Assembly (NCBI GenBank): GCA_963169875.1 | Contig: CAUJEL010000075.1 | Span: 17,899-81,898, forward strand | DNA: 64,000 nucleotides | Source: Candidatus Zhuqueibacterota bacterium | Lineage (GTDB): Bacteria; Zhuqueibacterota; Zhuqueibacteria; Residuimicrobiales; Residuimicrobiaceae | Reading direction: 5' to 3' | Shown here: positions 1-64,000 of the stretch, piece by piece | How positions within the stretch are numbered: the stretch's first letter is position 1 | How the letters are laid out: each line of letters starts with the position of its first letter | The notes under the pieces: model-generated | What the model saw: only the letters and a program-made list of their open reading frames with translations | Database searches by the model: none | What the model was told of the DNA's origin: nothing | Position numbers and translations under genes: made by a program

Positions 1-10
1 GGAGAACCAC

Positions 11-1546
11 ATGGCTGCAAAAAGCTGTTTTGTTCGGGATATCCCGCGCCGGGCCTTTCTACGCGCGACGCTCCAGGGCGGTGCCGCTCTGGCGGCAGCG
101 CCTTCGCTGATGTCGCTGCTCTCATGCGGCGAAAAAGGCGCGCCGAATCTCAAAATTGACCTGGATCCGGAGTTGCTCAATCGCATCATCCGCCTGGCGC
201 TCAAGAACGGCGGCGAGTTCGCCGAGGTCTATCTCGAGAAACGCATCTCCCATGCCATCGAGATGGAAGAGTCGAAATTCAAGAGTGCGGTTTTTGGCAT
301 CAGCCAGGGCGCGGGCGTGCGCGTCATTTCGGGCGACAAGACCGGCTATGCCTATACCGACGATATCACCGAAGAGAAACTGGCCCGGGCTGCCGAAGTC
401 GCCTCCTATATCGCGCGCGGCAGCAAGGTCATCGGACCGCAGGACATCGCACCGGCCCAGCGGGACAGCTTTGTCACCGTCAAGTTGCCGTTGCAGCAGA
501 TCGCCGATGAAAAGCGTCTTGATGTCATGCGGCGCGCCAATCAGGCGGCGCTCGATTACGATGCCCGTATCAAGATGGCCAGCATCTCCTATTATGACGA
601 AGTGCGCAGCCGCACCATCGCCAACAGCGAGGGCGCGCTGCTCTCCGATGAACTGCCGCAGCTCTTTTTCATCGTCCAGGCTCTGGGCGAAGGCAATAGC
701 ACCCGCCACATGAGCCGTGAGCGCCTGGCGCGCCATTCCGGGTTTGAGATGTTCGAGCAAGTCACCCCCGAAGAAGTCGCCAGAACAGCGGCTCAGGAAG
801 CGATCGTCATGCTGGACGCCAAAGATTGCCCGGCCGGCCGGATGGACATCGTCATGCAGAACGGCTGGGGCGGCGTTCTGGTGCATGAGGCGGTTGGCCA
901 TCCCCTCGAAGCCGATAACATCGCCAAAAAAGTGGGCGCATTCACCGGCAAGATGGGGCAAAAAGTCGCCAGCGACGTCTTCACCATGATCGATGACGGC
1001 ACCCTGCCCAATTATCGCGGCACCATCAATTTCGATGATGAAGGCACGCAGGCGAAACGCAACGTGCTTATTGAAAAGGGCGTTCTGGTCAATTACATGA
1101 CCGACATCCTCTCGGCCAAACAACTCAACATGGAACGCACGGGCAACGGCCGGCGTGAGAGTTTCCGCTATATGCCCATACCGAGAATGACCAATACCTT
1201 CATCGATGCAGGCAAAGATAATCCGGCCGATATTCTGGCCACCACCAGGGATGGGTTGTTCGTCAAGAGTCTCAGTGGCGGCAGCGTCAATCCGGTCACC
1301 GGGCAGTTCAATTTCACCTGCCGCGAGTCCTGGCTCATCGAGAACGGCAAATTGACCACGCCGGTCAAGGGCGCGACGCTGGTGGGCAGCTGCGAAGAGA
1401 TCATCTCCAACATCGATGCGGTTGGCGATGATCTGGCGTTCGGTCCCGGCATCTGCGGCAAAGGCCAGGCGGCCGAAGTCACCGCCGGACAGCCGACGGT
1501 GCGCATACGCGGCATGAATGTGGGCGGCAGCAGGGCGAGAAGCTGA
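11..1546 (+). CDS. tldD: TldD-family metallopeptidase with apparent Tat-lipoprotein leader
   Basis: 511 aa, close to the usual TldD length plus an N-terminal leader. The family forms a TldD/TldE heterodimer that degrades unfolded peptides and processes modified peptides; TldD carries the active-site metal. The metal motif HEAVGHPLEAD (His292, Glu293, His297) is intact, and the glycine-rich C-terminal region is typical. A GGAGA ribosome site sits 5 bases before the ATG. The N-terminus is odd: a twin-arginine stretch RRAFLRAT (Arg13-Arg14), a hydrophobic segment, then SLLSCG, which reads as a lipobox with Cys39. TldD is normally cytosolic, so export through Tat as a lipoprotein is inferred from the leader only. 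It lies 24 bases before tldE, surely one operon. Confidence 0.95.
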   Translation: MAAKSCFVRDIPRRAFLRATLQGGAALAAAPSLMSLLSCGEKGAPNLKIDLDPELLNRIIRLALKNGGEFAEVYLEKRISHAIEMEESKFKSAVFGISQGAGVRVISGDKTGYAYTDDITEEKLARAAEVASYIARGSKVIGPQDIAPAQRDSFVTVKLPLQQIADEKRLDVMRRANQAALDYDARIKMASISYYDEVRSRTIANSEGALLSDELPQLFFIVQALGEGNSTRHMSRERLARHSGFEMFEQVTPEEVARTAAQEAIVMLDAKDCPAGRMDIVMQNGWGGVLVHEAVGHPLEADNIAKKVGAFTGKMGQKVASDVFTMIDDGTLPNYRGTINFDDEGTQAKRNVLIEKGVLVNYMTDILSAKQLNMERTGNGRRESFRYMPIPRMTNTFIDAGKDNPADILATTRDGLFVKSLSGGSVNPVTGQFNFTCRESWLIENGKLTTPVKGATLVGSCEEIISNIDAVGDDLAFGPGICGKGQAAEVTAGQPTVRIRGMNVGGSRARS

Positions 1547-1570
1547 TATCTGACGATAAGGAGAATCATA

Positions 1571-2905
1571 ATGGATTATAAAAATTTAGCCGAACAGCTG
1601 GTGAAGAAATGTCTGCAGCGCGGCGCCGATGCAGCCGAAGTTTATATAGAGAACGGCCGGGAACTCAGCCTTGAAGTGCGTAACGGTGATATCGAAACCG
1701 CGCAAGAGGCGTCGACCCATGGCGCCGGTTTCCGGGTTTTCGTCAAAGGCAGAATGGCCTTTTCACATTGCAACGATTTTTCACAAGGGGCGCTGGACAA
1801 TGCCATCCACAGCGCCATTCTGTTCGCCGGATCGACCACTGCGGACGAAAACAACGTTTTACCGGAAGAAAAAGAGATCACGCCGGTCTCCGGTCTTCAC
1901 GACGCAAAGATCAGCCAGATCGCCATGGAAACGAAAATCGAACTGGCCAGAAAGGTTGAAGACCTGGCCATGCAGGACAGCCGCATCACCAGGAGCGCGG
2001 GGTCGGGTTTTTCAGAGAATGAGCTGGAAATAGTCCTGGCCAATTCGCACGGACTGGTGAAAAGCTACACGGCCTCGGCCTGCAGTCTGGGCGTGTCGGT
2101 GGTGGCGGAAAAGGGCGCGCAAAAGTCCTCCGGCGGCGATTACTGCACGCGGCGGTTTTTCGATGATTTGAAATCACCGGAGGAGATTGCCACCAAAGCG
2201 TCCCGGGAAGCGTTTCAGATGCTGGATCCGCGCAAGGTCAGGACGCAAAAGGCGGCGGTGATTTTCGATCCGGATGTGGCCTTCGCACTGCTGGGCGGAC
2301 TCCTGGCGGCCATCAATGGCGAACGCGTGCTTCAGGGCGCCAGTTTCCTCGGCCAGAAACTGGCGCAAAAGATTGGCTGCGAGCTGATCACCCTGATCGA
2401 CGACGGGACGCGGCCGCGTGGCCTGGGCAGCCAGCCTTTTGATGGCGAAGGTGTGCCCACGCAAAAGCGCATCATCGTTGACAAGGGCGTGTTGCAGGGA
2501 TTCATGTATAACACCATCGCCGGCAAGCGCGCCGGCGTGAAGAGCACGGGCAATGCCAGCCGCGGCGGGTTCACCAGCCTGCCGGGCATCGGCGCGCACA
2601 ATTTCCATATGGCCGCGGGCGACATTCCACCAGAGGCGATTATCAAAGCGACTTCCCGGGGATTATGGCTCAAAAGCGTCACCGGGTATGGCATCAATCC
2701 GGTCAACGGAAATTTCAGCGGCGGTGCCGAGGGATTCTGGATCGAAAACGGCCAGATCGCCTTTCCTGTGAAAGGCCTGACTATCGCCGCCACAGCCGAC
2801 GCCATGCTCAATGGCATCGACATGGTCGCCGACGATCTTGATTTGAACCGCGGATTTACGGCTCCGACTTTTCGTATCCGCGAGATGCAGATCGGCGGGG
2901 AGTAG
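1571..2905 (+). CDS. tldE: TldE/PmbA-family protein, non-metal partner of TldD
   Basis: 444 aa, full length for the PmbA/TldE family. It shares the overall TldD fold (ENGRELSLEVRNG N-terminal strand region, C-terminal GYGINPVNGNFSGGAEGFWIENG) but lacks the HExxxH metal motif, as expected for the inactive partner subunit. It follows tldD by 24 bases with an AAGGAG site (aaggagaatcat-ATG), so both are co-transcribed. Unlike its TldD neighbour it has no signal peptide, which conflicts with a shared location in the cell unless the TldD leader is not used. A palindromic repeat follows the stop codon by about 10 bases. Confidence 0.95.
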   Translation: MDYKNLAEQLVKKCLQRGADAAEVYIENGRELSLEVRNGDIETAQEASTHGAGFRVFVKGRMAFSHCNDFSQGALDNAIHSAILFAGSTTADENNVLPEEKEITPVSGLHDAKISQIAMETKIELARKVEDLAMQDSRITRSAGSGFSENELEIVLANSHGLVKSYTASACSLGVSVVAEKGAQKSSGGDYCTRRFFDDLKSPEEIATKASREAFQMLDPRKVRTQKAAVIFDPDVAFALLGGLLAAINGERVLQGASFLGQKLAQKIGCELITLIDDGTRPRGLGSQPFDGEGVPTQKRIIVDKGVLQGFMYNTIAGKRAGVKSTGNASRGGFTSLPGIGAHNFHMAAGDIPPEAIIKATSRGLWLKSVTGYGINPVNGNFSGGAEGFWIENGQIAFPVKGLTIAATADAMLNGIDMVADDLDLNRGFTAPTFRIREMQIGGE

Positions 2906-2914
2906 TAACAACTA

Positions 2915-2947
2915 CTCTTGCGAAGGCTTTGCCGGCCTTCGCAAGAG
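2915..2947. repeat. Family A short palindrome (CTTGCGAAGG hairpin)
   Basis: Left arm CTTGCGAAGGC and right arm GCCTTCGCAAG with a 7-base loop, extended by two more pairs (13-bp stem). It starts 10 bases after the tldE stop. No T-run follows, so it is not a classical terminator. The same core CTTGCGAAGG/CCTTCGCAAG occurs near 21338, 34541 and 37351, so it belongs to a dispersed family. Confidence 0.8.
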
Positions 2948-3139
2948 AATAAGGTTGCAGCTGGTATACACAGTGCGCCGGCATGCGATAAATTTGTCTT
3001 GATTATTCTTTTACAAACTGCTATTATACCCTTGTGTTTCAGGATTCGCGGGAATTCCGGCCAAAACGGCTCTCGATGGAATGCACAGGGCATCACGATT
3101 AACAAATGTAACTCGGGTTATTAAGACAAGGAATCAGTC

Positions 3140-3856
3140 ATGAAATCAGGTTTATTCGGTCTCCTGGCAGTGGTGATACTCATCAGCGCATGCGGCGGCA
3201 CTTTTAATAAATTTCAGGATCTGAGCGATGACCAGGTGGTCAAATTATCCAGAAAGGCGCGTGTGGCTGCCCAACGGGACACATTGACGACGCAGCAAAT
3301 TGCAGCAGTTCTGGAGAAAGTGAAAAAAACGCGCGTTGACAAGGTGGATGAGCGCGAGGTCGCGGTTCTGCAGACCACGCTGGGGCCGATTGTGATTGCG
3401 TTTTACACCGATGTGGCACCGGAGCACGCCAGAAGTTTCAAGCGATTGGTCAAGGCGGGTTATTTCGACCAGACGCGTTTTCATCGCATCATCGCTGAAT
3501 TCGTCATCCAGGGCGGCGACATTCTCACCCGCGATGCCATCCCGCAGAATGACGGCAGCGGCGATCCGGGTTATTCTCTGAAAGCCGAATTCAACGAGAT
3601 TCCCCATGATTTGGGCATAGTCTCCATGGCGCGGTCGCAGGATCCCAACAGCGCGGGCTCGCAGTTTTTCATCTGTTTATCGCGCGAGCGCACCGCCCAG
3701 CTGGATGGCAAGTATACCGTATTCGGCAAAGTGATCGGCGGTCTGGACACGGTGCTTAAACTGGGCAAGGTGGAGACGCTGGTCAACCAGCGCGGCGAGA
3801 AATCGCATCCCGCCACGCCGGTCTACATCGAGCGTGCGGTGATGGTGAAGCGGTAG
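3140..3856 (+). CDS. Cyclophilin-type peptidyl-prolyl isomerase lipoprotein
   Basis: 238 aa. The N-terminus is a lipoprotein signal (VVILISACGG, Cys at about 18), then a helical linker, then a cyclophilin domain from about residue 77 to the end. Family landmarks are present: FHRIIAEFVIQGGD, SMARSQDPNSAGSQFFICLS and LDGKYTVFGKVIGGLD. The protein should catalyse proline cis-trans isomerisation on the outer face of a membrane, helping envelope proteins fold. An AAGGAA site precedes the ATG. It stands alone between the tldE hairpin and the convergent MBL/AAA+ gene. Confidence 0.93.
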   Translation: MKSGLFGLLAVVILISACGGTFNKFQDLSDDQVVKLSRKARVAAQRDTLTTQQIAAVLEKVKKTRVDKVDEREVAVLQTTLGPIVIAFYTDVAPEHARSFKRLVKAGYFDQTRFHRIIAEFVIQGGDILTRDAIPQNDGSGDPGYSLKAEFNEIPHDLGIVSMARSQDPNSAGSQFFICLSRERTAQLDGKYTVFGKVIGGLDTVLKLGKVETLVNQRGEKSHPATPVYIERAVMVKR

Positions 3857-4051
3857 AAGTGGGTTCAACACCCTGTTAGGGAGTCGTTTGTCGCAACACA
3901 ACTGCTGCCACAACATCCGTAAAAGGGTGCAGCAGGCCTGCAATAATCCCATATATGCGTTGGCTCGGCCCTGCCTGGTCAACGCATTTTTTTATCTCAA
4001 GCTTGCTGGACTCTTTCCTGGTCGAACAGCAGATTGTGCCTCACCTGGGCA

Positions 4052-6811
4052 TCACGTTCCCGATAATTTTTTCAGCTTGTCATGATATCCGAGCTTTTTG
4101 ATTTTCCTCTGCCAGTCCCGGTCGATGCGGTAATCGTCGTCATTGAAGTGATAGGCATAGCCTCTTCCCGATTTCTCTCCTTGTTTAAAAAAGTTTTTTC
4201 CTCTCCGGGTGCCCGCCATTTTGGGGATTCTGTTGGCCCACATATAATCCCTGTAGTCGCCGCCGGAGTGATGTCTGAGGTAGCTTTTTATCTGGGTGGT
4301 AGTAATACCGGGCACTGCGACGATCAATTCCACCAGCACCCTGTCAACGTCATCTTTGAATTTATCTTCGGATAGTTTTATCCGGGAAGATCCCGTATCA
4401 TGCGAGCTGGAACTCCTGGTGAAGCGTGCTATGACTTCCAGTATGGATTTATCACTGGTGATCTTTTTGCGCACAATTTCTTCCATGAGCAGTTTGAGTT
4501 CCTTGATGTTTTGCGGCCAGGTGTAGCTGCTCGTTTCCAGTTCCTCATAGACACGCTCGCTCATCTCCGGCAGATCTTTCAGCACATCGTCCTGATCACT
4601 CATGCGCCATCCCTGAATCAGGATGCGGATGTCTTCACGGCGCTCGCGAAGAGGCGGGATGACCACTTTATAAAACCGTTCGAGAATATCAAAGCGCGAG
4701 TCTTTTTGATTTTGCATGGCGCGCGGACTGGCGAATTTGCTGATCAGGATGATACTGCGCAACCGGGTTTGTGTGGCTTTATCACCGACCAGTTTGTTCA
4801 TGAGAAGGAGTTGCTTGCTGCTTTCGATATCCTCAAAATCATCGATGATAAGTGTGCTGGTCGCGGCCTCTTCCAGTGTGCTCGCGAGCCAGGCATCGCT
4901 GTTTTTGTTGAAATCTTCCGCCGACTTCCATACCGGGGCGCTGTTGGCAAGACCAAAAGAGTGAAGATGTTGATGAATACTGCGGGCCAGGACGCCGGTG
5001 CCAACGCCTTCCTCCCCATAAAGAATCAGCCGCGTTTTGCGTTGACTGATGCGCTTTTTGATATCGAGAATCATCTCGTGCATGAGTTGAGATTTGTAAA
5101 ACAGCTCGTAAAAGGTCTGTTTTTGTTCCCAATAGGGTGCAAAGATATGTTCGGTGAAAAACTTTTCTCCGGAGGACGCCGTTCTATCCGGGTTGGTATG
5201 TAACCAGGTGACGCCGGGCACCAGCACGTTCTCCATCCTGGTTTCATGTTTAAACATATCACGATAGGTCTTTAATTTTGCGGTATCAGCGATCAGCGCT
5301 GGAGCCGCGGCGGTCCCCTGCGCGTCTTTTTCACGCAACCGGGTGACCGTCTCTATGCCCCAGGCCCTGAGCACGATCATGGTGCTGTGTGTGTCGGCCA
5401 GTTTCAGATCTTTCAAGTCCGTGATGAAATCGATGGCGCCCTGCCAGCCCAACTGATTTTTGGTGTGTCTTGAATCTTCCTGGGGCATGACCGCCAGCGT
5501 TTTGACATTGAGGATGATCACATCGATCGGCCGCTGCAAATCAGCCTCTTTTTGCAGGGTTTCATAATACGTTTTCAGGTTTTCACGATACTGCGTGTCG
5601 TTGAGGTAGAGAATGGAGCAATGGTGCTGTGGAGAGGTTTGTACCATGAAAAACAGCGCGGGGATGGTGGAGTTTGCATCCTGGCCGACGCGGTGAAAGG
5701 AAGGCGCCAGAATGACTTCAATTTTGGTTTCCGGCGGCTGGGGCGCTTCCGGCCCACTGTCTTGAGCGTTCAAGGGCAGATTGATTCTGGTGAGCTTGTA
5801 CTCCTTGCTGACATCAATATCGATTTCATGCAAAAAACGGCTGCCGCCAATGTTGATGAAAATGTCGTAGAGCGAAAAGATACCCGGCGCAAAGATGTTC
5901 TGCAGCACAAATTTGCGGATGATTTGATAATTCTGCAGAGCCACTCCATCCGCTTTTGCCTCCGGCAAATCCGGGAAGGGGAATGCAGTGTATTCTTTCC
6001 ACGCCAATTGTTTGATAAAGGAAGAGGTTCTGGAGTTTATTTCCTTTTCCAGATTTTTAGTGATACTTTTAAGAATATTTTGTATTGACTCATAACCCTT
6101 TTTATTTATTTGCTCCAGAAATTTTAGCAGTGTTTCCGTGATGTTTGCACGGGCATAATTCACGCCGAACAATACGCTGGGGTGTGCATAGATGTGCATA
6201 CGGTTGTTGATCTCGGTGCGTTTCCCCGTTTTGGCGTCAATGCTCTGCTTGACAGCGCTCAAAATAAGAGGTTTGGCGTCCCGGACCGCGTCGAAATGGT
6301 TATGGGTGATGAAGAGGTGATCGATTTTATTTGAGCTGATATCGAGTTTGTTCAGATATTTGAAGGTGCTTCTGCCGGGATCGATGACGATGCGGACGCC
6401 GCAGGCTTGGAGCAGAATGCCGCCGAATCCGGGCAGTCTGCCGATATAATCCGTGCGCGCCGCCCACTCTCCGGCGCATCCGCCGCAAAAGAGGAGTGAA
6501 ACCTGTTCCGTCGGCAGCTCTGACGGGTCCGTCTCGCCCTCCGGTGCAATCAGCTTTTGTTCGTCGAGGCTGGCAGCAATTTCGGCGGCTTCGTGTATGT
6601 ACTTTTCGAAATCAGCCTTAATCTTTGAATGTTTTTTCTCTTCAGCCTCGGATTCTTCCACATGTTTCAGGGCGATCGTCACCTCTTCGAGCTGCCGCTG
6701 CAATTCAAGCTGCATATCCAGTAATACGGCCTTGTCAGCCGTTTCAGCTTCTGCGTTCGCAATCGGATTGACGACTGGTTTCTTTCCTGGTGGGGTGTTT
6801 GTGGGTGACAT
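4052..6811 (-). CDS. Metallo-beta-lactamase-fold protein fused to a degenerate sigma-54-type AAA+ domain
   Basis: 919 aa. Residues about 25-85 look like a coiled coil. From about 104 a metallo-beta-lactamase-like fold begins (RIVIDPGRSTF, then ITHNHFDAV with His170, His172, Asp174), with a long insertion before the later strands (VILAPSFHRVG, ILYLNDTQY). From about 565 a sigma-54-activator-like AAA+ domain follows: LYGEEGVGTG at the Walker A site, LIIDDFED at Walker B, PPLRERREDIRILI, and WPQNIKELKLLMEE. The Walker A Lys is replaced by Thr605 and GAFTGA is absent, so ATP hydrolysis and sigma-54 contact are both unlikely. A basic C-terminal tail may bind nucleic acid. A GGGAGC site precedes the ATG. 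It is divergent from the MoxR-vWA operon, with which it probably works (inference). I know no named family with this architecture. Confidence 0.8.
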   Translation of the reverse strand: MSPTNTPPGKKPVVNPIANAEAETADKAVLLDMQLELQRQLEEVTIALKHVEESEAEEKKHSKIKADFEKYIHEAAEIAASLDEQKLIAPEGETDPSELPTEQVSLLFCGGCAGEWAARTDYIGRLPGFGGILLQACGVRIVIDPGRSTFKYLNKLDISSNKIDHLFITHNHFDAVRDAKPLILSAVKQSIDAKTGKRTEINNRMHIYAHPSVLFGVNYARANITETLLKFLEQINKKGYESIQNILKSITKNLEKEINSRTSSFIKQLAWKEYTAFPFPDLPEAKADGVALQNYQIIRKFVLQNIFAPGIFSLYDIFINIGGSRFLHEIDIDVSKEYKLTRINLPLNAQDSGPEAPQPPETKIEVILAPSFHRVGQDANSTIPALFFMVQTSPQHHCSILYLNDTQYRENLKTYYETLQKEADLQRPIDVIILNVKTLAVMPQEDSRHTKNQLGWQGAIDFITDLKDLKLADTHSTMIVLRAWGIETVTRLREKDAQGTAAAPALIADTAKLKTYRDMFKHETRMENVLVPGVTWLHTNPDRTASSGEKFFTEHIFAPYWEQKQTFYELFYKSQLMHEMILDIKKRISQRKTRLILYGEEGVGTGVLARSIHQHLHSFGLANSAPVWKSAEDFNKNSDAWLASTLEEAATSTLIIDDFEDIESSKQLLLMNKLVGDKATQTRLRSIILISKFASPRAMQNQKDSRFDILERFYKVVIPPLRERREDIRILIQGWRMSDQDDVLKDLPEMSERVYEELETSSYTWPQNIKELKLLMEEIVRKKITSDKSILEVIARFTRSSSSHDTGSSRIKLSEDKFKDDVDRVLVELIVAVPGITTTQIKSYLRHHSGGDYRDYMWANRIPKMAGTRRGKNFFKQGEKSGRGYAYHFNDDDYRIDRDWQRKIKKLGYHDKLKKLSGT

Positions 6812-7143
6812 GGCTGCTCCCTTATTTTAACAGCAAAATGATCACAAGAGAAAAGGGGCGGTATTTCACAAATGAAATCAACACTTTGGAAAAATATATA
6901 AATTAATTCAAATTAAATCAATAAAAATGTGAAAAAAAACAGTGTGAAATACTCGCACGCCAGTTGCTTTTTTCATTTGGATCGCGTAACATAATGCAGC
7001 TGAACACCGGGCGGGTAACTGTGGAAGTTTGCACCTTCTCTGCCATTGTAACCTGGCTGCTTGTCTGAAGTTTCTGGCAAACCGGCAAGGGATGGTCAAG
7101 ACTGGCAATTCACCGAAAAATCCCGGTGTTAGCAGGATGTGAT
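6812..7143. promoter_or_regulatory. Divergent intergenic region with a spaced inverted repeat
   Basis: 332 bases between the MBL/AAA+ gene and the P-loop/MoxR/vWA operon. The left half is AT-rich (aaaatatataaattaattc). A perfect 10-bp inverted repeat, GTATTTCACA at 6861-6870 and TGTGAAATAC at 6943-6952, brackets it with 72 bases between, the layout expected for a regulator controlling both directions. No clear sigma-70 or -24/-12 promoter could be assigned by eye. Confidence 0.45.
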
Positions 7144-8289
7144 ATGCAGAATGAATTACATCGCCGACTCGTGCTGGCTGGATTTTCGCAAGCCATTCAG
7201 GTTCCCGGGACGGATTTCATCCGCATGGATGACCAGGAGCATTATCTCGGTCAGTCGCGCAATGATGCTCTGGTGCTCATCAAGAAGCTGCCGTTTCAAG
7301 TCTCCGCCCAGGTGTTTGCCCAGCTCTCAGCCATTCCATTGGCTGAAGCTTCTCTTCCGTACTCTTTTGTCATGTTTCAAGGTTTGCAGCAGAATACCGT
7401 TTTTTGCGGCGTGCGCGCGGAAATCAATGAACCTGATTTCTGGCGCGCCCCGCGAAAAATGCTGGACGTATTTGAAACTGAGATTGTCGCTCTGGCGGAA
7501 GAACGCATCGCCAAAAATTCTTTATCCATGAGTCATCCAACGCTGCGGGACGTGGTGTGCGCCTGCGCTTCGACGCCATTCGTACCCGGCCGCAATGCCG
7601 TGCAATTGCGCGCTCTGCTTTTCGCGGAATTGAACGCCCGCCGCCGGCCGTCCACTTCGCTCATCATCGGCCGCCGTGGCTGTGGCAAGCGTACCACGGT
7701 TTTGCGGGTTTTGCAGGAGCTGGGCTATTCCGCCTATCAGCTCGATCGCGAGGGCGGCAAGTCCGGGCAGGAGGTGCTCTCTATCCTGCAGGAAGCGTTT
7801 CCGGCCCTCTCCTCGCAGCCTGGCGCTGTTTTTATGATCGGGCCAGCGATCACCGATATGCTGCTGGGACCTCATCATTTTTTGTGGGAAAGTCTCTATT
7901 CATTTTTGCTGGATGAGCCACATCTTCCCGTCTTGATGCTGTGCAGCAGCGACGCGTACAGCGCCGCGTGGCGCGGCAGCCTGCGATACCAGTTCGTCGC
8001 GGAATCGACTCCGGTTCTGGTGAAAATGGTGCATTCCCATTATCCCGGATTCAGCGGGCCGCTTCTTCCTGATGAAACCACCCCCTTGGCCAACCCCGAG
8101 TGCACGTTGCGCAAAGCGGCCAGCGCGCACCACGATCTCCTGCCAATGAAGCCGGCGGCTTGCAAGGCCAGCGCACTCCTGTTTAGCCGTGTGCTATATG
8201 GAGAAGGGGATGAAGAACACCAAAATGGTCTGTCAAATGCGTCCTGCTCCTGTCAGGGCCAATCATGTTGGATCAGAAACCAGAGGTAA
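7144..8289 (+). CDS. P-loop NTPase of unknown family, first gene of MoxR-vWA operon
   Basis: 381 aa from the ATG at 7144, chosen over the upstream GTG at 7126 because AGCAGGA lies 6 bases before it. Residues 1 to about 130 form an unrecognised alpha/beta region. A Walker A motif GRRGCGKRT (176-184) starts an AAA-like core. The expected Walker B acidic pair is not evident (VFMIGPA instead), so it may bind but not hydrolyse ATP. The C-terminal 60 residues are Ala/Cys/Ser-rich with no clear domain. The stop codon is 2 bases before the MoxR-type gene, so the two are translated together. Function is unknown; by position it is an adaptor or sensor for the MoxR-vWA pair. Confidence 0.75.
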   Translation: MQNELHRRLVLAGFSQAIQVPGTDFIRMDDQEHYLGQSRNDALVLIKKLPFQVSAQVFAQLSAIPLAEASLPYSFVMFQGLQQNTVFCGVRAEINEPDFWRAPRKMLDVFETEIVALAEERIAKNSLSMSHPTLRDVVCACASTPFVPGRNAVQLRALLFAELNARRRPSTSLIIGRRGCGKRTTVLRVLQELGYSAYQLDREGGKSGQEVLSILQEAFPALSSQPGAVFMIGPAITDMLLGPHHFLWESLYSFLLDEPHLPVLMLCSSDAYSAAWRGSLRYQFVAESTPVLVKMVHSHYPGFSGPLLPDETTPLANPECTLRKAASAHHDLLPMKPAACKASALLFSRVLYGEGDEEHQNGLSNASCSCQGQSCWIRNQR

Positions 8290-8291
8290 CT

Positions 8292-9269
8292 ATGCTGAAA
8301 ACCAATGCACTGCTCTTTGAAACCCAGCAAACCGCTCCGGTGCCGGAAGAGGATGAAATCATCGAGGTCAACGGCTTCATCGGTCCGCGGTCGGTCATTG
8401 AAAAAACCATTCGTTATCTTTTGGATCAGCATGTGCAGATTGTGGGTGAGCCGGGCATGGGCAAGACTTTTTTCGCCGAGAACATCTTGCCGCCTCTCCT
8501 CAATGAAGCCATGCAGACCACCTATTCGGTGCATTACATCTTGCTGAGCAATTACAAGGATGAGCGCAATCTTTTGGAGCACATAGAGGTGACCATTGAG
8601 GGCAACACCCAATTTGCCGCTTCCAATGTGGTCAAAGCCTGGGAGAAGGCCACGGCCGTGGATCAGCCGGTGCTGGTGATCTTTGACGAAGCAAACCGGG
8701 TGGATGGCAAGCGTCAGACCATTTTGACTCCTCTGCTGGAGAGAAAGCCGCGCGTGGTCCTGGCGCTGCAGAACAAACTGCTGCAATTGCATCCGCTCTC
8801 CCGCATGGTCCTGCTGAGTAATCCGACGGGTGGCGGCACTTTCAAGTTGAATGAAAACCTGGCCGACCGGCTCAAAGTCATTGATTGGCCGCCGCCTCCG
8901 GCCCGGGTCATGGCGCGCATGCTGATGGCAGATGACTCGCGGCGAAGCGGCCGGAAGGTCATCCGCACCAGGGAGTGGACGTTTTACGACAACCTCTTGA
9001 GCGAAGATGAGGTCCTGGCGCTGTGCCAGGCGATCAAGCGCCTGGATGTATACAGAAAATCGCCCGTCTCGATCCGTGAGATGCAGGGTTATTACTTTGA
9101 ATTAAAACGCAACCGGCTGACTGATGCCTTGAAACAGATCAGGCATGATATCCGCGCAAAAGTCGATGTCTCCAATCCTGCCGCCGCCCGGGAGATCAAT
9201 GCCACGTTCAGCCGGCTGATGGAAACGATAAAGGATAACATGGCATGTATGATGCAAACTCAATTGTAA
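8292..9269 (+). CDS. MoxR/NorQ-type AAA+ ATPase
   Basis: 325 aa from the ATG at 8292, which has AGAGGT at 5-bp spacing; the ORF-track start at 8265 would overlap the previous gene needlessly. Walker A GEPGMGKT (52-59), Walker B LVIFDEA (about 128-134) and a sensor-1 stretch LLSNPTGGGTFKLNENLADR match the MoxR/CbbQ/NorQ group, which remodels or activates target proteins with a vWA partner. The next gene encodes that vWA partner. All ATPase motifs look intact, unlike those of the two other AAA-like proteins at this locus. Confidence 0.88.
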   Translation: MLKTNALLFETQQTAPVPEEDEIIEVNGFIGPRSVIEKTIRYLLDQHVQIVGEPGMGKTFFAENILPPLLNEAMQTTYSVHYILLSNYKDERNLLEHIEVTIEGNTQFAASNVVKAWEKATAVDQPVLVIFDEANRVDGKRQTILTPLLERKPRVVLALQNKLLQLHPLSRMVLLSNPTGGGTFKLNENLADRLKVIDWPPPPARVMARMLMADDSRRSGRKVIRTREWTFYDNLLSEDEVLALCQAIKRLDVYRKSPVSIREMQGYYFELKRNRLTDALKQIRHDIRAKVDVSNPAAAREINATFSRLMETIKDNMACMMQTQL

Positions 9270-11020
9270 TGCAGGATCTCCTCAAGGGGATGAACAAGAT
9301 ATTAACGAGTGGTTCTGTGAACGGATTCATGGAGAATTTCAACCGCTTCAATGTGGATTATACGCTGGCCATCGACTGCTTCCGGCAATCGGCGGATGCA
9401 CAGCTTCTGCTGTCGCCGCGCGTGCGCGATGCGCCGTTCTATTTTCCGGTCTGCTACCTGAAACGGACAGATCTTTCCGACCCTTTACGCATCCAGGCCA
9501 TGATTTGCCAAACCCTGATCGATTTATGCACGGCAAGCCTGGATGAAAAAATGCCCTGTGATATGGAACCGCTGAAGGCGCTCAACATTCTGACCGGCGC
9601 GGAGAGAACGCCCTATGATTTGAGTTCCATTTATCAGGTGAGTCAAAGGGGGTTGCGAACCGGATTGCTGCTGAACAATCTCCAGGTTGTCCACGGATTT
9701 CAGCAGCTGCTGGCATCCTGGCAAACCGCTTTATACCTGGAGCTGGAACATCACTTTGTTTTCAATCCAGAGACCCACAAAGAGCTGGACCTGATTTCCG
9801 ACATCCACGAGTTTCTGGAAATTGTATTTTATCTGCGCGAGCGCGCCTTCTTTTTCTATTATACAGAACTCTGCTGCGCGCCCATCAATCTGCAGTTCAG
9901 TCAAAAAGTGCTTCATTTCCTGAATTCTTTGTGCCTCCGCAAACTGGATATCACCCGTGCCGCCTGCCTGGCGGAAACATCCGCTCTGGTGCGCGATGCG
10001 GCGCGGCGAATCACCCGGTTTTTCGATGACCCTCTGATCTTGCGGATTTCCGACAAGCCGCCGGCATTTGATGTGATGTCCATGGCCCGCAGAATGAATG
10101 TGAGAATTTCCTTGCGCCGCGACTTGCAGATATTGGATCAAGGCTATATTGTCCAGCGCATGATTGCCGGCGAAATGCGGCCAATTGAATATCAACCCCC
10201 GCTCCATTTTGACCAGGACTATTCGTTGCGAATAAATGGACTTGGGGATGCTGTGCAGGGACTCTTGCAGCGGCTGATACAAATCCGCATGGAAACGATC
10301 CAGGAGAGCGATTACGAGCCCTTGCAGCAATCGGGCGAACCGGATCCCGAAGAACTGTACAAACGGCGCCTCGATACGAAATTTTTTGTGGAGAGCCACG
10401 AGCAAGTGGAACTGTCGACCTGTCTGTACCCCATGTTTTTGATCGACAACAGCTGTTCCATCCATGCGCAAAAGCGCGAAAAGATGGCGGATTTGCTCAT
10501 GACCTTTTTTCTGGCCATCAAGGAGTGCCCGGAGCTGTTTTCCCATGCCACAGCCATGGCGCAGCATTCCACCGGCTCCGGGAGAATAACCCTGCGGCTG
10601 CTGGTGGATAAATTGGCAGAGGAGTTGCAGGAATCGGACCTGACCACGCTGCTGCATCTGACATCCATGGGGGTGAATTATGACATTTTTGCAGCCTATG
10701 AGCTGGTCAGCCATTGTGCCGGCAAAAATGGCTTCGCCGCGACGATCCCTTTGCTCATCATGGCCGGAGATGCCTGGCCCGTCGGGCACCGCAAAAACGT
10801 CAAGGAGGAGCAAAAAGAGGTGATGGCACTGCTCAAGTCGCAATACCCCCGCATGATTATCTGCTATCTGGCCACTGATGCGCTTTTTCCCCCGGCTGAT
10901 TTGAGTTATGATTACTGGATCAGCCTGGCCCATGATGAACCGATGCAAGGAGTCATGGTTAAAATCGGCGATATGATTGAAAACATTATCCGGAGCAGGG
11001 TAAATGATTATGCTGACTGA
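9245..11020 (+). CDS. vWA-domain protein (NorD/CbbO-like), partner of the MoxR ATPase
   Basis: 591 aa. A long helical N-terminal part (about 1-390) precedes a von Willebrand A domain whose MIDAS motif is intact: MFLIDNSCSIHAQ (Asp401, Ser403, Ser405), with a later GDAWP strand end. NorD/CbbO-type proteins bind substrate through this metal site and act with the cognate MoxR AAA+. The start overlaps the AAA+ gene by 25 bases; AAGGA lies 8 bases before the ATG at 9245, while a TAATG overlap start at 9269 is the alternative. It overlaps the next gene by 17 bases, consistent with translational coupling. Confidence 0.85.
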   Translation: MYDANSIVMQDLLKGMNKILTSGSVNGFMENFNRFNVDYTLAIDCFRQSADAQLLLSPRVRDAPFYFPVCYLKRTDLSDPLRIQAMICQTLIDLCTASLDEKMPCDMEPLKALNILTGAERTPYDLSSIYQVSQRGLRTGLLLNNLQVVHGFQQLLASWQTALYLELEHHFVFNPETHKELDLISDIHEFLEIVFYLRERAFFFYYTELCCAPINLQFSQKVLHFLNSLCLRKLDITRAACLAETSALVRDAARRITRFFDDPLILRISDKPPAFDVMSMARRMNVRISLRRDLQILDQGYIVQRMIAGEMRPIEYQPPLHFDQDYSLRINGLGDAVQGLLQRLIQIRMETIQESDYEPLQQSGEPDPEELYKRRLDTKFFVESHEQVELSTCLYPMFLIDNSCSIHAQKREKMADLLMTFFLAIKECPELFSHATAMAQHSTGSGRITLRLLVDKLAEELQESDLTTLLHLTSMGVNYDIFAAYELVSHCAGKNGFAATIPLLIMAGDAWPVGHRKNVKEEQKEVMALLKSQYPRMIICYLATDALFPPADLSYDYWISLAHDEPMQGVMVKIGDMIENIIRSRVNDYAD

Positions 11021-11939
11021 TGTGCAGCGAAAAATAGAATCGTTTTATGCGTTTGTGGCCAAGGGGCGGGATCGCGATCCAGGGCTGGTTTTTCAGGACC
11101 GGCTATCTGCGGAGGATCCGCTCTCCTCAATTTTTCAGCCGGCTCTGGCAGAGCGACTGGCGCAAATAGGCTACGGCTTTGTTCCTTTTTATCTGCACCG
11201 CTATAAACGGGATGAATATCACCTGAGATTCGTGATCGCACGGACCGTCAAAAGCATCCTGCTGCCTGAGGCGGATTATCGCGTGGTCCATTTTATTGAA
11301 AAACCCAGGGAGATCACCGGACACGCAGTATTCACCATACCCTGCGAGAATCAATTTTTCTCCTCGCATTTTCCGGCTCCGGTTGTCTTTCTCGACGACG
11401 CGCTTTTGCCCGCCGCCCTGCGCGAGAGTGAGACCGCTTTATTGTCGCTGATCACGCATCGCGCCGGATTCCGTCAGACGCTCAACAGGCATCTGGAAGC
11501 ATTGACCTGTTTTAATTGTATCGACCGGTTGCTTGACAGCCGGCTGCTGTGCGGTTACAGCTGGTATCTGCTTGATCAGTATGAACGCCGTGCAAGACAG
11601 CCTCAAGAGGGATTGGAGTTTCTCAAAAGGGGGAAGGATCGCGCGGGTTTACCCGCTTTCATGGCCGTACAGAGTGATCAAAAGCAGGGGACGGTTTCAT
11701 TTGATATGATACATAAAAAAGCGCAGACCATACTGAACAAGATGCGTGTGAAACTGCATCCAGAGTCAGCAGAGACTGGCCTCGACGATTTCATCCTCGT
11801 CGGGTACAAGGAATTGCTGGGAAATTTTCTCGAGTATGATTCCCATTTTTCTCTTTTTTCGCAACATCTGGTGCGAAAAATTGTCCAGGAAAACAGCGCC
11901 CGCGTCAACGATCTTAAACGTCTGCTGCACCAGCCCTGA
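11004..11939 (+). CDS. Unrecognised protein, last gene of the MoxR-vWA operon
   Basis: 311 aa; no domain recognised. It is mostly helical with several Tyr/Phe/His-rich stretches (GYGFVPFYLHRYKRDEYHLRF), no signal peptide and no membrane segment. The start overlaps the vWA gene by 17 bases and has GGAGCAGGGTAA just upstream, so it is translated with that gene. By position it could be the system-specific effector or substrate adaptor of the MoxR-vWA pair; nothing in the sequence proves that. A 9-bp inverted repeat (CAGCCCTGA at 11931, TCAGGGCTG at 11990) straddles the operon end. Confidence 0.65.
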   Translation: MIMLTDVQRKIESFYAFVAKGRDRDPGLVFQDRLSAEDPLSSIFQPALAERLAQIGYGFVPFYLHRYKRDEYHLRFVIARTVKSILLPEADYRVVHFIEKPREITGHAVFTIPCENQFFSSHFPAPVVFLDDALLPAALRESETALLSLITHRAGFRQTLNRHLEALTCFNCIDRLLDSRLLCGYSWYLLDQYERRARQPQEGLEFLKRGKDRAGLPAFMAVQSDQKQGTVSFDMIHKKAQTILNKMRVKLHPESAETGLDDFILVGYKELLGNFLEYDSHFSLFSQHLVRKIVQENSARVNDLKRLLHQP

Positions 11940-12038
11940 GTCATGAATTGATCGGGGTATTCCTGATGGACCTGGATTTTGTAAACGATTCAGGGCTGAT
12001 GGCAGCGTGCAAAATCTTTACCGCGGCAGGGGTGCATT

Positions 12039-12677
12039 TCATTCTTCCTGCAGCGCCGCGATGAACTTGTCAGCTTCGGCGATGGCGCTCTCCATATCAT
12101 GGACCAGATTGTCAACATTGGTCTGTACGCTGATCAACTCGTCGCTCAAACCGGCGATGGCTTTGGCGTTGAGATTGTGCTTCATGAACAGCACCTGATC
12201 CCGCAGCGGAATCAAGGCCGGCTCCAGCTTGGATTCCGCTTTTTTCATGGCGCGGATCAATTCTGCATATTTGGTTCTGGCGATGTCATATTTTTTTTGA
12301 CTGGCCTGTTTCAACCTGGCGCTGTTATACTGTTCGATTTCCGCGCGCCATTCGTCAAATAATGCATCGCTGACCTCTTCCACGGATTTAATGCGTTTGC
12401 GCACCGCTTCGGCCTCGGATTCGCTCTTTTGCAGCGTGGCGTTGAGGGTGTTGTATTTTTTTTCCAGATCGCCGCCCTGGACGTTGACGACGCTCTTGAA
12501 CTGCTCCATGGCGCTGAGAAACTGCGTTTTTGCTTCGTTCTGGGTGTCGCGCGCCGCCTTGACGCGATCCACCATGATATCACGCTTGTGGACCCCCAGT
12601 TTTTCCATGCCCGCGAAATAGATCGAGCTGCAGGCACAAAAGACGACCAGGATAATGGCTGCAATCAGTTTTTTCAT
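12039..12677 (-). CDS. DUF2959-family lipoprotein
   Basis: 212 aa. The lipoprotein signal is ILVVFCACSS (Cys at about 16), followed by MEKLGVHKRDIMVDRVKAARDTQNE, the hallmark of the DUF2959 family. The rest is a long helical, probably coiled-coil, periplasmic rod. Function is unknown in the family. It stands alone, convergent with the MoxR-vWA operon. Confidence 0.9.
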   Translation of the reverse strand: MKKLIAAIILVVFCACSSIYFAGMEKLGVHKRDIMVDRVKAARDTQNEAKTQFLSAMEQFKSVVNVQGGDLEKKYNTLNATLQKSESEAEAVRKRIKSVEEVSDALFDEWRAEIEQYNSARLKQASQKKYDIARTKYAELIRAMKKAESKLEPALIPLRDQVLFMKHNLNAKAIAGLSDELISVQTNVDNLVHDMESAIAEADKFIAALQEE

Positions 12678-12942
12678 CTTGTACTACCCTCCGTGATGAT
12701 CCGGATGTTTTCTCCAATGGCACACTGTCGATTCTGATGCATAAAAATGATAATTCCCGGGCAAATCTGCAATAGTTATTTTCAGTTAAACGGGTTGCGC
12801 CGGATTACCAATGGATCAAATCAGACCATCGGCCTGTTACTGTCGATCGCCCTGACGGCGTCTGTTCTCAGCAGCAGTACCTGTTTCATCACGGTCGAAT
12901 TTCCCCCATTGCATGGCAGCCGAAATATTACTATAATTAATC

Positions 12943-13947
12943 ATGCAAAAATCTTTCACGGAAATGATTTCCGATGCGCCCCGGACACCCGGCGTCTACC
13001 TCCTGAAGAATGAGGCTGGCGATGTGATCTATGCGGGAAAATCGGTCAACCTCCACAATCGGCTGCTGCAGCACGCGGCCTCCCTGAAAGCCGGCTGGCA
13101 GGACCGCAATCACCGCTGGATCTACCATGCGGCAAGCGTCGAATGGATCGAGACCGCCTCGGAATTATACGCGTTGCTATTGGAAGACCAGCTCATCAAA
13201 CAGTACTGGCCCCTGGCCAACACGCGGCAGAAGGATTTTCTCGAATACGCCTGGCTCGCCTTTTCCAGGGAGGCGATCCCCCGGATGCTGGTAATCGATG
13301 CCCGGGAACGCGACCTTTATGAGGATGTATTTGGCCCCTTTCGCAACAGTTTCTATGCCCAGGATATGGCTGATCTCGTGCAGATGCGCTTTCGTTTGCG
13401 AACCTGTGCGGTTGTCAGCGCCGGAGGCTGTGTGCAAATGGAAATCCGCCAATGCACGGGGCCCTGCCGTCATCCCGCAGCCGCCGCGCGCTACCGGCGC
13501 GCCATGGATCGGGCTGCCGCATCACTGCGTTCATTCGATCCCTTTTTTGTCCGTTATATTCAAAACGTGATGCAAGCACAGGTGCAAAAGCAGGCGTTCG
13601 AACAGGCTGCTCATTATCACGGCATGCTGCAGCGTTACCAGGGTTTTATCAAACGGCAGAAATTCCTGCGCTGGTTTCGCCAGCAGGGCGTTTTGATTCG
13701 CGAAAAGGGACGCTGGCCTAATACGTTTCTGTTTTTGCAGGGCAGACTGATCGCGAGAAATGGCGCGGCTGCAGCGGATGCAGCATACCCCCTGAGCGAA
13801 TGGCAGATCATCGACCGCGCCAATGTGATATATCAGTGGCTGCGCAATCGGCGCAGCGATGGTGAGATGGCTATTATGGATAGACGTTTTTTTTCTGAGG
13901 ACACCGATGAAAACGACTTGGTTTTGCATGAAGCTGGGGATGGTTAA
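12943..13947 (+). CDS. Cho/UvrC-like GIY-YIG endonuclease lacking the RNase H-like half
   Basis: 334 aa. The N-terminus is the UvrC GIY-YIG domain (PGVYLLKNEAGDVIYAGKSVNLHNRL, catalytic Arg in NRLLQH), then a region like the UvrC middle part with a C-x6-C-x7-C-x3-C cluster (RTCAVVSAGGCVQMEIRQCTGPC), where UvrC can hold an iron-sulfur site, then a UVR-like helical pair. The C-terminal RNase H endonuclease and HhH domains of full UvrC (about 600 aa) are missing, so it resembles Cho, which makes the 3' incision in nucleotide excision repair. It is convergent with an SbcD-like gene 62 bases away. Confidence 0.85.
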   Translation: MQKSFTEMISDAPRTPGVYLLKNEAGDVIYAGKSVNLHNRLLQHAASLKAGWQDRNHRWIYHAASVEWIETASELYALLLEDQLIKQYWPLANTRQKDFLEYAWLAFSREAIPRMLVIDARERDLYEDVFGPFRNSFYAQDMADLVQMRFRLRTCAVVSAGGCVQMEIRQCTGPCRHPAAAARYRRAMDRAAASLRSFDPFFVRYIQNVMQAQVQKQAFEQAAHYHGMLQRYQGFIKRQKFLRWFRQQGVLIREKGRWPNTFLFLQGRLIARNGAAAADAAYPLSEWQIIDRANVIYQWLRNRRSDGEMAIMDRRFFSEDTDENDLVLHEAGDG

Positions 13948-14009
13948 GTCACCACCGAGACGCTGAGACGCAGGGCAAAACAAGTCAATTTCGTCATGAT
14001 ACTTGTCAT

Positions 14010-15056
14010 CTATCCCATTTCACCACTGCGCTCGTCGCCGCCCCGGCGCCAGTTGTAAACCCAATTGATGTTCATGGTGGCGGGCGCCACCGTGCGCAAC
14101 CAGCGATCGTTCAGTTCGGAAATCCAGGCGCCAGTTTCATCCGCTTTGAGATGAACCCGGACAACCGCATTTTGGTCCTGCTGTGAAATATGCTCAATCA
14201 GTTGTTCACGGATCTGTGCGGTGGTCAATCCCTGCCCCGAGACGACCAGATCCACCATGGGGCGCGCCGGCAAGGGGTAAAAAATGTGGCGTACTGGTTC
14301 GCCCGCCCTGATCGTCAAAATCAGGTAGCCTTTCTCTTCCTCCCGTTCCGCAAACGAGGTCCTTTCGGTCGAGCCGGGGTAAAACACCGCCGCGTTCAAG
14401 GGCCGTCCGGCCAGATCCTGCCTCAGCACCTGGTGGCGGTGAATGTGGCCGCTGAGCACGGCAGCGAATCCAGCCGGGATGTCGGCGCCGCGTATCACCT
14501 CTGCACCGCTGCGAAAAGTATAGTTCTGCACACCCACCTGTGCCCCCTCCACGGTCTGATGCATGCACAGCAGCCGGATATCCGCGGGGTGCGATTTCCA
14601 GGCGGTTTTTTCCAGCTCTGCATTAAACCGGGTTCCGGGATCATGGCGCACGTTGGGAAAACCAGCCAGAGCGATGCGGCAGCCGTTCAGGTTGACGAGA
14701 TGGGTACAGGGTTGCTCAAAAATGAGGATCTTCGCATGGTTGTGCAGCAACGAGCGGGGGATGTTGGAGCGTTCATGGTTGCCAGGCACGATAAAGACGG
14801 AAATGCCCTGGTCGGCGATTTGCAGCAGCGGTTCAAAAGCGGCTTCGACGATGGCAGGGTGGACGCGGCTGCGGAAGAACATATCCCCGCCGTGCACCAC
14901 CATATCAACCTGGCGGTCAAAGGCTGGCTGCAGGGCCTTGCGATAGTTGGCATCAAAGTCGTCGCCGCGGCGGCGGCGCTGCACTTTGGGCCGCAGCGGT
15001 GCGTCAAAGCCGAGATGGGTATCGGCGAGAAACAGTATTCGGATTGAATGCTGCAT
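14010..15056 (-). CDS. SbcD/Mre11-like metallophosphoesterase
   Basis: 348 aa. The calcineurin-like phosphoesterase motifs appear in order: LFLADTHLGF, MVVHGGDMFF, IVPGNHERS, LLCMHQTVEG and LSGHIHRHQ. Their spacing and the PGSTERTSFAE segment match the DNA-repair exonuclease SbcD/Mre11 group. The C-terminal 80 residues (DLVVSGQGLTTAQIREQL) correspond to the capping domain. No sbcC partner is next to it in the window, so partner and substrate are uncertain. It is convergent with the Cho-like gene. Confidence 0.85.
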   Translation of the reverse strand: MQHSIRILFLADTHLGFDAPLRPKVQRRRRGDDFDANYRKALQPAFDRQVDMVVHGGDMFFRSRVHPAIVEAAFEPLLQIADQGISVFIVPGNHERSNIPRSLLHNHAKILIFEQPCTHLVNLNGCRIALAGFPNVRHDPGTRFNAELEKTAWKSHPADIRLLCMHQTVEGAQVGVQNYTFRSGAEVIRGADIPAGFAAVLSGHIHRHQVLRQDLAGRPLNAAVFYPGSTERTSFAEREEEKGYLILTIRAGEPVRHIFYPLPARPMVDLVVSGQGLTTAQIREQLIEHISQQDQNAVVRVHLKADETGAWISELNDRWLRTVAPATMNINWVYNWRRGGDERSGEMG

Positions 15057-15469
15057 GCATTTTCACCAAATTAGAGAGGCCGGTTCGAGATCAGCTTTTT
15101 GATTGAATTGCCTGGGGAATCTACAATCGCGTCCTGTTTTTGTTATCCTGGCCTGCCACACGTCGAATAGCTTTCCGGCAGTTCTTTTGATGACCCGCAA
15201 ACGTGCAGGATAAAAATAATCCGATTCGAACCAGCCTTTTTCTTTGTAATACGCAAACCCTATAAACCGGAACCAAATGCCGGACCTCAAAGGTACGGCA
15301 TTTTTTGAACATTTTGCGCAAAAGAAGGTGTTCAAGCTACCCTGGTCCTATGCAGCCAAAGTGGCACGGCCAAGGTGTCTGGCTTGTGGGTACCAAGAAG
15401 GCTTTCAAGCTACCCTGGTTCGATTGTTCATATCAAGTTGCAGTTAAACTGGATGCCAGGCACTGTTCC
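15057..15469. other. Intergenic region with a family B palindrome and a 25-bp direct repeat
   Basis: No convincing gene. At 15255-15307 the sequence ATAAACCGGAACCAAA is followed by an imperfect hairpin (ATGCCGGACCT...AGGTACGGCAT) and a T-run, matching copies near 61600 and 62190. Further right, AAGAAGGnnTTCAAGCTACC-type sequence occurs twice (15322-15346 and 15395-15419) with a 73-base period. The 90-aa ORF at 15063-15335 spans these repeats and has no recognisable domain, so it was not called. Confidence 0.55.
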
Positions 15470-17938
15470 TTATTTAGCCAATATCAACTTCCTGCTCAAT
15501 ACCGAGTTGTCTTTTTCCAGTCTGCATATATAGACGCCGCTCGGAAACTCAGCCGCATCCCAGCGCTGCGAGTGAAGGCCGGCCGGCATGCGTGCCGAAA
15601 GGAGTGTGATGACCTCGCGGCCGAGAAAATCAAAAATCTTGAGCGTGACAACTCCCGGTTTTTCCAGTGCAAAATCAATGGTGGTTACGGCATTGAAAGG
15701 ATTGGGATAATTCTGCAGCAACTGCATCTTTTCCGGCAGCTTGTCACTTTCGCCCGGGCTTTCCACTGCGCTGACCGCGGCGGAAAAGGTGGCGGTCACC
15801 GGTGTGGAGCGGCCCACCAGCAGACTGACGGCCGAATCGCTGGAAGTCACCGCGCCGCTCCAGCCATCGAATTGGTAGCCAGGTTCCGCAATGGCTTCGA
15901 GCTGGACGGCATTGCCGGTGAAATAGATGCCATTCCACGGCATCTCAGCCGGCTTGAGGGTGAGGGAGTTCAGACGCACCACGCCGCCGGGTGTGGATTG
16001 AAGCGTGATTTTGCCGAGCGAACCGCACTTGAAAAAGTTACTGATAAAGGTGCGCAGATTGGCCGGACGCTCCTTGGCGAAGGTGATCATGCGGTTAAGG
16101 TGGCTTGCGGCCGTCTGTTCGCTGATGTTCCATCGCTGGCGGTGGCGGCTGATCTCGGGCGAGATATGCCCGGCCATCTCATTGATGAGGTTCACCACGC
16201 GCGTGCTGGCGAAATGAGTATTGAGCAGGTCCGCGGAGAGGTTGATGAACTGATTTTTGATTCTCGGATTTTCCACCAGTTTGCGCGGCACCAGGGTGGA
16301 CCAGGGCGGATTGGATCCGGGCCGCGTCTCCTTGCCGGAAAAGATATAGTAAATATGATCTTCGGATTGTCCCGTGGTTTCGTAGAGATTAAAACCGAAA
16401 TCGACGTCGAAGAGAATCCAGCGCCATTTGCCGGTCGCGCTGCGCTCGCGCCAGTACTTGACATTGTTGGCGGGCCAGTCCTGACTGTTGTAATAGGCCT
16501 CGGCCGCCCAGTAGAGCAGGCACTCATCGAGATCGATCATGCTGTTCACATAATCATACGCGGCATCCGTGGTCATGTCCTGCGTCGAGAGATAATCGAT
16601 CAGCGCCTGGTAGTGTTGGGTGTCACCGTGGATGATATCCATGTTGCCTTCGAGCATGTCGATGTTATCGGGATCCACGCCATGGTGGTGGGCCACATAG
16701 TGTTCGTTGATTTTCTCGCGGATGTTATAAATGCCCCAATATTCGCCGTTGATGAATGCGGCCGCGGGACGGTATTCGAGATAATCGATATCCAGATCCT
16801 GGATCAGGGTCTGCATCATGGCATCGCGGATATGGGTGTAGTAAAAATCATTGCCCGAATTTCTCAGTACGAAGGCCTTGTAAGTGCTCAGATCAAGGTC
16901 CGGGAACAGGGGGTAGTGGAGGCCGTCGATGCCATAGTCGTTCTTGAATTTCACCGAGATGGATTTTTGCGGATAGGAGCGGGTGTAAGCGCCATAGATG
17001 GCGATGCCGCAATTCTCGGAAAAGCCGAGGTTTTTGGCGTCGTCAAAAAACTCGACATGCGCCGGACGTTCCCAGTCCATCCAGAAATTGGCGCCATGGT
17101 TGGGTGCCGCCGGCGTCCAGCCCGGTCCGTCCGCGTAGATGCCATAATTGTAGTCGAAGAGGTTGTAGGGATCGCTCGACAGGGAGACCACCGGCAGATG
17201 GGTGTTTTCATTGATGAGAAAAGTATGATGGACCGTGGGAGATGGCTGGTGATCCGGCTTGACGCTGACGGCTTTGAGGACCGCGGTTTTGTCGATGGTG
17301 ATGGGCGCCGTATAGCGCGCTGATGTGGAATCCGGATCGCCGCCATCAAGGGTGTAGAAAATGGTGCTTCCGCCGGCGGTCAGGGTCACAGTGATCGCCG
17401 CCGGATAAAATCCAGCCGGTGAAGAGACCGCTACGGGATCTGAGAAGGGTTTGATGATGGTGCCGGTGTTAGCCGCGCCCGGTGATGGCGTCTGAAACAG
17501 CCACGGCCCTGCGCCGTCGCTTTTGCGGCCCCAGGCGATATCCGCGGCTGAAGCCGGGACATCGACGCGATCGACGACCGCTCCGGACGCATCCGTGAGA
17601 ACGATGGATTCGCCCGATGCGCTGATTTTGAAATTGGTGTGCCAGTACGTCGCTTTTTTGTTCTTGTCCGAAGCGAAAACAAGGAGGTACTGGCCCGGCA
17701 TCAGAGTAGCGGCACTTGAAAAGCGCCATTTACGCACGGCCGGATCGTCGCTGAGGCCATATCCCTGGAGTTCCACAGGTGTGGAGCCGCCATTATAGAG
17801 CTCGATATAATCCGAGGCGTTGCCATCCTCGTCGTCGATGGTTTTCTGGTTGGAAGCCATGATCTCGTTGATCACGACGCCTTGTGACAAAACAAGACCT
17901 GGCAGCAGGCATAGCATGAGCAGCATACATCGGTACAT
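15470..17938 (-). CDS. Secreted CotH-kinase-like protein with lamin-tail and type IX sorting domains
   Basis: 822 aa. Signal peptide (about 1-18), then a lamin-tail domain (VINEIMASNQKTIDDEDGNA to about 150), a chitobiase/Fn3-like domain (TIFYTLDGGDPDSTSARY), a CotH-type kinase-like domain (about 240-620; RNSGNDFYYTHIRDAMMQTL, GEYWGIYNIREK, ILFDVDFGFN), a bacterial repeat (GYQFDGWSGAV), and a C-terminal sorting domain starting LQNYPNPFN and ending RKLILAK. The last predicts type IX secretion and surface attachment. The CotH fold can phosphorylate proteins; the substrate is unknown here. GGAG lies 8-9 bases before the chosen ATG. Confidence 0.9.
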   Translation of the reverse strand: MYRCMLLMLCLLPGLVLSQGVVINEIMASNQKTIDDEDGNASDYIELYNGGSTPVELQGYGLSDDPAVRKWRFSSAATLMPGQYLLVFASDKNKKATYWHTNFKISASGESIVLTDASGAVVDRVDVPASAADIAWGRKSDGAGPWLFQTPSPGAANTGTIIKPFSDPVAVSSPAGFYPAAITVTLTAGGSTIFYTLDGGDPDSTSARYTAPITIDKTAVLKAVSVKPDHQPSPTVHHTFLINENTHLPVVSLSSDPYNLFDYNYGIYADGPGWTPAAPNHGANFWMDWERPAHVEFFDDAKNLGFSENCGIAIYGAYTRSYPQKSISVKFKNDYGIDGLHYPLFPDLDLSTYKAFVLRNSGNDFYYTHIRDAMMQTLIQDLDIDYLEYRPAAAFINGEYWGIYNIREKINEHYVAHHHGVDPDNIDMLEGNMDIIHGDTQHYQALIDYLSTQDMTTDAAYDYVNSMIDLDECLLYWAAEAYYNSQDWPANNVKYWRERSATGKWRWILFDVDFGFNLYETTGQSEDHIYYIFSGKETRPGSNPPWSTLVPRKLVENPRIKNQFINLSADLLNTHFASTRVVNLINEMAGHISPEISRHRQRWNISEQTAASHLNRMITFAKERPANLRTFISNFFKCGSLGKITLQSTPGGVVRLNSLTLKPAEMPWNGIYFTGNAVQLEAIAEPGYQFDGWSGAVTSSDSAVSLLVGRSTPVTATFSAAVSAVESPGESDKLPEKMQLLQNYPNPFNAVTTIDFALEKPGVVTLKIFDFLGREVITLLSARMPAGLHSQRWDAAEFPSGVYICRLEKDNSVLSRKLILAK

Positions 17939-18146
17939 CCTGATCGCTCCGATCTGATAGAGTTTGATGACTGGTGAGGCATGAACAGGGTGGTGGTGGC
18001 CGGTGACGGCCGAATAAAAATACGGAGATTGTCGCCAAGATGCAAGAAAAATGCAATTCTAATTAAAACGGTTCAGAAAAAAATTGCGAAAGTTCATTGG
18101 CCAGGTGTTGGCTTTTATGGTGTAGCCAACTTTTAACATCTGTGGT

Positions 18147-18316
18147 GGATTTCGGGAGAAGACGCTACAAGATCCTTACAGGATGACAGGGGGGTGGGAT
18201 GACAGGCGGCGGATTTCGGGGGAGACGCTACAAGATCCTTTCAGGATGACAGGGGGGTGGGATGACCGGCGGCGGATTTCGGGAGAAGACGCTACAAGAT
18301 CCTTACAGGATGACAG
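18147..18316. repeat. Tandem repeat, 63-64 bp unit, about 2.7 copies
   Basis: Three units start with GGATTTCGGG at 18147, 18211 and 18274. Each contains GACGCTACAAGATCC, a small palindrome around GATCCTTACAGGAT, and (in two units) a G-run followed by TGGGATGAC. The units differ at only a few positions. It lies in the 448-base gap between the CotH gene start and the membrane-protein gene end; nothing else is seen in that gap. Confidence 0.9.
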
Positions 18317-18386
18317 AAATGAAGCATGGCGTGCAGCGAGGGGGGTTCTTCCGCCAGAACCCTCCTGCTGCGCTCGTAATCAGATC

Positions 18387-19250
18387 TTATTCCAGATGCA
18401 AATAACTGTACAGTTGCGCCTGGCTGGAGAGCGTTGTCAATCGCAGACCGGCGCGGAAAACCATATACAACTGCTGCCACAGGAACAGGACCCCCAGCGT
18501 CACCATCGTCGGGGCATGCAGCAGATCCGCCACAGGATTATAGATGATCAACGCCAGCAACCCCAGTGCCGCCAGCAGGACAGACAGTGAGAAGACCAAT
18601 GCAAATTCACTGCCGACGAATCGCAAGGTGCGCACCAGGGTATTGCGCATTTTCTTGTCATTGGCGTGGACGATGCGCATACGGCCATAATCAAAGACGA
18701 GCTGCCAGATGAGGATGGCGAGAAAGCGCAAGCCGGCCTTGATCCATCCCAGCCAATAGAGTACGGCTTCGGGCGGATCTGGTCCCCATACCATTTTCTT
18801 CACCAGGTTGAGCAGGAGTGGTGCCATCAGGAGCAGCCCCAGAACCGGCAGTGTCCATAAAAAGTAACGCAGGAAGCGCCCGAAGAAGCGGCCGCAGGAG
18901 CCCCAGAATTCGCGGATGTTATAGTGGCTTCCGGCCATGACGAGTCGCAGGGTGCCGCCGGAATAAAAAAGCATGACCAGCCAGAAGACCAGGGTTAGCA
19001 ATACAGCGAAAATGAGCAGGGGACTGAGGGCGTTGCCGCGATATTTGAACAGTTCGAAGAGCAGTTCAATGTCCATGCGTCCGGCGAGATTGGCGCCCAT
19101 TTGGGTATAGCCTGCGAAATTGATCATGATCAGCCTGGCCGGGAAAATGGCCAATCCGGCCAGCAGCAGATGGGTAAAATAATACAGCATCCAGATTCGT
19201 TTCAGCGCCCAGACCCGGGCAAAACCAGCTTTCAGAACTCGGATGATCAT
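18387..19250 (-). CDS. Multi-pass membrane protein, family not recognised
   Basis: 287 aa with about six hydrophobic segments: IWMLYYFTHLLLAGLAIF, SPLLIFAVLLTLVFWLVML, YFLWTLPVLGLLLMAPLLL, LRFLAILIWQLVF, SLSVLLAALGLLALII and a weaker one before the C-terminus. No catalytic motif is visible. It starts 25 bases after the M1-peptidase stop, on the same strand and downstream of the SpoIIE-type phosphatase, so the three form one probable operon. The start has no strong ribosome site, in keeping with translation from the upstream gene. Confidence 0.75.
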   Translation of the reverse strand: MIIRVLKAGFARVWALKRIWMLYYFTHLLLAGLAIFPARLIMINFAGYTQMGANLAGRMDIELLFELFKYRGNALSPLLIFAVLLTLVFWLVMLFYSGGTLRLVMAGSHYNIREFWGSCGRFFGRFLRYFLWTLPVLGLLLMAPLLLNLVKKMVWGPDPPEAVLYWLGWIKAGLRFLAILIWQLVFDYGRMRIVHANDKKMRNTLVRTLRFVGSEFALVFSLSVLLAALGLLALIIYNPVADLLHAPTMVTLGVLFLWQQLYMVFRAGLRLTTLSSQAQLYSYLHLE

Positions 19251-19275
19251 GGTGAGGATGCTCCTGTATAATGGT

Positions 19276-21297
19276 TCACTCAGCCGCGCTGATGGCGGTC
19301 AATGTATTCACGATTTGCGGCATATCCATAATGAATTGGGTCCAGAACAGCAGGCGTGCCGTCCATTTGTTCATGCCCAGGCGCTGCAGATCCGCCGTAC
19401 GGCTGTTGTTGCTGCGCTGAATATCCATGGGCACCTTGTTATGTGGATCGATGGCTGCCGACACCACCCGATCAGGCCGGATATAATTGAATTTGATCCA
19501 ACTCGACCGGCCGCCCCATTTTTCTTCTATGGTGTCCCCATTGGCAAAAACGATCTCCACTTCGACTGGAAATGTAAAGTCGCCCAGTTTGCGCAGGGAG
19601 ACGGTGGAGGAATACAGGCTCTTTTTCCTGGTTTGCACCGAATCGGCCGCTTGCTGCAGTGTGTCCGCTTTAGTGGTCTCGATTTTTTTGCCCGAGGGTG
19701 TAATAGATAAATCGTAGCCTTTTCCCGCGTTGATTTCCTCGTTATCGATGGCGTCGACGCTATAGTCCAGCACCGCGGTGGTATTGAGCATCTGATCGAA
19801 GAACCAGTCGAGGTCCTGTCCGGAAATTTCTTCGGCGATGGCGATAAAATCCTTGCCGCGGGGGTGTTTGAATTTCCAGCGCTCAAAATAGGTGCGCATG
19901 ATTTGCCGCATCACGTCGCGGCCGAGATAATTTTGCAGCGTTCTCAACGCCAGTGCGGGTTTGGAATAGGACATGGTCTGATAGGTGCCGCCGTGATAGT
20001 ATTTCCAGGATGGTTGTGCGACGATATCGATGTCCGGGTTGTTCATATAGGAGGATCGATGCACTTGCAGATCACTGATTTTGATGCCGAGAAAGTCGAT
20101 GAGATTTCCGCTGTGGCCGAAGGTATCCTCAAGCACCTGCAATTCGCTGAAGGAGTTGATGCCCTCGTCCAGCCATGCCTCTTCGAATTCATTGGAGGCG
20201 ACGAGGTGGTACCAGTAATTATGGCCGAATTCATGGAGGATGATCATTTCCGGCATGCGAATCCCGGCGGGAAGGCCAAATACAGTGCCCGCGGTGATCA
20301 GCGTCGGGTATTCCATGCCGCCGGCTTGCATGGCGCCGTGGCGCGGATCAACGACTGTCAGATTGGGGTAGGGATAGTCGCCATATTCATTTTGGAAAAA
20401 CGCCACAGCGATCCGGGCGGCCTGCAAATGCCGGGGGCCCTGGTCGGCGCGGTCTTTTTGCATCAGGACGCGGATATCGACATCCTGGCTGGTGCCGGTG
20501 AATTCGACGAAATCGGGGCTGGCGGTCCAGGCGAAATCGTGGACGTCCTCCGCCACAAAGACATGGGTGGTCGTCTTGTCCGGATGGTCGATTTTTTCCG
20601 TCTCCAGTCCGGTAGCGCCGATGATATAGTCGGAAGGTGTGGTCAGACGGACTGTATATACGCCAAAGTCCGCATAGAATTCAGAATGAGCGTGAAACTG
20701 GTGACAATTCCAGACGCCATTTTCCAGGACGCCGATTTTGGGAAACCATTGCCCCACCATGAGGAATTCTTTATGTGCGCCGGTGCGGGCGATGGGCGGT
20801 TCCGGAAGTTTGGCGGTAAACGTGATGAAGAGCCGCGTGCGGCCATAGGCCGGCACCGGGTGCAGCAGCCGCACCCGCACCACAGTTTTATCCCCGGCAT
20901 TGCCGTCATCGGGTTGGATGAATTCGAGGCGGTCGGTGATGTCCATGCCGATGGCATCGCTGATTTTATCGATGTTGATGTAGCCCCAATTCTTTTCATC
21001 GCGTAATTTGTTGCGGCGCGTTTCGCTGATTCCCTGCATAAAAGTCGATGCTGTATTGCGAAATCCATTGAGGTAGAGGTGAAAATGCAGTTCATTGACC
21101 GGGTACGCAGAGGTGTTGCGCCAGACCAAAATCTGCTGCCCTTTGAGGATGCGTTGTTCAGCATCGAGCCGTACATCGATTTCATAATTGGCGATCCTCG
21201 GACTGAGCGCGGTTGCCGGGGCCGCCTCAGTTACGCATACAATCATCATTGAGATCAGCAGGCAAAGGCACGCAAAGTGCCTCCTGTGACGGGCCAT
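19276..21297 (-). CDS. M1-family (gluzincin) metallopeptidase, exported
   Basis: 673 aa. Signal peptide about 1-26, an N-terminal beta region, then the catalytic domain with HEFGHNYWYH (His355, Glu356, His359) and the third zinc ligand in WLDEG (Glu378), giving HExxH-x18-E. GAMQAGGMEYPT matches the GxMEN exopeptidase region of M1 enzymes, with Tyr in place of Asn. The protein should cleave peptides in the periplasm or outside the cell. A strong AGGAGG precedes the ATG. No type IX sorting tail. It sits between the phosphatase and the membrane protein. Confidence 0.92.
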   Translation of the reverse strand: MARHRRHFACLCLLISMMIVCVTEAAPATALSPRIANYEIDVRLDAEQRILKGQQILVWRNTSAYPVNELHFHLYLNGFRNTASTFMQGISETRRNKLRDEKNWGYINIDKISDAIGMDITDRLEFIQPDDGNAGDKTVVRVRLLHPVPAYGRTRLFITFTAKLPEPPIARTGAHKEFLMVGQWFPKIGVLENGVWNCHQFHAHSEFYADFGVYTVRLTTPSDYIIGATGLETEKIDHPDKTTTHVFVAEDVHDFAWTASPDFVEFTGTSQDVDIRVLMQKDRADQGPRHLQAARIAVAFFQNEYGDYPYPNLTVVDPRHGAMQAGGMEYPTLITAGTVFGLPAGIRMPEMIILHEFGHNYWYHLVASNEFEEAWLDEGINSFSELQVLEDTFGHSGNLIDFLGIKISDLQVHRSSYMNNPDIDIVAQPSWKYYHGGTYQTMSYSKPALALRTLQNYLGRDVMRQIMRTYFERWKFKHPRGKDFIAIAEEISGQDLDWFFDQMLNTTAVLDYSVDAIDNEEINAGKGYDLSITPSGKKIETTKADTLQQAADSVQTRKKSLYSSTVSLRKLGDFTFPVEVEIVFANGDTIEEKWGGRSSWIKFNYIRPDRVVSAAIDPHNKVPMDIQRSNNSRTADLQRLGMNKWTARLLFWTQFIMDMPQIVNTLTAISAAE

Positions 21298-21337
21298 GGT
21301 CTCCTCCTGGCATTAGCTTGGGGTGATGTACTGTAAG

Positions 21338-21364
21338 CTTGCGAAGGCTGCAAACCTTCGCAAG
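21338..21364. repeat. Family A short palindrome (CTTGCGAAGG hairpin)
   Basis: CTTGCGAAGG, 7-base loop, CCTTCGCAAG. It sits right after the stop codon of the phosphatase gene (stop at 21366-21368, minus strand), between that gene and the M1 peptidase. Same core and same position relative to a stop codon as the copy at 2915. Confidence 0.8.
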
Positions 21365-21365
21365 G

Positions 21366-23822
21366 TTATGAAAGAATCTTGGCCACCACGATGGTCATGT
21401 CATCGTGTTGGGGATAATCCTGAACAAAAGTGCGCACCTTTTGATATATGGCTGCAATAATTTCCTGAGATGACTTGTCCTTGTAATGATCGATTACCTG
21501 CAAAAGCCGCTCTTCGCTGAATTCATGGTGGTTTTTATTCATGGCTTCGGTGAATCCATCCGTATAAAAGACCAGCAAATCTCCCACCTGTAATGCGATT
21601 TGCTGCTCTTTGATAATTTCATTGAACACGGTACCTTTTTCCAGGCCCAGAGCGAGTCCGGAGGACTCGAGCAGATCGAAGCGATCGCCGCTGCGGCTGA
21701 AATAGATGGCCGGGTTGTGGCCGGCGCGCGCATAGGTCATTGTCTTCTGCTGCATGTCGATGATCGCATAAAACATGGAAACGAAGAGTCCGCGCTCGAT
21801 GGTTCGATAGAGCAGGCTGTTGACTTTGGTCAGCACCGCCTTGGGCGAGCTGTTGATTTCGGCATTGGACTGAAACACGCCTTTGGTGAGGGTCATGTAG
21901 ATGGCGGCGGGCACACCTTTGCCCGAGACATCCCCGATGGCGATGCCCAGTTTGTTGGCATCCATGCTGATGAAATCGTAATAATCGCCGCCGACTTCCT
22001 TGGCGGGGAGACAGAATCCCGCAATATCGCATCCCGGCAAGGAGGGACTGGTCTTGGGCAGCAGGTGTGTTTGCACCTGGCGGGCGATTTCCAGTTCCTT
22101 GGCCATGCGTTCCCGTTCCGTGATGCGGCGAATGTGGTCCGGCATGGTGTCCGGTTCGTAGGAGAAGGATTCACGTTTCAGGTAGCCGCGAATGATCAAC
22201 AGCACCGGCGCCAGTAGCAGCACAAGGGAAAACCAGCCCATGCGCTGCAGCGAGTTGGAGGGATTGCTCATCAGGACCAGTACGCCCAGTGAGCCGATCA
22301 AGGTATAGTTGGCGAACATGGCGGTGAGCAGGTCATAACGCCAAAAAATAAACGAGAAGAGCAGTCCATTGATGAAGGCGAGCAGAAACGTCAAAGTGAT
22401 GGGTTCCAGGGAGATCAACAGATCCCAGACGGGGAAGGCGATGAGGGCGAAAATGGCCGAAGAAAGAACCGCGGCGAGCCAGCGGCGCTTGACGATTTTC
22501 AGGAAATAGACATTGGCGAACAGGCGGCAAAGAATTTCAGCGGACAGGCTGCTGCCGATGGCGAGGAGAACGGGCACGAGAAAGGGGAGATAGTTGGTGA
22601 TGATGGTATCAAAACCGGTGACCATGGTGAAGCCGCCCGTCAGTTTCAGACCAAAGAAGGCGACGGCCGTTGTCAAGCCCATGCTGACCGCACCAAAACC
22701 ATAGCCTCGCAAGGCGGATTGGGCAAATTTGAGCGTCGAAAAGCGGCGGTTGATGAGCGCGTCCAGGGTATGCAATTTGTCCGCAAAAGTGCCGCGGATC
22801 ATGGATTCGCCAACGCTCCATGAGGTGAATGCGGTCGCCGCCATGAATGGAAAGATAATAAAGGCGGAGAAGATCAGTTTGACCACGCTGACATAATCAT
22901 AGCTCAGTTCACCCAATTGCCATCCGACGCCCTGGATTGGAAACGCCAACACCGCCCGTAACATCAACACCGACCAGAGAATCAGGAAAATCGCCTGGGC
23001 CGTGCGTATGCCCACTTCGCCTTCGTGGTATTTTTTCAGGAACAGGGCCAGGGGCACCATGGAAAGGACGAAATAGAGCACCACAGAGCCGATCAAAATG
23101 AAAAAATAATTGCCCTGTTTTTGTTTCATCTGCAATGCAGCATCCTGCGGGATTTCGAAACCCTGCGCGAACTCGCAGATTTCATCTCCCTGCACGCGCA
23201 CCGTCAGTGTTATTTTTCCCGGCACGGCAGCCTGCAGCCGGCTCCAGTGAAAACTGTGATCCGTACGCAGCGTTTTTTTCTGACTGGAGAACTCTTCCTG
23301 CTGATAAGCGGGCAGATCAATCCCCTGGCTGTTGAGAAAATCCGTCGCCAGCTGCAAGGCCTGCTCCTGGCTCAAGTGGCTGCTGCGGCCTTCCGGCATG
23401 GCACTTTCCTGCGGAATCGAATGCCGGAACTGCAGGATATGTCCGTCCGGGGAGACCTGCGCGCCGAACGATTCCTGCGACGCGCTTTTGGGAAGATTTT
23501 TGAACCAGAAAACACGCCAATAATAGGTGAGATAATCGTTGTTCTGATGGCGGAATAAGCGGACGGTGCTGTCCAGTCCCACCTGACTTTGCAAATAGTT
23601 GAAAGAATCGAACGGGCCTTCGGTGTTGGCGGAGACGCGATAACCCGCCAGATCATACCCTCTGCTCTTCATATATAGCGTGGCAATCTCGATGGCATCG
23701 TTGCGGTCGATTTGAAACTGCACGGCTTTATAGGGATGAACCTGATCGATCAATTCCGAAAAGAGAAACAGACCTGCCGCTGCCGCGATGATCAGAAGAA
23801 GGTCGTTTTTTCGATGATTCAT
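21366..23822 (-). CDS. Membrane-bound SpoIIE/RsbU-type PP2C phosphatase
   Basis: 818 aa. An N-terminal TM helix is followed by an extracytoplasmic region (about 25-235) with two PepSY-like repeats (DRNDAIEIATLYMKSRGYDL and LSQEQALQLATDFLNSQGIDL). Then come about eight membrane segments (240-560) resembling a CPBP-type fold, with AEILCRLFANVYFLKI in place of the usual EExxxR. A linker (RITERERMAKELEIARQVQTHLLPK) leads to a SpoIIE phosphatase domain with GGDYYDF, IGDVSGKG, LLVFYTDGFTEA and HDDMTIVV metal motifs. Such enzymes dephosphorylate anti-sigma antagonists in partner-switching pathways. No anti-sigma partner is adjacent; an external signal read by the PepSY-like part is an inference. Confidence 0.9.
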   Translation of the reverse strand: MNHRKNDLLLIIAAAAGLFLFSELIDQVHPYKAVQFQIDRNDAIEIATLYMKSRGYDLAGYRVSANTEGPFDSFNYLQSQVGLDSTVRLFRHQNNDYLTYYWRVFWFKNLPKSASQESFGAQVSPDGHILQFRHSIPQESAMPEGRSSHLSQEQALQLATDFLNSQGIDLPAYQQEEFSSQKKTLRTDHSFHWSRLQAAVPGKITLTVRVQGDEICEFAQGFEIPQDAALQMKQKQGNYFFILIGSVVLYFVLSMVPLALFLKKYHEGEVGIRTAQAIFLILWSVLMLRAVLAFPIQGVGWQLGELSYDYVSVVKLIFSAFIIFPFMAATAFTSWSVGESMIRGTFADKLHTLDALINRRFSTLKFAQSALRGYGFGAVSMGLTTAVAFFGLKLTGGFTMVTGFDTIITNYLPFLVPVLLAIGSSLSAEILCRLFANVYFLKIVKRRWLAAVLSSAIFALIAFPVWDLLISLEPITLTFLLAFINGLLFSFIFWRYDLLTAMFANYTLIGSLGVLVLMSNPSNSLQRMGWFSLVLLLAPVLLIIRGYLKRESFSYEPDTMPDHIRRITERERMAKELEIARQVQTHLLPKTSPSLPGCDIAGFCLPAKEVGGDYYDFISMDANKLGIAIGDVSGKGVPAAIYMTLTKGVFQSNAEINSSPKAVLTKVNSLLYRTIERGLFVSMFYAIIDMQQKTMTYARAGHNPAIYFSRSGDRFDLLESSGLALGLEKGTVFNEIIKEQQIALQVGDLLVFYTDGFTEAMNKNHHEFSEERLLQVIDHYKDKSSQEIIAAIYQKVRTFVQDYPQHDDMTIVVAKILS

Positions 23823-24176
23823 AGAATCGCTGTCCTTTTCTCTGCGAGTTATCTTGTAAGGGGTCTTGTTTTTGTATACGCGACCTTGAAAAGGAGGTTT
23901 CGTCTGTTCATGATTCTCCGGGCATGTCGCAAATAAAGCACGCGCGTGTACATTGTTTTCTCAGGTCATTTTAACCTGGATTATTCACCGCCGGCAACGC
24001 AAAAGCGTGCAAAGGAAAAAGATGCATGAAACCGCCCGGCGGTTTATGGAACCGATTCGGTGTCTCATGCTGGTTTGGCAACCGCGGGGGGGTACAAACC
24101 CGCTTTGTTTTTTTCTATTAATCCCGGATTTGTCCATGAATAGAACAGCGGGATCAACCCGTTACGGCACGATCGT
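23823..24176. other. Intergenic gap, nothing recognised
   Basis: 354 bases between the subtilase stop and the phosphatase start. I see no gene, repeat or strong terminator; small ORFs here have no recognisable product. It must hold the promoter of the phosphatase operon, but no clear -35/-10 pair was found. Confidence 0.6.
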
Positions 24177-27080
24177 TCATTTGATTAACAACAGTTTGGT
24201 AATTGCCTTTGACAGGCCGGATTTCAGTTCACAGAAATAGGTTCCACTCGGCAGCGATGCCCCGTCATTGTCTCTGCCATCCCACCGGACAAGATGATCT
24301 CCCGGCTGCAGCTTTGTGTCCAGCAGGCTGCGCACCAGCCGTCCCTGGATGTCAAGGATTTGCAGTTGGATGTGCGTTTCTCTGTCGAGCTGAAATGGGA
24401 TGGTAGTGACCGGATTGAACGGATTGGGATAATTCACGCCCAATGAAAAACGCAAGGGCGCTGTGGCGGCGGGGGCGTCGAGCCCGGTTTCGAAAAGCTG
24501 GTTCCACATCTGCACAGCGTCATCGGCCGCGGTTAGCAGCGCCGGAAAGCCGTTTGCGGCCACCAGCGCAAAGACGACTTCGACGCTGTTACCGGCCGGG
24601 ATGGTCATGGGCCCGGCGGCGATGACATTGGAAATGTCCGACGGTCCGGCGCTGATATGCTGCAAACCGCCGCTGATGGCCTGCCATTTTTCCTCATCGC
24701 TGAAACCGTCGTAAATGCCCCAGGATGGATTGTTGGGCTCGGCCTCATCGTTCCAGATGGCACAATAGGAGACGGGGAAATCGCTGAGCACGCGCACGCC
24801 AACGTAGGTGTCCGGCCCCATGCCGCTGTCGTAGACATATCCGAGTTTGCGGCTGGCGTCATACTCGGCCATATTGGTATTGTAATTCAGATCGTCCATG
24901 TCCCAATCGAAGAACAGGCCAAAATAGAAATTTTCCCGGGTGGTTTGCAGGATATTCTGGATTTGATAGCGGAAGACGATGATGTCTTCATAGGGCGATT
25001 TATTGCTTGCAAAGGTCTCCTGTGTAATTCGCACGGTGGGCGCAGAACCGGTGCCGCTGTCATCGAACTTGACATAGCTCTCCTGATCGGAGTGAATCCC
25101 AGGGGTGGCCAGGCGCAGATCGCCGTCGGCGGTGGCGACAAAATCGGCGTCATGAATCATGGTGTTATCCCATTTGACCAGACTGCGGGCTGAATTGACG
25201 AGGGTGGCGGCGCTGCTGCCGGCGATGATGGCGCCCTCGAACAACAGGGATGGGCCGTTGTCATAGAGCAAGCCAATGCCGGCATTCTCCGAATCCACGT
25301 CGAGCGAACCGATGCGGCCGTTGTTGGGGATGGTGGTGGCGATGCGATTGATATCAAGATTGAGCCACTGCGGATAGACCGTGATCTCAAAGCGATCGAC
25401 ATCCTGGTAGGATCCGCTGGTGATGGACAGGGTGAAGGGCAGCGAAGCGCCCGGGGGGGCGTCAGGGGTAACTTTAAATTCAAACTCATTCTTCAGATTT
25501 GCCAGCTGGTTGGAGGCGATGGAAGCCAGCGTGGCGGTGGCATCTCTCATGTCAACATAAGAGCTGGTTGAAGAGAGAAGCAGGGATACCGCGCCGGCAG
25601 GCGCCAGATGGTTGATCAGGGTGATGGAGAGTTTGACCTTTTCTCCGGGTTTGATGATGCCATCGTTGTTCTCATCCTGGCAGGTGAAATCCTTGATGCG
25701 CATGGAGAGGGTGGATTCGGTCAAAGCCCGCCAGGCGTTGACGCGGCCGCGTCCCAACTTGCCGATATAGTTGATATTCAAAAGATCGATATTATCCGCG
25801 GTGACGCGCACCTGTTCGGCCGCCTGGACGCCGCTCCATTCCGGATGGTGGGCCTTGACCAGCGCCACGATGCCGGCAGTCAGGGGGGCTGACATGGAGG
25901 TGCCGCTCCAATCCGCCGATTCGTAAGCGCCATTTTCGACGGTGCTCAGGATGGTGACGCCCGGGGCGGTCACATCCACCGTGAGGCCATAATTGGAGCC
26001 ATAATATTTTTTGTCCGAGCTGTCCGTGTTGGCGACCGAGAGAACGCTTTTGAAAGCAGCTGGATAACTGTCATCGGCGCTGCCGGGGCCGTTTCCGGCT
26101 GCGGCGACAACGGCGGCACCTTGAGCAGCCGCATATTCAACAATGCGTTTGGATGTATTGGAAAAAGGCCCGCTGAAACTGCAGTTGATCACATCAGCGC
26201 CTTGTTCGACTGCATAGATCATGGCCCGGTCCGAAGCGATAGCATTCACCTCTCCGTCGGTGGTTGTTGAACCGGCATTGAGCGGCATGAAACGGGCGTT
26301 CCAGCTGGCGCCGGCAATGCCGAGTCCATTGTCAGCCACGGCGCAGGCCACTCCGGCGGTATGGGTTCCGTGGCTGCTGTAGTAGGTGCCGCGGAAATAG
26401 GGCGTTACATGGTTGCTGTTGTCGGCATAGTTCCAGCCGTGCACATCATCGATCAAGCCGTTTTGATCATCGTCCATGCCGTTGTCCGCGATTTCGCCGG
26501 GATTGGTCCAGAGATTGGCCTGAAGATCCGGATGAGTGATGTCCGTGCCATTGTCGATGATGGCGATCACCACCGGGCATTGCGTCCAGGTGACCAGAGC
26601 CCAGGCCTGGGGCAGGAATGTCCTGCGCAGATAATACTGCTGAGAGACCAGGGGATCATTGGGCTGGGCATTAAGACGGCCATAATATCTGGCTTCGGCG
26701 AATTCAATCGCGGGATTTTTGGCCAGTTCGGCCGCCACTTCTTCGGGAGGCCTGGAGCCGCTGTAGTGGGCGTAAAAAATATTATCCACTCCGGCGCGGG
26801 CGCTGTTTTTCTGCAACGTGTTTTGCTGCGCCGGGAAGGCCTGTTCCAGTTCATGGATGTTCAGGGACTGGAGCTGCGCATCCAGCGCGGCCAGACCTGA
26901 GCGTTGCAGGGACGAAGCCGAAGGCTGGTAATCCCGGATCGCCAGGGCGACTACATTGGGAACGGGTCTATATAAGGGCGCGCGGTTTTTCAGGTCTTGT
27001 TTGCGTATTCCGGCGTGAGATGGCGCGGCTGCCGCAGCCAAAAATAACAGGCAACCGATGGCGGTTTTCAGGCGAAGCAT
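24177..27080 (-). CDS. Secreted subtilisin-like serine protease with type IX sorting domain
   Basis: 967 aa from the ATG at 27080; the track start at 27095 is a TTG with a poorer context. Signal peptide about 1-23, an I9-like propeptide (to about 130), and an S8 catalytic domain with the triad in AIIDNGTDITHPDL (Asp176), SSHGTHTAGVA (His237) and SGTSMSAPLTAG (Ser395). About 500 residues of beta domains follow, ending in VNYPNPFNPVTTIPF and ITKLLLIK, a type IX secretion sorting tail. It should be a secreted or surface-attached endopeptidase. Confidence 0.95.
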   Translation of the reverse strand: MLRLKTAIGCLLFLAAAAAPSHAGIRKQDLKNRAPLYRPVPNVVALAIRDYQPSASSLQRSGLAALDAQLQSLNIHELEQAFPAQQNTLQKNSARAGVDNIFYAHYSGSRPPEEVAAELAKNPAIEFAEARYYGRLNAQPNDPLVSQQYYLRRTFLPQAWALVTWTQCPVVIAIIDNGTDITHPDLQANLWTNPGEIADNGMDDDQNGLIDDVHGWNYADNSNHVTPYFRGTYYSSHGTHTAGVACAVADNGLGIAGASWNARFMPLNAGSTTTDGEVNAIASDRAMIYAVEQGADVINCSFSGPFSNTSKRIVEYAAAQGAAVVAAAGNGPGSADDSYPAAFKSVLSVANTDSSDKKYYGSNYGLTVDVTAPGVTILSTVENGAYESADWSGTSMSAPLTAGIVALVKAHHPEWSGVQAAEQVRVTADNIDLLNINYIGKLGRGRVNAWRALTESTLSMRIKDFTCQDENNDGIIKPGEKVKLSITLINHLAPAGAVSLLLSSTSSYVDMRDATATLASIASNQLANLKNEFEFKVTPDAPPGASLPFTLSITSGSYQDVDRFEITVYPQWLNLDINRIATTIPNNGRIGSLDVDSENAGIGLLYDNGPSLLFEGAIIAGSSAATLVNSARSLVKWDNTMIHDADFVATADGDLRLATPGIHSDQESYVKFDDSGTGSAPTVRITQETFASNKSPYEDIIVFRYQIQNILQTTRENFYFGLFFDWDMDDLNYNTNMAEYDASRKLGYVYDSGMGPDTYVGVRVLSDFPVSYCAIWNDEAEPNNPSWGIYDGFSDEEKWQAISGGLQHISAGPSDISNVIAAGPMTIPAGNSVEVVFALVAANGFPALLTAADDAVQMWNQLFETGLDAPAATAPLRFSLGVNYPNPFNPVTTIPFQLDRETHIQLQILDIQGRLVRSLLDTKLQPGDHLVRWDGRDNDGASLPSGTYFCELKSGLSKAITKLLLIK

Positions 27081-27304
27081 GGTATTTTCTTTCAACCGTT
27101 TGAAGGTATCCTTGAGTTATGGCAACAATATACGATTATTCGCACCTGATTCAAATATGATTTTTGGGAGGGAGAGGAAGGGATTGGCAATTGGCATTTT
27201 TCACACGATTGAATGGTGGGGCGGGAGTCGTTCCTCAGCAGCCGTTAAGCAGAGCCACGCCCGCATCCGGAAATGTTGTTCAGAATTGAGGCGGCTCGAT
27301 CAAT

Positions 27305-27342
27305 AAAAGCATTCTGCGCGGATTTTCGCAGAAGGCTTTTTT
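27305..27342. terminator. Bidirectional-looking Rho-independent terminator
   Basis: AAAAGC-A-TTCTGCG, 8-base loop, CGCAGAA-G-GCTTTTTT. T-runs flank the stem on both strands. On the minus strand it follows the decayed FGE fragment (stop at 27388). The stem is strikingly similar to the terminator at 37153. Confidence 0.65.
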
Positions 27343-27387
27343 GCAGGGGCTTATCGATGAGCCAAAAACAGGAAGAAACCTGCAGCA

Positions 27388-27502
27388 CTATTGCGGGTGC
27401 GACGAGGCCACCCGGAAGCCGACGTCATAGTACCAGAATGACGGAGCACGCCAATTTCGATACGCGGTGCGGCAAAGCCATGAACCGACTTGTATGATTC
27501 GT
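27388..27502 (-). pseudogene. Remnant of a formylglycine-generating-enzyme (SUMF1/FGE-sulfatase) domain C-terminus
   Basis: Minus-strand translation reads QVGSWLCRTAYRNW, then APSFWYYDVG, then after a +1 shift GFRVASSHPQ and a stop. This matches the family's closing pattern (GGSW...R-S/T-AYRNW...P...GFR). One extra G in a GGG run near 27418-27421 breaks the frame, and an in-frame TGA directly precedes the fragment. No other part of the domain was found, so this is a decayed leftover. It sits about 160 bases downstream of the Lon-like gene. Confidence 0.55.
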
Positions 27503-27662
27503 CATACGGTCTTAAATCATGGGACAAAAAATGGACGGATGAGATATGGGGGTATGAATGCTTTCATCAGGGAGCAAGAGGGGCGCTGAACGGTGATCAG
27601 GCTAAACGAAGAATGGGGAATGACAGAAAAAAGAGGCGAGCGGGATCGGGAAGCCTGGGCTG

Positions 27663-29963
27663 TCAGCGAACCGGGCTTGCTGTTTCGAGGCGAATTTGCT
27701 GCCAGACAGCACCGTCCCAGGACTCTACAGACGCTATTTTTTCCCGATCAGCAGGGCTGAAACTTTTGCCAAAGATATCACGAAAGCGGCTCAGAAAGTA
27801 GTCGGGCAGATTTTCCAGGGCAACCGGTTCCATTTGCGTCGAAAAAACATAAAAATAAATGATATACGTATCCATCCCGCCTGCAACTTCTTTCAAAATG
27901 CCATGATTGGCAATGTCAACACGAACGTGATTCCCCCACAATTCAATCCTGGACACTACATCGCGATAAACCCCTTTTTCCCAAAAAGGCGATTTGGGAA
28001 ACCGGAAGAGCCGGAGATGATTCGCCGGTGGTATGCCCGCGAGTGTGTAAGCGGGCAGGCTTTGCGGAGACGCGCCCTGCATATCGTCAGGAGCGAAAAC
28101 AGCCAGCCGCGCCTGCCCCTCTTCATTGCCGTACATACCGGCGGCGATTTCGAGCCGCCCATCGCCATCATAATCGCTGGTGTTGTAGAATACGATATGA
28201 CCTGAATTCCAATAGGAACCGCGCACGATGCCTTTGTGGTCGATCAGCGCAAGCCGGGAAGCAAACGTCTTGAGCGAACCAACGGTGCAGAGGATCATTT
28301 TGGGATGGCCGGGTATGATCGGGGCCGTGATGATTGGGCCCGACAGGTAGCGATCTTCAATCTCTTCCCCGGAAAGGGTTCTGAGGGGCATGCCCAGTTT
28401 GACCGGCGGCCACAGTGGATCGCCTTTATCGTCAAATCCATACAACGTTCCGCTTTGCTCCAGAGCGTTTAATTCTGAGATCCCGATCAGCGTCTCCATT
28501 CTGCCATCCTGATCGAGGTCGTCAATCAGAATATTTCCATGGTCAGGTGCGGCGTAGGCTTCAGGGCTGATCGGGAAATCAAAGCGGTGGCTCCAGATCT
28601 TTTCTCCAGCCTTGTTTTGCACTACCAGACTATGTTCGATGATTTGCCATCGGGCTGGTGTCCGGTCAGACCACCACTGCAGCGCGGGCGTGAGCATGAC
28701 AAGCAGCGCCAGCCCGGCAGCAGAGGCCAGAATCGCGAACAACCATTTGTGACGCGACCGTTGCAGCGCTGCGACTGCGCGCGCGAATAAGGAAGGCTGC
28801 TTTCCCTGCACCAGGTTGCGATCCTGCAGCGCTTCGCCAAAGCTCCTCAATGGCTGGAGGGAGAGGTGGCGATCGGGATAACGCTCCTCAAGTTTGGCCA
28901 GCTCCGCAGTCGCCAGGGCCAGGTTGGCTGCGGGCAGGAAGAGACGTTCGACAGGCGAGAAGAAAGCAGCGCTGATTTTGGCGCCGAGGGTCAGACTGTC
29001 CACAGCGGTAATCGTGCCATCCGCGCGAATGCCGCCGGTGATCGCCGCCGTAGCGGCCAGAGAGACCAGCGCGGAGCGGTAATGGCGATTTCGAGTGGTT
29101 ACCCAGGCCAGCAAGGCTGCTGCCAATCCCATTGAAGATCCGCTCACTTCGGCCGATTTTTCCGCAAGCGAAAAATGAACCGTATAGAACGAGCGGGCGG
29201 TTCCCGGCGCCATATGCGCCCTGGCGGCAAGAAGGCCATCCGTCATGGTCCAGTACAGCGAATAATGTCCCGGCGTGGTTTGATTGTTGATCAAACAAAA
29301 ATCAGCATCCGCGTCGTCCGGCCGTTCACGTGCTTCGGCGTGCAGAGAAAGAACAATTCCCTGCGGGTTCCGGCTGATGGTGGGGATGGTATTGCTGTCG
29401 ACAAGCACGACGCTGGCACAGTTGTCCGGAAACGAAGCGGTGCGCGCTTCCCACTCCCGGATCACAGGGTCCAATGCCACTTGCAGAGGTTGCGGTGCCT
29501 TCCGGATCAGATACCGGGCGGCATCCAGCCGGGCAGCAGGTAGCGCCGTACCGGCATCGTCAGTGATGCCCATGAGGCCGGAGGCGCGGTGGAAATCAGC
29601 TGCGTAAAAAGAACTGAGGATGGCGGCGAGGCGTATGTCATGCTCTGCAGGAACGATAGCAGATAAATGCTCGGGGGCTTGATCCTTGAAAACCTGTATC
29701 ACGTCCAGCCAGGCGCATAACTCCTCGGGGTCGCGACAGGATCCGATCAACTCCTGGGACATGAGTGGCAGGAAGGGCGCGAACTGCAGATAATAGGAAC
29801 AGACGGCCGGTTGCTCGGCGATTTGCGTCAGATTTTGGCAAAATTGAAAGAATCGGCTTCGTTTGCTTTCGAGGGAGGCCTCACTGTGAAGATAATCGGC
29901 GAGTTGGATGGCCTCGCCTTCCAACTCCATGAGCGCGTGCGCGCACACATTCGTGGTCCTCAA
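27663..29963 (-). CDS. Lon-protease-like (S16) / transmembrane / beta-propeller protein
   Basis: 766 aa. Residues 1 to about 200 are helical and unrecognised. About 200-385 is a Lon-type peptidase domain: SGSSMGLAAALLAW (Ser277) and AITGGIRADGTITAVDSLTLGAK (Lys329), then RLFLPAANLA, so the Ser-Lys dyad is intact. There is no AAA+ domain. A single TM helix (about 407-427) follows, then a C-terminal region with FG-GAP/VCBS-like blades (DDLDQDGRMETLIGI, SDYDGDGRLEIAAGMYG). The topology suggests a cytoplasmic protease tied to an external sensor. The gene starts with an ATGA overlap on the zinc-finger gene. I know of no named family with this order of domains. Confidence 0.75.
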   Translation of the reverse strand: MRTTNVCAHALMELEGEAIQLADYLHSEASLESKRSRFFQFCQNLTQIAEQPAVCSYYLQFAPFLPLMSQELIGSCRDPEELCAWLDVIQVFKDQAPEHLSAIVPAEHDIRLAAILSSFYAADFHRASGLMGITDDAGTALPAARLDAARYLIRKAPQPLQVALDPVIREWEARTASFPDNCASVVLVDSNTIPTISRNPQGIVLSLHAEARERPDDADADFCLINNQTTPGHYSLYWTMTDGLLAARAHMAPGTARSFYTVHFSLAEKSAEVSGSSMGLAAALLAWVTTRNRHYRSALVSLAATAAITGGIRADGTITAVDSLTLGAKISAAFFSPVERLFLPAANLALATAELAKLEERYPDRHLSLQPLRSFGEALQDRNLVQGKQPSLFARAVAALQRSRHKWLFAILASAAGLALLVMLTPALQWWSDRTPARWQIIEHSLVVQNKAGEKIWSHRFDFPISPEAYAAPDHGNILIDDLDQDGRMETLIGISELNALEQSGTLYGFDDKGDPLWPPVKLGMPLRTLSGEEIEDRYLSGPIITAPIIPGHPKMILCTVGSLKTFASRLALIDHKGIVRGSYWNSGHIVFYNTSDYDGDGRLEIAAGMYGNEEGQARLAVFAPDDMQGASPQSLPAYTLAGIPPANHLRLFRFPKSPFWEKGVYRDVVSRIELWGNHVRVDIANHGILKEVAGGMDTYIIYFYVFSTQMEPVALENLPDYFLSRFRDIFGKSFSPADREKIASVESWDGAVWQQIRLETASPVR

Positions 29964-30784
29964 TAGATACAGATCCTGAGCATTTCTTCATCCACGGCGA
30001 TCTCCAGCAAAGTCAGACCATCGCGGGTTGTGGAGGAAATGATTCGCCTGTCCGTGATGCCAACCACTTCCCAATCGGTTGATGCAGATGCGGGATCTGC
30101 TTTCGCCACAGTGACCAGGTAACGCACCCCGGTTTCACTGCGATCAATCGTCACCTCGATTCTTCCTTGCGTATGCTCCGCCAGCGCAAACCTGTCGATT
30201 CTGGATTTTTGCGGCGACCGCGAGGGCGCCAGAGAGAAATCGTACACTCCCCGCGGATTGATGATTTCGAGTGCCTTGAAACGGGATTCCGGCTGGGTGC
30301 CAAAGTCGACGCATCCTTTATTGTCGACGATGCCGGTCAGGCCTCCTTCGGTGAGTACCACTTTGCACCCGTGTGGAACCTCCCCCGATTGAGCGATGAG
30401 AAACAGCCTGAGATGGTGACTCTGGCGATTGAATAGCAGCCGGCCGACGATCCCCATATCCGGATTGGAAAAGCTGGAGACCGCATATAGTTCGGCTGGC
30501 TGTTCCCCGCGGGCAGCCAGCCGATGCGAAACAATGTTCTCCACCCCCGAGGGACGAACCGGCGCCAACAGGAGTGGAGCATCCGTCCGCTCTGTTAGAG
30601 TGACATCATTCGTCAGGCGTGGAGAATCTGACTGAGGGTGAAGCATGGCCCTGTGCAACGTCGCCAACACCAGATAGCGTTCACGACAGCGGTCGCAGTC
30701 GAAGAGGTGCTTGCGCTTTTCTTCGCCCAGCCCGGTGTTCCCCCAGACGAGTTGCTCCAGTTGTTGTTCGCTGAAACATTTCAT
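29960..30784 (-). CDS. Zinc-finger anti-sigma-like protein of unknown family
   Basis: 274 aa. The N-terminus carries HLFDCDRCRERY (H-x3-C-x2-C), the zinc motif of ZAS/zf-HC2 anti-sigma factors, preceded by a short helix with FSEQQLEQLVWG. No membrane segment follows; instead there are two beta-rich regions (SSFSNPDMGIVGRLLFNRQ; KSRIDRFALAEHTQGRIEVTI). It starts 56 bases after the regulator-like gene and overlaps the Lon-like gene by 4 bases. By analogy the zinc motif would bind a sigma-like partner, possibly the upstream gene product, and the Lon-like protein could be what controls it; both are inferences. Confidence 0.65.
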   Translation of the reverse strand: MKCFSEQQLEQLVWGNTGLGEEKRKHLFDCDRCRERYLVLATLHRAMLHPQSDSPRLTNDVTLTERTDAPLLLAPVRPSGVENIVSHRLAARGEQPAELYAVSSFSNPDMGIVGRLLFNRQSHHLRLFLIAQSGEVPHGCKVVLTEGGLTGIVDNKGCVDFGTQPESRFKALEIINPRGVYDFSLAPSRSPQKSRIDRFALAEHTQGRIEVTIDRSETGVRYLVTVAKADPASASTDWEVVGITDRRIISSTTRDGLTLLEIAVDEEMLRICIY

Positions 30785-30840
30785 GCTTTACCTTGCAGAC
30801 TTTCTCATGCCATACAGTATAAGTCGCATCGATCCTGGTT

Positions 30841-32049
30841 TCAGAAATTTTTGGCTGTTTTATTTTTCATTTCCTGACGAAAAATACGCACGAGGTAATC
30901 AAAAATGGAAAAAATCTTGTCCGGATTGGCCATGGACAGGCCGGGCGGCCAATGGGCCGCAACAAGTTCCTTGCTGCTGAAATTTCCGGGATCCTCGAAA
31001 AGTGACTGGCTCCAGGCTGAAAGGGCTGAAAAGAGAGCGAGCGCTTCCTCGAGGGACAGTTTCTCTGCATCGACGTATTTTTTCAGGATGATATCCCGGA
31101 TATGGAGCAGTGTTTGATGGATCAGATGCTCATAGGCTGGCCACTCTGGCGTGGATTCCTGCACCTCGAATGCCACCCTGTCTTCGGCGTTCTGGCGGTG
31201 GACGCGAATAACAGCGACGATATCAGAAAGTGGCATGCATACGGGACGCCCTGACTGCCGTGTCAAGAGGACGACGAGTTGTTCAATCGACTGGTCAAGT
31301 GGCAGGTGCTGAAGCAGGATGGGCGTCAGGGCCTTTCTGATGAGTTCTGCGCCCACCCGGCTGCAGGAAGCTGACCCGGCGTCGCGCTGGATCAAATAAT
31401 AGCCATCCACCTCCCTGATCACTTTCAGACGTTGATTTTTCCGGACTGCACGCAGTGTTGTCCGCCATAATTTGGCGCCTTCCGGGTCGCGTTGGCGAAA
31501 AATACGGGAAATCTGGTGTTGTGTTTCACCGATGAGAAGCCGCATCAGTGCACCGTAGATGACCTCGGGCGTTTGCCGGGCCTGAAAGAGAGGCAGAAAA
31601 TAACTCTGCAGTCGTGGATATCGGCCCGTCGAATCCCGTTGAAATAATTCGGCGAGGCAGTCGGAGGCGAGCAGCTCGAACTCGATCATGCGTTTTGTTT
31701 CACGAACATGCCGGCCGCGATGCTCCATAATTTGCAAATACTGCGATGACAGGCTGAGGCAGGCGCGCAGCAGGCACTCTTCCTCCCCGGCGGACGAGGT
31801 CCCTTCACAAAGGTGCACAAGTTGATGAATCAACCGCTCCATTCTGCTCTGTTCCAGATCCATCGTCATCCGATCGTGAAAATATGATGCGATCCCCGCA
31901 TCATGAACAAACCGTGAGGCCATCGTCCGTGAACAAACGGCATCATCAGGCCACTGTGCGTCATTGACTGAAAATAGAGGCTTACCGGGGGGGACACAGG
32001 CCCGGGAAAACACCTTGTGTGGTCTCAATCCCGGCTGCCTCCTCGTCAT
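30841..32049 (-). CDS. Unrecognised helical protein, possibly sigma-factor-like, first gene of Lon-like operon
   Basis: 402 aa as tracked; the first 60 residues may be spurious because no start has a clear ribosome site, and internal ATGs at about residues 43 and 61 are alternatives. The protein is helical, with a middle part (IEFELLASDCLAELFQRD, then ISRIFRQRDPEGAKLWRTTLR) weakly reminiscent of sigma regions or of a helical regulator. I do not recognise the family. The pairing with a zinc anti-sigma-like gene downstream is the main reason to consider a sigma-like role. No membrane or catalytic motif is visible. Confidence 0.5.
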   Translation of the reverse strand: MTRRQPGLRPHKVFSRACVPPGKPLFSVNDAQWPDDAVCSRTMASRFVHDAGIASYFHDRMTMDLEQSRMERLIHQLVHLCEGTSSAGEEECLLRACLSLSSQYLQIMEHRGRHVRETKRMIEFELLASDCLAELFQRDSTGRYPRLQSYFLPLFQARQTPEVIYGALMRLLIGETQHQISRIFRQRDPEGAKLWRTTLRAVRKNQRLKVIREVDGYYLIQRDAGSASCSRVGAELIRKALTPILLQHLPLDQSIEQLVVLLTRQSGRPVCMPLSDIVAVIRVHRQNAEDRVAFEVQESTPEWPAYEHLIHQTLLHIRDIILKKYVDAEKLSLEEALALFSALSAWSQSLFEDPGNFSSKELVAAHWPPGLSMANPDKIFSIFDYLVRIFRQEMKNKTAKNF

Positions 32050-32362
32050 ACGAGCGCCAGGTCTTGTACCGCTGATGTTTTAAAATCTGAAGGTAAAGTA
32101 GTCAAACAAGATCTGAAAATCAAGTGAAATGGATGAAACAAGAAGACCGGCTGGCAGTTCAGGGCATTCAAAAAGGGGTGGGAGCAAAATAATTTTAAGT
32201 ATAAAAACGGCGTAAAACAGCCTTAGTAGCATTGATATATGATAACAGAGGTTTTAAGGCTCCTGGAATGCTATATGGCATGTCTCTGCGCGTTTGGCAA
32301 CTCATTCAAGTTCAATGAACGCTGGTTATGGCGCGCTCCTGGCGGCCCGATTTTGAGATCTG
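32050..32362. other. Intergenic gap, nothing recognised
   Basis: 313 bases between the beta-helix protein stop and the Lon-like operon. It is AT-rich in the middle (ttttaagtataaaaacgg), which may hold the promoter of the minus-strand operon, but no convincing hexamer pair or repeat was found. The small plus-strand ORFs have no recognisable product. Confidence 0.5.
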
Positions 32363-34393
32363 CTAGAACATTTTTCCTGATCCCATTTGTGCATTCGACC
32401 GCCACAGGATATAATCGGAAAGATTCACAGTGGCATCGCCCGTCAGATCTGCTCCACTGTTATAGCCATTGCTGCTTGCCCTCAGCGCATTATACCATTG
32501 CACATAATCCCGCGTCGTCACCAGGCCGTCGCGGGTGCAATCGCCGGCCCACAAGGCCCAGACGCCCGGTTCCACTTCTTTTGCGGCTGCGGATCCGCCA
32601 TAATAGCGGTCGCTGGTTGCGGAAAAATCATAGCTGAGCGTGCTGCTCTGTGACAGCGGCTGGGGAGCGGCGCTGGCCACCTCTACATGGTTGCGGTGAT
32701 CCACGGCCACATAATAATCGTTTTCTGATAAACCGGGAAAGAGCAGTGTAGTGCGGGTGCTGCCGTATTGATCGAAATCGAGCGCCTGGCCGTCCTGCAG
32801 CAGGAGAAAGGCGCGCTGGGCGACCGGAGCGCTACCCAGACTGGTATTTAGAGAGACCAGCAGCCAATCAGTCATGGTTGCGGGCAGACTGGCGATGGTT
32901 CTGGGAGAGGCCGCATAGGGTGAAGTCAACGGCAGCAGCGGCTGCAGGGTTGTGGTCATGGCATGGGAGGTGGTGGCATAGAATCCTTGCAGCAGAGCGT
33001 GCAGATCTAATTTCAGGGCTTTGAAATCACAGGCGCCGAGATCATCGTCCGCTGATCTTGATTCGGTGGTTTGGTGCTGTACATATTGCAGTAGCGGCTG
33101 GCGCCGGGCGAGAAAACCCGTGAGCGCGGAGGATTGCAGCAGGCAGACCGATCCTTCAGTCAGGTGAAAATCCTGTGTCGCCTCGTTGACAAATCCAGGC
33201 GCGGCGGCTTCGATGTTGGGCACGTCCACGGTGATGCTCGCGCCGGGATCGAGGGTGCTGTGGGTGTTGCGCCAGCCCGGTTTGAAATAGTTGGATCGCA
33301 GGGTGAGCTGTCCGGTGGCATCGAGCATGGCCAGCCGCGAGCCTTCGATGGCGACATAGATGATGTTGTTGCGGCAGTCGGCGCTCTGGCTGTTGGTGGA
33401 AAGGCGCATCAGGGTGGTGTTGCCGGTGCGCGTCGAGACCACAGTGTTGTGGTAGAAATAAAGATTTTCGCGGTACATGGGCGTGTCGCCGCCGTCGCCG
33501 CCGAAATGGAGAATCTGCGCGTTGCCGTCGCCGTCGTGTTCGATGAGGAGGTTGCCATAGACAAAGGTCGAATCGTAGTCGGGGCGGTCACGGAGATCGG
33601 AATAATCGGTTTCCACCAGATCGAGCTGGCGGTTGCCCGATTCGATCCAGTTGTAGCGAATCACCGTGCCGGCGGAGCGATCCTTGAGATTGTTGCCGAG
33701 GCAGCCAGTGCGCAGGGGGCCGAAATGATTGTACTGGTAGAGGATGCCCGCGGTTTCGGTATAGGTGTTGTGCTCATAGATGGAGCTGCCGATGCCGTTG
33801 TCGTAAATATGGCAGCCCTGGATGGTGATATCGGAGGAGCCGTGGCCGGCGAAGATGCCGTTGCCGCTGTTGTGGATGATGCAGTTTTCGATGGTGATAT
33901 GGTCGCCGGTTTCGATGTGGATGGAGGCGGCGTTGTTGGTGTAGGAACCAGGATTGCCCGCATCATCGCTGAAGGTGTAGGGCGCCCGGCCAGATTGGAT
34001 ATTGAGATTGCGGATGATGATATAACTGGGCGCCGTGGCCGGGATGGAGGCGCCGCCGACCTTGATAACGCTGCGGCCTTCGTTCCAATAGTCCAGCGCC
34101 AGCCGCGTCACCGCGCCTTCGCCGTCGATGACCGGCAGAACGCCGCTGGCGTTGGCCACGCCCTCGAAAATGACCGGCTGTGTCGCAGTGCCGGAGGCGC
34201 CGATGACCCATTTCTCTTTGTAGGGTGCCGCCTGCCAATAGATGCGAACGATATCGCCGGCGGCGAGAGATTCCAGTGGCACCTGGCCGATGGCTGTGTA
34301 GGGTTTGCCGGGGCCGACTTCGTAGAGCGTGGCCTGCAGAGGTATCGTCAGACACAGGATCATGCAAAAGATAGGCGCAAGCTGATTTTTCAT
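32363..34393 (-). CDS. Secreted right-handed beta-helix protein with dockerin-like C-terminus
   Basis: 676 aa from the ATG at 34393 (MKNQLAPIFCMILCLTIPLQA), chosen because this gives a clean signal peptide; the track start adds 13 residues. Residues about 100-400 form parallel beta-helix coils (IIIRNLNIQSG, ITIENCIIHNSGNGIFAG, ITIQGCHIYDNGIGSSIYEHN), as in polysaccharide lyases and related proteins. The C-terminus has two EF-hand-like repeats (GDCTRDGLVTTRDYVQWYNA and GADLTGDATVNLSDYILW), as in dockerin type I. No lyase catalytic residues could be assigned, so the substrate is unknown. There is no type IX sorting tail. Confidence 0.85.
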   Translation of the reverse strand: MKNQLAPIFCMILCLTIPLQATLYEVGPGKPYTAIGQVPLESLAAGDIVRIYWQAAPYKEKWVIGASGTATQPVIFEGVANASGVLPVIDGEGAVTRLALDYWNEGRSVIKVGGASIPATAPSYIIIRNLNIQSGRAPYTFSDDAGNPGSYTNNAASIHIETGDHITIENCIIHNSGNGIFAGHGSSDITIQGCHIYDNGIGSSIYEHNTYTETAGILYQYNHFGPLRTGCLGNNLKDRSAGTVIRYNWIESGNRQLDLVETDYSDLRDRPDYDSTFVYGNLLIEHDGDGNAQILHFGGDGGDTPMYRENLYFYHNTVVSTRTGNTTLMRLSTNSQSADCRNNIIYVAIEGSRLAMLDATGQLTLRSNYFKPGWRNTHSTLDPGASITVDVPNIEAAAPGFVNEATQDFHLTEGSVCLLQSSALTGFLARRQPLLQYVQHQTTESRSADDDLGACDFKALKLDLHALLQGFYATTSHAMTTTLQPLLPLTSPYAASPRTIASLPATMTDWLLVSLNTSLGSAPVAQRAFLLLQDGQALDFDQYGSTRTTLLFPGLSENDYYVAVDHRNHVEVASAAPQPLSQSSTLSYDFSATSDRYYGGSAAAKEVEPGVWALWAGDCTRDGLVTTRDYVQWYNALRASSNGYNSGADLTGDATVNLSDYILWRSNAQMGSGKMF

Positions 34394-34519
34394 GACTCGA
34401 CTCTCAGGCTTTATGAAAAAACAGGGAAACATCCATATTTGAATGGATAGTGTGCAGAATCAGAATTGTCTTCCCAGTATGATAATCATTGTCACAGAGT
34501 AATGCAACTTTTATTATCA

Positions 34520-34600
34520 CCTAAACTGAGCGATTGCCTTAACCTTGCGAAGGTTTCCAACCTTGGCAAGGTTACCTTTTGTGCACCCATGCTCAATTTG
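34520..34600. repeat. Family A long near-palindromic element, left copy
   Basis: About 80 bases: CTGAGCGATTG, AACCTTGCGAAGGTT, a 3-base loop, AACCTTGGCAAGGTT (one mismatch in the stem), then CCTTTTGTGCACC and GCTCAATTT. Its reverse complement aligns along its whole length with the element at 37312-37391. The two copies bracket the S74 gene. The rest of the 463-base gap (34433-34895) shows no gene. Confidence 0.75.
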
Positions 34601-34895
34601 GATATCAGTGGACTTGGCCTTGACTCGCACAGGATGGAATCTGAAAAATTGTCTCAGGACGATGGCAATCAGACCGGAAGTCCATTGGTTTTATTATCTG
34701 GTGATTTGACAATATTCAGGTTAAATAACCAAGTAGTTTATTTCCAGGATAGATATATATCAGCAATAAACAGGCTAACTCTTTAATATTAAGTGAATAG
34801 AAAAAATCCGTCAGAATCCTTGATGATGGCATATAAATTGCGAAAGGTGTCCAGTGAAAGGTATTTTAATTCTACTAACTTTAAGGGGTATAACG

Positions 34896-37103
34896 ATGAG
34901 CAGGTTCTTCAATCTTACAGGTCTTTGTCTGCTATTTGCACTTTTTCTACCAGCGACGGCGCAGATGATCGTGAAAAACAGTGTGCAGACTGAAGTCGTC
35001 CGAATCACCGAAAGAGGCAGTATGGGCGTTGGAACTGCGACGCCTGTGGCAAAATTGACCATCCAATCCATCGAGGATACCTATCCACACGTCGCAGGCG
35101 GCGTCGCGGTAACGGCACTCCCCACCGAGGCGCATGTACAGTTCAATGATCCGACTGGCTATGAAGCCGCCTCGCTCATGGCTGGCAAGGTCAGCTCCAG
35201 TACCGGGACTGAAAGCTATGGTTATCTGGCGCTGTCCGTAAAAAATCCATCCAATGCCTGGGTTGAGAGCGCCCGCTTGACCAGCAGCGGGTTGGGCCTT
35301 GGGGTTACAGATCCGTTGACATACCGTTTGTATGCTGCGGGGTCTACGCGTCTGGATCACCTGAACATCAATGGCCGCTACAGCCTGCCGACTGTTGATG
35401 GCACAAGTGGCTACGTGCTCAAGACCAACGGCTCGGGTGCAGTGAGCTGGCAGCCGGATGCGACCGGCAGCGGCAGCGCGGATCTGGACTGGCTGCCGCA
35501 GGGCGCGGCAAATGATGCCGAAATCTATCATACCGGCAATGTTCGCGTGGGCCATAGTTCCGCTTCCACGGCCAAAGTGGATGTGACAGGTTCGACTGCC
35601 AGTCTCGCGCCGCTGCGCTTGCGCATCGGCACGGCACCGGCGTCGCCCAATAGCGGTGATATCTGGCACAGCGGCGGTTCGACAGACAGCAGACTCTATT
35701 TTCGTGCTGAGAACGGGACACTGGATATAACAGGTGATGTTCGCAGTGTGACCGCGGGGACAGGATTGTCCGGCGGCGGAACCACCAGCGATCTTACACT
35801 GAATGCAAGGACCAGCGAGGCCTTGTGGAATGCCAATAAACTGCAAGGCTATGCGGTTGCCAATACAGCGCCTGCCGCGAACCAGGTCCTCAAATGGAAT
35901 GCAACCAACTCGAGTTGGGAGCCAGGCGCGGACGCCAACACCGGCTATGATAATGATTGGCTGCCCCAGGGCGCCGCCAACAACGCTCTGATTTATCATA
36001 TGGGTGTGGCGGGCATCGGCACGGCAACCCCCCAGGCAGCGCTGGAAATCAGGACCAGCGGCAACAAGGAGCTGCCTTATTACACCGGCACTTATTCGCA
36101 AACCGGTCTGTTCACCTACAGAGGCGATATCACGGATGCGGATGCCGGGCAATGGGAGTCCTTGATCGGTGTCACCTCATCCACGCGATCCACCACACTC
36201 AATACCGGCCACCGGCTGGCCATACATGGCATACTACTGGACAAGAACATCACCGGCGCCCAGAAATGGATTGCATCCGGCAGCATCGCCCAGCAGAATA
36301 ATTATGCCCCCAAACTGATCACTGCCTTATCTGGAACCATTCACAACGATAGTAATGACCCATCTTTTCCAACCGGGTATAAAACATATGCGCTGCGCCT
36401 CGCCAATGGCCGTGTAGGTGACGATGATTATCTCATCTATGGATTTGGTGGGATTAATGGTGCCGCCAAAAGCTATCTGGAAGGCAAGTTGGGCATTGGC
36501 ACCACGGCGCCGCAGGCAGATCTGCACGTACGAGATGATGATGATTTTGCGTCGATTCAGGTGACCGGAAAATACATAGACCCAAATCCGGTTACTGCAA
36601 CGATCCATGCCGGTAATCAGTATGTCAGATTCAATTCGACGCAAAATTTACATATCACTTCCGATACCGACAACACCATCGCTGACGCCAACGGCGCCAT
36701 CACCTTCGCCTGCAACAGTGATGTCATCGGCTCCCCGAACTGGAAATTACTTTTTCAGGTCAAAGAAGATAAATCCCTCTATGTAGGTTCCGGTGCTACC
36801 TGCACAGTTGGAGGTGTATGGACGAATGCCTCAAGTCGGGCTTATAAGGAGAACATTGATGATATTTCCGAGTCCGAGGCTCTGCAAACGGTCATGAATT
36901 TGAATCCTGTCAAGTATAATTATATTGCGGACCCTGGAGACGTAAATGCAGGATTTATCGCTGAAGATGTGCCAGAGCTGGTGGCTTCCAAAGACCGCAA
37001 AGGGCTCAGCCCCATGGATATTGTGGCTGTGTTGACCAAAGTGGTGCAAGCCCAGCAGAAACAGATCGAGAAACTCAATGAAATGGTGCAAAAACAAAAA
37101 TAG
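34896..37103 (+). CDS. Secreted repeat protein with C-terminal S74 intramolecular-chaperone domain
   Basis: 735 aa from the ATG at 34896, which has TTAAGGGG 7-8 bases upstream; the track start at 34854 would add 14 residues before the signal peptide. Signal peptide about 1-22. The body is a fibre-like beta protein with internal repeats (DWLPQGAANDAEIYHTG and DWLPQGAANNALIYHMG; several GIGTATPQA-type turns), as in phage tail fibres and adhesins. The C-terminus is a peptidase S74 domain (ASSRAYKENIDDI, GFIAEDVPEL) followed by a coiled coil (AQQKQIEKLNEMVQKQK); such domains trimerise the fibre and may cut themselves off. The gene is bracketed by near-palindromic repeats. Confidence 0.88.
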   Translation: MSRFFNLTGLCLLFALFLPATAQMIVKNSVQTEVVRITERGSMGVGTATPVAKLTIQSIEDTYPHVAGGVAVTALPTEAHVQFNDPTGYEAASLMAGKVSSSTGTESYGYLALSVKNPSNAWVESARLTSSGLGLGVTDPLTYRLYAAGSTRLDHLNINGRYSLPTVDGTSGYVLKTNGSGAVSWQPDATGSGSADLDWLPQGAANDAEIYHTGNVRVGHSSASTAKVDVTGSTASLAPLRLRIGTAPASPNSGDIWHSGGSTDSRLYFRAENGTLDITGDVRSVTAGTGLSGGGTTSDLTLNARTSEALWNANKLQGYAVANTAPAANQVLKWNATNSSWEPGADANTGYDNDWLPQGAANNALIYHMGVAGIGTATPQAALEIRTSGNKELPYYTGTYSQTGLFTYRGDITDADAGQWESLIGVTSSTRSTTLNTGHRLAIHGILLDKNITGAQKWIASGSIAQQNNYAPKLITALSGTIHNDSNDPSFPTGYKTYALRLANGRVGDDDYLIYGFGGINGAAKSYLEGKLGIGTTAPQADLHVRDDDDFASIQVTGKYIDPNPVTATIHAGNQYVRFNSTQNLHITSDTDNTIADANGAITFACNSDVIGSPNWKLLFQVKEDKSLYVGSGATCTVGGVWTNASSRAYKENIDDISESEALQTVMNLNPVKYNYIADPGDVNAGFIAEDVPELVASKDRKGLSPMDIVAVLTKVVQAQQKQIEKLNEMVQKQK

Positions 37104-37152
37104 GCAAGCTTTTGCATATTTACTCTCGATCCATGGTTGAAGGATCATTTGA

Positions 37153-37190
37153 AAGGCTTTCTGCGAATATATCGCAGGAAGCCTTTTTTT
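37153..37190 (+). terminator. Rho-independent terminator of the S74 gene
   Basis: AAGGCTT-T-CTGCGA, loop ATATA, TCGCAG-G-AAGCCTT, then a run of T. It lies 50 bases after the S74 stop codon. Its stem resembles that at 27305. Confidence 0.85.
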
Positions 37191-37311
37191 GAAGGGTGAA
37201 AGCGGAAAATAACAGGTCTACGGCCGACGATGCATCAGAATTGATAGTGCTGCAGGCGACCTGCGTCCAGCGAAAAAGTGATATGACATGGTGATTTATT
37301 GATATATATTA

Positions 37312-37391
37312 CGCAAACTAAGCGATTGGTGCAAAAGGGCAACCTCGCGAAGGTTCACAACCTTCGCAAGGTTGTGGCAATCGCTCAATTG
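37312..37391. repeat. Family A long near-palindromic element, right copy
   Basis: AGCGATTG at the left end pairs with CAATCGCT at the right end; inside, AACCTCGCGAAGGTT, loop CAC, AACCTTCGCAAGGTT. It aligns with the reverse complement of the element at 34520. It ends 45 bases before the cupin start. The rest of the 332-base gap (37104-37435) holds only this and the terminator. Confidence 0.78.
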
Positions 37392-37435
37392 ATGTATTAA
37401 TAAAACAGGGTCATTATTTTCAATGAGGAGCGATC

Positions 37436-37891
37436 ATGGCGTTACGTGCTGGCTGGTTTTGGATATTAGGGATCGGCATGGTTTTCAATGGACATACTTG
37501 GGCTCAAGAAAAGGCGGATTCAACGGCTGCTACCGTACCGATGCTGACAATACAAAACTGTGTCACTTCTTTCCGTATGGATGAAGTTATCCCGACCAAA
37601 GTGGGTTACCAGTTCTGGTTCGTGGACAAGGATTTTCTCGATGGCAGGACGTTAAAGCTGAGCGCCGTGGCGCCCAATCAGGCCACGCATGCGCCGCACC
37701 AGCATGCGGAGGACGAGTTCTTTTTCGTTTTGCAGGGAAAAGCGGAATTTATTTTGGATGATTCAACGGCGCAGGGAGCGCCCTATACCAGTTTTTATTG
37801 TCCCCCGAATCGTCTGCATGGCATCCGCAATGCCGGCGCGGATACGTTGAAGTATCTGGTGATCAAAAAATACGAGGCCGGAGCAAAATAG
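37436..37891 (+). CDS. Exported cupin-domain protein
   Basis: 151 aa. Signal peptide about 1-23 (ending HTWAQ). A single cupin barrel follows with both motifs: HAPHQHAEDEFFFVLQGKAEF (two His and a Glu as metal ligands) and PPNRLHGIRN (the fourth ligand His). Single-domain cupins bind a metal and may be dioxygenases, isomerases or binding proteins; the substrate cannot be told. GAGGAG precedes the ATG. It stands alone. Confidence 0.85.
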   Translation: MALRAGWFWILGIGMVFNGHTWAQEKADSTAATVPMLTIQNCVTSFRMDEVIPTKVGYQFWFVDKDFLDGRTLKLSAVAPNQATHAPHQHAEDEFFFVLQGKAEFILDDSTAQGAPYTSFYCPPNRLHGIRNAGADTLKYLVIKKYEAGAK

Positions 37892-38054
37892 TTATTTCCC
37901 CGACAAGACCAGATGACCTAAAGTGGACATCTATTACCATATTTCAATGTGCTAATAGCTCGATTCTTTGCCAATTGAAAATCAAATTGCATTTTCCTGC
38001 AATAAGTTATATATTACATTGAGACTTGATAATCTTAACGGTTAGGATAACTAT

Positions 38055-38258
38055 ATGAAATTAAAGGTCATTATCCACCAGGCTGAGGAAGGTGGTTACT
38101 GGGCAGAGGTGCCATCTATTCCAGGATGTTCTACTCAAGGTGAATCCTTTGAGGAGCTGTTAGAAAATTTGTATGAAGCCGTTGAAGGCTGTCTATCCAT
38201 CGATATGATGGATTTTCCAAAAACCGAGAACACCAGGATATTGGAAATTGCTGTATGA
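38055..38258 (+). CDS. hicB: HicB-family antitoxin
   Basis: 67 aa. The sequence shows the HicB partial RNase-H-like fold: IIHQAEEGGYWAEVPSIPGCSTQGESFEELLENLYEAVEGCL. There is no C-terminal DNA-binding domain, as in the short HicB form. It precedes hicA with a 4-base overlap, an inverted gene order (antitoxin first) that is common for this type. TTAGGA lies upstream of the ATG. The pair is more AT-rich than its surroundings, which fits acquisition by transfer. Confidence 0.9.
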   Translation: MKLKVIIHQAEEGGYWAEVPSIPGCSTQGESFEELLENLYEAVEGCLSIDMMDFPKTENTRILEIAV

Positions 38259-38461
38259 AGCCCATATCCGGGAAAGAATTGATCCGTATACTGGAAAACG
38301 CTGGTTGGCAAGTAATCAGAATTCACGGCAGCCATCACATCTTGATGAAAAGTGGTCACACGGAAAGAATATCTGTCCCGGTTCATGGAAATCAACCACT
38401 CAAAATTGGATTGCTTAAGCATCTATTAAAAATAGCGGGTATTGACGTGTCAGAAGTTTGA
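38255..38461 (+). CDS. hicA: HicA-family mRNA interferase toxin
   Basis: 68 aa. The double-stranded-RNA-binding-like HicA fold is complete: GKELIRILENAGWQVIRIHGSHHILMKSG with the catalytic His in GSHH, then ISVPVHGNQPLKIGLLKHLLKIAGI. HicA cleaves mRNA and is held inactive by HicB. Its ATG overlaps the hicB stop (ATGA), ensuring coupled synthesis. Full length and apparently active. Confidence 0.92.
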   Translation: MKPISGKELIRILENAGWQVIRIHGSHHILMKSGHTERISVPVHGNQPLKIGLLKHLLKIAGIDVSEV

Positions 38462-38592
38462 TTTTTTTTCCGGATTCTGTTTCAAAGAATATCTCAAGTA
38501 ACTCCTGGGCAAATGATTTTATGCTTGATGGCGGGACTTGCAGAACCCGGATTCTTCCCTTATGATATTTAATGGATTAATTTACCTGCCCC

Positions 38593-39342
38593 TTAATGAA
38601 GCGGCGCAGGCGGGGCTTCTGGTTCTGATTCCCAGAAATTGATCTGCCGGATATCCTCTTCTGATTCCATCCCATCGTACAAATCGCTGGCGGGCACGCG
38701 TCCCCGCACCACAATGGCATTTTCTCCCGTTTTGATATGAACCACAAAAGGATTGTCCGTGTCCACGTTGGACGAACCATATGAACTGCTTGACACCGGG
38801 AAAAACAGAATGCCGGAGTAAATGGCACCCGGGAAAAGCGTATGGTTCTTCGACAGATCGGTCTTGAATTGTTCGTTGGCGTATACGACGGCGCGCTGAT
38901 CATGTTCGATGCGCCGGCTCGTCGATTCATCCCCGGTCAGGGCCAGATTGAGAAAACTGAGAAAGGTGGAACCGGCGAGGTAATCGCGCGTGGCCTTGTC
39001 CACCGTTGCCGGCCGGACTGGATAAGTTTCCTGGGACTCTTCGCCGTCGGCCTGGACAACCATACACTCTTGCGGATAAAAGTGGAGAATCCGCTGCGAG
39101 GTGTTCTCCAGTGTGAAGGCAATTGCCAGGTATTTGGCGGTCACAAATCCCGAGATGTAGACTTGCAGCTCCGTGGTCGAGGTCTTACATCACTGCGTTC
39201 CGTTTTCCCATAATGTATAGGGCTCCCGGGCGTTTGTCGATTCGATTCGCTGCGCATCCCAGCGCACCAGTTGCGATTGTCTGGCGCAGCCAGCCAACAG
39301 CATGATCACGCCTGCCAGGGCCAAAAACATCTGTCGTTTCAT
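38593..39342 (-). pseudogene. Lipoprotein gene interrupted by an in-frame TGA
   Basis: From the ATG at 39342 (GGAGG 12 bases upstream) the frame reads a lipoprotein signal (MFLALAGVIMLLAGCARQ) and 50 codons, then TGA at 39190-39192, then continues in the same frame for 199 more codons (CKTSTTELQVYISGF, then the ORF-track protein from 39144) to a stop at 38593. The whole would be a 249-residue lipoprotein. The downstream part has beta-strand character (LAIAFTLENTSQRILHFYP, GAIYSGILFFPVS) and a Pro-rich end; no domain recognised. No selenocysteine-type hairpin is evident after the TGA, so a nonsense mutation or sequence error is likeliest. Confidence 0.6.
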
Positions 39343-39835
39343 CGGTACTTGTTCCTCCGTCATGGTGATATTGTTGTCGTCAAAAACAAGTCAGGGACCT
39401 TGATAGTTACTGTGTTTTATGGCGCCGATTCAACCGGCCCACGAAAAATTCATCCTAATTTGATGCAGGCGCCCGTCAAAAAGGCTTGATCCCTGGTTTT
39501 GCAGTGGTTTGGCAAATAATGATGCATCCCCCAATTCCCATGGGTGGACAGTATGGCTGTTAAACTTTAAGCCCGGCCCCCCATTCCGTTTGCACGTTCC
39601 CCCGAACCTGCAAATACGAAAACCGGGCTTTCAATGTGTACGACGAAATAATTTGCATCCTGCTTTTCAGGTTGTTGTCCTGCCCCTCAATGCTCTGGAT
39701 CTACCAGGATCGACGGCGCTTTGTGCACAGAGATGGCGCGCAGCCAATTATGCGCTATCATCCTGTATGTCCCCAAAAACGTGCCAACTGTAAAATACTA
39801 AAGTTAGCTCAAATGTTTGCAGGTGTTCATCGCAT
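39343..39835. other. Intergenic region, nothing recognised
   Basis: About 490 bases between the broken lipoprotein gene and the terminator of the RtcR-like gene. Plus-strand ORFs of 60-95 codons occur but have no ribosome site or recognisable domain. It may contain decayed coding sequence. Confidence 0.5.
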
Positions 39836-39868
39836 AAAAAACGAAAGCGCGTTACGAACGTAACGCGC
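39836..39868 (-). terminator. Rho-independent terminator of the RtcR-like gene
   Basis: On the minus strand GCGCGTTAC, loop GTTC, GTAACGCGC, followed by TTTCGTTTTTT. It lies about 105 bases after the stop codon at 39976. Confidence 0.85.
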
Positions 39869-39975
39869 CGTGGCTGATTGATTCGTAGAGGTTGCCAGGA
39901 TGGTTGATCGAGAGACTCCTGCGGATGGTTCCTGATTTTGCAAGAGGGTCTATTGATCTTGTATGTGGAATGGAT

Positions 39976-41514
39976 TCAGCGGCGTTTTTTGCGGAACTGG
40001 CGCTGTCGTTCCGTGCCGATGGGTTGCTGCAGCAAGCGGTCGACGTTGGCGCTGCTGCCGCCACTGTGCTGACGCGCCTTGTCGCGGATTTTTTCGACAT
40101 AGGCCTCCAGGGGGATGGGCAGCGGCAGGTCCGGCAGCAGGAGGTCGTCCTCCTCCCGGGTGAGATCGGTGATGAGGCGTTCCGGCAGGTCTTTCAGCGT
40201 CACTGTCCCGCCTTTACAGCGGCGGCAGATGCGGCTGATCCATTTTTCCAGTTCGCGGACGTTGCCGGGCCAGGCGTGGGCGCTCAGTTTGTCGACAATT
40301 TTATCGTCGAGGATGAGGGGGCTGGTCAATTCGTACTTTTTGGCATAGACGCTGAGAAAATACTGTACCAGGCGCGGGATATCCTCGCGCCGCTCCCGCA
40401 GGGGCGGCAGCGTCAGGCACTCATCGAAGCGGTCCTTGAGGTCCTGGGCGAAGATTTCGGCATCATGGATCTCTTTGTTGGTGGCGGCGATGATGCGGGC
40501 GTCACTGCGTTCCACCTCAAAGGCGCCGATGCTGCGGATTTCGCCGTCGTTGATGAAGCGCAGCAGGGCGTTCTGACCGGCCAGGGGCAGATTGCCGATC
40601 TCGTCGAGGAAGAGGATGCGGCCGCGGCACTGACGGATGATGCCCGGGTTATCGTGCGTTGCGCCGGTGAAGGCGCCTTTTTTATAGCCAAAGAGCTCGG
40701 CGGCGATGAGTTCGCGGCTGAAGGCGCCGCAGTCGAAGGTGACCAGCGCCGGGTCGTTTGCGCTGTGATAGAGGCGCCAGATCGCCTCGGCCACGACCTG
40801 TTTGCCGGTGCCGCGCTCGCCGGTGATGAGCACATGGGTGTTGGCGTTTATATCGAGGAGAATCTGCTCTTTGATGTCGCGGATCGACCGCGACTGTCCG
40901 ATGAGTTCGGGGATTTTCTCGTCCAGTTCGGCGCCGTGCACCTGGTCCGAGAGGCGCTGGTTTTCGCGGTGGAGCAGGGTGAGCTGGCGTTTGAGGGCGG
41001 CCGGCGCCTGGATGTGCGGAAAATCGTCGATGGCGAAATGGACCTCGCGGGTGGATTGGCCGCGGCGGCGGGCGTAGCGGGCCTCGAAGGCCTGCACCAG
41101 GCGGGCGTTGGCCAGCACGCCGGCGCGTTCCAGCAGCACCCAGCAGGTGGTCATGGTGGGCGTGCCGGAGGTGATGTTGACCACCTTGGCTGCATCCTGG
41201 AGATGGTGCTGATCGAGAATTTCCAGCACCTGGTCGAGCATGGCGGGATAGACGAGATCGAAATCCACGGGATTGGCGGCGCGCAGCGTCACCACTTCGA
41301 TCTCCGCCTCGGGTTTTTCGGCGGTCATGAAGCGGCTGTTCTGCCGGGCGATGTCAAGATAGTCGGCGCCGGAGTCGTGATGGGTCTGATTGATGAACAA
41401 AAAGACCTGATCGATCTCTTCTTTATATCTGAGAAAAATGTTGGCTGCGGCACCCAGTCCCTCGGGCCGGGGCGCCAGGGTATCGTGGTTGCCGATGAAG
41501 GAAAAATAGACCAT
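39976..41514 (-). CDS. RtcR-like CARF-domain sigma-54 transcription activator
   Basis: 512 aa. Residues 1 to about 165 form a CARF-type sensor like that of RtcR: VVNITSGTPTMTTCWVLLERAGVLANARLVQ aligns by eye with the corresponding RtcR loop (ITTGT...CW.LL). A complete sigma-54 AAA+ domain follows: GERGTGKQ (232-239), GAFTGA (280-285), ILFLDEIGNLP, PPLRERREDI and WPGNVRELEKWI. The C-terminus has a weak Fis-type helix-turn-helix and a basic tail (RQRQFRKKRR). RtcR senses RNA-derived ligands and switches on the rtcBA RNA-repair operon; no rtcB or rtcA is near here. It borders the BREX island, and a nested palindrome lies upstream. Confidence 0.85.
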   Translation of the reverse strand: MVYFSFIGNHDTLAPRPEGLGAAANIFLRYKEEIDQVFLFINQTHHDSGADYLDIARQNSRFMTAEKPEAEIEVVTLRAANPVDFDLVYPAMLDQVLEILDQHHLQDAAKVVNITSGTPTMTTCWVLLERAGVLANARLVQAFEARYARRRGQSTREVHFAIDDFPHIQAPAALKRQLTLLHRENQRLSDQVHGAELDEKIPELIGQSRSIRDIKEQILLDINANTHVLITGERGTGKQVVAEAIWRLYHSANDPALVTFDCGAFSRELIAAELFGYKKGAFTGATHDNPGIIRQCRGRILFLDEIGNLPLAGQNALLRFINDGEIRSIGAFEVERSDARIIAATNKEIHDAEIFAQDLKDRFDECLTLPPLRERREDIPRLVQYFLSVYAKKYELTSPLILDDKIVDKLSAHAWPGNVRELEKWISRICRRCKGGTVTLKDLPERLITDLTREEDDLLLPDLPLPIPLEAYVEKIRDKARQHSGGSSANVDRLLQQPIGTERQRQFRKKRR

Positions 41515-41639
41515 AGGTTTGTGGGTATCCGCTTAGAGTTTGTTTTAACCGCACTATGAGAAAAAGATCAGGTTGTTGGCCATTCAGAATGATCAATGGC
41601 GATAAGGTACTCCTTGGCAATATCTTTCCAGGAGGAATT

Positions 41640-41682
41640 ATTTAACAGTCACTGTTAGATTATCTAACAGCTGCTGTTAAAT
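41640..41682. promoter_or_regulatory. Nested palindrome upstream of the RtcR-like gene, probable operator
   Basis: Outer arms ATTTAACAG and CTGTTAAAT enclose inner arms CTGTTAGAT and ATCTAACAG around a central T at 41661. Both pairs are perfect, and together they give four near-identical half-sites (CTGTTAnAT type) in 43 bases. It lies 125 bases before the start codon, a distance suited to activator binding. The rest of the 289-base gap shows no gene. Confidence 0.6.
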
Positions 41683-41803
41683 TAGTCAGTCGAAAAAATT
41701 AAAAAGACGGTAGCTGAATGATTTTAAGGATTTGGACGAGCAAACAGGATCAACCAGTACTAAATGTCGTACACCTCAAAGGGTTCATCCTTAAGCATAC
41801 TCA

Positions 41804-42322
41804 CTAATAATCATAATTCGTCCAGGCAGCAATTTTTAGAGCTGGGTCATCTCCCTTTACTATCCAGTTACTGTCTGAACAGATAGCACTTCGTTTTTTC
41901 CACTCCGTCCTGCCACTTTTCATCAGCAGCTTCACCCCCCTGAATTTTTCTCCAGTGAAGGGATCGGTATACCGTTCATTGCCCCCTAATACTTTTCCTA
42001 CATAAAAATTATTATTATCGGATCCGTAATAGATTTTTACACCAGTATATATATGTCCACAAGCTTGTGTCCATTTTGTTGATTCATTATTTTTATTTTT
42101 GTTAGTGACTGGTGCGGTAGTTTTCGTACTCGAAGCCTTTTGATTCTCGGTTTCTCCTTGCTTAGTATCAGTAACAATTGGTGTAGAACTTGAACTTTGG
42201 TCACTATGATTTGAATCGGATTTCCGTGAAGATATTAGGCCAATTACCAATAGAGCTCCCATAACATATAGCATTAACTTTGTAGAGTTTGCTGAATTTT
42301 TATTTTTATTTGTTTTAAACAT
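41804..42322 (-). CDS. Hypothetical AT-rich, membrane-anchored protein
   Basis: 172 aa. A basic N-terminus and one TM segment (LMLYVMGALLVIGLI) are followed by a Ser/Thr/Lys/Asn-rich linker (about 35-85) and a small C-terminal domain with WTQACGHIYTGVKIYYG, FTGEKFRGVKLLMKSG and AICSDSNWIVKGDD (two Cys that could form a disulfide). Family not recognised. GGGGAGG precedes the ATG. Base composition is clearly more AT-rich than brxL and the RtcR-like gene on either side, suggesting recent arrival at the island edge. Confidence 0.65.
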   Translation of the reverse strand: MFKTNKNKNSANSTKLMLYVMGALLVIGLISSRKSDSNHSDQSSSSTPIVTDTKQGETENQKASSTKTTAPVTNKNKNNESTKWTQACGHIYTGVKIYYGSDNNNFYVGKVLGGNERYTDPFTGEKFRGVKLLMKSGRTEWKKRSAICSDSNWIVKGDDPALKIAAWTNYDY

Positions 42323-42361
42323 GAGTACCTCCCCTGCAAAATAAGAACGCAGATGCTATTT

Positions 42362-42446
42362 GATGAGCCCACCTTGAAGATGGACTACATCTATGGATTT
42401 GAGATAGGAACCAAGGTGTAGTCCACATCAAAGGTGGACTACACCT
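42362..42446. repeat. Two family C palindromes next to brxL
   Basis: At 42362-42392 an imperfect palindrome (GATGAGCCCACCTT...AAGATGGACTACATC type), and at 42414-42446 a strong one: AGGTGTAGTCCAC, 7-base loop, GTGGACTACACCT. The latter ends 5 bases from the brxL stop. A relative with the core AGTCCA...TGGACT lies at 61300-61334 on the other side of the BREX block. Confidence 0.75.
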
Positions 42447-42451
42447 CACGG

Positions 42452-44509
42452 CTACCTCGCAGTTATTAAACTTTCTGTTTTATAAATATCCACCTTGGTC
42501 TCCAGGCAAGGCCGCAGATCCAGGTCCAGGCTGCCGATGCTGTACCAGTCATCGGGTTTTTGGAAATAATCCAGGCCGCGGCCGATTTTGATCACCCAGC
42601 CCGTATCCAGCGTCACTTCACGATCATGCAGACTGTCGCGGAATGAAAAGGTGAATTTCACGCCGTGTTCCGCCAAGCTTCCCTGGAGGATGAGCAATTT
42701 GGCGCCTATTTCCGCCCGCTGCGCTTCATCGTCAAATCCGGTTATCAGATCGATTTCGTTGACGCGGCTTTTGGTGACAACCAGCTCGCAAAACCGCAAA
42801 AAGTTTTGAATCTGATAGGGCATGCGCACATAGGGATCTTCGACCTTGATCTTTTTGGCGCTTTTGATGTAAGGGGCAAATATGCGGTCGTACGAATAGC
42901 CCTTCTCGCCATAGTAGATGGTATAATGCTGCTCTTTTAATTCCGGATCATTTTCGCTGATAATCGTCAAGGGCACATTCGCATCCGACTCCTCGCCGGT
43001 GTACGTCAAGGGAAGCACCTCTGTGCCGATGTCCAGCTTTTGCCGCACCGGCTCCTGTGTCGCCCTGGCGGATTTTGATTCAGGGCACCAGACCACGATC
43101 TCTTCGCCCTTCCCGTTGATATAGGAAAGGTTGATCTTTTCATATTCCTCATCCGGCTTGCGTTTGTTGAGCTGTTCCTTGACGCGGCGCCGTCCTTCCA
43201 ATGCAAACGCCATGTACTCTTCAAGCTCCGATGTCGTGGGCTCTCCGGATGGATGCAGCAATTTCAGTAGCGCGGCAACTGTCTTGATGACGCCCTTCTC
43301 ATCCCGGCCTTCTACCGAGGCGCCAAATTTGCAGTGACTCTTGACGTAATCATAGCGGTTGCTCTTGGAAAGATGATGAAAAGCCTCGGCGAGATAATCG
43401 GTGATGAAACCATAGGCATCGGTTAGAGAGCTGCTGCTGTTTTTCGGGATTTCCCAGCCGGGCAAATAGTGATAAAAGCGGTCCAGAAGCGCTAGGTCGA
43501 ATTCCCTGGGCAGGCTGACAAACAGATCGTGTTTGGGGGAATGCACCAATTGTTCCACGGAAAAATCGATGTTGCCGACGAATGCGAAACTGGCATTGGC
43601 GATGACTTCGACGCCGCGCGAAAAGCGTCCGTTGGCCATGTAATTTTTCATCACCTCTACGGTGTCAGGATCCTTGAGCCGCACCCGTCCCACTTCATCA
43701 AAGGCAATGGTATCCCAATACCCCACCAGTCCCACCTTGTGTCGGGCATTGTTGTAAAAGAGCGTCGGCGTGCTCGCCTGACTGACCAGTGTAGAGTAGG
43801 GTGAAAATTCGCTGTAGACATAGGATTTGCCGGTGCCGCGTGGACCCAGTTCGATAAAGTTGTAGTTGGACTCCACCAGGGGAAAGAGCCGGGCGAGAAA
43901 ATGAAATTTCAGTCGCTGCGACATCCTGGCGGGTTCGAGGCCGATGGAGCGCATGAGGATGTCGAGCCATTCGTCGCGGGTGAATGCCGCGCGGCCGCTG
44001 GTGAACTCGGCAAAATCGAATCGGGAGAGCTGGATGGGCTTCAGGTCTTCGATATAAAAAGCATAGTCATCTTCATCGATATCGTTGTGCGCGACAACCA
44101 CTTCCGCCCAAATGCCGCCCTCCAGCAGCCGGTCATTATCGCGATAATATTTATCCGGGATAGCGATGCGGCGCGAATTAAAATTCTCCATTTCCGCCCA
44201 GTGGCGCTTCTCGTTTTCCTTATAAGAGACATGCACCTTGTCGATGAATTTGTGCCGCCCTTTTTGCTGCACGGTGGACTGCGCCTTGTTGAATTCATCC
44301 GGGCGCACGTAATTCTTCTCCAACGTTTCGAACACCGCCTGGATACCGGCCTCGATCTCTTCTGCATCATCGCTGGCGCAGTAGCGCGCCAACAGGAACT
44401 CGAGCACGAAGGATGGGACGTTGGTGCCTTTTTTGATCCGGTGCAGCAGGTCCTTGCGAACCACACGCCCGGCGTACTTTTCATTCAGTTTTTCATCTAA
44501 TGGGTCCAT
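42452..44509 (-). CDS. brxL: BREX protein BrxL with C-terminal MIT_C domain
   Basis: 685 aa. The N-terminal BrxL region (LDEKLNEKYAGRVVRKDLLHRIKKG) and an AAA+ core with GPRGTGKS (222-229) and WDTIAFDEVGRV are typical. In type 1 BREX, BrxL is needed for phage defence. The C-terminal part (about 530-680) is not the expected Lon-protease-like domain but matches MIT_C, a phospholipase-D-like fold: YDRIFAPYIKSAKKIKVEDP, QIQNFLRFCELVV, SLHDREVTLDTGWVIKIGRG. This ending resembles human MITD1. Its start is 3 bases after the pglZ stop, so the two are coupled. Confidence 0.9.
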   Translation of the reverse strand: MDPLDEKLNEKYAGRVVRKDLLHRIKKGTNVPSFVLEFLLARYCASDDAEEIEAGIQAVFETLEKNYVRPDEFNKAQSTVQQKGRHKFIDKVHVSYKENEKRHWAEMENFNSRRIAIPDKYYRDNDRLLEGGIWAEVVVAHNDIDEDDYAFYIEDLKPIQLSRFDFAEFTSGRAAFTRDEWLDILMRSIGLEPARMSQRLKFHFLARLFPLVESNYNFIELGPRGTGKSYVYSEFSPYSTLVSQASTPTLFYNNARHKVGLVGYWDTIAFDEVGRVRLKDPDTVEVMKNYMANGRFSRGVEVIANASFAFVGNIDFSVEQLVHSPKHDLFVSLPREFDLALLDRFYHYLPGWEIPKNSSSSLTDAYGFITDYLAEAFHHLSKSNRYDYVKSHCKFGASVEGRDEKGVIKTVAALLKLLHPSGEPTTSELEEYMAFALEGRRRVKEQLNKRKPDEEYEKINLSYINGKGEEIVVWCPESKSARATQEPVRQKLDIGTEVLPLTYTGEESDANVPLTIISENDPELKEQHYTIYYGEKGYSYDRIFAPYIKSAKKIKVEDPYVRMPYQIQNFLRFCELVVTKSRVNEIDLITGFDDEAQRAEIGAKLLILQGSLAEHGVKFTFSFRDSLHDREVTLDTGWVIKIGRGLDYFQKPDDWYSIGSLDLDLRPCLETKVDIYKTESLITAR

Positions 44510-44512
44510 GTG

Positions 44513-47026
44513 TCAATCCACATAATCGGTTTCCAAATCCAGGGTAGCATAGGTTAATTGGGTCACGGGATCAAAGGCGCGCACCTGAAACGCGCCGTGA
44601 TAGTCTTCCTCCATGCGCAGGGAGATGCGCACGGCTTGTCCGCTCTGCAAGGTGATCCAGTTGGTGTCCGGATTGATGTATTCACTGGCAGCGGCTTCGC
44701 CGACCTGGCGCTGGCCAGCGAAGGCTTCCAGTTGGAACGTCGCTTCACCGCCAAACAGGGAATCACTAAAGATGGAGACTTCAATCATGGGCCGTCGCGT
44801 GGTGATCTTGCGGGAAGTGCCCTTGCGATACTGCAGGGCGATCTCCAGGCGTGGCTTTTCCTCGGCTTTTTTAGTGTCCAGTGAAATCACCAGAACCGGC
44901 AGCAGGGCTTCCTGCAGGGAGAGGCCCCCATGATAGTAGGGTTTTCCCTTTGAAAACGCGGCAAAGGTTTTGGGCACGGCATAGGTCTTGAACGTCCCGC
45001 GTATGCCCGCCTCTTGCGGTGAGAAAGCGGCGACGCCTGCATTGCCGGAGCCCGTGCCTAGCAGAAAGCGCTCCTTGGTGACCGTCCATTCGCCCAGCGG
45101 CTTGGCCGCCACATCTCCCGCGGCCTGCTCGTGCAGCAGAATAAAACCATGATCCGTGACCACGACAGCTTGATCGAATTTATGCTGTTTGACGACATGG
45201 ATCGCTGCGATGAGCTTGCGCAAAAGCAGGGAGATGAATTGCCGCGCCTCGAACGGGCTCATGGTGCCCATGTCGTCAATGTCGGTGGTTTTGATGATCC
45301 ACAGCTGTTTGTGGGGTTCCACTTTGAGGCGGTGGCCTGCCAACAGATCATTCAGATCATTCATCAGACAGCGGTCGCCGTAGATGCTTTGCAGGTATGC
45401 AAACCGATCCGCCGGTGTCCTGATCATGCGGCCGTCGATGCTCGGAATGATGGCGCCCTTTTCAATGGAGATCTCCATTTTGGTCTGAGCGAAGGGCAGC
45501 AGGCTCGCCATGCCCACGGCGGTGATGGTGGGCAATTGGGCACATGCGGATTCCAGGGTGATTTGATATCGGCCCGACAGTTCGTTTTCGAGTTCGGCAG
45601 CCAGTTCATAACGCAGGGCATCCACCATAAAAAAGGCGGTTCGTTTGTTTTCTGACAAGAGCGGGGCGACGATCTTGTCAAATACCTCGCTGTTGCGCAA
45701 GCGGCCGCTGGCGGGCCAGCCCTCTTTCTCGACCGCAGCGATGAAAAGGGACTGCAGCCATTCGGAAGTTTTGGCATAGTTTTGCCGCGCCTGCTGGATC
45801 ACCCCCTCCAGCAAGAGGAGGTCGCCATAGACTTCGATGACAGCCGCTTCCATGTTGCGATAGGCGCGGTCGACAATCCGGAAGCGTGAAATATAAAAGT
45901 AGATCAGCGCATTGGCATCGGGGCGGTTTTTTTGCAGTTCAGGTTCGAGATCATTTGTCAGCGTCAACAACTGCAGCGCCCGTTCCGCAAGGATCCAGAG
46001 CTGTTGCCGTTCGGGGAGATGGCGCACCCATAGCGAACCGCGCCGGTGTGTTATGATCTCTTCGCAAGTTTCAAAGGCCCCAGTGGCGACCGCCTCGCAA
46101 AAGCTATGCAAAAAGGTGCGTTCTTCAAAGGCAAAGGTATCGCGATGACCCAGATTTTTGTACGCCGCCAAGTGCTGTTCCAGCCGCAGCGCGGTGGCCG
46201 TTTCCTCGGCGCGCTGCATGTAGAGCATTTGATGCCGCTCGCTGCCGCGCAAATCTTCACAGACGCGAAAGATGAGGGATTGGGCCGCTTCGTTGGCCCG
46301 GGGGACTTGCTGCAATCCTGTTGGCAGCGCTTCTGGCAGGTCAAAGGCAAATTCACTGAACAGGGTAAAACGCCACAATTCCCGGGCTATTTCATCATAG
46401 CCCCCATCTGCGGGCGTGAAGGAGAACGTGGCAGTACAGAAAGATTTGTATTCGTCGCGCCATCCGGCATCCCGGGTCAATCGCTGCGCCTGTTGCGCAT
46501 CCGGGGAGAGCAGCGCGATGAGAATTTCAGCAGATGATTCGACCTTGAGAAGGCTTTTGATCTTGGGCCAATTTGTGCTGCCTTTGATCAGTTGATTGAT
46601 GGTTGCATAGTCCGGTACTCCTTGTTGAAACAGCTTTTCGAATGGTCCGCGCAGTTCCGGCGCCGCCTGCAGGCACAGGCCAAAAAGCGATTCGCTGTCG
46701 GATTCCGGGAATTCGCCGCCGCCCAGAGCGAAAATTTGGTAGGGATTCTGTTGTTTCTGCTGTTCTGAAACAGGTCTTGGCGCTGGTAAATAGATGATCA
46801 TTCTGTCTTGCTCGTGGTCAGTCTGACCCATCCTGCACCAGAGCGAGAGGGCTTGTTCGCGGCCAGCAATCGTGGATGTGGAGCCGTCGATAAAATGGGT
46901 ATGATCATTGATCAGTCCGGCGGCAATTTCATTGTAGCGGTTGGCGGGATCGTAGATCACCAGCACGGAAGATCTCTGCAACCGTTGTTCAAGGTAATGC
47001 GCGATATAGGTTTCTATTCTCTTCAT
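44513..47026 (-). CDS. pglZ: BREX phosphatase-like protein PglZ (type A)
   Basis: 837 aa, usual length for PglZ. The alkaline-phosphatase-superfamily domain is in the second half: TAFFMVDALRYELAAEL, LPTITAVGMASLLPFA, AVVVTDHGFILL and YYHGGLSLQEALLPVL carry the metal-binding Asp/His residues. The N-terminus (SVLVIYDPANRYNEI) is typical as well. PglZ is an essential BREX core protein that associates with the methyltransferase and helper ATPases. It is separated from the rest of the core by two toxin-antitoxin insertions, so it must be transcribed by read-through or from a promoter in the abiE region. Confidence 0.93.
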   Translation of the reverse strand: MKRIETYIAHYLEQRLQRSSVLVIYDPANRYNEIAAGLINDHTHFIDGSTSTIAGREQALSLWCRMGQTDHEQDRMIIYLPAPRPVSEQQKQQNPYQIFALGGGEFPESDSESLFGLCLQAAPELRGPFEKLFQQGVPDYATINQLIKGSTNWPKIKSLLKVESSAEILIALLSPDAQQAQRLTRDAGWRDEYKSFCTATFSFTPADGGYDEIARELWRFTLFSEFAFDLPEALPTGLQQVPRANEAAQSLIFRVCEDLRGSERHQMLYMQRAEETATALRLEQHLAAYKNLGHRDTFAFEERTFLHSFCEAVATGAFETCEEIITHRRGSLWVRHLPERQQLWILAERALQLLTLTNDLEPELQKNRPDANALIYFYISRFRIVDRAYRNMEAAVIEVYGDLLLLEGVIQQARQNYAKTSEWLQSLFIAAVEKEGWPASGRLRNSEVFDKIVAPLLSENKRTAFFMVDALRYELAAELENELSGRYQITLESACAQLPTITAVGMASLLPFAQTKMEISIEKGAIIPSIDGRMIRTPADRFAYLQSIYGDRCLMNDLNDLLAGHRLKVEPHKQLWIIKTTDIDDMGTMSPFEARQFISLLLRKLIAAIHVVKQHKFDQAVVVTDHGFILLHEQAAGDVAAKPLGEWTVTKERFLLGTGSGNAGVAAFSPQEAGIRGTFKTYAVPKTFAAFSKGKPYYHGGLSLQEALLPVLVISLDTKKAEEKPRLEIALQYRKGTSRKITTRRPMIEVSIFSDSLFGGEATFQLEAFAGQRQVGEAAASEYINPDTNWITLQSGQAVRISLRMEEDYHGAFQVRAFDPVTQLTYATLDLETDYVD

Positions 47027-47143
47027 CCATTGCCACCCAAAAGATTGGAAACAGACAACTTTATCTGCCCTGATTGAGCAGGTTTTTCAAATAGGGCATT
47101 TGTCACTGGCTGATTCTACTGTACTCAATCCGGCGATTAATAA

Positions 47144-47272
47144 TCACAATAACCTGGAGATCAGACGCGAGGAAACCAGCGCACGGGAAATAATCAAATC
47201 CTGCTCGATTTGTTCATTGCTGTTCCAGGGCGCCCGGGCGCGCCAGGCGGTGATATCTGCGCGCGGGATCAC
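47144..47272 (-). pseudogene. Truncated abiEii toxin remnant
   Basis: A GTG start overlaps the abiEi stop (GTGA). The frame reads VIPRADITAWRARAPWNSNE and QIEQDLIISRALV, which matches the N-terminus of the AbiEii nucleotidyltransferase toxin, then diverges after about 33 codons and stops at 42 codons. AbiEii is normally about 300 aa with the catalytic motifs downstream, so the toxin is lost. The remaining 117 bases before pglZ contain no further remnant. Confidence 0.75.
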
Positions 47273-48078
47273 GACTCAGCCTCGCCACTATGGTTTTCAA
47301 TGATCATCCAGCGGTTCGCAGAGGAAAACCCAGTTTTGATTTTGTTGGGCTCCATTGGAAAACGATGACGAATGCGCATCTGTAACCGGCCGTGGATAGC
47401 ATCTGCCAGATCCCGTTTTCCAAGAATATTTTCGAGAATATAACCGAGCCGCTGCCACGATGCCAGCGCCGATTTTTCGATTGCGAGGTCAGCCAGAAGC
47501 TGTGGATTGAGCCCTTCGGCCAATTCTTCAAGGACGGAGATACAACGGACCAGTCCACCGAGACGCTCATGATAATAGACCAGATCATAGGCTGTCAGTT
47601 CAGGGCTTGAGAGGCGCACCGTACCCGTGTCGGTCTTTTTTTGTATAATACCCTTTTCAGGAAAATCGCTTTTTACAAAAAAATTGATCTGGATGCCTTT
47701 TTTTTTCAAGCTTCGTTTGGCGGGTTTTGGAATGACGATGAAAAATTCTTGCGGCTGCTGATGCGCTGCGCCGTGCATGGCTGCAGCGCTCAACAGCCCG
47801 ACATAGTACGGTTTGTTCAGATGGGACATATAATCGTCCAGAAACAGCAGTGGCGGCATTATCCCTCTGGCAGAATATTCGGGAGGCACGATGAGGTAGA
47901 ATTCGCGTTGCAGCGCCACCAGACGGCCTTTGCGGATCAGCCGATGCAGCGACTTTTTCAGCGCCAACTCGGACTGCTCCAGAGTCTGCGTAACCTCCGG
48001 CCAGGCAAACGTATACCGGCCCATGGATTGCAGCCGCTCGATGTACTCTGACAAATAATTGTACATTTTAGGTGGCAT
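47269..48078 (-). CDS. abiEi: AbiEi-family antitoxin (type IV), orphaned
   Basis: 269 aa. An N-terminal winged helix (FAWPEVTQTLEQSELALKKSLHRLIRKGRLVALQREFYLIVPPEY) is followed by the AbiEi antitoxin domain (PPLLFLDDYMSHLNKPYYVGLLSAAAMHGA, SSPELTAYDLVYYHERLGG). In AbiE systems this protein represses its own operon and blocks the AbiEii toxin. Here only a 42-codon toxin stub remains downstream, so the gene may persist as a regulator or as an anti-toxin to an AbiEii elsewhere. A perfect 21-bp palindrome overlaps its promoter. Confidence 0.9.
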   Translation of the reverse strand: MPPKMYNYLSEYIERLQSMGRYTFAWPEVTQTLEQSELALKKSLHRLIRKGRLVALQREFYLIVPPEYSARGIMPPLLFLDDYMSHLNKPYYVGLLSAAAMHGAAHQQPQEFFIVIPKPAKRSLKKKGIQINFFVKSDFPEKGIIQKKTDTGTVRLSSPELTAYDLVYYHERLGGLVRCISVLEELAEGLNPQLLADLAIEKSALASWQRLGYILENILGKRDLADAIHGRLQMRIRHRFPMEPNKIKTGFSSANRWMIIENHSGEAES

Positions 48079-48103
48079 GCCCCTATTGTGTTTTCGTTTT
48101 CTT

Positions 48104-48132
48104 AAAATACCACTTTGTGGTATTTATTGCAA
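48104..48132 (-). promoter_or_regulatory. abiEi promoter with overlapping palindromic operator
   Basis: On the minus strand TTGCAA (-35) and TATTTT (-10) are 17 bases apart. The palindrome AAATACCAC-TTT-GTGGTATTT (48105-48125) fills the spacer and the -10, as expected for AbiEi autorepression. The start codon is 26 bases downstream of the -10. Confidence 0.7.
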
Positions 48133-48192
48133 ACAAAAACTTGATATAGATGAATATTCCTCACACTGTGGATAAGGTGGGCCACTCCTGAG

Positions 48193-49380
48193 TTATTTTT
48201 GAAAAAGCTTGCGCACTTGTTTGTTGCCTACCAAATCCGAGAGTATGCGGTAATTTCTTCTTTCCCAACGGATGCGTCCGGCGATGATGGCTGGATGAAT
48301 CCGCAAGCGGTCAGCCAGTTTGTTGATTTGATCGCGATCGTCCTTGTGCTCGAATAAATCCCAGATTCTGGCGGGGAGCAGTGCTTCCCGCGCCAGTTCA
48401 TCCGCGGCGCGTTCCTTGTCATCTCCTTCGGCATCCAGATCATCGATAATGCAGTCAACATCATCCTTGTCGATATGCAGCGCTACGTGCGCCAGCTCGT
48501 GGGCGAGGGTGAACCAAAAATTATCCAGGCGATCGTAGCGCAGCGTCAACGCAATGACCGGAGCGCCTTGACGGCTTTTCATCACAGCGCCGTCCAGGTG
48601 CGTTTTGGCGAGATGTTCAAGCACAATGAAATGGATTCCTGCCTTGGCGAGGTATTCCTGCACCAGACAGGGGCCTTCCTGGAGATAACTCAATTTGGCG
48701 ATATCTGTGATGTAGGCCTTGGTGATTTGGCCTTTATGGTATGGCGGCAATTCCGCCTGGCGATCCGCTTCTTTAAGCACCTGGGCTTTCCACGCTATCA
48801 ATGCATGGGCATCGATGGTGCCGTTGGTGCGCACGATCTGACGGCAAAGTGCGCCCTGCAGGACCTGGGTATCAACACCGCGGAAAAATTCTGTCAGCAG
48901 TTCTTCGCCACGGTCCGCGGCCTCTTTTGCGTTGTCTTGGAAGCCCTTCAGCCAGCCGCGGGCTGCCATCTCGCGGATGGGAAAGCGTTCCCAGTTGAGA
49001 TCAGCAATGTCCTGGTCCGGTTCCTCTTCGCTGATCAATACATCAAGGGGGATTTGCAGCGTCTGATGCAGTTTGCGGATCATTTTAAGAGTCAGCGGCT
49101 GCTTGCCGCTGAGCACCTCGGACACTTTGCTTTTGCTGCCGATGAGTGGAATAAGATCTTTTTGTTTCAAGCCCTGTTGATCCATGCGGAATCGGATAGC
49201 GGCCAGCGGATCGGGTTTGTGCAGCGGGAATTCCTGCTCTTCCCAGGTTTCGATGAGAAAGGTCAGCAGCTCCAGTTGATCGCCTTCCGCGCTGCCTGGA
49301 TCTGGATCGAGCACAACGAGACGCCTGGCTTCGTTTAACGCCGCCTCGTAATCCTGATTATTTTTGATGAGCTTTATCAT
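48193..49380 (-). CDS. higA: HigA-like antitoxin fused to an ImmA/IrrE metallopeptidase domain
   Basis: 395 aa, three times the length of a plain HigA. Residues 1 to about 120 form the HigA region with a helix-turn-helix (LKQKDLIPLIGSKSKVSEVLSGKQPL). The C-terminal half is an M78/ImmA-IrrE domain with an intact zinc motif, FTLAHELAHVALH (HExxH), and a downstream acidic ligand region (KERAADELAREALLP). Such peptidases cleave repressors or antitoxins, so it might be self-limiting under stress (inference). It follows higB by 17 bases, the usual toxin-first order of higBA. Confidence 0.9.
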   Translation of the reverse strand: MIKLIKNNQDYEAALNEARRLVVLDPDPGSAEGDQLELLTFLIETWEEQEFPLHKPDPLAAIRFRMDQQGLKQKDLIPLIGSKSKVSEVLSGKQPLTLKMIRKLHQTLQIPLDVLISEEEPDQDIADLNWERFPIREMAARGWLKGFQDNAKEAADRGEELLTEFFRGVDTQVLQGALCRQIVRTNGTIDAHALIAWKAQVLKEADRQAELPPYHKGQITKAYITDIAKLSYLQEGPCLVQEYLAKAGIHFIVLEHLAKTHLDGAVMKSRQGAPVIALTLRYDRLDNFWFTLAHELAHVALHIDKDDVDCIIDDLDAEGDDKERAADELAREALLPARIWDLFEHKDDRDQINKLADRLRIHPAIIAGRIRWERRNYRILSDLVGNKQVRKLFQK

Positions 49381-49397
49381 GAGTTTAATAGATTGAT

Positions 49398-49679
49398 CTA
49401 TTTCTTTTTAGAGTATTCAGCATGGGTTTCAATGCGCTCAATGTAGACGGTTTTGACTTTATAGGCGATGCGCACGGTCAAACGGTAGTGATTGCTTTTG
49501 ATGTTGAAAATGACGGTATTGTCCGCCAGGAAACTGGCTTTGGGATATCGTTGTTTGATGTCGTGTGGCGTTTGCCAGTCGGCCTGTTGCGCTTCATGAT
49601 GCCATGCCAGCAATGCATCCCTGGCGTCGGCATGCTGTTTGATGAATGCGTCGATCGTTTTGCGCGAGATGACATGCAT
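49398..49679 (-). CDS. higB: HigB-type mRNA interferase toxin
   Basis: 93 aa, RelE-like fold: ISRKTIDAFIKQHADARDALLAWHHEAQQADW, then DNTVIFNIKSNHYRLTVRIAYKVKTVYIERIETHAEY, the signature of the HigB_toxin family that cleaves ribosome-bound mRNA. Full length. It leads the higBA pair and has its own promoter and operator, so it is expressed independently of the BREX genes upstream. Confidence 0.93.
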   Translation of the reverse strand: MHVISRKTIDAFIKQHADARDALLAWHHEAQQADWQTPHDIKQRYPKASFLADNTVIFNIKSNHYRLTVRIAYKVKTVYIERIETHAEYSKKK

Positions 49680-49690
49680 GGGTTTAAGAT

Positions 49691-49743
49691 AATGTACTTG
49701 TTATAAACTTGATTGTCAAGTAAAAAGTTCCTAATTTAGGAAC
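49691..49743 (-). promoter_or_regulatory. higBA promoter and two palindromic operators
   Basis: On the minus strand TTGACA (-35, 49714-49719) and TACATT (-10, 49691-49696) are 17 bases apart, 11 bases before the higB ATG. The palindrome ACTTGA-nnn-TCAAGT (49707-49721) overlaps the -35, and a second perfect palindrome GTTCCTAA-n-TTAGGAAC (49727-49743) lies just upstream. Both are candidate HigA sites. Confidence 0.7.
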
Positions 49744-49777
49744 ATTAATATCATATTTTATCGGGAACTGTAGAGTT

Positions 49778-49799
49778 GTAGTCCACCTCAAAGATGAAC
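49778..49799. repeat. Degenerate family C palindrome after pglX(C)
   Basis: GTAGTCCACCTCAAAGATGAAC: the left half matches the strong copy at 42414, the right half is decayed. It lies 16 bases beyond the stop codon of the PglX C-terminal gene. Confidence 0.45.
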
Positions 49800-49814
49800 G
49801 ATATCTTTATGGCT

Positions 49815-52070
49815 TCAGCTATCTTCTTCGTCTTCCTCCTGCGGTTTGGCGCGCTTGCGCCGGGGGGCTTTGCTGTCGTCGTACAGCGCTTCGAGATCGT
49901 GGGCGATGGCCAGCGACTTGTCGGTGACGCATTTGCCGCGGACGCGATCCGGCCAGATGGCATAGGCGAGATGGGCCCAGTCATAATCGCCGGCCTTGAG
50001 CTTGTCCCAGCACGCCATGAGGTCTTTGCGCCATTTGGGCAGCCGGAAGAGTTTCCACAGCGGCGCCGCGGTGATGAGCACGCCGTCATTGAGGTCCGGT
50101 TTGTAGGGCAGTTGGGCGACGCGCAGCAGTTCTTCGCGGAAGGCTTTGAGTTCGAGGAGAAAGTCCTCCAGGGATTCGATCCTGGAGAGGTCGGTTTTGG
50201 AGGTGTCCGACAACCCTGGTTTATCCGACATCTGTTTGCGCAGGCGGTCGAGGTCTTTGCTCACTTCTTCGATGCGCGGATTGAGATAATCGTTGACGCA
50301 GGTATAGAGGAACTGGTCATTGAGGCGGTGGTAATAGATCCACAGGGTATAGTTGCCGTTTTCGCTGGAGAGCGGCCAGTAGATGGGCGCCTGGCGGCGG
50401 CTTTTGGAGTAGCGTTTGAGATGGTCCTGGAAGAATCCGGAGGGTTTGCGGAAATAGTCGCGCAGGGATTTGACCTCGAGTATTTCGCAGGCCTCCTGTT
50501 CGATGGCGGCGGCGCGTTCGCCCCAGAGCACATCCAGCACTTCGCGGACGCGGCGAATGATGTCTTCCTGATGGGTCTGGCCTTCCGGGGCAAATGCGTC
50601 ATCGACGAGGATGCCCTCCCAGGAGATGCGGATGGGATATTCTTCATCTTTGATGGTGGGATTTTTGACGCTGCCCTCGGGCGGCAGGGAATTGGCATCC
50701 GGCCGGGCACGCAGCCATTCTTCGCTGACGATGTTGTTTGGCGTTGCCGGTAAACCAATGACATTTAGCAACATTCCGACAGGGCAAGCAGGCAACGGGG
50801 AAAATGGTGACGGAGTTGATGTATTTAATGTATGATTGAGTGATAGACGTAATTCAAATCGGCCAAGGGAGAGGCCGAAACACCATGACATGAAATCAGT
50901 AATTAATGATTGTTGATTAGGTGTCGTTTTTTCCGAGAACTCGGGTTCATCATAAGCATCTAATCCTTGTTCTTCATTTCTCTTTGCTGATAAATTTGCA
51001 TAATTCAATGCGTTACATTCTTCTTTTGTAAAATCATATAACTTGAAAGCGGCTTCATCAATTTCGTCTTGGATTTGATTGATTTCAGACTGCAATTTCC
51101 TGAAATTTGCTTCAATTTCCAAACCGCGTTCGGTAAAGTTTAATCTAGTAACCTGACATAACATGGGAATAATGAAAGCATGTGATGTTTCGTTTGCCGT
51201 ATCAATTGAGCGTTTAACAGTCCATAACCTAAACATTTTTTGTCCCAGTTGACTACCTTCATTAATTTTAATTGGATAAGGAACAGCTCCTATTACGCCT
51301 ACCTGATACGAGCGCGCTATACTTCCAGCGCTGACCATCATTTCTAAGAAGACATTAAAAACCTTTGTATTCATTAGTCCACAAATATCCTGAACAACTT
51401 CTTTCTCAAAAAAGCCAGCTGATCCTTTTACAGAGAAAACGCCGGCAGCCGGCCAGGGCTTAACGGAAAGCATACTACTTGTCCGATCTCCCCAAGTCAA
51501 TCCAGGGAGAAAATAGTATTCCACATTTTGCGGTCTAGAGTTAAGTTTTCCTGTTGCCAGGTCAATGAAATTGCGTATTTCATCACCTTCATTTCCCCAA
51601 TTAACAAGGAGATGAATATCGATATAGTAAGGTGAATATTCTCCTCCTTTTGCAAATGGAGCCCAAATTTTCCCTTCGCAAGTTCGTCTGCAACACCAAG
51701 TCTGGAATTCTGTTATCTCGTCTTTAGTCCAATCTTCTAATTTTTGGGGTGCCTCATAATTGCCATCCAGAATTCGCTCCGCCGGAACTTCCCACCATGC
51801 TCGGACAAAACGAAAGTCATCTCCGGTCTGTAATCCAACTTTTACAGTTCTTTCTTGACCCTCAAATGGGGGAAGATCAGCGAACAGATTACGAATACGT
51901 TCACTGACCCAATAACAGAAAGGTGTTAGTGGAACTTTCTCGAATGAATTAGGATTTACGATATATATATCATCGATGTTCCCGCCACCATGTAAACCTT
52001 TGATTTGTTCGGCTAGCTTTGGCCCCTTATCCTCATGTTGAAGTAGGCGGATGAATAATGTGTTGTTCAT
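49815..52070 (-). CDS. pglX: BREX methyltransferase PglX, C-terminal half (target recognition)
   Basis: 751 aa from the ATG at 52070, which overlaps the OLD stop as ATGA; the longer track start lies inside the OLD gene. It begins exactly where PglX continues after its catalytic part: LFIRLLQHEDKGPKLAEQIK, VPLTPFCYWVSERIRNLFAD, TGDDFRFVRAWWEVPAE, WAPFAKGGEYSPYY, PGLTWGDRTSSMLSVKP. It contains no SAM-binding motif of its own. The first roughly 440 residues are encoded in AT-rich DNA; from about 50755 the DNA turns GC-rich. It must assemble with the N-terminal half to make an active adenine methyltransferase (inference). Confidence 0.92.
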   Translation of the reverse strand: MNNTLFIRLLQHEDKGPKLAEQIKGLHGGGNIDDIYIVNPNSFEKVPLTPFCYWVSERIRNLFADLPPFEGQERTVKVGLQTGDDFRFVRAWWEVPAERILDGNYEAPQKLEDWTKDEITEFQTWCCRRTCEGKIWAPFAKGGEYSPYYIDIHLLVNWGNEGDEIRNFIDLATGKLNSRPQNVEYYFLPGLTWGDRTSSMLSVKPWPAAGVFSVKGSAGFFEKEVVQDICGLMNTKVFNVFLEMMVSAGSIARSYQVGVIGAVPYPIKINEGSQLGQKMFRLWTVKRSIDTANETSHAFIIPMLCQVTRLNFTERGLEIEANFRKLQSEINQIQDEIDEAAFKLYDFTKEECNALNYANLSAKRNEEQGLDAYDEPEFSEKTTPNQQSLITDFMSWCFGLSLGRFELRLSLNHTLNTSTPSPFSPLPACPVGMLLNVIGLPATPNNIVSEEWLRARPDANSLPPEGSVKNPTIKDEEYPIRISWEGILVDDAFAPEGQTHQEDIIRRVREVLDVLWGERAAAIEQEACEILEVKSLRDYFRKPSGFFQDHLKRYSKSRRQAPIYWPLSSENGNYTLWIYYHRLNDQFLYTCVNDYLNPRIEEVSKDLDRLRKQMSDKPGLSDTSKTDLSRIESLEDFLLELKAFREELLRVAQLPYKPDLNDGVLITAAPLWKLFRLPKWRKDLMACWDKLKAGDYDWAHLAYAIWPDRVRGKCVTDKSLAIAHDLEALYDDSKAPRRKRAKPQEEDEEDS

Positions 52071-53749
52071 TTGCCTGCCCCCGAATTTCCACGAAGCCAT
52101 AATATTATTTCCATTATTTTTCCAGGAATTTCTGTTTCTGTATCTGCCGCTATGAGCCTGGCACGTGCAGGCTTTCCCACATTCGGATATTTCTGGCAAA
52201 GTAATTGATACTGAGTATCTCCGCCTACTGATGTTTTTAGTTCATCCTCATATTTTTTTATGAAACGCCAGACACAGTTGCCATTATTACTAAAATTATC
52301 CAACTCGTCATTATAATGTGCCTCTTCCGTTTTGTTATTTATGTCTGATGAATCTTCGTCGTAAACTATGCCAAAAGGTATGTTGAAAGATTGAGCCATC
52401 AGACCGAATTCGGCCAAGTTTCTCTTGCCACCGACTTCTATGACAGAAATTCCTGCCTTATCCAGATCAAAACCTAATCTTCGAGCATATTCTGGGATCG
52501 CTAATTTTTCTGTATCTCCTTCAACAAAGAGAATTCGTGAAGCAAAAAATAATTCGTTGCGTTCTGGATCAAGCTCTTTCAATAATTTCTCTTTTCGTCT
52601 TTCATCATTGGGAAGAGTGGAAAATTTCACAAAAGTTCCACTATCGTTTTTTCTCACCAATCCCACTTGATCATAGTCGGGAATACCTACGAAGTGGGGA
52701 GAATGGGTAGTGTAGATGACTTGGTTGGTTCTGCCGATTTCTTTGAGGGTTTTGTAAAGAGAACGTTGCATTTGTGGATGCAGAAACATTTCAGGCTCTT
52801 CTATTAACAAGATCGCTCCCTGTTTGCGTTGTACCTCAAAAGCCTGAAGAATGGCCAAAACAAGCGCGTTCTGTATGCCCTCACCTAGTTCGGTCGCATT
52901 AATTGTAAAGCAGGCCTCTTTAACACGCAATTCAAGTGATTTGTAAAAATCTAATGTGTCGAATGGCGAAAAGAAGAGATCCAGTTTGTCGCTATCCAAC
53001 ATGGGATCCAATCCAAGTTGCCTGAGAGCGTTTTCTTTTATTGATTTTTCGAGTTGTATAAATTTATCCGTTTTCAGCAGCTCCATGGCTTTTGACATCA
53101 ATTCTTGGAAATGCTTTCTTCTCGATGTGGAAATTTCTTGGCCATTACAATCTTGAACTGTTATTATCTGCGAAGAATCATTAAAATCCTCGTTAATATC
53201 TTCAAAGAGCTGTCTTAAAAGTGAATATCGTGCTGAAGGAAGCTGTTCTTTTAGAGATCTGTTTGTACCAATATAAATCAGTGGGACACTTTCGCGTATT
53301 TCGGCTGGTATACCAATTAAAGGCTCATATTCATTCTTTTGGCCTTTTTTAGGTGCTTTTTTAGGTACCATTGGTGGCTTACCATTAGGAACGATACACT
53401 GCTGTTGCAATCTTGGTTGCCCTTTTTTCTCACCGACTTTGTAACGCGTGTACTCAAATGATAATGTTGGAACGTCTACAATATCAGACTCTTTAAATTT
53501 TCTATATCCAATTGGGGGGTCAATGGTAATTGAAATGCTGATATCCAATTCAGGATCACGGGCATGTATATCATCAAGGTCAAAAGTACTGACAGCTAAC
53601 CAATCTTTGCCTAAAACTTTCTGTATGGCTTTGAGAATATTGCTTTTTCCTGCATTATTCGGTCCAACTAGTGCACAGACTTGAGGAATGTCGAAATCTA
53701 GTTGTTTTATGGATCTAAAATTTTTGATCGTTATATGTTTTATCTTCAT
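52067..53749 (-). CDS. OLD-family nuclease (ABC-type ATPase plus TOPRIM) inserted between the PglX halves
   Basis: 560 aa from MKIKHITIKNFRSI. ATPase: Walker A VGPNNAGKS (28-36), signature-like ELGEGIQNALVLAI, Walker B ILLIEEPE (313-320), and IYTTHSPHFV. TOPRIM: LFVEGDTEKLAIPEYA (Glu410) and IVYDEDSSD (Asp464, Asp466). Proteins of this type (OLD, GajA) are DNA nucleases, several of them anti-phage. No UvrD-like gajB partner is present. The ATG overlaps the PglX(N) stop as ATGA (53746-53749) and its own stop overlaps the PglX(C) ATG the same way (52067-52070), so all three are translated as one unit. The gene is AT-rich, unlike brxC. Confidence 0.92.
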   Translation of the reverse strand: MKIKHITIKNFRSIKQLDFDIPQVCALVGPNNAGKSNILKAIQKVLGKDWLAVSTFDLDDIHARDPELDISISITIDPPIGYRKFKESDIVDVPTLSFEYTRYKVGEKKGQPRLQQQCIVPNGKPPMVPKKAPKKGQKNEYEPLIGIPAEIRESVPLIYIGTNRSLKEQLPSARYSLLRQLFEDINEDFNDSSQIITVQDCNGQEISTSRRKHFQELMSKAMELLKTDKFIQLEKSIKENALRQLGLDPMLDSDKLDLFFSPFDTLDFYKSLELRVKEACFTINATELGEGIQNALVLAILQAFEVQRKQGAILLIEEPEMFLHPQMQRSLYKTLKEIGRTNQVIYTTHSPHFVGIPDYDQVGLVRKNDSGTFVKFSTLPNDERRKEKLLKELDPERNELFFASRILFVEGDTEKLAIPEYARRLGFDLDKAGISVIEVGGKRNLAEFGLMAQSFNIPFGIVYDEDSSDINNKTEEAHYNDELDNFSNNGNCVWRFIKKYEDELKTSVGGDTQYQLLCQKYPNVGKPARARLIAADTETEIPGKIMEIILWLRGNSGAGK

Positions 53750-55812
53750 GCTTGAGCCTCTAGGCAATATGCAGCAGCCTCAACCATCGCGGCATCCATT
53801 ACTCCATAGCCCAGATCAACGAAGACTACAGGCTTAGATTCTTTTAAGAGTATTTCTTCTCGCCATGCCGTGAAGGAGGAGAGAAAAAAACCAGTACGTG
53901 AAGTGATTGCTCCAAGCATACATCTAGAATTAAGAATACCTACGCCTCGTTCAACAAATGCTGCATATAGATCATTTTTTGTACGGGGGAAAGATCTTTC
54001 TATTAAATTTTTAGAATTTTTTCCTGCCTCCCCAAACGGCGGATTCATCAACACCACATCGTAGCGCTTGCGGCAGAGATCGATAAAGGCGAAGCCACGT
54101 GCCGCATCCTCAGCAAACATTCGGCGCGATAAAGCGTGTTCGCCCCCCGCGCGCTCGGCATACCCGGACAAGGCCTGGAGAATCCGCTCCTCCACCGTGT
54201 CCCAAAAATCAGCCTCGGAAATGGCGGAGACATCAAACAATCCCAATTCGAGCTGCCGCTCCTGCGCCAGTTCGTCCATCTCGCTCCGGGTGAACAGCAT
54301 CTCGTTGCCTTTTTTGTCCCGGGCGCGCTCATACATGCGCTGCCACTGCTCTTTGGCCTGGACAATGGCCTCCTGAATCTCCTCCTCGATCTTTAACAAC
54401 GACCCCGCTTCCCCGGCAAGCTGCATGCGGTCAAAGATTTTTTCCACGATCTGACCCAACAACGGCGGCTGCAGCGCGGCGGCGAACTCTTTCAACATCC
54501 CCTTTTCGCCGGGCATGGGTTCGGCACAGACAATGTGACTTCTGAGAATACGCGGCCGCTGCGTTGGTTTGACGTTCTGCTCTTTCCAGGCGCGCTGGCT
54601 GCGCAGCCACAACGCCAGGGCCGCGATCTGCACCGCCCGCGGATCGATGTCGATGCCGTGGAGGTTATGACGCAGCACCAGCTCCGGGATGGCGAGGATC
54701 AGCGCTTCGCGCTGCGGATAATCCGCGGCCAGGGTACGGCCCGTCGCCTCGCTGGCGGGCGCGGCCTCCACCTCCCACGCCTCCTCGTAAATGGTCTGCA
54801 ACAGATCGAAGGCATAGAGCAGAAAATGGCCGCTGCCGCAGGCGGGATCGAGTATCTTCAAATCGCGCGGATCTTTGCCGGGGCGAAATGCGATATTATG
54901 GGGCTGGCGCAGCAGCTCCTCCTGACTCATCTCATCCTGATTCTCCGGCGGCTGTGGCGCCGCTTCGCCGGGCTGCATAAAGACTTCGTGCGGCCGGCGC
55001 ACCAGGTAGCGGCATTGTTCGCTCAGCCGGGTACTGCCCTGGCGCATCTCGTACCAGATGCGTCCCAGGGTATTGTCAGTGAGAAACTCGACCACATAGC
55101 GCGGTGTGAAAAACTGATTGCGCACCGCCAGCTCGCGGCTGTTGCGCGGCGCCGCCGAGGCCTTGCGCATGGCCTGACGCTCTTCCTTGCTGTTAAAATA
55201 TTGATAGATCCAGCCAATGGTTTCATCCTCGGCCCAGACGCCGCCGAGATCGGCATGATTGAGGAGTTGAAACAATTCCTCGAGCGCGGCTTCGCGCGGA
55301 AACAGCAAACCGAAAGGAGAATAGCGTTCGAACAGAAGGCCGAGATCCACCGAGATTTCATCAAACAGCGCCGCGAGAAAGGCGCGGTAGCGCTGATAGG
55401 TGTCGCCCAGCGCCGACCCGGCGACCTGCAGATAGACCTGGAATCCCCGCGACTGCATGCCCTGACGCACGCACTCTTGCACCAGCCCGCGCTCCTCGCA
55501 CATGCGCAGGGCGGCAAACCGGTTCAACACCGTGAACGCCTGTTCGCGCAGCAGACGATCGATGGCCGCCTTGAGCGGATGTTTTTCATCGTGCAAGCCG
55601 CTGGTGAGGTGATCGATGCGCTCGCGCAGCAGCGCGGCCACGCCGCGTTGTTCGTCGTCGAGATGAACCAGCCGCTCCAGGGCCATGATCTGGCCGTCGG
55701 GCTGAATGCCATAACGTTCCTGCAGTTGAATGGCAAATTCATCGCTGAGGAGGCGGCGGCAGTCGCTCACCAGCCGCGCCAGCCGGTTTCGGGTCTGATT
55801 GTCAAATGCCAT
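53746..55812 (-). CDS. pglX: BREX methyltransferase PglX, N-terminal half (SAM binding and catalysis)
   Basis: 688 aa. It has the full N-terminal part of PglX: helical lead region, RNQFFTPRYVVEFLTDNTLG, SAM-binding motif I DPACGSGHF (322-330), HGIDIDPRAVQIAALALWLR, and catalytic motif NPPFG (590-594, gamma-class adenine N6 type). It ends at VDLGYGVMDAAMVEAAAYCL plus four residues, the point where intact PglX proteins run on into the recognition half. The stop overlaps the OLD start as ATGA. DNA is GC-rich up to about 54045 (just past NPPFG) and AT-rich after. Two bases separate it from brxC. Confidence 0.94.
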   Translation of the reverse strand: MAFDNQTRNRLARLVSDCRRLLSDEFAIQLQERYGIQPDGQIMALERLVHLDDEQRGVAALLRERIDHLTSGLHDEKHPLKAAIDRLLREQAFTVLNRFAALRMCEERGLVQECVRQGMQSRGFQVYLQVAGSALGDTYQRYRAFLAALFDEISVDLGLLFERYSPFGLLFPREAALEELFQLLNHADLGGVWAEDETIGWIYQYFNSKEERQAMRKASAAPRNSRELAVRNQFFTPRYVVEFLTDNTLGRIWYEMRQGSTRLSEQCRYLVRRPHEVFMQPGEAAPQPPENQDEMSQEELLRQPHNIAFRPGKDPRDLKILDPACGSGHFLLYAFDLLQTIYEEAWEVEAAPASEATGRTLAADYPQREALILAIPELVLRHNLHGIDIDPRAVQIAALALWLRSQRAWKEQNVKPTQRPRILRSHIVCAEPMPGEKGMLKEFAAALQPPLLGQIVEKIFDRMQLAGEAGSLLKIEEEIQEAIVQAKEQWQRMYERARDKKGNEMLFTRSEMDELAQERQLELGLFDVSAISEADFWDTVEERILQALSGYAERAGGEHALSRRMFAEDAARGFAFIDLCRKRYDVVLMNPPFGEAGKNSKNLIERSFPRTKNDLYAAFVERGVGILNSRCMLGAITSRTGFFLSSFTAWREEILLKESKPVVFVDLGYGVMDAAMVEAAAYCLEAQA

Positions 55813-55814
55813 GG

Positions 55815-58800
55815 TTATCGCCAGATGATTCTGATTTTTGTGCCCTGCGCCAATTCCTGTTTTATGCTCTCCAACTCTTTGAGAATCTGCTCCAGATCAT
55901 CCACGCTGTTCAGCAGACTCGGCAAGTTCACATGCCATTGCTTGATTTCAGCTTCGCCATTGGGTTCGGACTGGTTTTTTTGCGCCAACTGCAGGATTTC
56001 GCGCTCGACCGCGGTGATGGTCTCCGAGAGAATATAGCGGTTGCTGATGAGATGCTGCAGGCCCTCCAACGTGGCGGGCGCCTCCACTTCAAGACGATCG
56101 AGCTGATCCGACAGTCGCGCGGCCTCCTCCTGGCCCAGCTCGATCCACTCGGGCAGGCGCTGCAGCCGCTGCTTTTGTTCCTCGAGATAGGTGCGCTGCC
56201 CGGCAAGCAACCGTTCCACCGCCGCGGCGATCTGCTGGCCGAGTTCGGCGATATGCTGGCGTATCTGCGGCGCATGATCATAGAAATCACTGCGGGTGAT
56301 GTATTCGCCGAGCTGCTCGCGCACCGCATGACTGCCGCTGACCAGTTCGGCGGGAATGCCGCTGTTGGGCAGGGCGCGGATGGCGCCATCGATGGCCGCG
56401 GCGTGGCGGATGAGCGCATCCATGCCGTTCTTGAACGCCTTTTTCACCTCGCGGGCCCAGCACAGGTCGTCATAAAACGCACAGGTTTCGCCGCCGAGCC
56501 GCAGGGCGGCATCGGAGGCATCCCCCTTGACGATCTCGGCCAGATTGTTCAGCAGGCTCTCGGCGCGATCCACGCCCGGCAGTGCAAGCAGTTGCAGTTG
56601 ACTGACCAGTCCGGCGTACTCGCGCTGCAGGTCGGGAAACCTGCGCATCACACAGCGGCTGATATCCTCCTGCAGCGGCAGGACGTCATCGCCGGTCAGG
56701 TCGAGGAGGCGTTCGCGGGCACGGCTGAGCACTTCCAGACTGATTTTATCCTCGCTGAGGAAAATGCCGATCTTTTTGAAATTGATGGTGTTTTTCAGGT
56801 TATTGATGGCGGTTTCACCGCGAACGGTCACATTCTCGCCGCCGATGCGCAGTTTGATCAGTCCGGCGGTGAGCATGGCGGCGATGAGATAGCGGCTGGT
56901 ATCCTTGGACCAGCCATAGGGGGCGGCGTAAAAATCATCAAGGAACTTGCCGCCATCGACCTGGCCGTGCTGCTCGAGATAGTCCTTGATGGAGACAATG
57001 GCCTTGTGATGCACATCGATCACAGTGGTTGCGCCGCTTTTTTTGATCAGGCTGAGCGGATCGTCCTGGGAAGCGATGCGGTCGAGCCGCTCGGTCTTGA
57101 GAAAGCGCTCTGCGGTCGCCGTGTCGGCGCTGGTGGAGGCTTCGGCGAATTTGTTAAAGACCTGTTCGGCCGCTTCATCGAGAAAATCCCGCAGGGCTTC
57201 AGTGACCTGGGTTTCCGCCGCACCGGCCGGCCGCATCTGGCCGCGGAAGATAAAGGAACCCGCCAGCAGGGCGCGACGCAACCGCACCTGGATCTCTTTT
57301 TCCAGTTGATCAGCGCGCTGGTTTTGCGCGCGCAGATACTCTTCGACATCCTTGTCCGTGGCTTTGTTGCGATTGCGGGCATAGATGTCGCGGCAACGCA
57401 GCACCTCGATGGCCAGGGTTTCGATCTCCGCATCCTTGTGCCCGAGGAAAAAGATGACGTTGTGACTGAGACGCTGCTGCGATTCGAGCAGGCGCTCCTG
57501 GCGCCGGCCCTCGTACTCTTTTTCCGCGACCAGATCGATGTGGGTCTGAATCTCTTCCCGATCGCCCAGCAGCGAGACCGGCATGGCGCCGATATAGACC
57601 TTGATGCCGGTGCTGACCATGCGCGATTGCTGCAGCTTTACGCTGGGCGCCGGTGTGAACAGCTCCCGCAGCAGTGCGTTTTGCAGGCTGTTGATCTCCA
57701 TCGTTTTTGGAAAATGCCGTTCACGTTCCTGATCGAGATCGCGCACTGCCTCGCTCATGAAGCGCAGATTGTTGTCCACTTCATTGAGCGGCACGGATTT
57801 TTCTCTGAGCAAATCTTCCACCGCGGCCCTGACCTCTTCCGTCAGGCTGGGCGATTCGACCGCGGGATGCATCAGCGCCGCCACGTTTTCACGGCTGACC
57901 GGGAAATCATCGAGAATCTGCAGCACCGCGATGGATTTGGCGGTGCGGGTTTGAATCGAATCTTCCCCGAAAATGTGAACGATTTTGTTGACGCCGTTGA
58001 CGATATGGGGGAAGGGCTTTTCGATGTCCTTGCACAGTGCGTCGTAAAAGACCACGGTATTGGCCAGCCGGCCCACGGGCTCATCGGCGAGCAGGGCGCC
58101 GCCGTCGCGGACATGGCTGGTATCGACGAGGACGTCCTGCAGCACCTTGATGGCCGAGCGCAGGCCGATGCCGCCGCGCGTCTTGGCCAACCGGGACAGC
58201 AGCTGCAGGAGAATCTCAAAGTGGACCGGCAGGAAGGGATAGAATTTGCAGAAAGCACTCTTGTCGAGATCGGATTTGTAATAGCGGGTGTTGACGAGCT
58301 GGGTGGCATGGCGCAGTTGCGGGCCATGCTGATCGAACAGCCGTCCCAGCAGGGCTTCGCCGTCCTTGGATTTGCCGAGCAGTCGGGTATAGCAGATTTC
58401 CTTGATGTCGTTGGCCTCGAGGTCGATGCTGACCGGGAAGCGGTCTTTCAGCTTGAAGAGTTTGGCGGTATTGAACGCAGCCTTGGGGTCATCTTCGGTC
58501 AGCGTCTGCTGCGCCGTGGCGACGATCCAGGCATGGCCGCGACCGATGGCTTTGAGGTTCTTTGCCAGGCCGTCGAGGTTGAGGATGAGCTCGTCGCGCG
58601 AGGCGACGTACTGGCCGACTTCATCGACGACAAAAATGACATTCTCACGTCCGGAGCGGCGGCGGATCAGGTCCAGCATCTCCCTGATGCGGTCGTTTTC
58701 GCGGATTTTTTCCTCAATTTTTATATCGTTGAATGTTTTGGTGTCCGGAAAGAGGTCCGGATAGATTTCACAGGCCACTTTTGAAGCGAGGAGTTTCATC

Positions 58801-59414
58801 ACCAGCGGCTGGTTTTTGATCTCATCCCAGCTTTTGCCATTGGCGAGCCCGGCGATGCGTTTTTTAAAGGCATCGAGCTTGTCGTCGCGTTCGAGCATGA
58901 ATTCCAGATAAGCGATTTTTTCGTCGCGGGAATAGCCCGCCCACTGCATGACTTTGGCATAGAGGACCGAAGAGATTTCGGCCATGGTGGCGCCGGAGAG
59001 TTGTTCGGTGGCCAGATCGAGCATGATGACCACAGAGGGATAGCGTTTGGCCATGGCGGCGAAGCGGGCGCGCAGGGGCGCTGATTTGAACTGGTTCTGC
59101 AGCCAGCCCAGAAAAGGCCGGCCTTCGATGGTCTTGTCCGGATCGAGGGCAAATCCGAGGTACTTGGTGAACGAGCTTTTGCCGGAGCCATAGAAACCGG
59201 AGACCCAGACGCCGACCTCGGGGTTTTGGCCGCTGGACATGCCGTATTCGAGTTGATCGAGCAGGCGGTCGAAATGGGCTTCGATGCTGGCGGTGGCCAC
59301 GTATTCCTGAATCTCCTGTTTGAGGAGATCCTCATTGCTGGTTTCGTAGGTGATGACTTTTTCGATGCGGCGGTCGATGGGCCTGGTGGCGTCGAAAATT
59401 TCACGGATCAGCAT
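55815..59414 (-). CDS. brxC: BREX P-loop ATPase BrxC/PglY
   Basis: 1199 aa, expected length for BrxC. Walker A is GFYGSGKS (73-80) right after EVGVWVSG; a Walker B region VIFVVDEVGQYVASRDELIL follows at about 260. The remainder is long helical segments with several coiled-coil stretches (ERLLAGQRTYLEEQKQRLQR). BrxC is a large ATPase essential for BREX host methylation and phage exclusion. It lies 8 bases after brxB and 2 before pglX(N), so it is mid-operon. Confidence 0.95.
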   Translation of the reverse strand: MLIREIFDATRPIDRRIEKVITYETSNEDLLKQEIQEYVATASIEAHFDRLLDQLEYGMSSGQNPEVGVWVSGFYGSGKSSFTKYLGFALDPDKTIEGRPFLGWLQNQFKSAPLRARFAAMAKRYPSVVIMLDLATEQLSGATMAEISSVLYAKVMQWAGYSRDEKIAYLEFMLERDDKLDAFKKRIAGLANGKSWDEIKNQPLVMKLLASKVACEIYPDLFPDTKTFNDIKIEEKIRENDRIREMLDLIRRRSGRENVIFVVDEVGQYVASRDELILNLDGLAKNLKAIGRGHAWIVATAQQTLTEDDPKAAFNTAKLFKLKDRFPVSIDLEANDIKEICYTRLLGKSKDGEALLGRLFDQHGPQLRHATQLVNTRYYKSDLDKSAFCKFYPFLPVHFEILLQLLSRLAKTRGGIGLRSAIKVLQDVLVDTSHVRDGGALLADEPVGRLANTVVFYDALCKDIEKPFPHIVNGVNKIVHIFGEDSIQTRTAKSIAVLQILDDFPVSRENVAALMHPAVESPSLTEEVRAAVEDLLREKSVPLNEVDNNLRFMSEAVRDLDQERERHFPKTMEINSLQNALLRELFTPAPSVKLQQSRMVSTGIKVYIGAMPVSLLGDREEIQTHIDLVAEKEYEGRRQERLLESQQRLSHNVIFFLGHKDAEIETLAIEVLRCRDIYARNRNKATDKDVEEYLRAQNQRADQLEKEIQVRLRRALLAGSFIFRGQMRPAGAAETQVTEALRDFLDEAAEQVFNKFAEASTSADTATAERFLKTERLDRIASQDDPLSLIKKSGATTVIDVHHKAIVSIKDYLEQHGQVDGGKFLDDFYAAPYGWSKDTSRYLIAAMLTAGLIKLRIGGENVTVRGETAINNLKNTINFKKIGIFLSEDKISLEVLSRARERLLDLTGDDVLPLQEDISRCVMRRFPDLQREYAGLVSQLQLLALPGVDRAESLLNNLAEIVKGDASDAALRLGGETCAFYDDLCWAREVKKAFKNGMDALIRHAAAIDGAIRALPNSGIPAELVSGSHAVREQLGEYITRSDFYDHAPQIRQHIAELGQQIAAAVERLLAGQRTYLEEQKQRLQRLPEWIELGQEEAARLSDQLDRLEVEAPATLEGLQHLISNRYILSETITAVEREILQLAQKNQSEPNGEAEIKQWHVNLPSLLNSVDDLEQILKELESIKQELAQGTKIRIIWR

Positions 59415-59422
59415 AAGCTGTT

Positions 59423-59998
59423 TTATCCTCCAATATGCGTCGAGCGATAATTGCCGTCTTCCGGATAGATGCCGAGAAAACGCAGGGTAGTGCGTCCGGA
59501 ACGGATTCCCGGGTAAAGGATGATCGTGGGCACGCGGAATTTTCCCTGCAGCCGCTGTTCCAGCGAACCGACGCGAATGTAGGGATGCAGCGCCTCGAGA
59601 TCAGTGATGATGAGCAAATCCTTGTGTTCCGGTGTGAGAGCAGCCAGTTTTTGTTCGAGTTTGTTTTTCAGGTCGTCGTGGTTGATCAGAGCCTCGGCGA
59701 TGGTCTGGTTGATGGGCGCAAAATCGAGCGGCGCTTCTTTTTCGCTCTCGAGCCATATGTCGCGCAGCTCGTGCTGCTGTAAAATCTCGTGAATGGCCGC
59801 GGCCATGGAAAACGTATGCACCTGATAGTTGTCCAGCCTGAGTTTAGCCTGCCAGGATTTCAGGCGTCTTTTCACTTCCAGCATCTCTTCGGGCCGGAAG
59901 ATGAGATAATAGACCGGATCGTCGCTGGTCTGATTCAGGCGCTGACCCTGGCGTAAATAGGTGCGCAGTTCGTCAAAATTCTGCTGCAGCGATGGCAT
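59423..59998 (-). CDS. brxB: BREX protein BrxB (DUF1788)
   Basis: 191 aa. Typical features: DPVYYLIFRPEEMLEVKRRL near the N-terminus, LLIITDLEALHPYIRVGSLEQRLQGK and VPTIILYPGIRSGRTTLRFLGIYPEDGNYRS at the C-terminus. BrxB is a small essential BREX core protein of unknown activity. Its start lies inside the end of brxA (26-base overlap). Confidence 0.93.
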   Translation of the reverse strand: MPSLQQNFDELRTYLRQGQRLNQTSDDPVYYLIFRPEEMLEVKRRLKSWQAKLRLDNYQVHTFSMAAAIHEILQQHELRDIWLESEKEAPLDFAPINQTIAEALINHDDLKNKLEQKLAALTPEHKDLLIITDLEALHPYIRVGSLEQRLQGKFRVPTIILYPGIRSGRTTLRFLGIYPEDGNYRSTHIGG

Positions 59999-60770
59999 CC
60001 AGAGCCTCCTCCATGGTGGAAAAATTCCAGGTTATGCGCAGCAAATCGCCGGCGAATTGTACAATAAAAAAACGGGTCGGCAGTCGCTGCAGCGTCTGCA
60101 CGACTTCGAAGGGCTGTAATCCAAAGAGCTGCCAGTCCGGGTGGTGCATGATCTGGTGGTCATTGAGGCCGGAGAAGTGCAGCTCGTGGGCGAGAAAAAG
60201 GGCCGTGAGGGTGGTGATATTGAACGGGCGGAGCTTGCGATCGCTGGTGCGGCCTTTTTCGGCCAGATCAAAATCGGCCAGGCAGGTCATGAGGCCGCGG
60301 GCAATGCGGTCTCTGACCTCGGCGGACCAGGGTGTTGGAATCTCTCCGGTTTGGGTGGCCAGGTCGATGAACTCCAGGGCCTGTTCCTTGATGATCGCGC
60401 TGCGTCCGGCCTGAAAGGAGGTCCAGTAGACGCGGGCGATGAAATCGCGCAGAATCGCGTTGGCGCGGCAGGTGTAAATCAGGAACAGTTGATTGAGCGC
60501 GGCGGTGGATAGGCCGGCCTGCAGCAGAATTTTAAGATAGCGCGCCGGCCGGGCAGCCTCCTTGAAATAGCGCGGGGTGATGTGATTGGAGATGATATCC
60601 CGGGTGCGTTGCGCCGTGGCCTTGCGCAGCAGTCCTTGCTGCACGGCGAGAGTGGTCAGTTCTGCCGTGGAGAGGTCCGGAGTCCAGGCGCGCAGCAGCG
60701 CGATGGTCTCTTCCTGGAGACCGTGGCCTTTGGCGAACGCCACGTTGTATTTGACAGGCGGTTCACTCAT
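59973..60770 (-). CDS. brxA: BREX protein BrxA (DUF1819)
   Basis: 265 aa. It matches the BrxA family: helical, with KEAARPARYLKILLQAGLST, IYTCRANAILRDFIARVYW, LFLAHELHFSGLNDHQIMHHPDW. BrxA binds DNA in type 1 systems. It overlaps brxE by 8 bases and brxB by 26 bases, indicating tight translational coupling. Confidence 0.92.
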   Translation of the reverse strand: MSEPPVKYNVAFAKGHGLQEETIALLRAWTPDLSTAELTTLAVQQGLLRKATAQRTRDIISNHITPRYFKEAARPARYLKILLQAGLSTAALNQLFLIYTCRANAILRDFIARVYWTSFQAGRSAIIKEQALEFIDLATQTGEIPTPWSAEVRDRIARGLMTCLADFDLAEKGRTSDRKLRPFNITTLTALFLAHELHFSGLNDHQIMHHPDWQLFGLQPFEVVQTLQRLPTRFFIVQFAGDLLRITWNFSTMEEALDAIAAAEF

Positions 60771-61275
60771 GGCTGCAATAGGGAAAGCAGGGTGTGTTGG
60801 TCAAGAAAGCCTGATGGTAAAGGGCCGCCAATTGTTCGAGGAGGGTAGGCTCCTGGATGTCGCGAATGGATCCCAGCAACACGGCGCCGCCGGCCGCAGT
60901 GGAATCAAGGGCAGCATGGGCTTTGAGCCAACCCAGGGCGGTTTCGCGGTCTTTGATCAGATCAGCGGAAAGAGCGGATGCCGGGTCAAGGATGGCGTGG
61001 TGGACGTCCTCTTCGAGCGCAGCGGGGAGGCGGAAGAGGTGGTAGACGCTGCTTTTGCCGATGCGTTGGTCGTGGAGGCGGCGGGCGGCTTCGGCAGTAG
61101 AGTGAATAGCCGCGGAAAAGGCGGTCCTGGGAAAATTGATCTGCAGGAATTGCAGCCCGATGGAGCTGAGAAAATTGCTATCCCACCAGGCGAGTTGTTC
61201 TTTTTCGCCGAGGTATCCGACCAGGGTGCGGAGGGCGGCCAGTTGATGGATGGCGGTGGTTGATTCGCTGGGCAT
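60763..61275 (-). CDS. brxE: BrxE-family protein, first gene of the BREX operon
   Basis: 170 aa. The family pattern is clear: LRTLVGYLGEKEQLAWWDSN, FLSSIGLQFLQINFPRTAF, AARRLHDQRIGKSSVYHLFRLP. BrxE was described mainly for type 6 BREX and has no known activity. AAGGA lies 7 bases before the ATG. It starts the operon; a palindrome and a truncated brxE relative lie just upstream. Confidence 0.82.
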   Translation of the reverse strand: MPSESTTAIHQLAALRTLVGYLGEKEQLAWWDSNFLSSIGLQFLQINFPRTAFSAAIHSTAEAARRLHDQRIGKSSVYHLFRLPAALEEDVHHAILDPASALSADLIKDRETALGWLKAHAALDSTAAGGAVLLGSIRDIQEPTLLEQLAALYHQAFLTNTPCFPYCSHE

Positions 61276-61297
61276 TGCAGGTTCCTTGTGTAATATT

Positions 61298-61468
61298 CTA
61301 AGATGCAGTCCATCTTGATGGTGGACTGCATCTTAATATAGATTTGGGGCCAATGGGGCTGAGGAAATTGGCATACCCCCGAGCATATTGCGGTTTTTCC
61401 CCGAGAAAATCCACGGTAAGTCTGAGCCGGGCGATTCCGGCAGCTGAATGATTTGGCTGGATGGGCAT
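61298..61468 (-). pseudogene. Truncated second brxE-like gene
   Basis: An ATG at 61468 opens a 56-codon frame reading IARLRLTVDFLGEKPQYARG and YANFLSPIGPKS, which aligns with the start of BrxE (AALRTLVGYLGEKEQLAWWDSNFLSSIG). Similarity ends abruptly where the family C palindrome begins, and the frame stops at the palindrome's far side. It is a partial copy of a diverged relative, not an exact duplication. Confidence 0.7.
61300..61334. repeat. Family C palindrome at the BREX operon head
   Basis: AAGATGCAGTCCA, 9-base loop, TGGACTGCATCTT (13-bp arms). It sits 25 bases upstream of brxE and exactly at the break of the brxE remnant. Core AGTCCA/TGGACT matches the copies beside brxL. Confidence 0.8.
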
Positions 61469-61575
61469 GGCACCATCGTGCGCTGGTTGATGATTATTGG
61501 TTGTTTACGGGAATATGCAATTTTTTACGATAAAATCAAAACAGAAATATCAAGTGTAAAAAATTTTTGGTTAAG

Positions 61576-61631
61576 AAATATCAGACATCTCGATGGTGTC
61601 GGATATTTAGTCCCGGTTTATCCGGGTTGGG
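61576..61631. repeat. Family B element, inverted copy
   Basis: Hairpin AAATATC...GATATTT with GACA/TGTC inside, then CCCGGTTTATCCGGGTTGG. The reverse complement of the flank (AACCCGGATAAACCGGGAC) matches the flank before the hairpins at 62192 and 15276. Confidence 0.6.
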
Positions 61632-61684
61632 GGAGTAGGCTCCTTATTCGATTGCCAGAATAACGTCAAGTTTGAAGATATGGG

Positions 61685-61738
61685 ACTGTTGCAAAAATCG
61701 CAACAGTATAAAGATTGTTTGTTGCAATTTCTGCAACA
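61685..61738. promoter_or_regulatory. Pair of related palindromes, possible protein-binding sites
   Basis: ACTGTTGC-n7-GCAACAGT (61685-61707) and TGTTGCA-n5-TGCAACA (61720-61738), both built on GTTGC/GCAAC half-sites and separated by 12 bases. Located between the BREX operon and the lipoprotein gene. Confidence 0.4.
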
Positions 61739-62167
61739 CTTAAAATCCAGGAATATGTTTAGTTGAGATAACTCGTTGAAAATATGATAGCACAAAATAT
61801 GAGATGATTGGCATGAGATTTGTAATTTTGATCCAATAGAGCGCATGGAATTTGAACAGTTTTTTCTGGACTAGGATATGAAGTTTCATCATTGGTCCCT
61901 CTTTTAGCATTGTTATATTTTTACGAATGTTATGAACAATACAAGTCTGTTCTCATTTTTTCAGTAAATCATACGGCGCCATATGTTTTTTGGGGGGGAA
62001 GAACATTTTTGGCAACTGGCTAAATGATCCTGTCATCGAAGAGATTCCGAAAGGATCATGAATTCAGATAATCCCCATGGTGAAGAGGAGCCCTAAAAAG
62101 CATTTCTTCAATCGTGCAACATTGAGTTATTGATAATAAAAGAAACATTGAATTTACAGCTAATCTA

Positions 62168-62220
62168 CCAACCGGGATAAACCAGAACCAAAGGTCGGAC
62201 ACCTTTAAGGTGTCCGACCT
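62168..62220. repeat. Family B element, right copy
   Basis: CCAACCGGGATAAACCAGAA and CCAAA lead into a perfect palindrome, AGGTCGGACACCTT-T-AAGGTGTCCGACCT (14-bp arms). It lies 43 bases before the lipoprotein start codon. Confidence 0.75.
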
Positions 62221-62263
62221 CTCTTAAATAACAATATGAACGTCAGCAAGAAGAGGAGGCACT

Positions 62264-64000
62264 ATGAACCGCTTGCAGAAAATTTTCCATGTAATTATAA
62301 GCTCTTTTTTATTATTCACTTTTCTCCACTGTTCAAAAAGTCCAAATGAAGCGAAGGAAGGCCAGCCAAATACTCATGAACAAATCGGGACTATAGATGG
62401 GTCAGGCGGAAGAGTCCAAATTACTTTACCCAATACTGCATTGACTGGCTCGTATGTTAAAATTCCAGATGGTGCTCTCTCATCATCTACCAAAATATCC
62501 ATTCAAGCTGCTGCAAAAAGTTACTCTTTTATGGGAGACTCTTCAAATATCTATGTCTCGATGGAGCCATCAGGAGTTGTTTTCAATAAACCTGTAGAAA
62601 TTGGTATCCCCTTTAATAACTTTGTGAACCCGAATGAACTGGAAGTTTTTTATTTTGATGAGAATATAAAACTTTGGAAGCCGTTACCCAAGATTGGTAT
62701 TGATTCAAATCAAAAATTGATCATTGCTCAGACGAATCATTTTTCTGTTTTTACGGCAACTAAGTCTATTGCATCTTTCAATATAAATTTGTACAAGGTT
62801 GGCGATAAAATTGCTGCTGGCATCAAACTGCTCACGTTTCTGCAATTTTTGCCGACGTCTGATATCACCTATTTTCATTCACGCTGTGCTAATGTTTATG
62901 ATTATTTAAACATGTTTCCTAAAGATTTTAAATTCAATTATGAAGTTGAATTGCGTGAAGTCGTGGATTATCGGCTTGATAAGCCTTTGCAAACAGTGAC
63001 GATGGGCTGGGGAATTTCATCTGAAAGCCGCACAAAAAATTATAAAATACAGGCAAGAGATCGACAGGGTAACATTCTTTATCAATCAACAAGATATCTG
63101 TTTATGGATGAAGTGATCAAATTTTTTTCTGGAGAACCTCTTCTTTTTAAATTTGACAAAGTGATACCTTCACCGGATAAGAAATATTATGTAGATGTAG
63201 CCTTATTTTTTACAACAAATTTTAATTTTTATTGCTGCAATGGAGATTTTTTTAATATTCCCGGTCATTTTGTTTCCTCCGATGATTTTCCTAAAAGAAT
63301 TAGTGAAATGTCTGCCCCGCCTGACCGCGATGGTGATGGCTTGACTGATGATTATGATGTCCCAGATGGAGAAAAACCTATCGTAAGTATTACTAGCCCA
63401 AGAGATGGTGCGACATTTGGACAGGGACAGGGAATAACCTTTGCTGGCAGTGCTACTGATGTTGAAGATGGCACGATACCCAATAATATGCTGATTTGGG
63501 AATCGGACAAAGATGGATATCTCGAGTCGGGGAAAAGCTTTACTCGTTCCAATCTTTCAATAAACACGCATATTATTACCTTAAATGCAATGGATAAAAG
63601 TGGTAATTTGAGCAATAAAAACATAACCATTCAAGTTATACCTCCCATTCTCCAGACCAATATGTCCGTCATTCCACTCAATGCGTTGGCTAATAGCAGT
63701 GCAGAATTTACTGTCACCTCAAATATCAGCTGGAGCATCAATAATCCCGCCTCGTGGCTGACGCTGGACGCGACCAGTGGCACAGGAAACAAGACTATCA
63801 AAGTGACGGCCAAAAGTGCCAACACTTCTACGTTGACACGTGAAGCGACATTGACGATTACCGGCGGTGGGATCACCAGGACGGTGACAGTGACCCAGCA
63901 GGGAACCAGTGCCAGTCTTGAAGTCAACCCCAATACCATGACACTGGCATCTGCCGCAAACAGCAATAGTACTTTTGGAATCACCTCGAATATCAACTGG
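62264..64000 (+). CDS. Large lipoprotein with ZU5-like and BACON domains (5' part, runs off window)
   Basis: The frame is open for 579 codons from the ATG at 62264 (AGGAGG 4 bases upstream) to the window end and is absent from the ORF track because it has no stop. The N-terminus is a lipoprotein signal (SSFLLFTFLHCSKSP). A ZU5-like domain follows (IGTIDGSGGRVQITLPNTAL to about 160), then an unrecognised region (170-345), a calcium-binding turn DRDGDGLTDDYD, an Ig-like domain (PIVSITSPRDGATFG), and a BACON domain (AEFTVTSNISWSINNPASWL, TREATLTITGGGITRTVTVT), with a second BACON copy beginning at the edge (STFGITSNINW). A surface-exposed binding protein is the likely role. AT-rich at first, GC-richer toward the end. 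Confidence 0.85.
   Translation, partial: MNRLQKIFHVIISSFLLFTFLHCSKSPNEAKEGQPNTHEQIGTIDGSGGRVQITLPNTALTGSYVKIPDGALSSSTKISIQAAAKSYSFMGDSSNIYVSMEPSGVVFNKPVEIGIPFNNFVNPNELEVFYFDENIKLWKPLPKIGIDSNQKLIIAQTNHFSVFTATKSIASFNINLYKVGDKIAAGIKLLTFLQFLPTSDITYFHSRCANVYDYLNMFPKDFKFNYEVELREVVDYRLDKPLQTVTMGWGISSESRTKNYKIQARDRQGNILYQSTRYLFMDEVIKFFSGEPLLFKFDKVIPSPDKKYYVDVALFFTTNFNFYCCNGDFFNIPGHFVSSDDFPKRISEMSAPPDRDGDGLTDDYDVPDGEKPIVSITSPRDGATFGQGQGITFAGSATDVEDGTIPNNMLIWESDKDGYLESGKSFTRSNLSINTHIITLNAMDKSGNLSNKNITIQVIPPILQTNMSVIPLNALANSSAEFTVTSNISWSINNPASWLTLDATSGTGNKTIKVTAKSANTSTLTREATLTITGGGITRTVTVTQQGTSASLEVNPNTMTLASAANSNSTFGITSNINW

Follow-up and report, generated by a model that had tools for sequence, protein, structure and literature searches.

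A BrxL protein with an MIT_C/phospholipase D-like tail in a type-1-like BREX operon, and its candidate role as a nuclease

Introduction

How does the BrxL protein encoded at this locus end, and what might its C-terminal part contribute to a BREX system? The window, i.e., the whole stretch of DNA that was analysed, comprises 64,000 nucleotides from a Candidatus Zhuqueibacterota bacterium, and a first-pass annotation of its letters had claimed that brxL encodes a variant ending in an MIT_C domain instead of a Lon-like domain. The mode by which BREX stops phage is still debated, and a BrxL with a candidate nuclease of its own would make the question of the effector testable by point mutants. In the Lon-type BrxL of Acinetobacter, DNA is bound in the pore of the ring, the protein forms hexamers with DNA and heptamers without it, and the rings are paired tail to tail via the C-terminal domain.

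Domain architecture of BrxL

The gene and its domains are located in the window as follows.

42452..44509, minus strand: brxL, encoding BrxL with a C-terminal MIT_C/PLD-like domain (ATG start, 685 aa)
44093..44476, minus strand: BrxL_N domain, residues 12-139 (PF20442, E 5.7e-43)
43130..44059, minus strand: BrxL AAA+ (MCM-like) ATPase domain, residues 151-460 (PF13337, BrxL_ATPase, E 2.5e-116)
43823..43846, minus strand: Walker A GPRGTGKS, residues 222-229 (read from the translation)
42479..42901, minus strand: MIT_C/PLD-like domain, residues 537-677 (Pfam PF16565)

Both Walker motifs are intact and are conserved in 29 relatives, Walker B being FDE at residues 270-272. At the C-terminus, the Pfam match to MIT_C covers profile positions 1-142 of 142 (E 1.6e-50, 171 bits against a cut-off of 25), and a BrxL with an MIT_C tail is confirmed far beyond chance. 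TIGR02653, the NCBIfam model of full-length Lon-type BrxL, aligns with residues 3-480 only and stops at profile position 484 of 675 without covering the tail (562 bits, below the cut-off of 628); the Lon-type BrxLs of other genomes are aligned over nearly all of the 675 positions. In phmmer searches of PDB sequences, the Acinetobacter BrxL structures 8emc and 8emh matched residues 4-467 only (E 5.5e-125), and residues 529-677 matched human MITD1 (2ymb, 4a5z; E 4.5e-37), in keeping with the MITD1-like C-terminal pattern that had been noticed in the first pass. A match of this region to Lon was looked for by profile and by phmmer and was not found. The replacement is therefore upheld, as is the expectation that it alters the presumed effector or ring-pairing part of the protein, the MIT_C/PLD-like tail occupying the place of the Lon-like domain. 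The PADLOC BrxL profile PDLC02508 (version 2.0.0, 2023) spans the whole protein, residues 1-678 with the tail included, and this model already covers the MIT_C-tailed protein. A Pfam domain search found no MIT domain anywhere in the protein.

Fold and motif of the tail

Residues 500-685 were modelled with AlphaFold2 on the basis of 43 relatives, and the model reached a mean pLDDT of 81. The closest structural match in VIA-align was MITD1 (4a5z; Z 18.1, 147 residues, 2.8 A), followed by SauUSI (7clg; Z 9.2), the NgoAVII R protein (8.4) and human PLD3 (8.2), with NucT (Z 7.9), Nuc (7.4) and BfiI (7.3) lower down. After MITD1 the tail matches mostly PLD-fold enzymes at Z 7-9, and by its model it has a PLD fold. 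SauUSI and NgoAVII are restriction endonucleases, and Z values of 8-9 between a model and such enzymes only show a shared fold and nothing beyond it. The model of full-length BrxL is of low confidence (pLDDT 69), with residues 490-520 below 50.

Two motifs of the tail bear on its possible activity.

42605..42628, minus strand: HKD-like motif H628-D-R630-E-V-T-L-D635 (HxRx4D); H/R/D in 106 of 115 aligned sequences
42569..42583, minus strand: GRGLD motif, residues 643-647; R644 in 24/25 and D647 in 25/25 surveyed sequences, also in human MITD1

Compared to the HxKx4D of the PLD/HKD superfamily, the motif of the tail has Arg for Lys, which could mean weaker catalysis. In the model, HxRx4D is arranged as a strand, a turn and a second strand, with GRGLD following, and we infer that HxRx4D probably stands at the place of HxKx4D and GRGLD at that of GSxN. 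The remaining aligned sequences have H/R/N (six, human MITD1 included) or HRS, HCD and QRD (one each), and these few natural members with Asn or Ser for Asp, Cys for Arg and Gln for His suggest that some of its proteins could lack activity. RGLD was the search pattern of the 80-locus set described below, and its invariance there is partly by construction. Conservation was therefore also read from 25 MIT_C sequences taken from genome surveys and picked without the GRGLD pattern. These keep the motif H in 24, the R in all 25 and the D in 22; D558, Y560, R562, Q566, T590, R630, G637, W638, G645, L646, D647 and R666 are invariant among them, and N569, H628 and R644 are each present in 24 of the 25.

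The BREX operon in the window

Upstream of brxL, further BREX genes are encoded on the same strand.

44513..47026, minus strand: pglZ, 837 aa, directly upstream of brxL (PF08665, E 1e-15; PDLC02561, E 2.3e-237)
49815..52199, minus strand: C-terminal half of pglX, a separate gene, longest ORF 794 aa (PDLC02527 positions 661-1311, E 1.8e-166)
52067..53767, minus strand: OLD/GajA-like ATPase-TOPRIM gene between the pglX halves (AAA_15, OLD-like_TOPRIM; PADLOC GajA, Old)
53746..55812, minus strand: N-terminal (methyltransferase) half of pglX, 688 aa (PDLC02527 positions 1-659, E 1.9e-294; Eco57I methylase domain)
55815..59414, minus strand: brxC, 1199 aa (NF033441, 762 bits, above cut-off)
59423..59998, minus strand: brxB, 191 aa (PF08747; PDLC02465, E 4.2e-70)
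59973..60770, minus strand: brxA, 265 aa (PF08849; PDLC02445, E 6.9e-78)

The order on this one strand is brxA, brxB, brxC, a split pglX around the OLD/GajA-like gene, a two-gene cassette, pglZ and brxL, so that brxL closes what is, by its predicted genes, a complete type-1-like BREX operon. PglZ and PglX fall below the type-specific NCBIfam cut-offs, which marks the system as a divergent type-1-like one.

Other parts of the operon deserve mention in their own right. The cassette between pglX and pglZ (47269-49380, minus strand) encodes an AbiEi antitoxin and an HTH/peptidase-M78 protein, the latter matching PADLOC PD-Lambda-2_B. The pglX region (49815-55812, minus strand) is divided into two halves, one for the methyltransferase and one for specificity, and PADLOC has models for each half. 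Among relatives in which both halves are visible, with the window counted, pglX is split in 29 and a single gene in 26; in many of the split cases the two genes overlap or meet stop to start, and this points to distinct M and S subunits. An OLD gene is also found at the junction of the halves in two other loci (L036 and L039), and a Thioflavicoccus plasmid (L004) has a UvrD-like helicase and a DUF2290 gene there. With its differing genes, the junction appears to be a site where defence genes can be swapped in and out.

Relatives and frequency

When 84,980 species genomes (GTDB) were scanned, at least 558 places encoding relatives came up, and the context was examined in the best 80 of these at least 558 loci. 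Among these 80, MIT_C is the tail of a full-length BrxL, except where the ORF is fragmented or runs off a contig, and nearly all those with a long enough flank have pglZ immediately upstream. Viral contigs gave a similar picture: the 34 MIT_C loci in IMG/VR are nearly all BrxL in BREX operons, some of them truncated, with pglZ just upstream of brxL in nearly all loci with a long enough flank. No stand-alone phage MIT_C family was seen among these 34 loci, and no MIT_C proteins were found in annotated phages.

In samples drawn from phyla, each count including a centre genome chosen for carrying MIT_C, the domain was above cut-off in 5 of 349 Pseudomonadota (a random sample). The other samples gave 10 of 194 genomes for a phylum with cyanobacteria, 3 of 201 for one with Chloroflexota, 17 of 247 for that of an Aliifodinibius genome and 1 of 82 for the phylum of the window itself. 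Of the 349 Pseudomonadota, 13 had BrxL_ATPase above cut-off, and MIT_C is present in 5 of these 13 (4 of 12 without the centre). Weak MIT_C hits in the Pseudomonadota survey were rejected as false positives, two (L101, L103) being ABC-transporter ATPases and the other two aligning to a similar stretch.

The genome of the window encodes, on another contig, a second and divergent BrxL-MIT_C of another clade (L002, G000:C171:9484-9921). The tails of the two BrxLs are 33% identical, and this genome may therefore hold two BREX systems.

The domain also occurs in other architectures. Plasmid pTs485 of Candidatus Thiodictyon (L010 5640-8480) encodes, outside BREX operons, a 947-aa dynamin GTPase with a C-terminal MIT_C whose motif is HDRYVVCD. 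MIT_C is fused to Sel1 repeats in one locus (L134 805-3414) and to IF2_N on a Paenarthrobacter plasmid (L009 7170-8498). Two remote MIT_C-like proteins with HDRxxxTD (L137 1033-1959 and L114 1396-2328) are encoded next to NsnB-like ATPase genes.

A candidate role for the tail and its alternatives

The domain order, the PLD fold, the conservation of the motif and the BREX operon are established by sequence or by model, and together with them a role for the tail as a PLD/HKD-fold DNA nuclease on an AAA+ ring appears fairly probable. PLD-type nucleases generally build their active site from two HKD motifs, as in Nuc and BfiI. Given such two-motif sites and the tail-paired rings of Lon-type BrxL, we infer that MIT_C tails would pair and act on ring-bound DNA. 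The N-terminal and AAA+ parts would load on DNA as a ring, as is known for the Lon-type Acinetobacter BrxL, and a flexible linker (about residues 490-520) would connect them to MIT_C domains that, once paired, would form PLD-type phosphodiesterase sites. The paired tails could then cut non-self DNA flagged by a PglX/BrxC/PglZ complex, the activation being as conjectural as the cleavage, and the tail would add a second nuclease beside PglZ.

The alternative that survives best, which we consider unlikely, is that the tail is catalytically dead and only pairs BrxL rings or binds partners, like the Lon-like tail of the Acinetobacter protein. It would fit a domain that takes the place of an inactive Lon domain mediating tail-to-tail dimerisation of rings; PLD domains such as those of Nuc and BfiI commonly dimerise, and some members are without the motif Asp, Arg or His. 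However, H, R and D are found together in the 106 of 115 sequences even though some pairs are only about 30% identical, and retention at such divergence points to selection for more than an interface, namely for a site.

A further alternative takes up the membrane link raised in the first-pass annotation: the tail would anchor BrxL to membranes or phospholipids, as is reported for MITD1, for example where phage DNA enters. MITD1 is the nearest solved relative of the tail, its PLD fold was described by Hadders et al. (2012) as binding membranes, and one bacterial protein joins MIT_C to a dynamin GTPase. Yet nearly all bacterial members that were found belong to a DNA-binding BREX ATPase, here encoded directly after PglZ; the motif Asp, which is changed to Asn in MITD1, is intact in the BrxL of the window, with HxRx4D kept; and remote relatives sit in Menshen-type nuclease loci. 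The BREX context and the preserved Asp speak against a membrane function as the main role, which we regard as very improbable, and a DNA nuclease linked to the AAA+ ring would be more likely than membrane binding. Finally, that the tail is a wrongly assigned Lon-like domain is practically impossible, since TIGR02653 and the Acinetobacter structures both end before the tail, which itself matches MITD1 and PLD-fold structures, and no evidence in favour of a Lon tail was found by profile, phmmer or structure comparisons.

Kinship with MITD1

Human MITD1 (2YMB, 4A5Z), a protein of cytokinesis, shares with BrxL the domain family of its C-terminal PLD-like domain, which is 43% identical to the tail of the window, and the H, R, GRGLD and DPYxR pocket are common to both; it differs in having an ESCRT-III-binding MIT domain of its own and Asn at the motif Asp. 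MITD1 and BrxL tails are up to 52% identical over 143 columns, more than the two tails of this genome are to each other. In domain trees, which hold one eukaryotic sequence and long branches and have an assumed root position, MITD1 falls on the side of clade A, the clade of the window, across the branch (100/99) that splits two groups of BrxL tails, the other clade including the second BrxL of this genome. Its partner in the tree is the BrxL tail of a Spirochaetaceae member, and MITD1 is joined to it with support of 90/77. A placement of MITD1 outside clade A was considered as well and was not rejected (AU p 0.38).

MITD1 might have been domesticated from a bacterial anti-phage domain, or the transfer might have gone the opposite way, and MITD1 might still bind or process a phosphodiester ligand, a reading to which we give somewhat less than an even chance. 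MITD1 keeps most of the putative active-site residues, with only the Asp changed, so that such a ligand may still be bound or processed. If true, this would add a further bacterial immunity domain common with a eukaryotic protein and would ask whether the PLD site of MITD1 is really dead. As the trees hold a single sequence from eukaryotes and have long branches, this kinship is a lead and not a result. Literature searches found nothing relevant that tied MITD1 or MIT_C to prokaryotic defence.

Within BrxL, the N-terminal and ATPase regions give a tree with two MIT_C clades and two Lon clades. On the best tree, where long branches meet, the tail would have changed twice, and a single change is also possible.

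Comparison with known systems

Compared to the Lon-type BrxL (8EMC/8EMH; TIGR02653), the protein of the window is homologous over residues 4-467, with Walker A and B kept, and over the part in common its identity to the surveyed Lon-type BrxLs is about 38-47%; it differs in its tail, which in the Lon-type protein is an inactive Lon/RadA-like domain.

A more distant likeness is to the Menshen protein NsnC. The remote MIT_C protein of L114 matches NsnC, carries HDRYLITD and has an NsnB-like neighbour, and this match links MIT_C to that nuclease family. It is, however, very remote (24.7 bits to MIT_C, just under the cut-off) and has no BrxL attached, and in profile comparison its similarity to the tail of the window is weak.

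The closest counterpart is the BrxL-HKD of Rakesh and Krishnan (NAR 2026, PMC12839542), who, with reference to Li et al. 2025, described type-1 BREX BrxL in which the Lon-like domain is replaced by a C-terminal HKD-endoDNase with the Lys-to-Arg (HRD) change, in 1030 of 2913 type-1 BREX taxa, and who put it forward as an additional nuclease effector. The two share the N-terminal DNA-binding region, the MCM-type AAA+ domain, the PLD-type tail in place of Lon, the Lys-to-Arg motif change and the operon type; they differ in that the main text of that paper uses neither the name MIT_C nor MITD1. By position, fold, motif and frequency, their HKD domain is presumably PF16565, and the 5 of 13 found in Pseudomonadota agrees with their published fraction. 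Public plasmid annotation likewise names such proteins "MIT C-terminal domain-containing protein". Hence a BrxL with a PLD-type tail is a class already known, and the MIT_C tail is not rare but one of two common BrxL tails in type-1 BREX.

Follow-up and report, generated by a model that had tools for sequence, protein, structure and literature searches.

The window (the whole stretch of 64,000 nucleotides analyzed) carries a complete BREX operon, brxE-A-B-C-pglX-pglZ-brxL, on its minus strand from 61275 to 42452. The operon opens with a brxE-family gene (60763..61275, 170 aa; NF033447, 147 bits), followed by brxA (59973..60770, 265 aa), brxB (59423..59998, 191 aa), and brxC (55815..59414, 1199 aa), and it closes with pglZ (44513..47026, 837 aa) and brxL (42452..44509, 685 aa). 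The six core genes of BREX type 1 (brxA, brxB, brxC, pglX, pglZ, and brxL) are all found in this one operon. However, PglX of BREX type 1 is a single chain with an N-terminal domain (NTD), a methylase domain, a target-recognition domain (TRD), and a C-terminal domain (CTD), whereas every one of these parts is present here on two polypeptides, and we therefore call the locus a variant of BREX type 1. The interval between pglX and pglZ forms a second cargo slot, with a PD-Lambda-2_A-like toxin-type gene (49398..49679, 93 aa), a PD-Lambda-2_B-like gene with HTH and ImmA/IrrE domains (48193..49380, 395 aa), and an AbiEi-like gene (47269..48078, 269 aa), all on the minus strand. In Thioflavicoccus, this second slot (window 47269-49679) holds a UPF0175/DUF3368 pair instead. 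The genome of the window also encodes three more single-chain PglX/type IIG-like methylases, all distant (G000:C171:16115-17332, C185:15035-15322, and C41:13790-14014).

The first of the two pglX genes, pglX(N) (53746..55812, minus strand, 688 aa), encodes a helical N-terminal domain and the N6-adenine methylase domain up to its last beta-hairpin. In profile searches, it matches Eco57I methylase, the PADLOC PglX model PDLC02527 (978 bits), and NF033452, and its product ends with the residues ...VEAAAYCLEAQA. The second, pglX(C) (49815..52070, minus strand, 751 aa), begins with the residues MNNTLFIRLLQHEDKG and encodes the last strand and a helix of the methylase fold, the target-recognition domain, a spacer, and the conserved C-terminal domain. 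The initial annotation had proposed that these halves are adjacent in intact PglX. Indeed, positions 1-659 of PDLC02527 are covered by the N part and positions 665-1311 by the C part, which leaves about 5 residues between the halves in the intact protein, and the NCBIfam BREX-1 PglX model is likewise divided over the two. Between them lies, as also proposed, a full gene for an OLD-family ATPase and TOPRIM nuclease (52067..53749, minus strand, 560 aa). Its start overlaps the pglX(N) stop in one ATGA (53746..53749, minus strand), and its stop overlaps the pglX(C) start in another (52067..52070, minus strand); the same two overlaps are found in L011, L086, and L087 (see below). All three reading frames are open, and the motifs noted earlier in both proteins are intact, with motif I DPACGSGHF and motif IV NPPFG (54045-54031) in pglX(N), and Walker A and TOPRIM in OLD.

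The OLD protein contains AAA_15 (7e-36) and OLD-like_TOPRIM (4e-19) domains, and its nearest solved structure is 6p74, an OLD-family endonuclease (5e-56), GajA being more distant. Its Walker A (GPNNAGKS), IEEPEMFLHP, TOPRIM VEGDTE, and DED motifs are all in place, so that it has the layout of a stand-alone OLD nuclease, an ABC ATPase (Walker A/B) followed by a TOPRIM domain with intact E and DxD-type motifs, and would be expected to be active. Compared with the OLD of L011, the pN is 0.17 while the pS is saturated at 0.92, which indicates purifying selection on OLD. Between the same two loci, the pN of the methylase end beside OLD is 0.166, and that of the backbone is 0.29, well above the value for OLD. 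An OLD 61% identical to that of the window is found in L123 (5238-9692), outside BREX and alone next to AAA and subtilase genes. It sits downstream of this pair, an AAA ATPase gene and an S8 subtilase gene, which looks IteA/IteS-like by eye. Searches of viral contigs for OLD returned one close relative, outside BREX.

Where the chain is broken was examined against solved and modeled structures. PglX of Salmonella (8c45) aligns to the N part up to its residue 607 and to the C part from its residue 647. In E. coli BrxX, a flexible hinge (638-675) links an upper jaw (NTD and methylase) to a lower jaw (TRD and CTD) (PMC11842806). This hinge was ruled out as the site of the break, which the 8c45 alignment and an AlphaFold2 model of the fused homolog L015 (mean pLDDT 83; best PDB matches BrxX/PglX) locate inside the methylase fold, some 30 residues before the hinge. 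In the L015 model, the break lies in a loop (649-656) between strands 642-648 and 657-662, so that the start of the C protein contributes one strand and one helix to the methylase fold. The model of pglX(C) itself has a strand at 4-7 and a helix at 15-27; its quality in the recognition domain is modest (mean pLDDT 69). Judging from these models, the halves would have to co-fold or assemble to give an active PglX, as a two-chain enzyme similar to HsdM and HsdS, and most likely the two proteins do reassemble into a working PglX of this kind. In most split loci, a GGAG-type ribosome-binding motif lies within the last codons of the N part, and ATGA or TGATG comes after it. This arrangement is well suited to translational coupling and accounts for the way in which a split can come about with the expression of its parts in balance.

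The N half was used to scan 84,980 genomes, and the best 80 of the 352 matches were taken as loci. Viral contigs were searched as well and added further loci, and profile models of both halves were used to call pglX split or fused in the resulting 95 loci, the window included. Because this set consists of the best matches to the window's N half, it is biased, and the figures for splits and cargo are counts, not prevalences. pglX is split at the same position in 28 of the 95 loci (window included) and fused in about 61. The N part ends within 0-5 codons of one model position (15 codons in L063), the C part starts at model position 1-2, and brxC lies upstream of pglX in all 27 of the other split loci. 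The earlier suggestion that the coupled frames do not reflect a random disruption is borne out by the same break in 27 other loci and by the same OLD with both ATGA overlaps in an unrelated genome (L011); the split is thus not confined to this genome, and the C half is intact. A search of 82 genomes of the window's own phylum found no second copy of its PglX family, so there is no in-phylum comparison. In plasmid searches (P0001, Tepidimonas N half, Pseudomonas C half), Thioflavicoccus was the only further split case.

In 18 of the 28 split loci, the slot between the halves is empty, the halves overlapping or almost touching. Genes occupy the slot in seven distinct loci (7-8 cargo-bearing), and in four of these, which are phylogenetically separate, the gene is an OLD. 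L011, from an Anaerolinea MAG, has an OLD 72% identical to that of the window over 559 aa, with ATGA at both ends. L086 and L087, copies of one region in Tepidimonas fonticaldi, have an OLD of another subfamily, also with ATGA at both ends, and L063 has an OLD 51% identical to that of Tepidimonas, within which the contig stops. Two OLD subfamilies (A and B) are therefore present in the slot, each in two backbones. T. fonticaldi is a cultured species, and its operon is complete (brxE-A-B-C-N-OLD-C-pglZ-brxL). A split pglX is also present in the cultured Dyella ginsengisoli LA-4, Pseudomonas oryzagri, and Stutzerimonas urumqiensis. On its contig NZ_VJOO01000006.1, L086/L087 are two identical tandem copies of 20.6 kb, each a BREX with OLD inside pglX, representing either a true duplication or an assembly repeat. 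Other cargo was found on the complete plasmid of Thioflavicoccus mobilis (L007), where the BREX gene order and the site of the pglX split are unchanged. It consists of a UvrD-type helicase and a DUF2290 protein, which match the PADLOC 'Helicase' (752 bits) and 'DUF2290' models. The slot of L016 holds HicA and TumE, and that of L057 a Panacea-type gene; L047 (a Fic/Doc-like gene on the opposite strand) and L010 both run out at contig ends. Backbones at least 76% identical to that of L086 include fused, split, and split alleles with OLD.

Some loci differ in other ways. In L089, L097, and L098, a gap of about 2.8 kb (about 7225-10001) between brxC and the split pglX suggests another accessory slot. 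In L073, a transposase-type ORF of 515 aa (12071-13618, minus strand) breaks a fused pglX at a site upstream of where other loci are split, a genuine disruption that serves for contrast. L077 (11914-14895) is degenerate: part of its N end is repeated downstream, the gap holds a VapC-like toxin gene, and the C half has lost most of its middle. Viral contigs L108 and L109 (about 6361-9774 and 9989-13459) each carry two distant pglX-like genes in tandem, both fused.

The base composition of the split gene, which the initial annotation had not considered, shows how far the foreign segment extends. GC content drops from 61% to 39% at 54024 and rises again to 58.5% at 50814. A model with two breakpoints has a log-likelihood gain of 132, and the largest gain among 20 codon shuffles was 12.5. 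One of the two switches comes directly after motif IV (NPPFG), the other near residue 419 of the C part. Between them, a low-GC specificity cassette (50814..54024, minus strand) comprises the end of the methylase domain, OLD, the recognition domain, and the spacer. OLD thus makes up just the central part of a foreign segment, which takes in the methylase end and the whole recognition domain as well. The same limits were found by comparing L011 with its relatives. Its backbone is 88-100% identical over most of its length to the fused L014 (Synergistota) and L020 (Syntrophobacterales); against L014, identity collapses behind NPPFG and is back (73-93%) at residue 406-421, approximately, of the C part.

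The phylogenies also separate the split from the backbone. In a tree of the backbone upstream of motif IV (592 columns), there are 17 changes between split and fused, of which well-supported branches force at least 13, and the grouping of all split loci in one clade is rejected (p 7e-5). In contrast, the 93 aa from motif IV to the break require 4 changes, where shuffles need 23, and such a grouping is not rejected (p 0.45). It follows that the split travels with a mobile cassette: it is a property of the specificity cassette, which has been moved among backbones by recombination, with OLD riding inside. The window and L011 group as sisters both in the 93-aa segment (support 91) and in the tree of the recognition domain, whereas the backbone rejects this pairing (p 3e-38). 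The recognition-domain tree is intermediate, with 10 changes and one clade weakly rejected (p 0.03), and fission may have occurred more than once. Within the cassettes of the window and L011, the first 160 or so residues of the C part are 55-78% identical, and the recognition core behind them only 25-42%. As OLD was kept, specificity changed again while OLD stayed.

These observations can be brought together in one scheme, which we consider likely as a whole: a split PglX, an exchangeable specificity cassette, a slot with optional defense modules, and OLD as a separate backup effector. PglX would consist of an HsdM-like polypeptide (N-terminal domain and methylase) and an HsdS-like one (recognition domain and C-terminal domain). 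The split would be one allelic class of the specificity cassette, which starts at motif IV (NPPFG), ends with the recognition domain, and, as phylogeny, GC content, and breakpoints show, is swapped between PglX backbones by recombination. The gap in the cassette would serve as a cargo slot holding nothing or small defense modules, here OLD, whose translation would be coupled through the ATGA overlaps. OLD itself would be a separate effector of the abortive-infection type that benefits from being expressed together with BREX and moves along with every swap of recognition specificity. This form of BREX, with PglX in two chains and a cargo slot in an exchangeable specificity cassette, is real, recurrent, and mosaic, and it is probably functional.

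The role of OLD is where readings differ most. An independent backup effector appears to be the most economical, because the slot is often empty, unrelated modules occupy it elsewhere, and the 61%-identical OLD of L123 stands alone. The main rival, possible but clearly doubtful, is a guard: OLD would be kept inactive by the assembled BREX/PglX, or would sense it, and be freed when a phage inhibitor disables the complex, as with PrrC/EcoprrI and PARIS/Ocr. It would have the means, being an ABC ATPase with a nuclease domain, like both parts of PARIS combined; PrrC, whose gene lies within a Type IC RM locus, reacts when the RM enzyme encoded there is inhibited (PMC12707154, PMC2610378), and OLD genes recur in the slot with conserved ATGA coupling. 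However, OLD is absent from most split loci, the other slot genes are unrelated, and a close relative stands alone outside BREX. That OLD is present in 4 of the 7-8 cargo loci, its two subfamilies in two backbones each, could nevertheless reflect a closer functional tie than independent cargo would have. A bolder version, which we regard as unlikely, is that the gap of an HsdM/HsdS-like split PglX is a dedicated effector slot, whose occupants, OLD among them, bind the assembled methylase or keep watch on it, so that each cassette brings its matched nuclease to BREX. The initial annotation had proposed a bipartite methylase physically linked to a nuclease that couples modification to cleavage. 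In this reading, OLD would bind both PglX halves and provide cleavage within one complex. The bipartite PglX is supported, whereas OLD as a physical part of it is not. Gene order is the one positive support for a physical coupling, the ATGA coupling being exact at both ends in the window, L011, and L086. A dedicated subunit would also fit the conservation of OLD, which equals that of the neighboring methylase end (pN 0.172 versus 0.166). Yet the cargo is variable and optional, with 18 split loci empty and unrelated genes in others, L123 has a stand-alone relative, and OLD stayed while the recognition core was exchanged, which together make a dedicated subunit distinctly improbable.

As for the origin of the split, the linker may be prone to breakage, with repeated independent fissions (a frameshift followed by an ATGA restart behind an in-frame GGAG) and cassette transfer playing a minor part. 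The ribosome-binding-like GGAG at the N end of most split loci, the stop/start overlaps such as ATGA or TGATG, and the mixture of fused, split, and split alleles with OLD among the close backbones of L086 would all fit, but the 4 changes in the segment adjacent to the break against 17 upstream, and the direct breakpoints between L011 and L014, make this improbable as the main route. Decay, in which the insertion of OLD broke pglX in a degenerating BREX, does have parallels in the insertion within a related pglX (L073) and in degenerate loci (L077). It is largely refuted by recurrence and very improbable here, as all frames are open, the same break is seen in 28 loci, the C half is conserved, start codons and ribosome-binding motifs are in place, and OLD is under constraint. 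A simple insertion of OLD into an intact gene and a pseudogene were both considered and rejected. Sharp GC switches within one gene could also betray an assembly chimera in a MAG-like genome; this is refuted in practice by the independent assembly L011, where N, the same OLD, and C follow one another as in the window, by the similar arrangement in the isolate T. fonticaldi (L086), and by the split pglX with other cargo on the complete plasmid of L007.

From a biological perspective, how BREX blocks phages without clear DNA cutting is an open question, and PglX has been described as one chain with a methylase and a recognition domain. With a PglX that nature has already split, a two-subunit system for separating methylation from recognition is at hand. 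The loci also show how BREX specificity changes in nature, through recombination that has its limits at motif IV and at a conserved motif following the recognition domain. A defense gene is nested here in the most exchanged part of another defense system, which gives accessory effectors a simple route to spread. As empty, OLD-bearing, and fused alleles are found in near relatives, some of them cultured, whether the slot genes act alone or guard the methylase is directly testable.

Finally, the locus can be compared with known systems. With Type 1 BREX of E. coli and Salmonella (PglX/BrxX), it has brxA, brxB, brxC, pglX, pglZ, and brxL in common, and both PglX halves align to the single-chain enzymes 8c45 and 9ewz; it differs in having PglX as two proteins with a gene between them and in its additional brxE-family gene. 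A 2025 EcoSal Plus review describes the BREX TRD as an integral part of the methylase protein, unlike in Type I systems, and the split loci are an exception to this description. As in Type I RM systems, with HsdM and HsdS, methylase and recognition are on separate polypeptides, and specificity is changed by swapping the recognition part. However, a Type I specificity subunit has two TRDs and is accompanied by HsdR, whereas the C part here has one TRD-like region, a BREX-specific C-terminal domain, and the last strand of the methylase fold, matches PglX only, and has no HsdR in its operon. The PADLOC profiles include two of half length, PDLC02526 (640 aa), which ends where the window's N part ends, and PDLC02532 (682 aa), which matches the C part; split genes have thus been swept into the profiles, and we found no comment on it. 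The architecture had been thought to be undescribed, and in the openly accessible papers searched we found neither a PglX in two chains nor a gene lodged within pglX, nor any account of cassettes being exchanged naturally at motif IV.

On the side of the effector, the OLD nucleases (6p74) and GajA of Gabija have the same order of ATPase and TOPRIM and the same motifs as the window's OLD, and no helicase is found among its neighbors, whereas Gabija pairs GajA with an adjacent UvrD-type helicase, GajB. PrrC is a tRNA anticodon nuclease that is not known to interrupt a subunit gene, whereas OLD has a TOPRIM nuclease. PrrC of the EcoprrI locus, and with it RloC, is comparable as an ABC-ATPase nuclease gene embedded in an RM locus (PMC12707154, PMC2610378). 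PARIS (AriA/AriB) similarly brings an OLD-type ABC ATPase and a TOPRIM into a BREX island in Salmonella (PMC11341690). There, pglX encodes a single chain of 1225 aa and the two activities are two genes, an AriA ATPase and a separate AriB TOPRIM (DUF4435), whereas in the window both are fused in one protein encoded inside pglX. OLD-ABC/TOPRIM 'backup effectors' recruited to BREX operons in many taxa are described by Rakesh & Krishnan 2026 (PMC12839542), and the text searched does not mention a split PglX or an OLD inside pglX. OLD/TOPRIM effectors in BREX operons and PARIS in Salmonella BREX are already documented.
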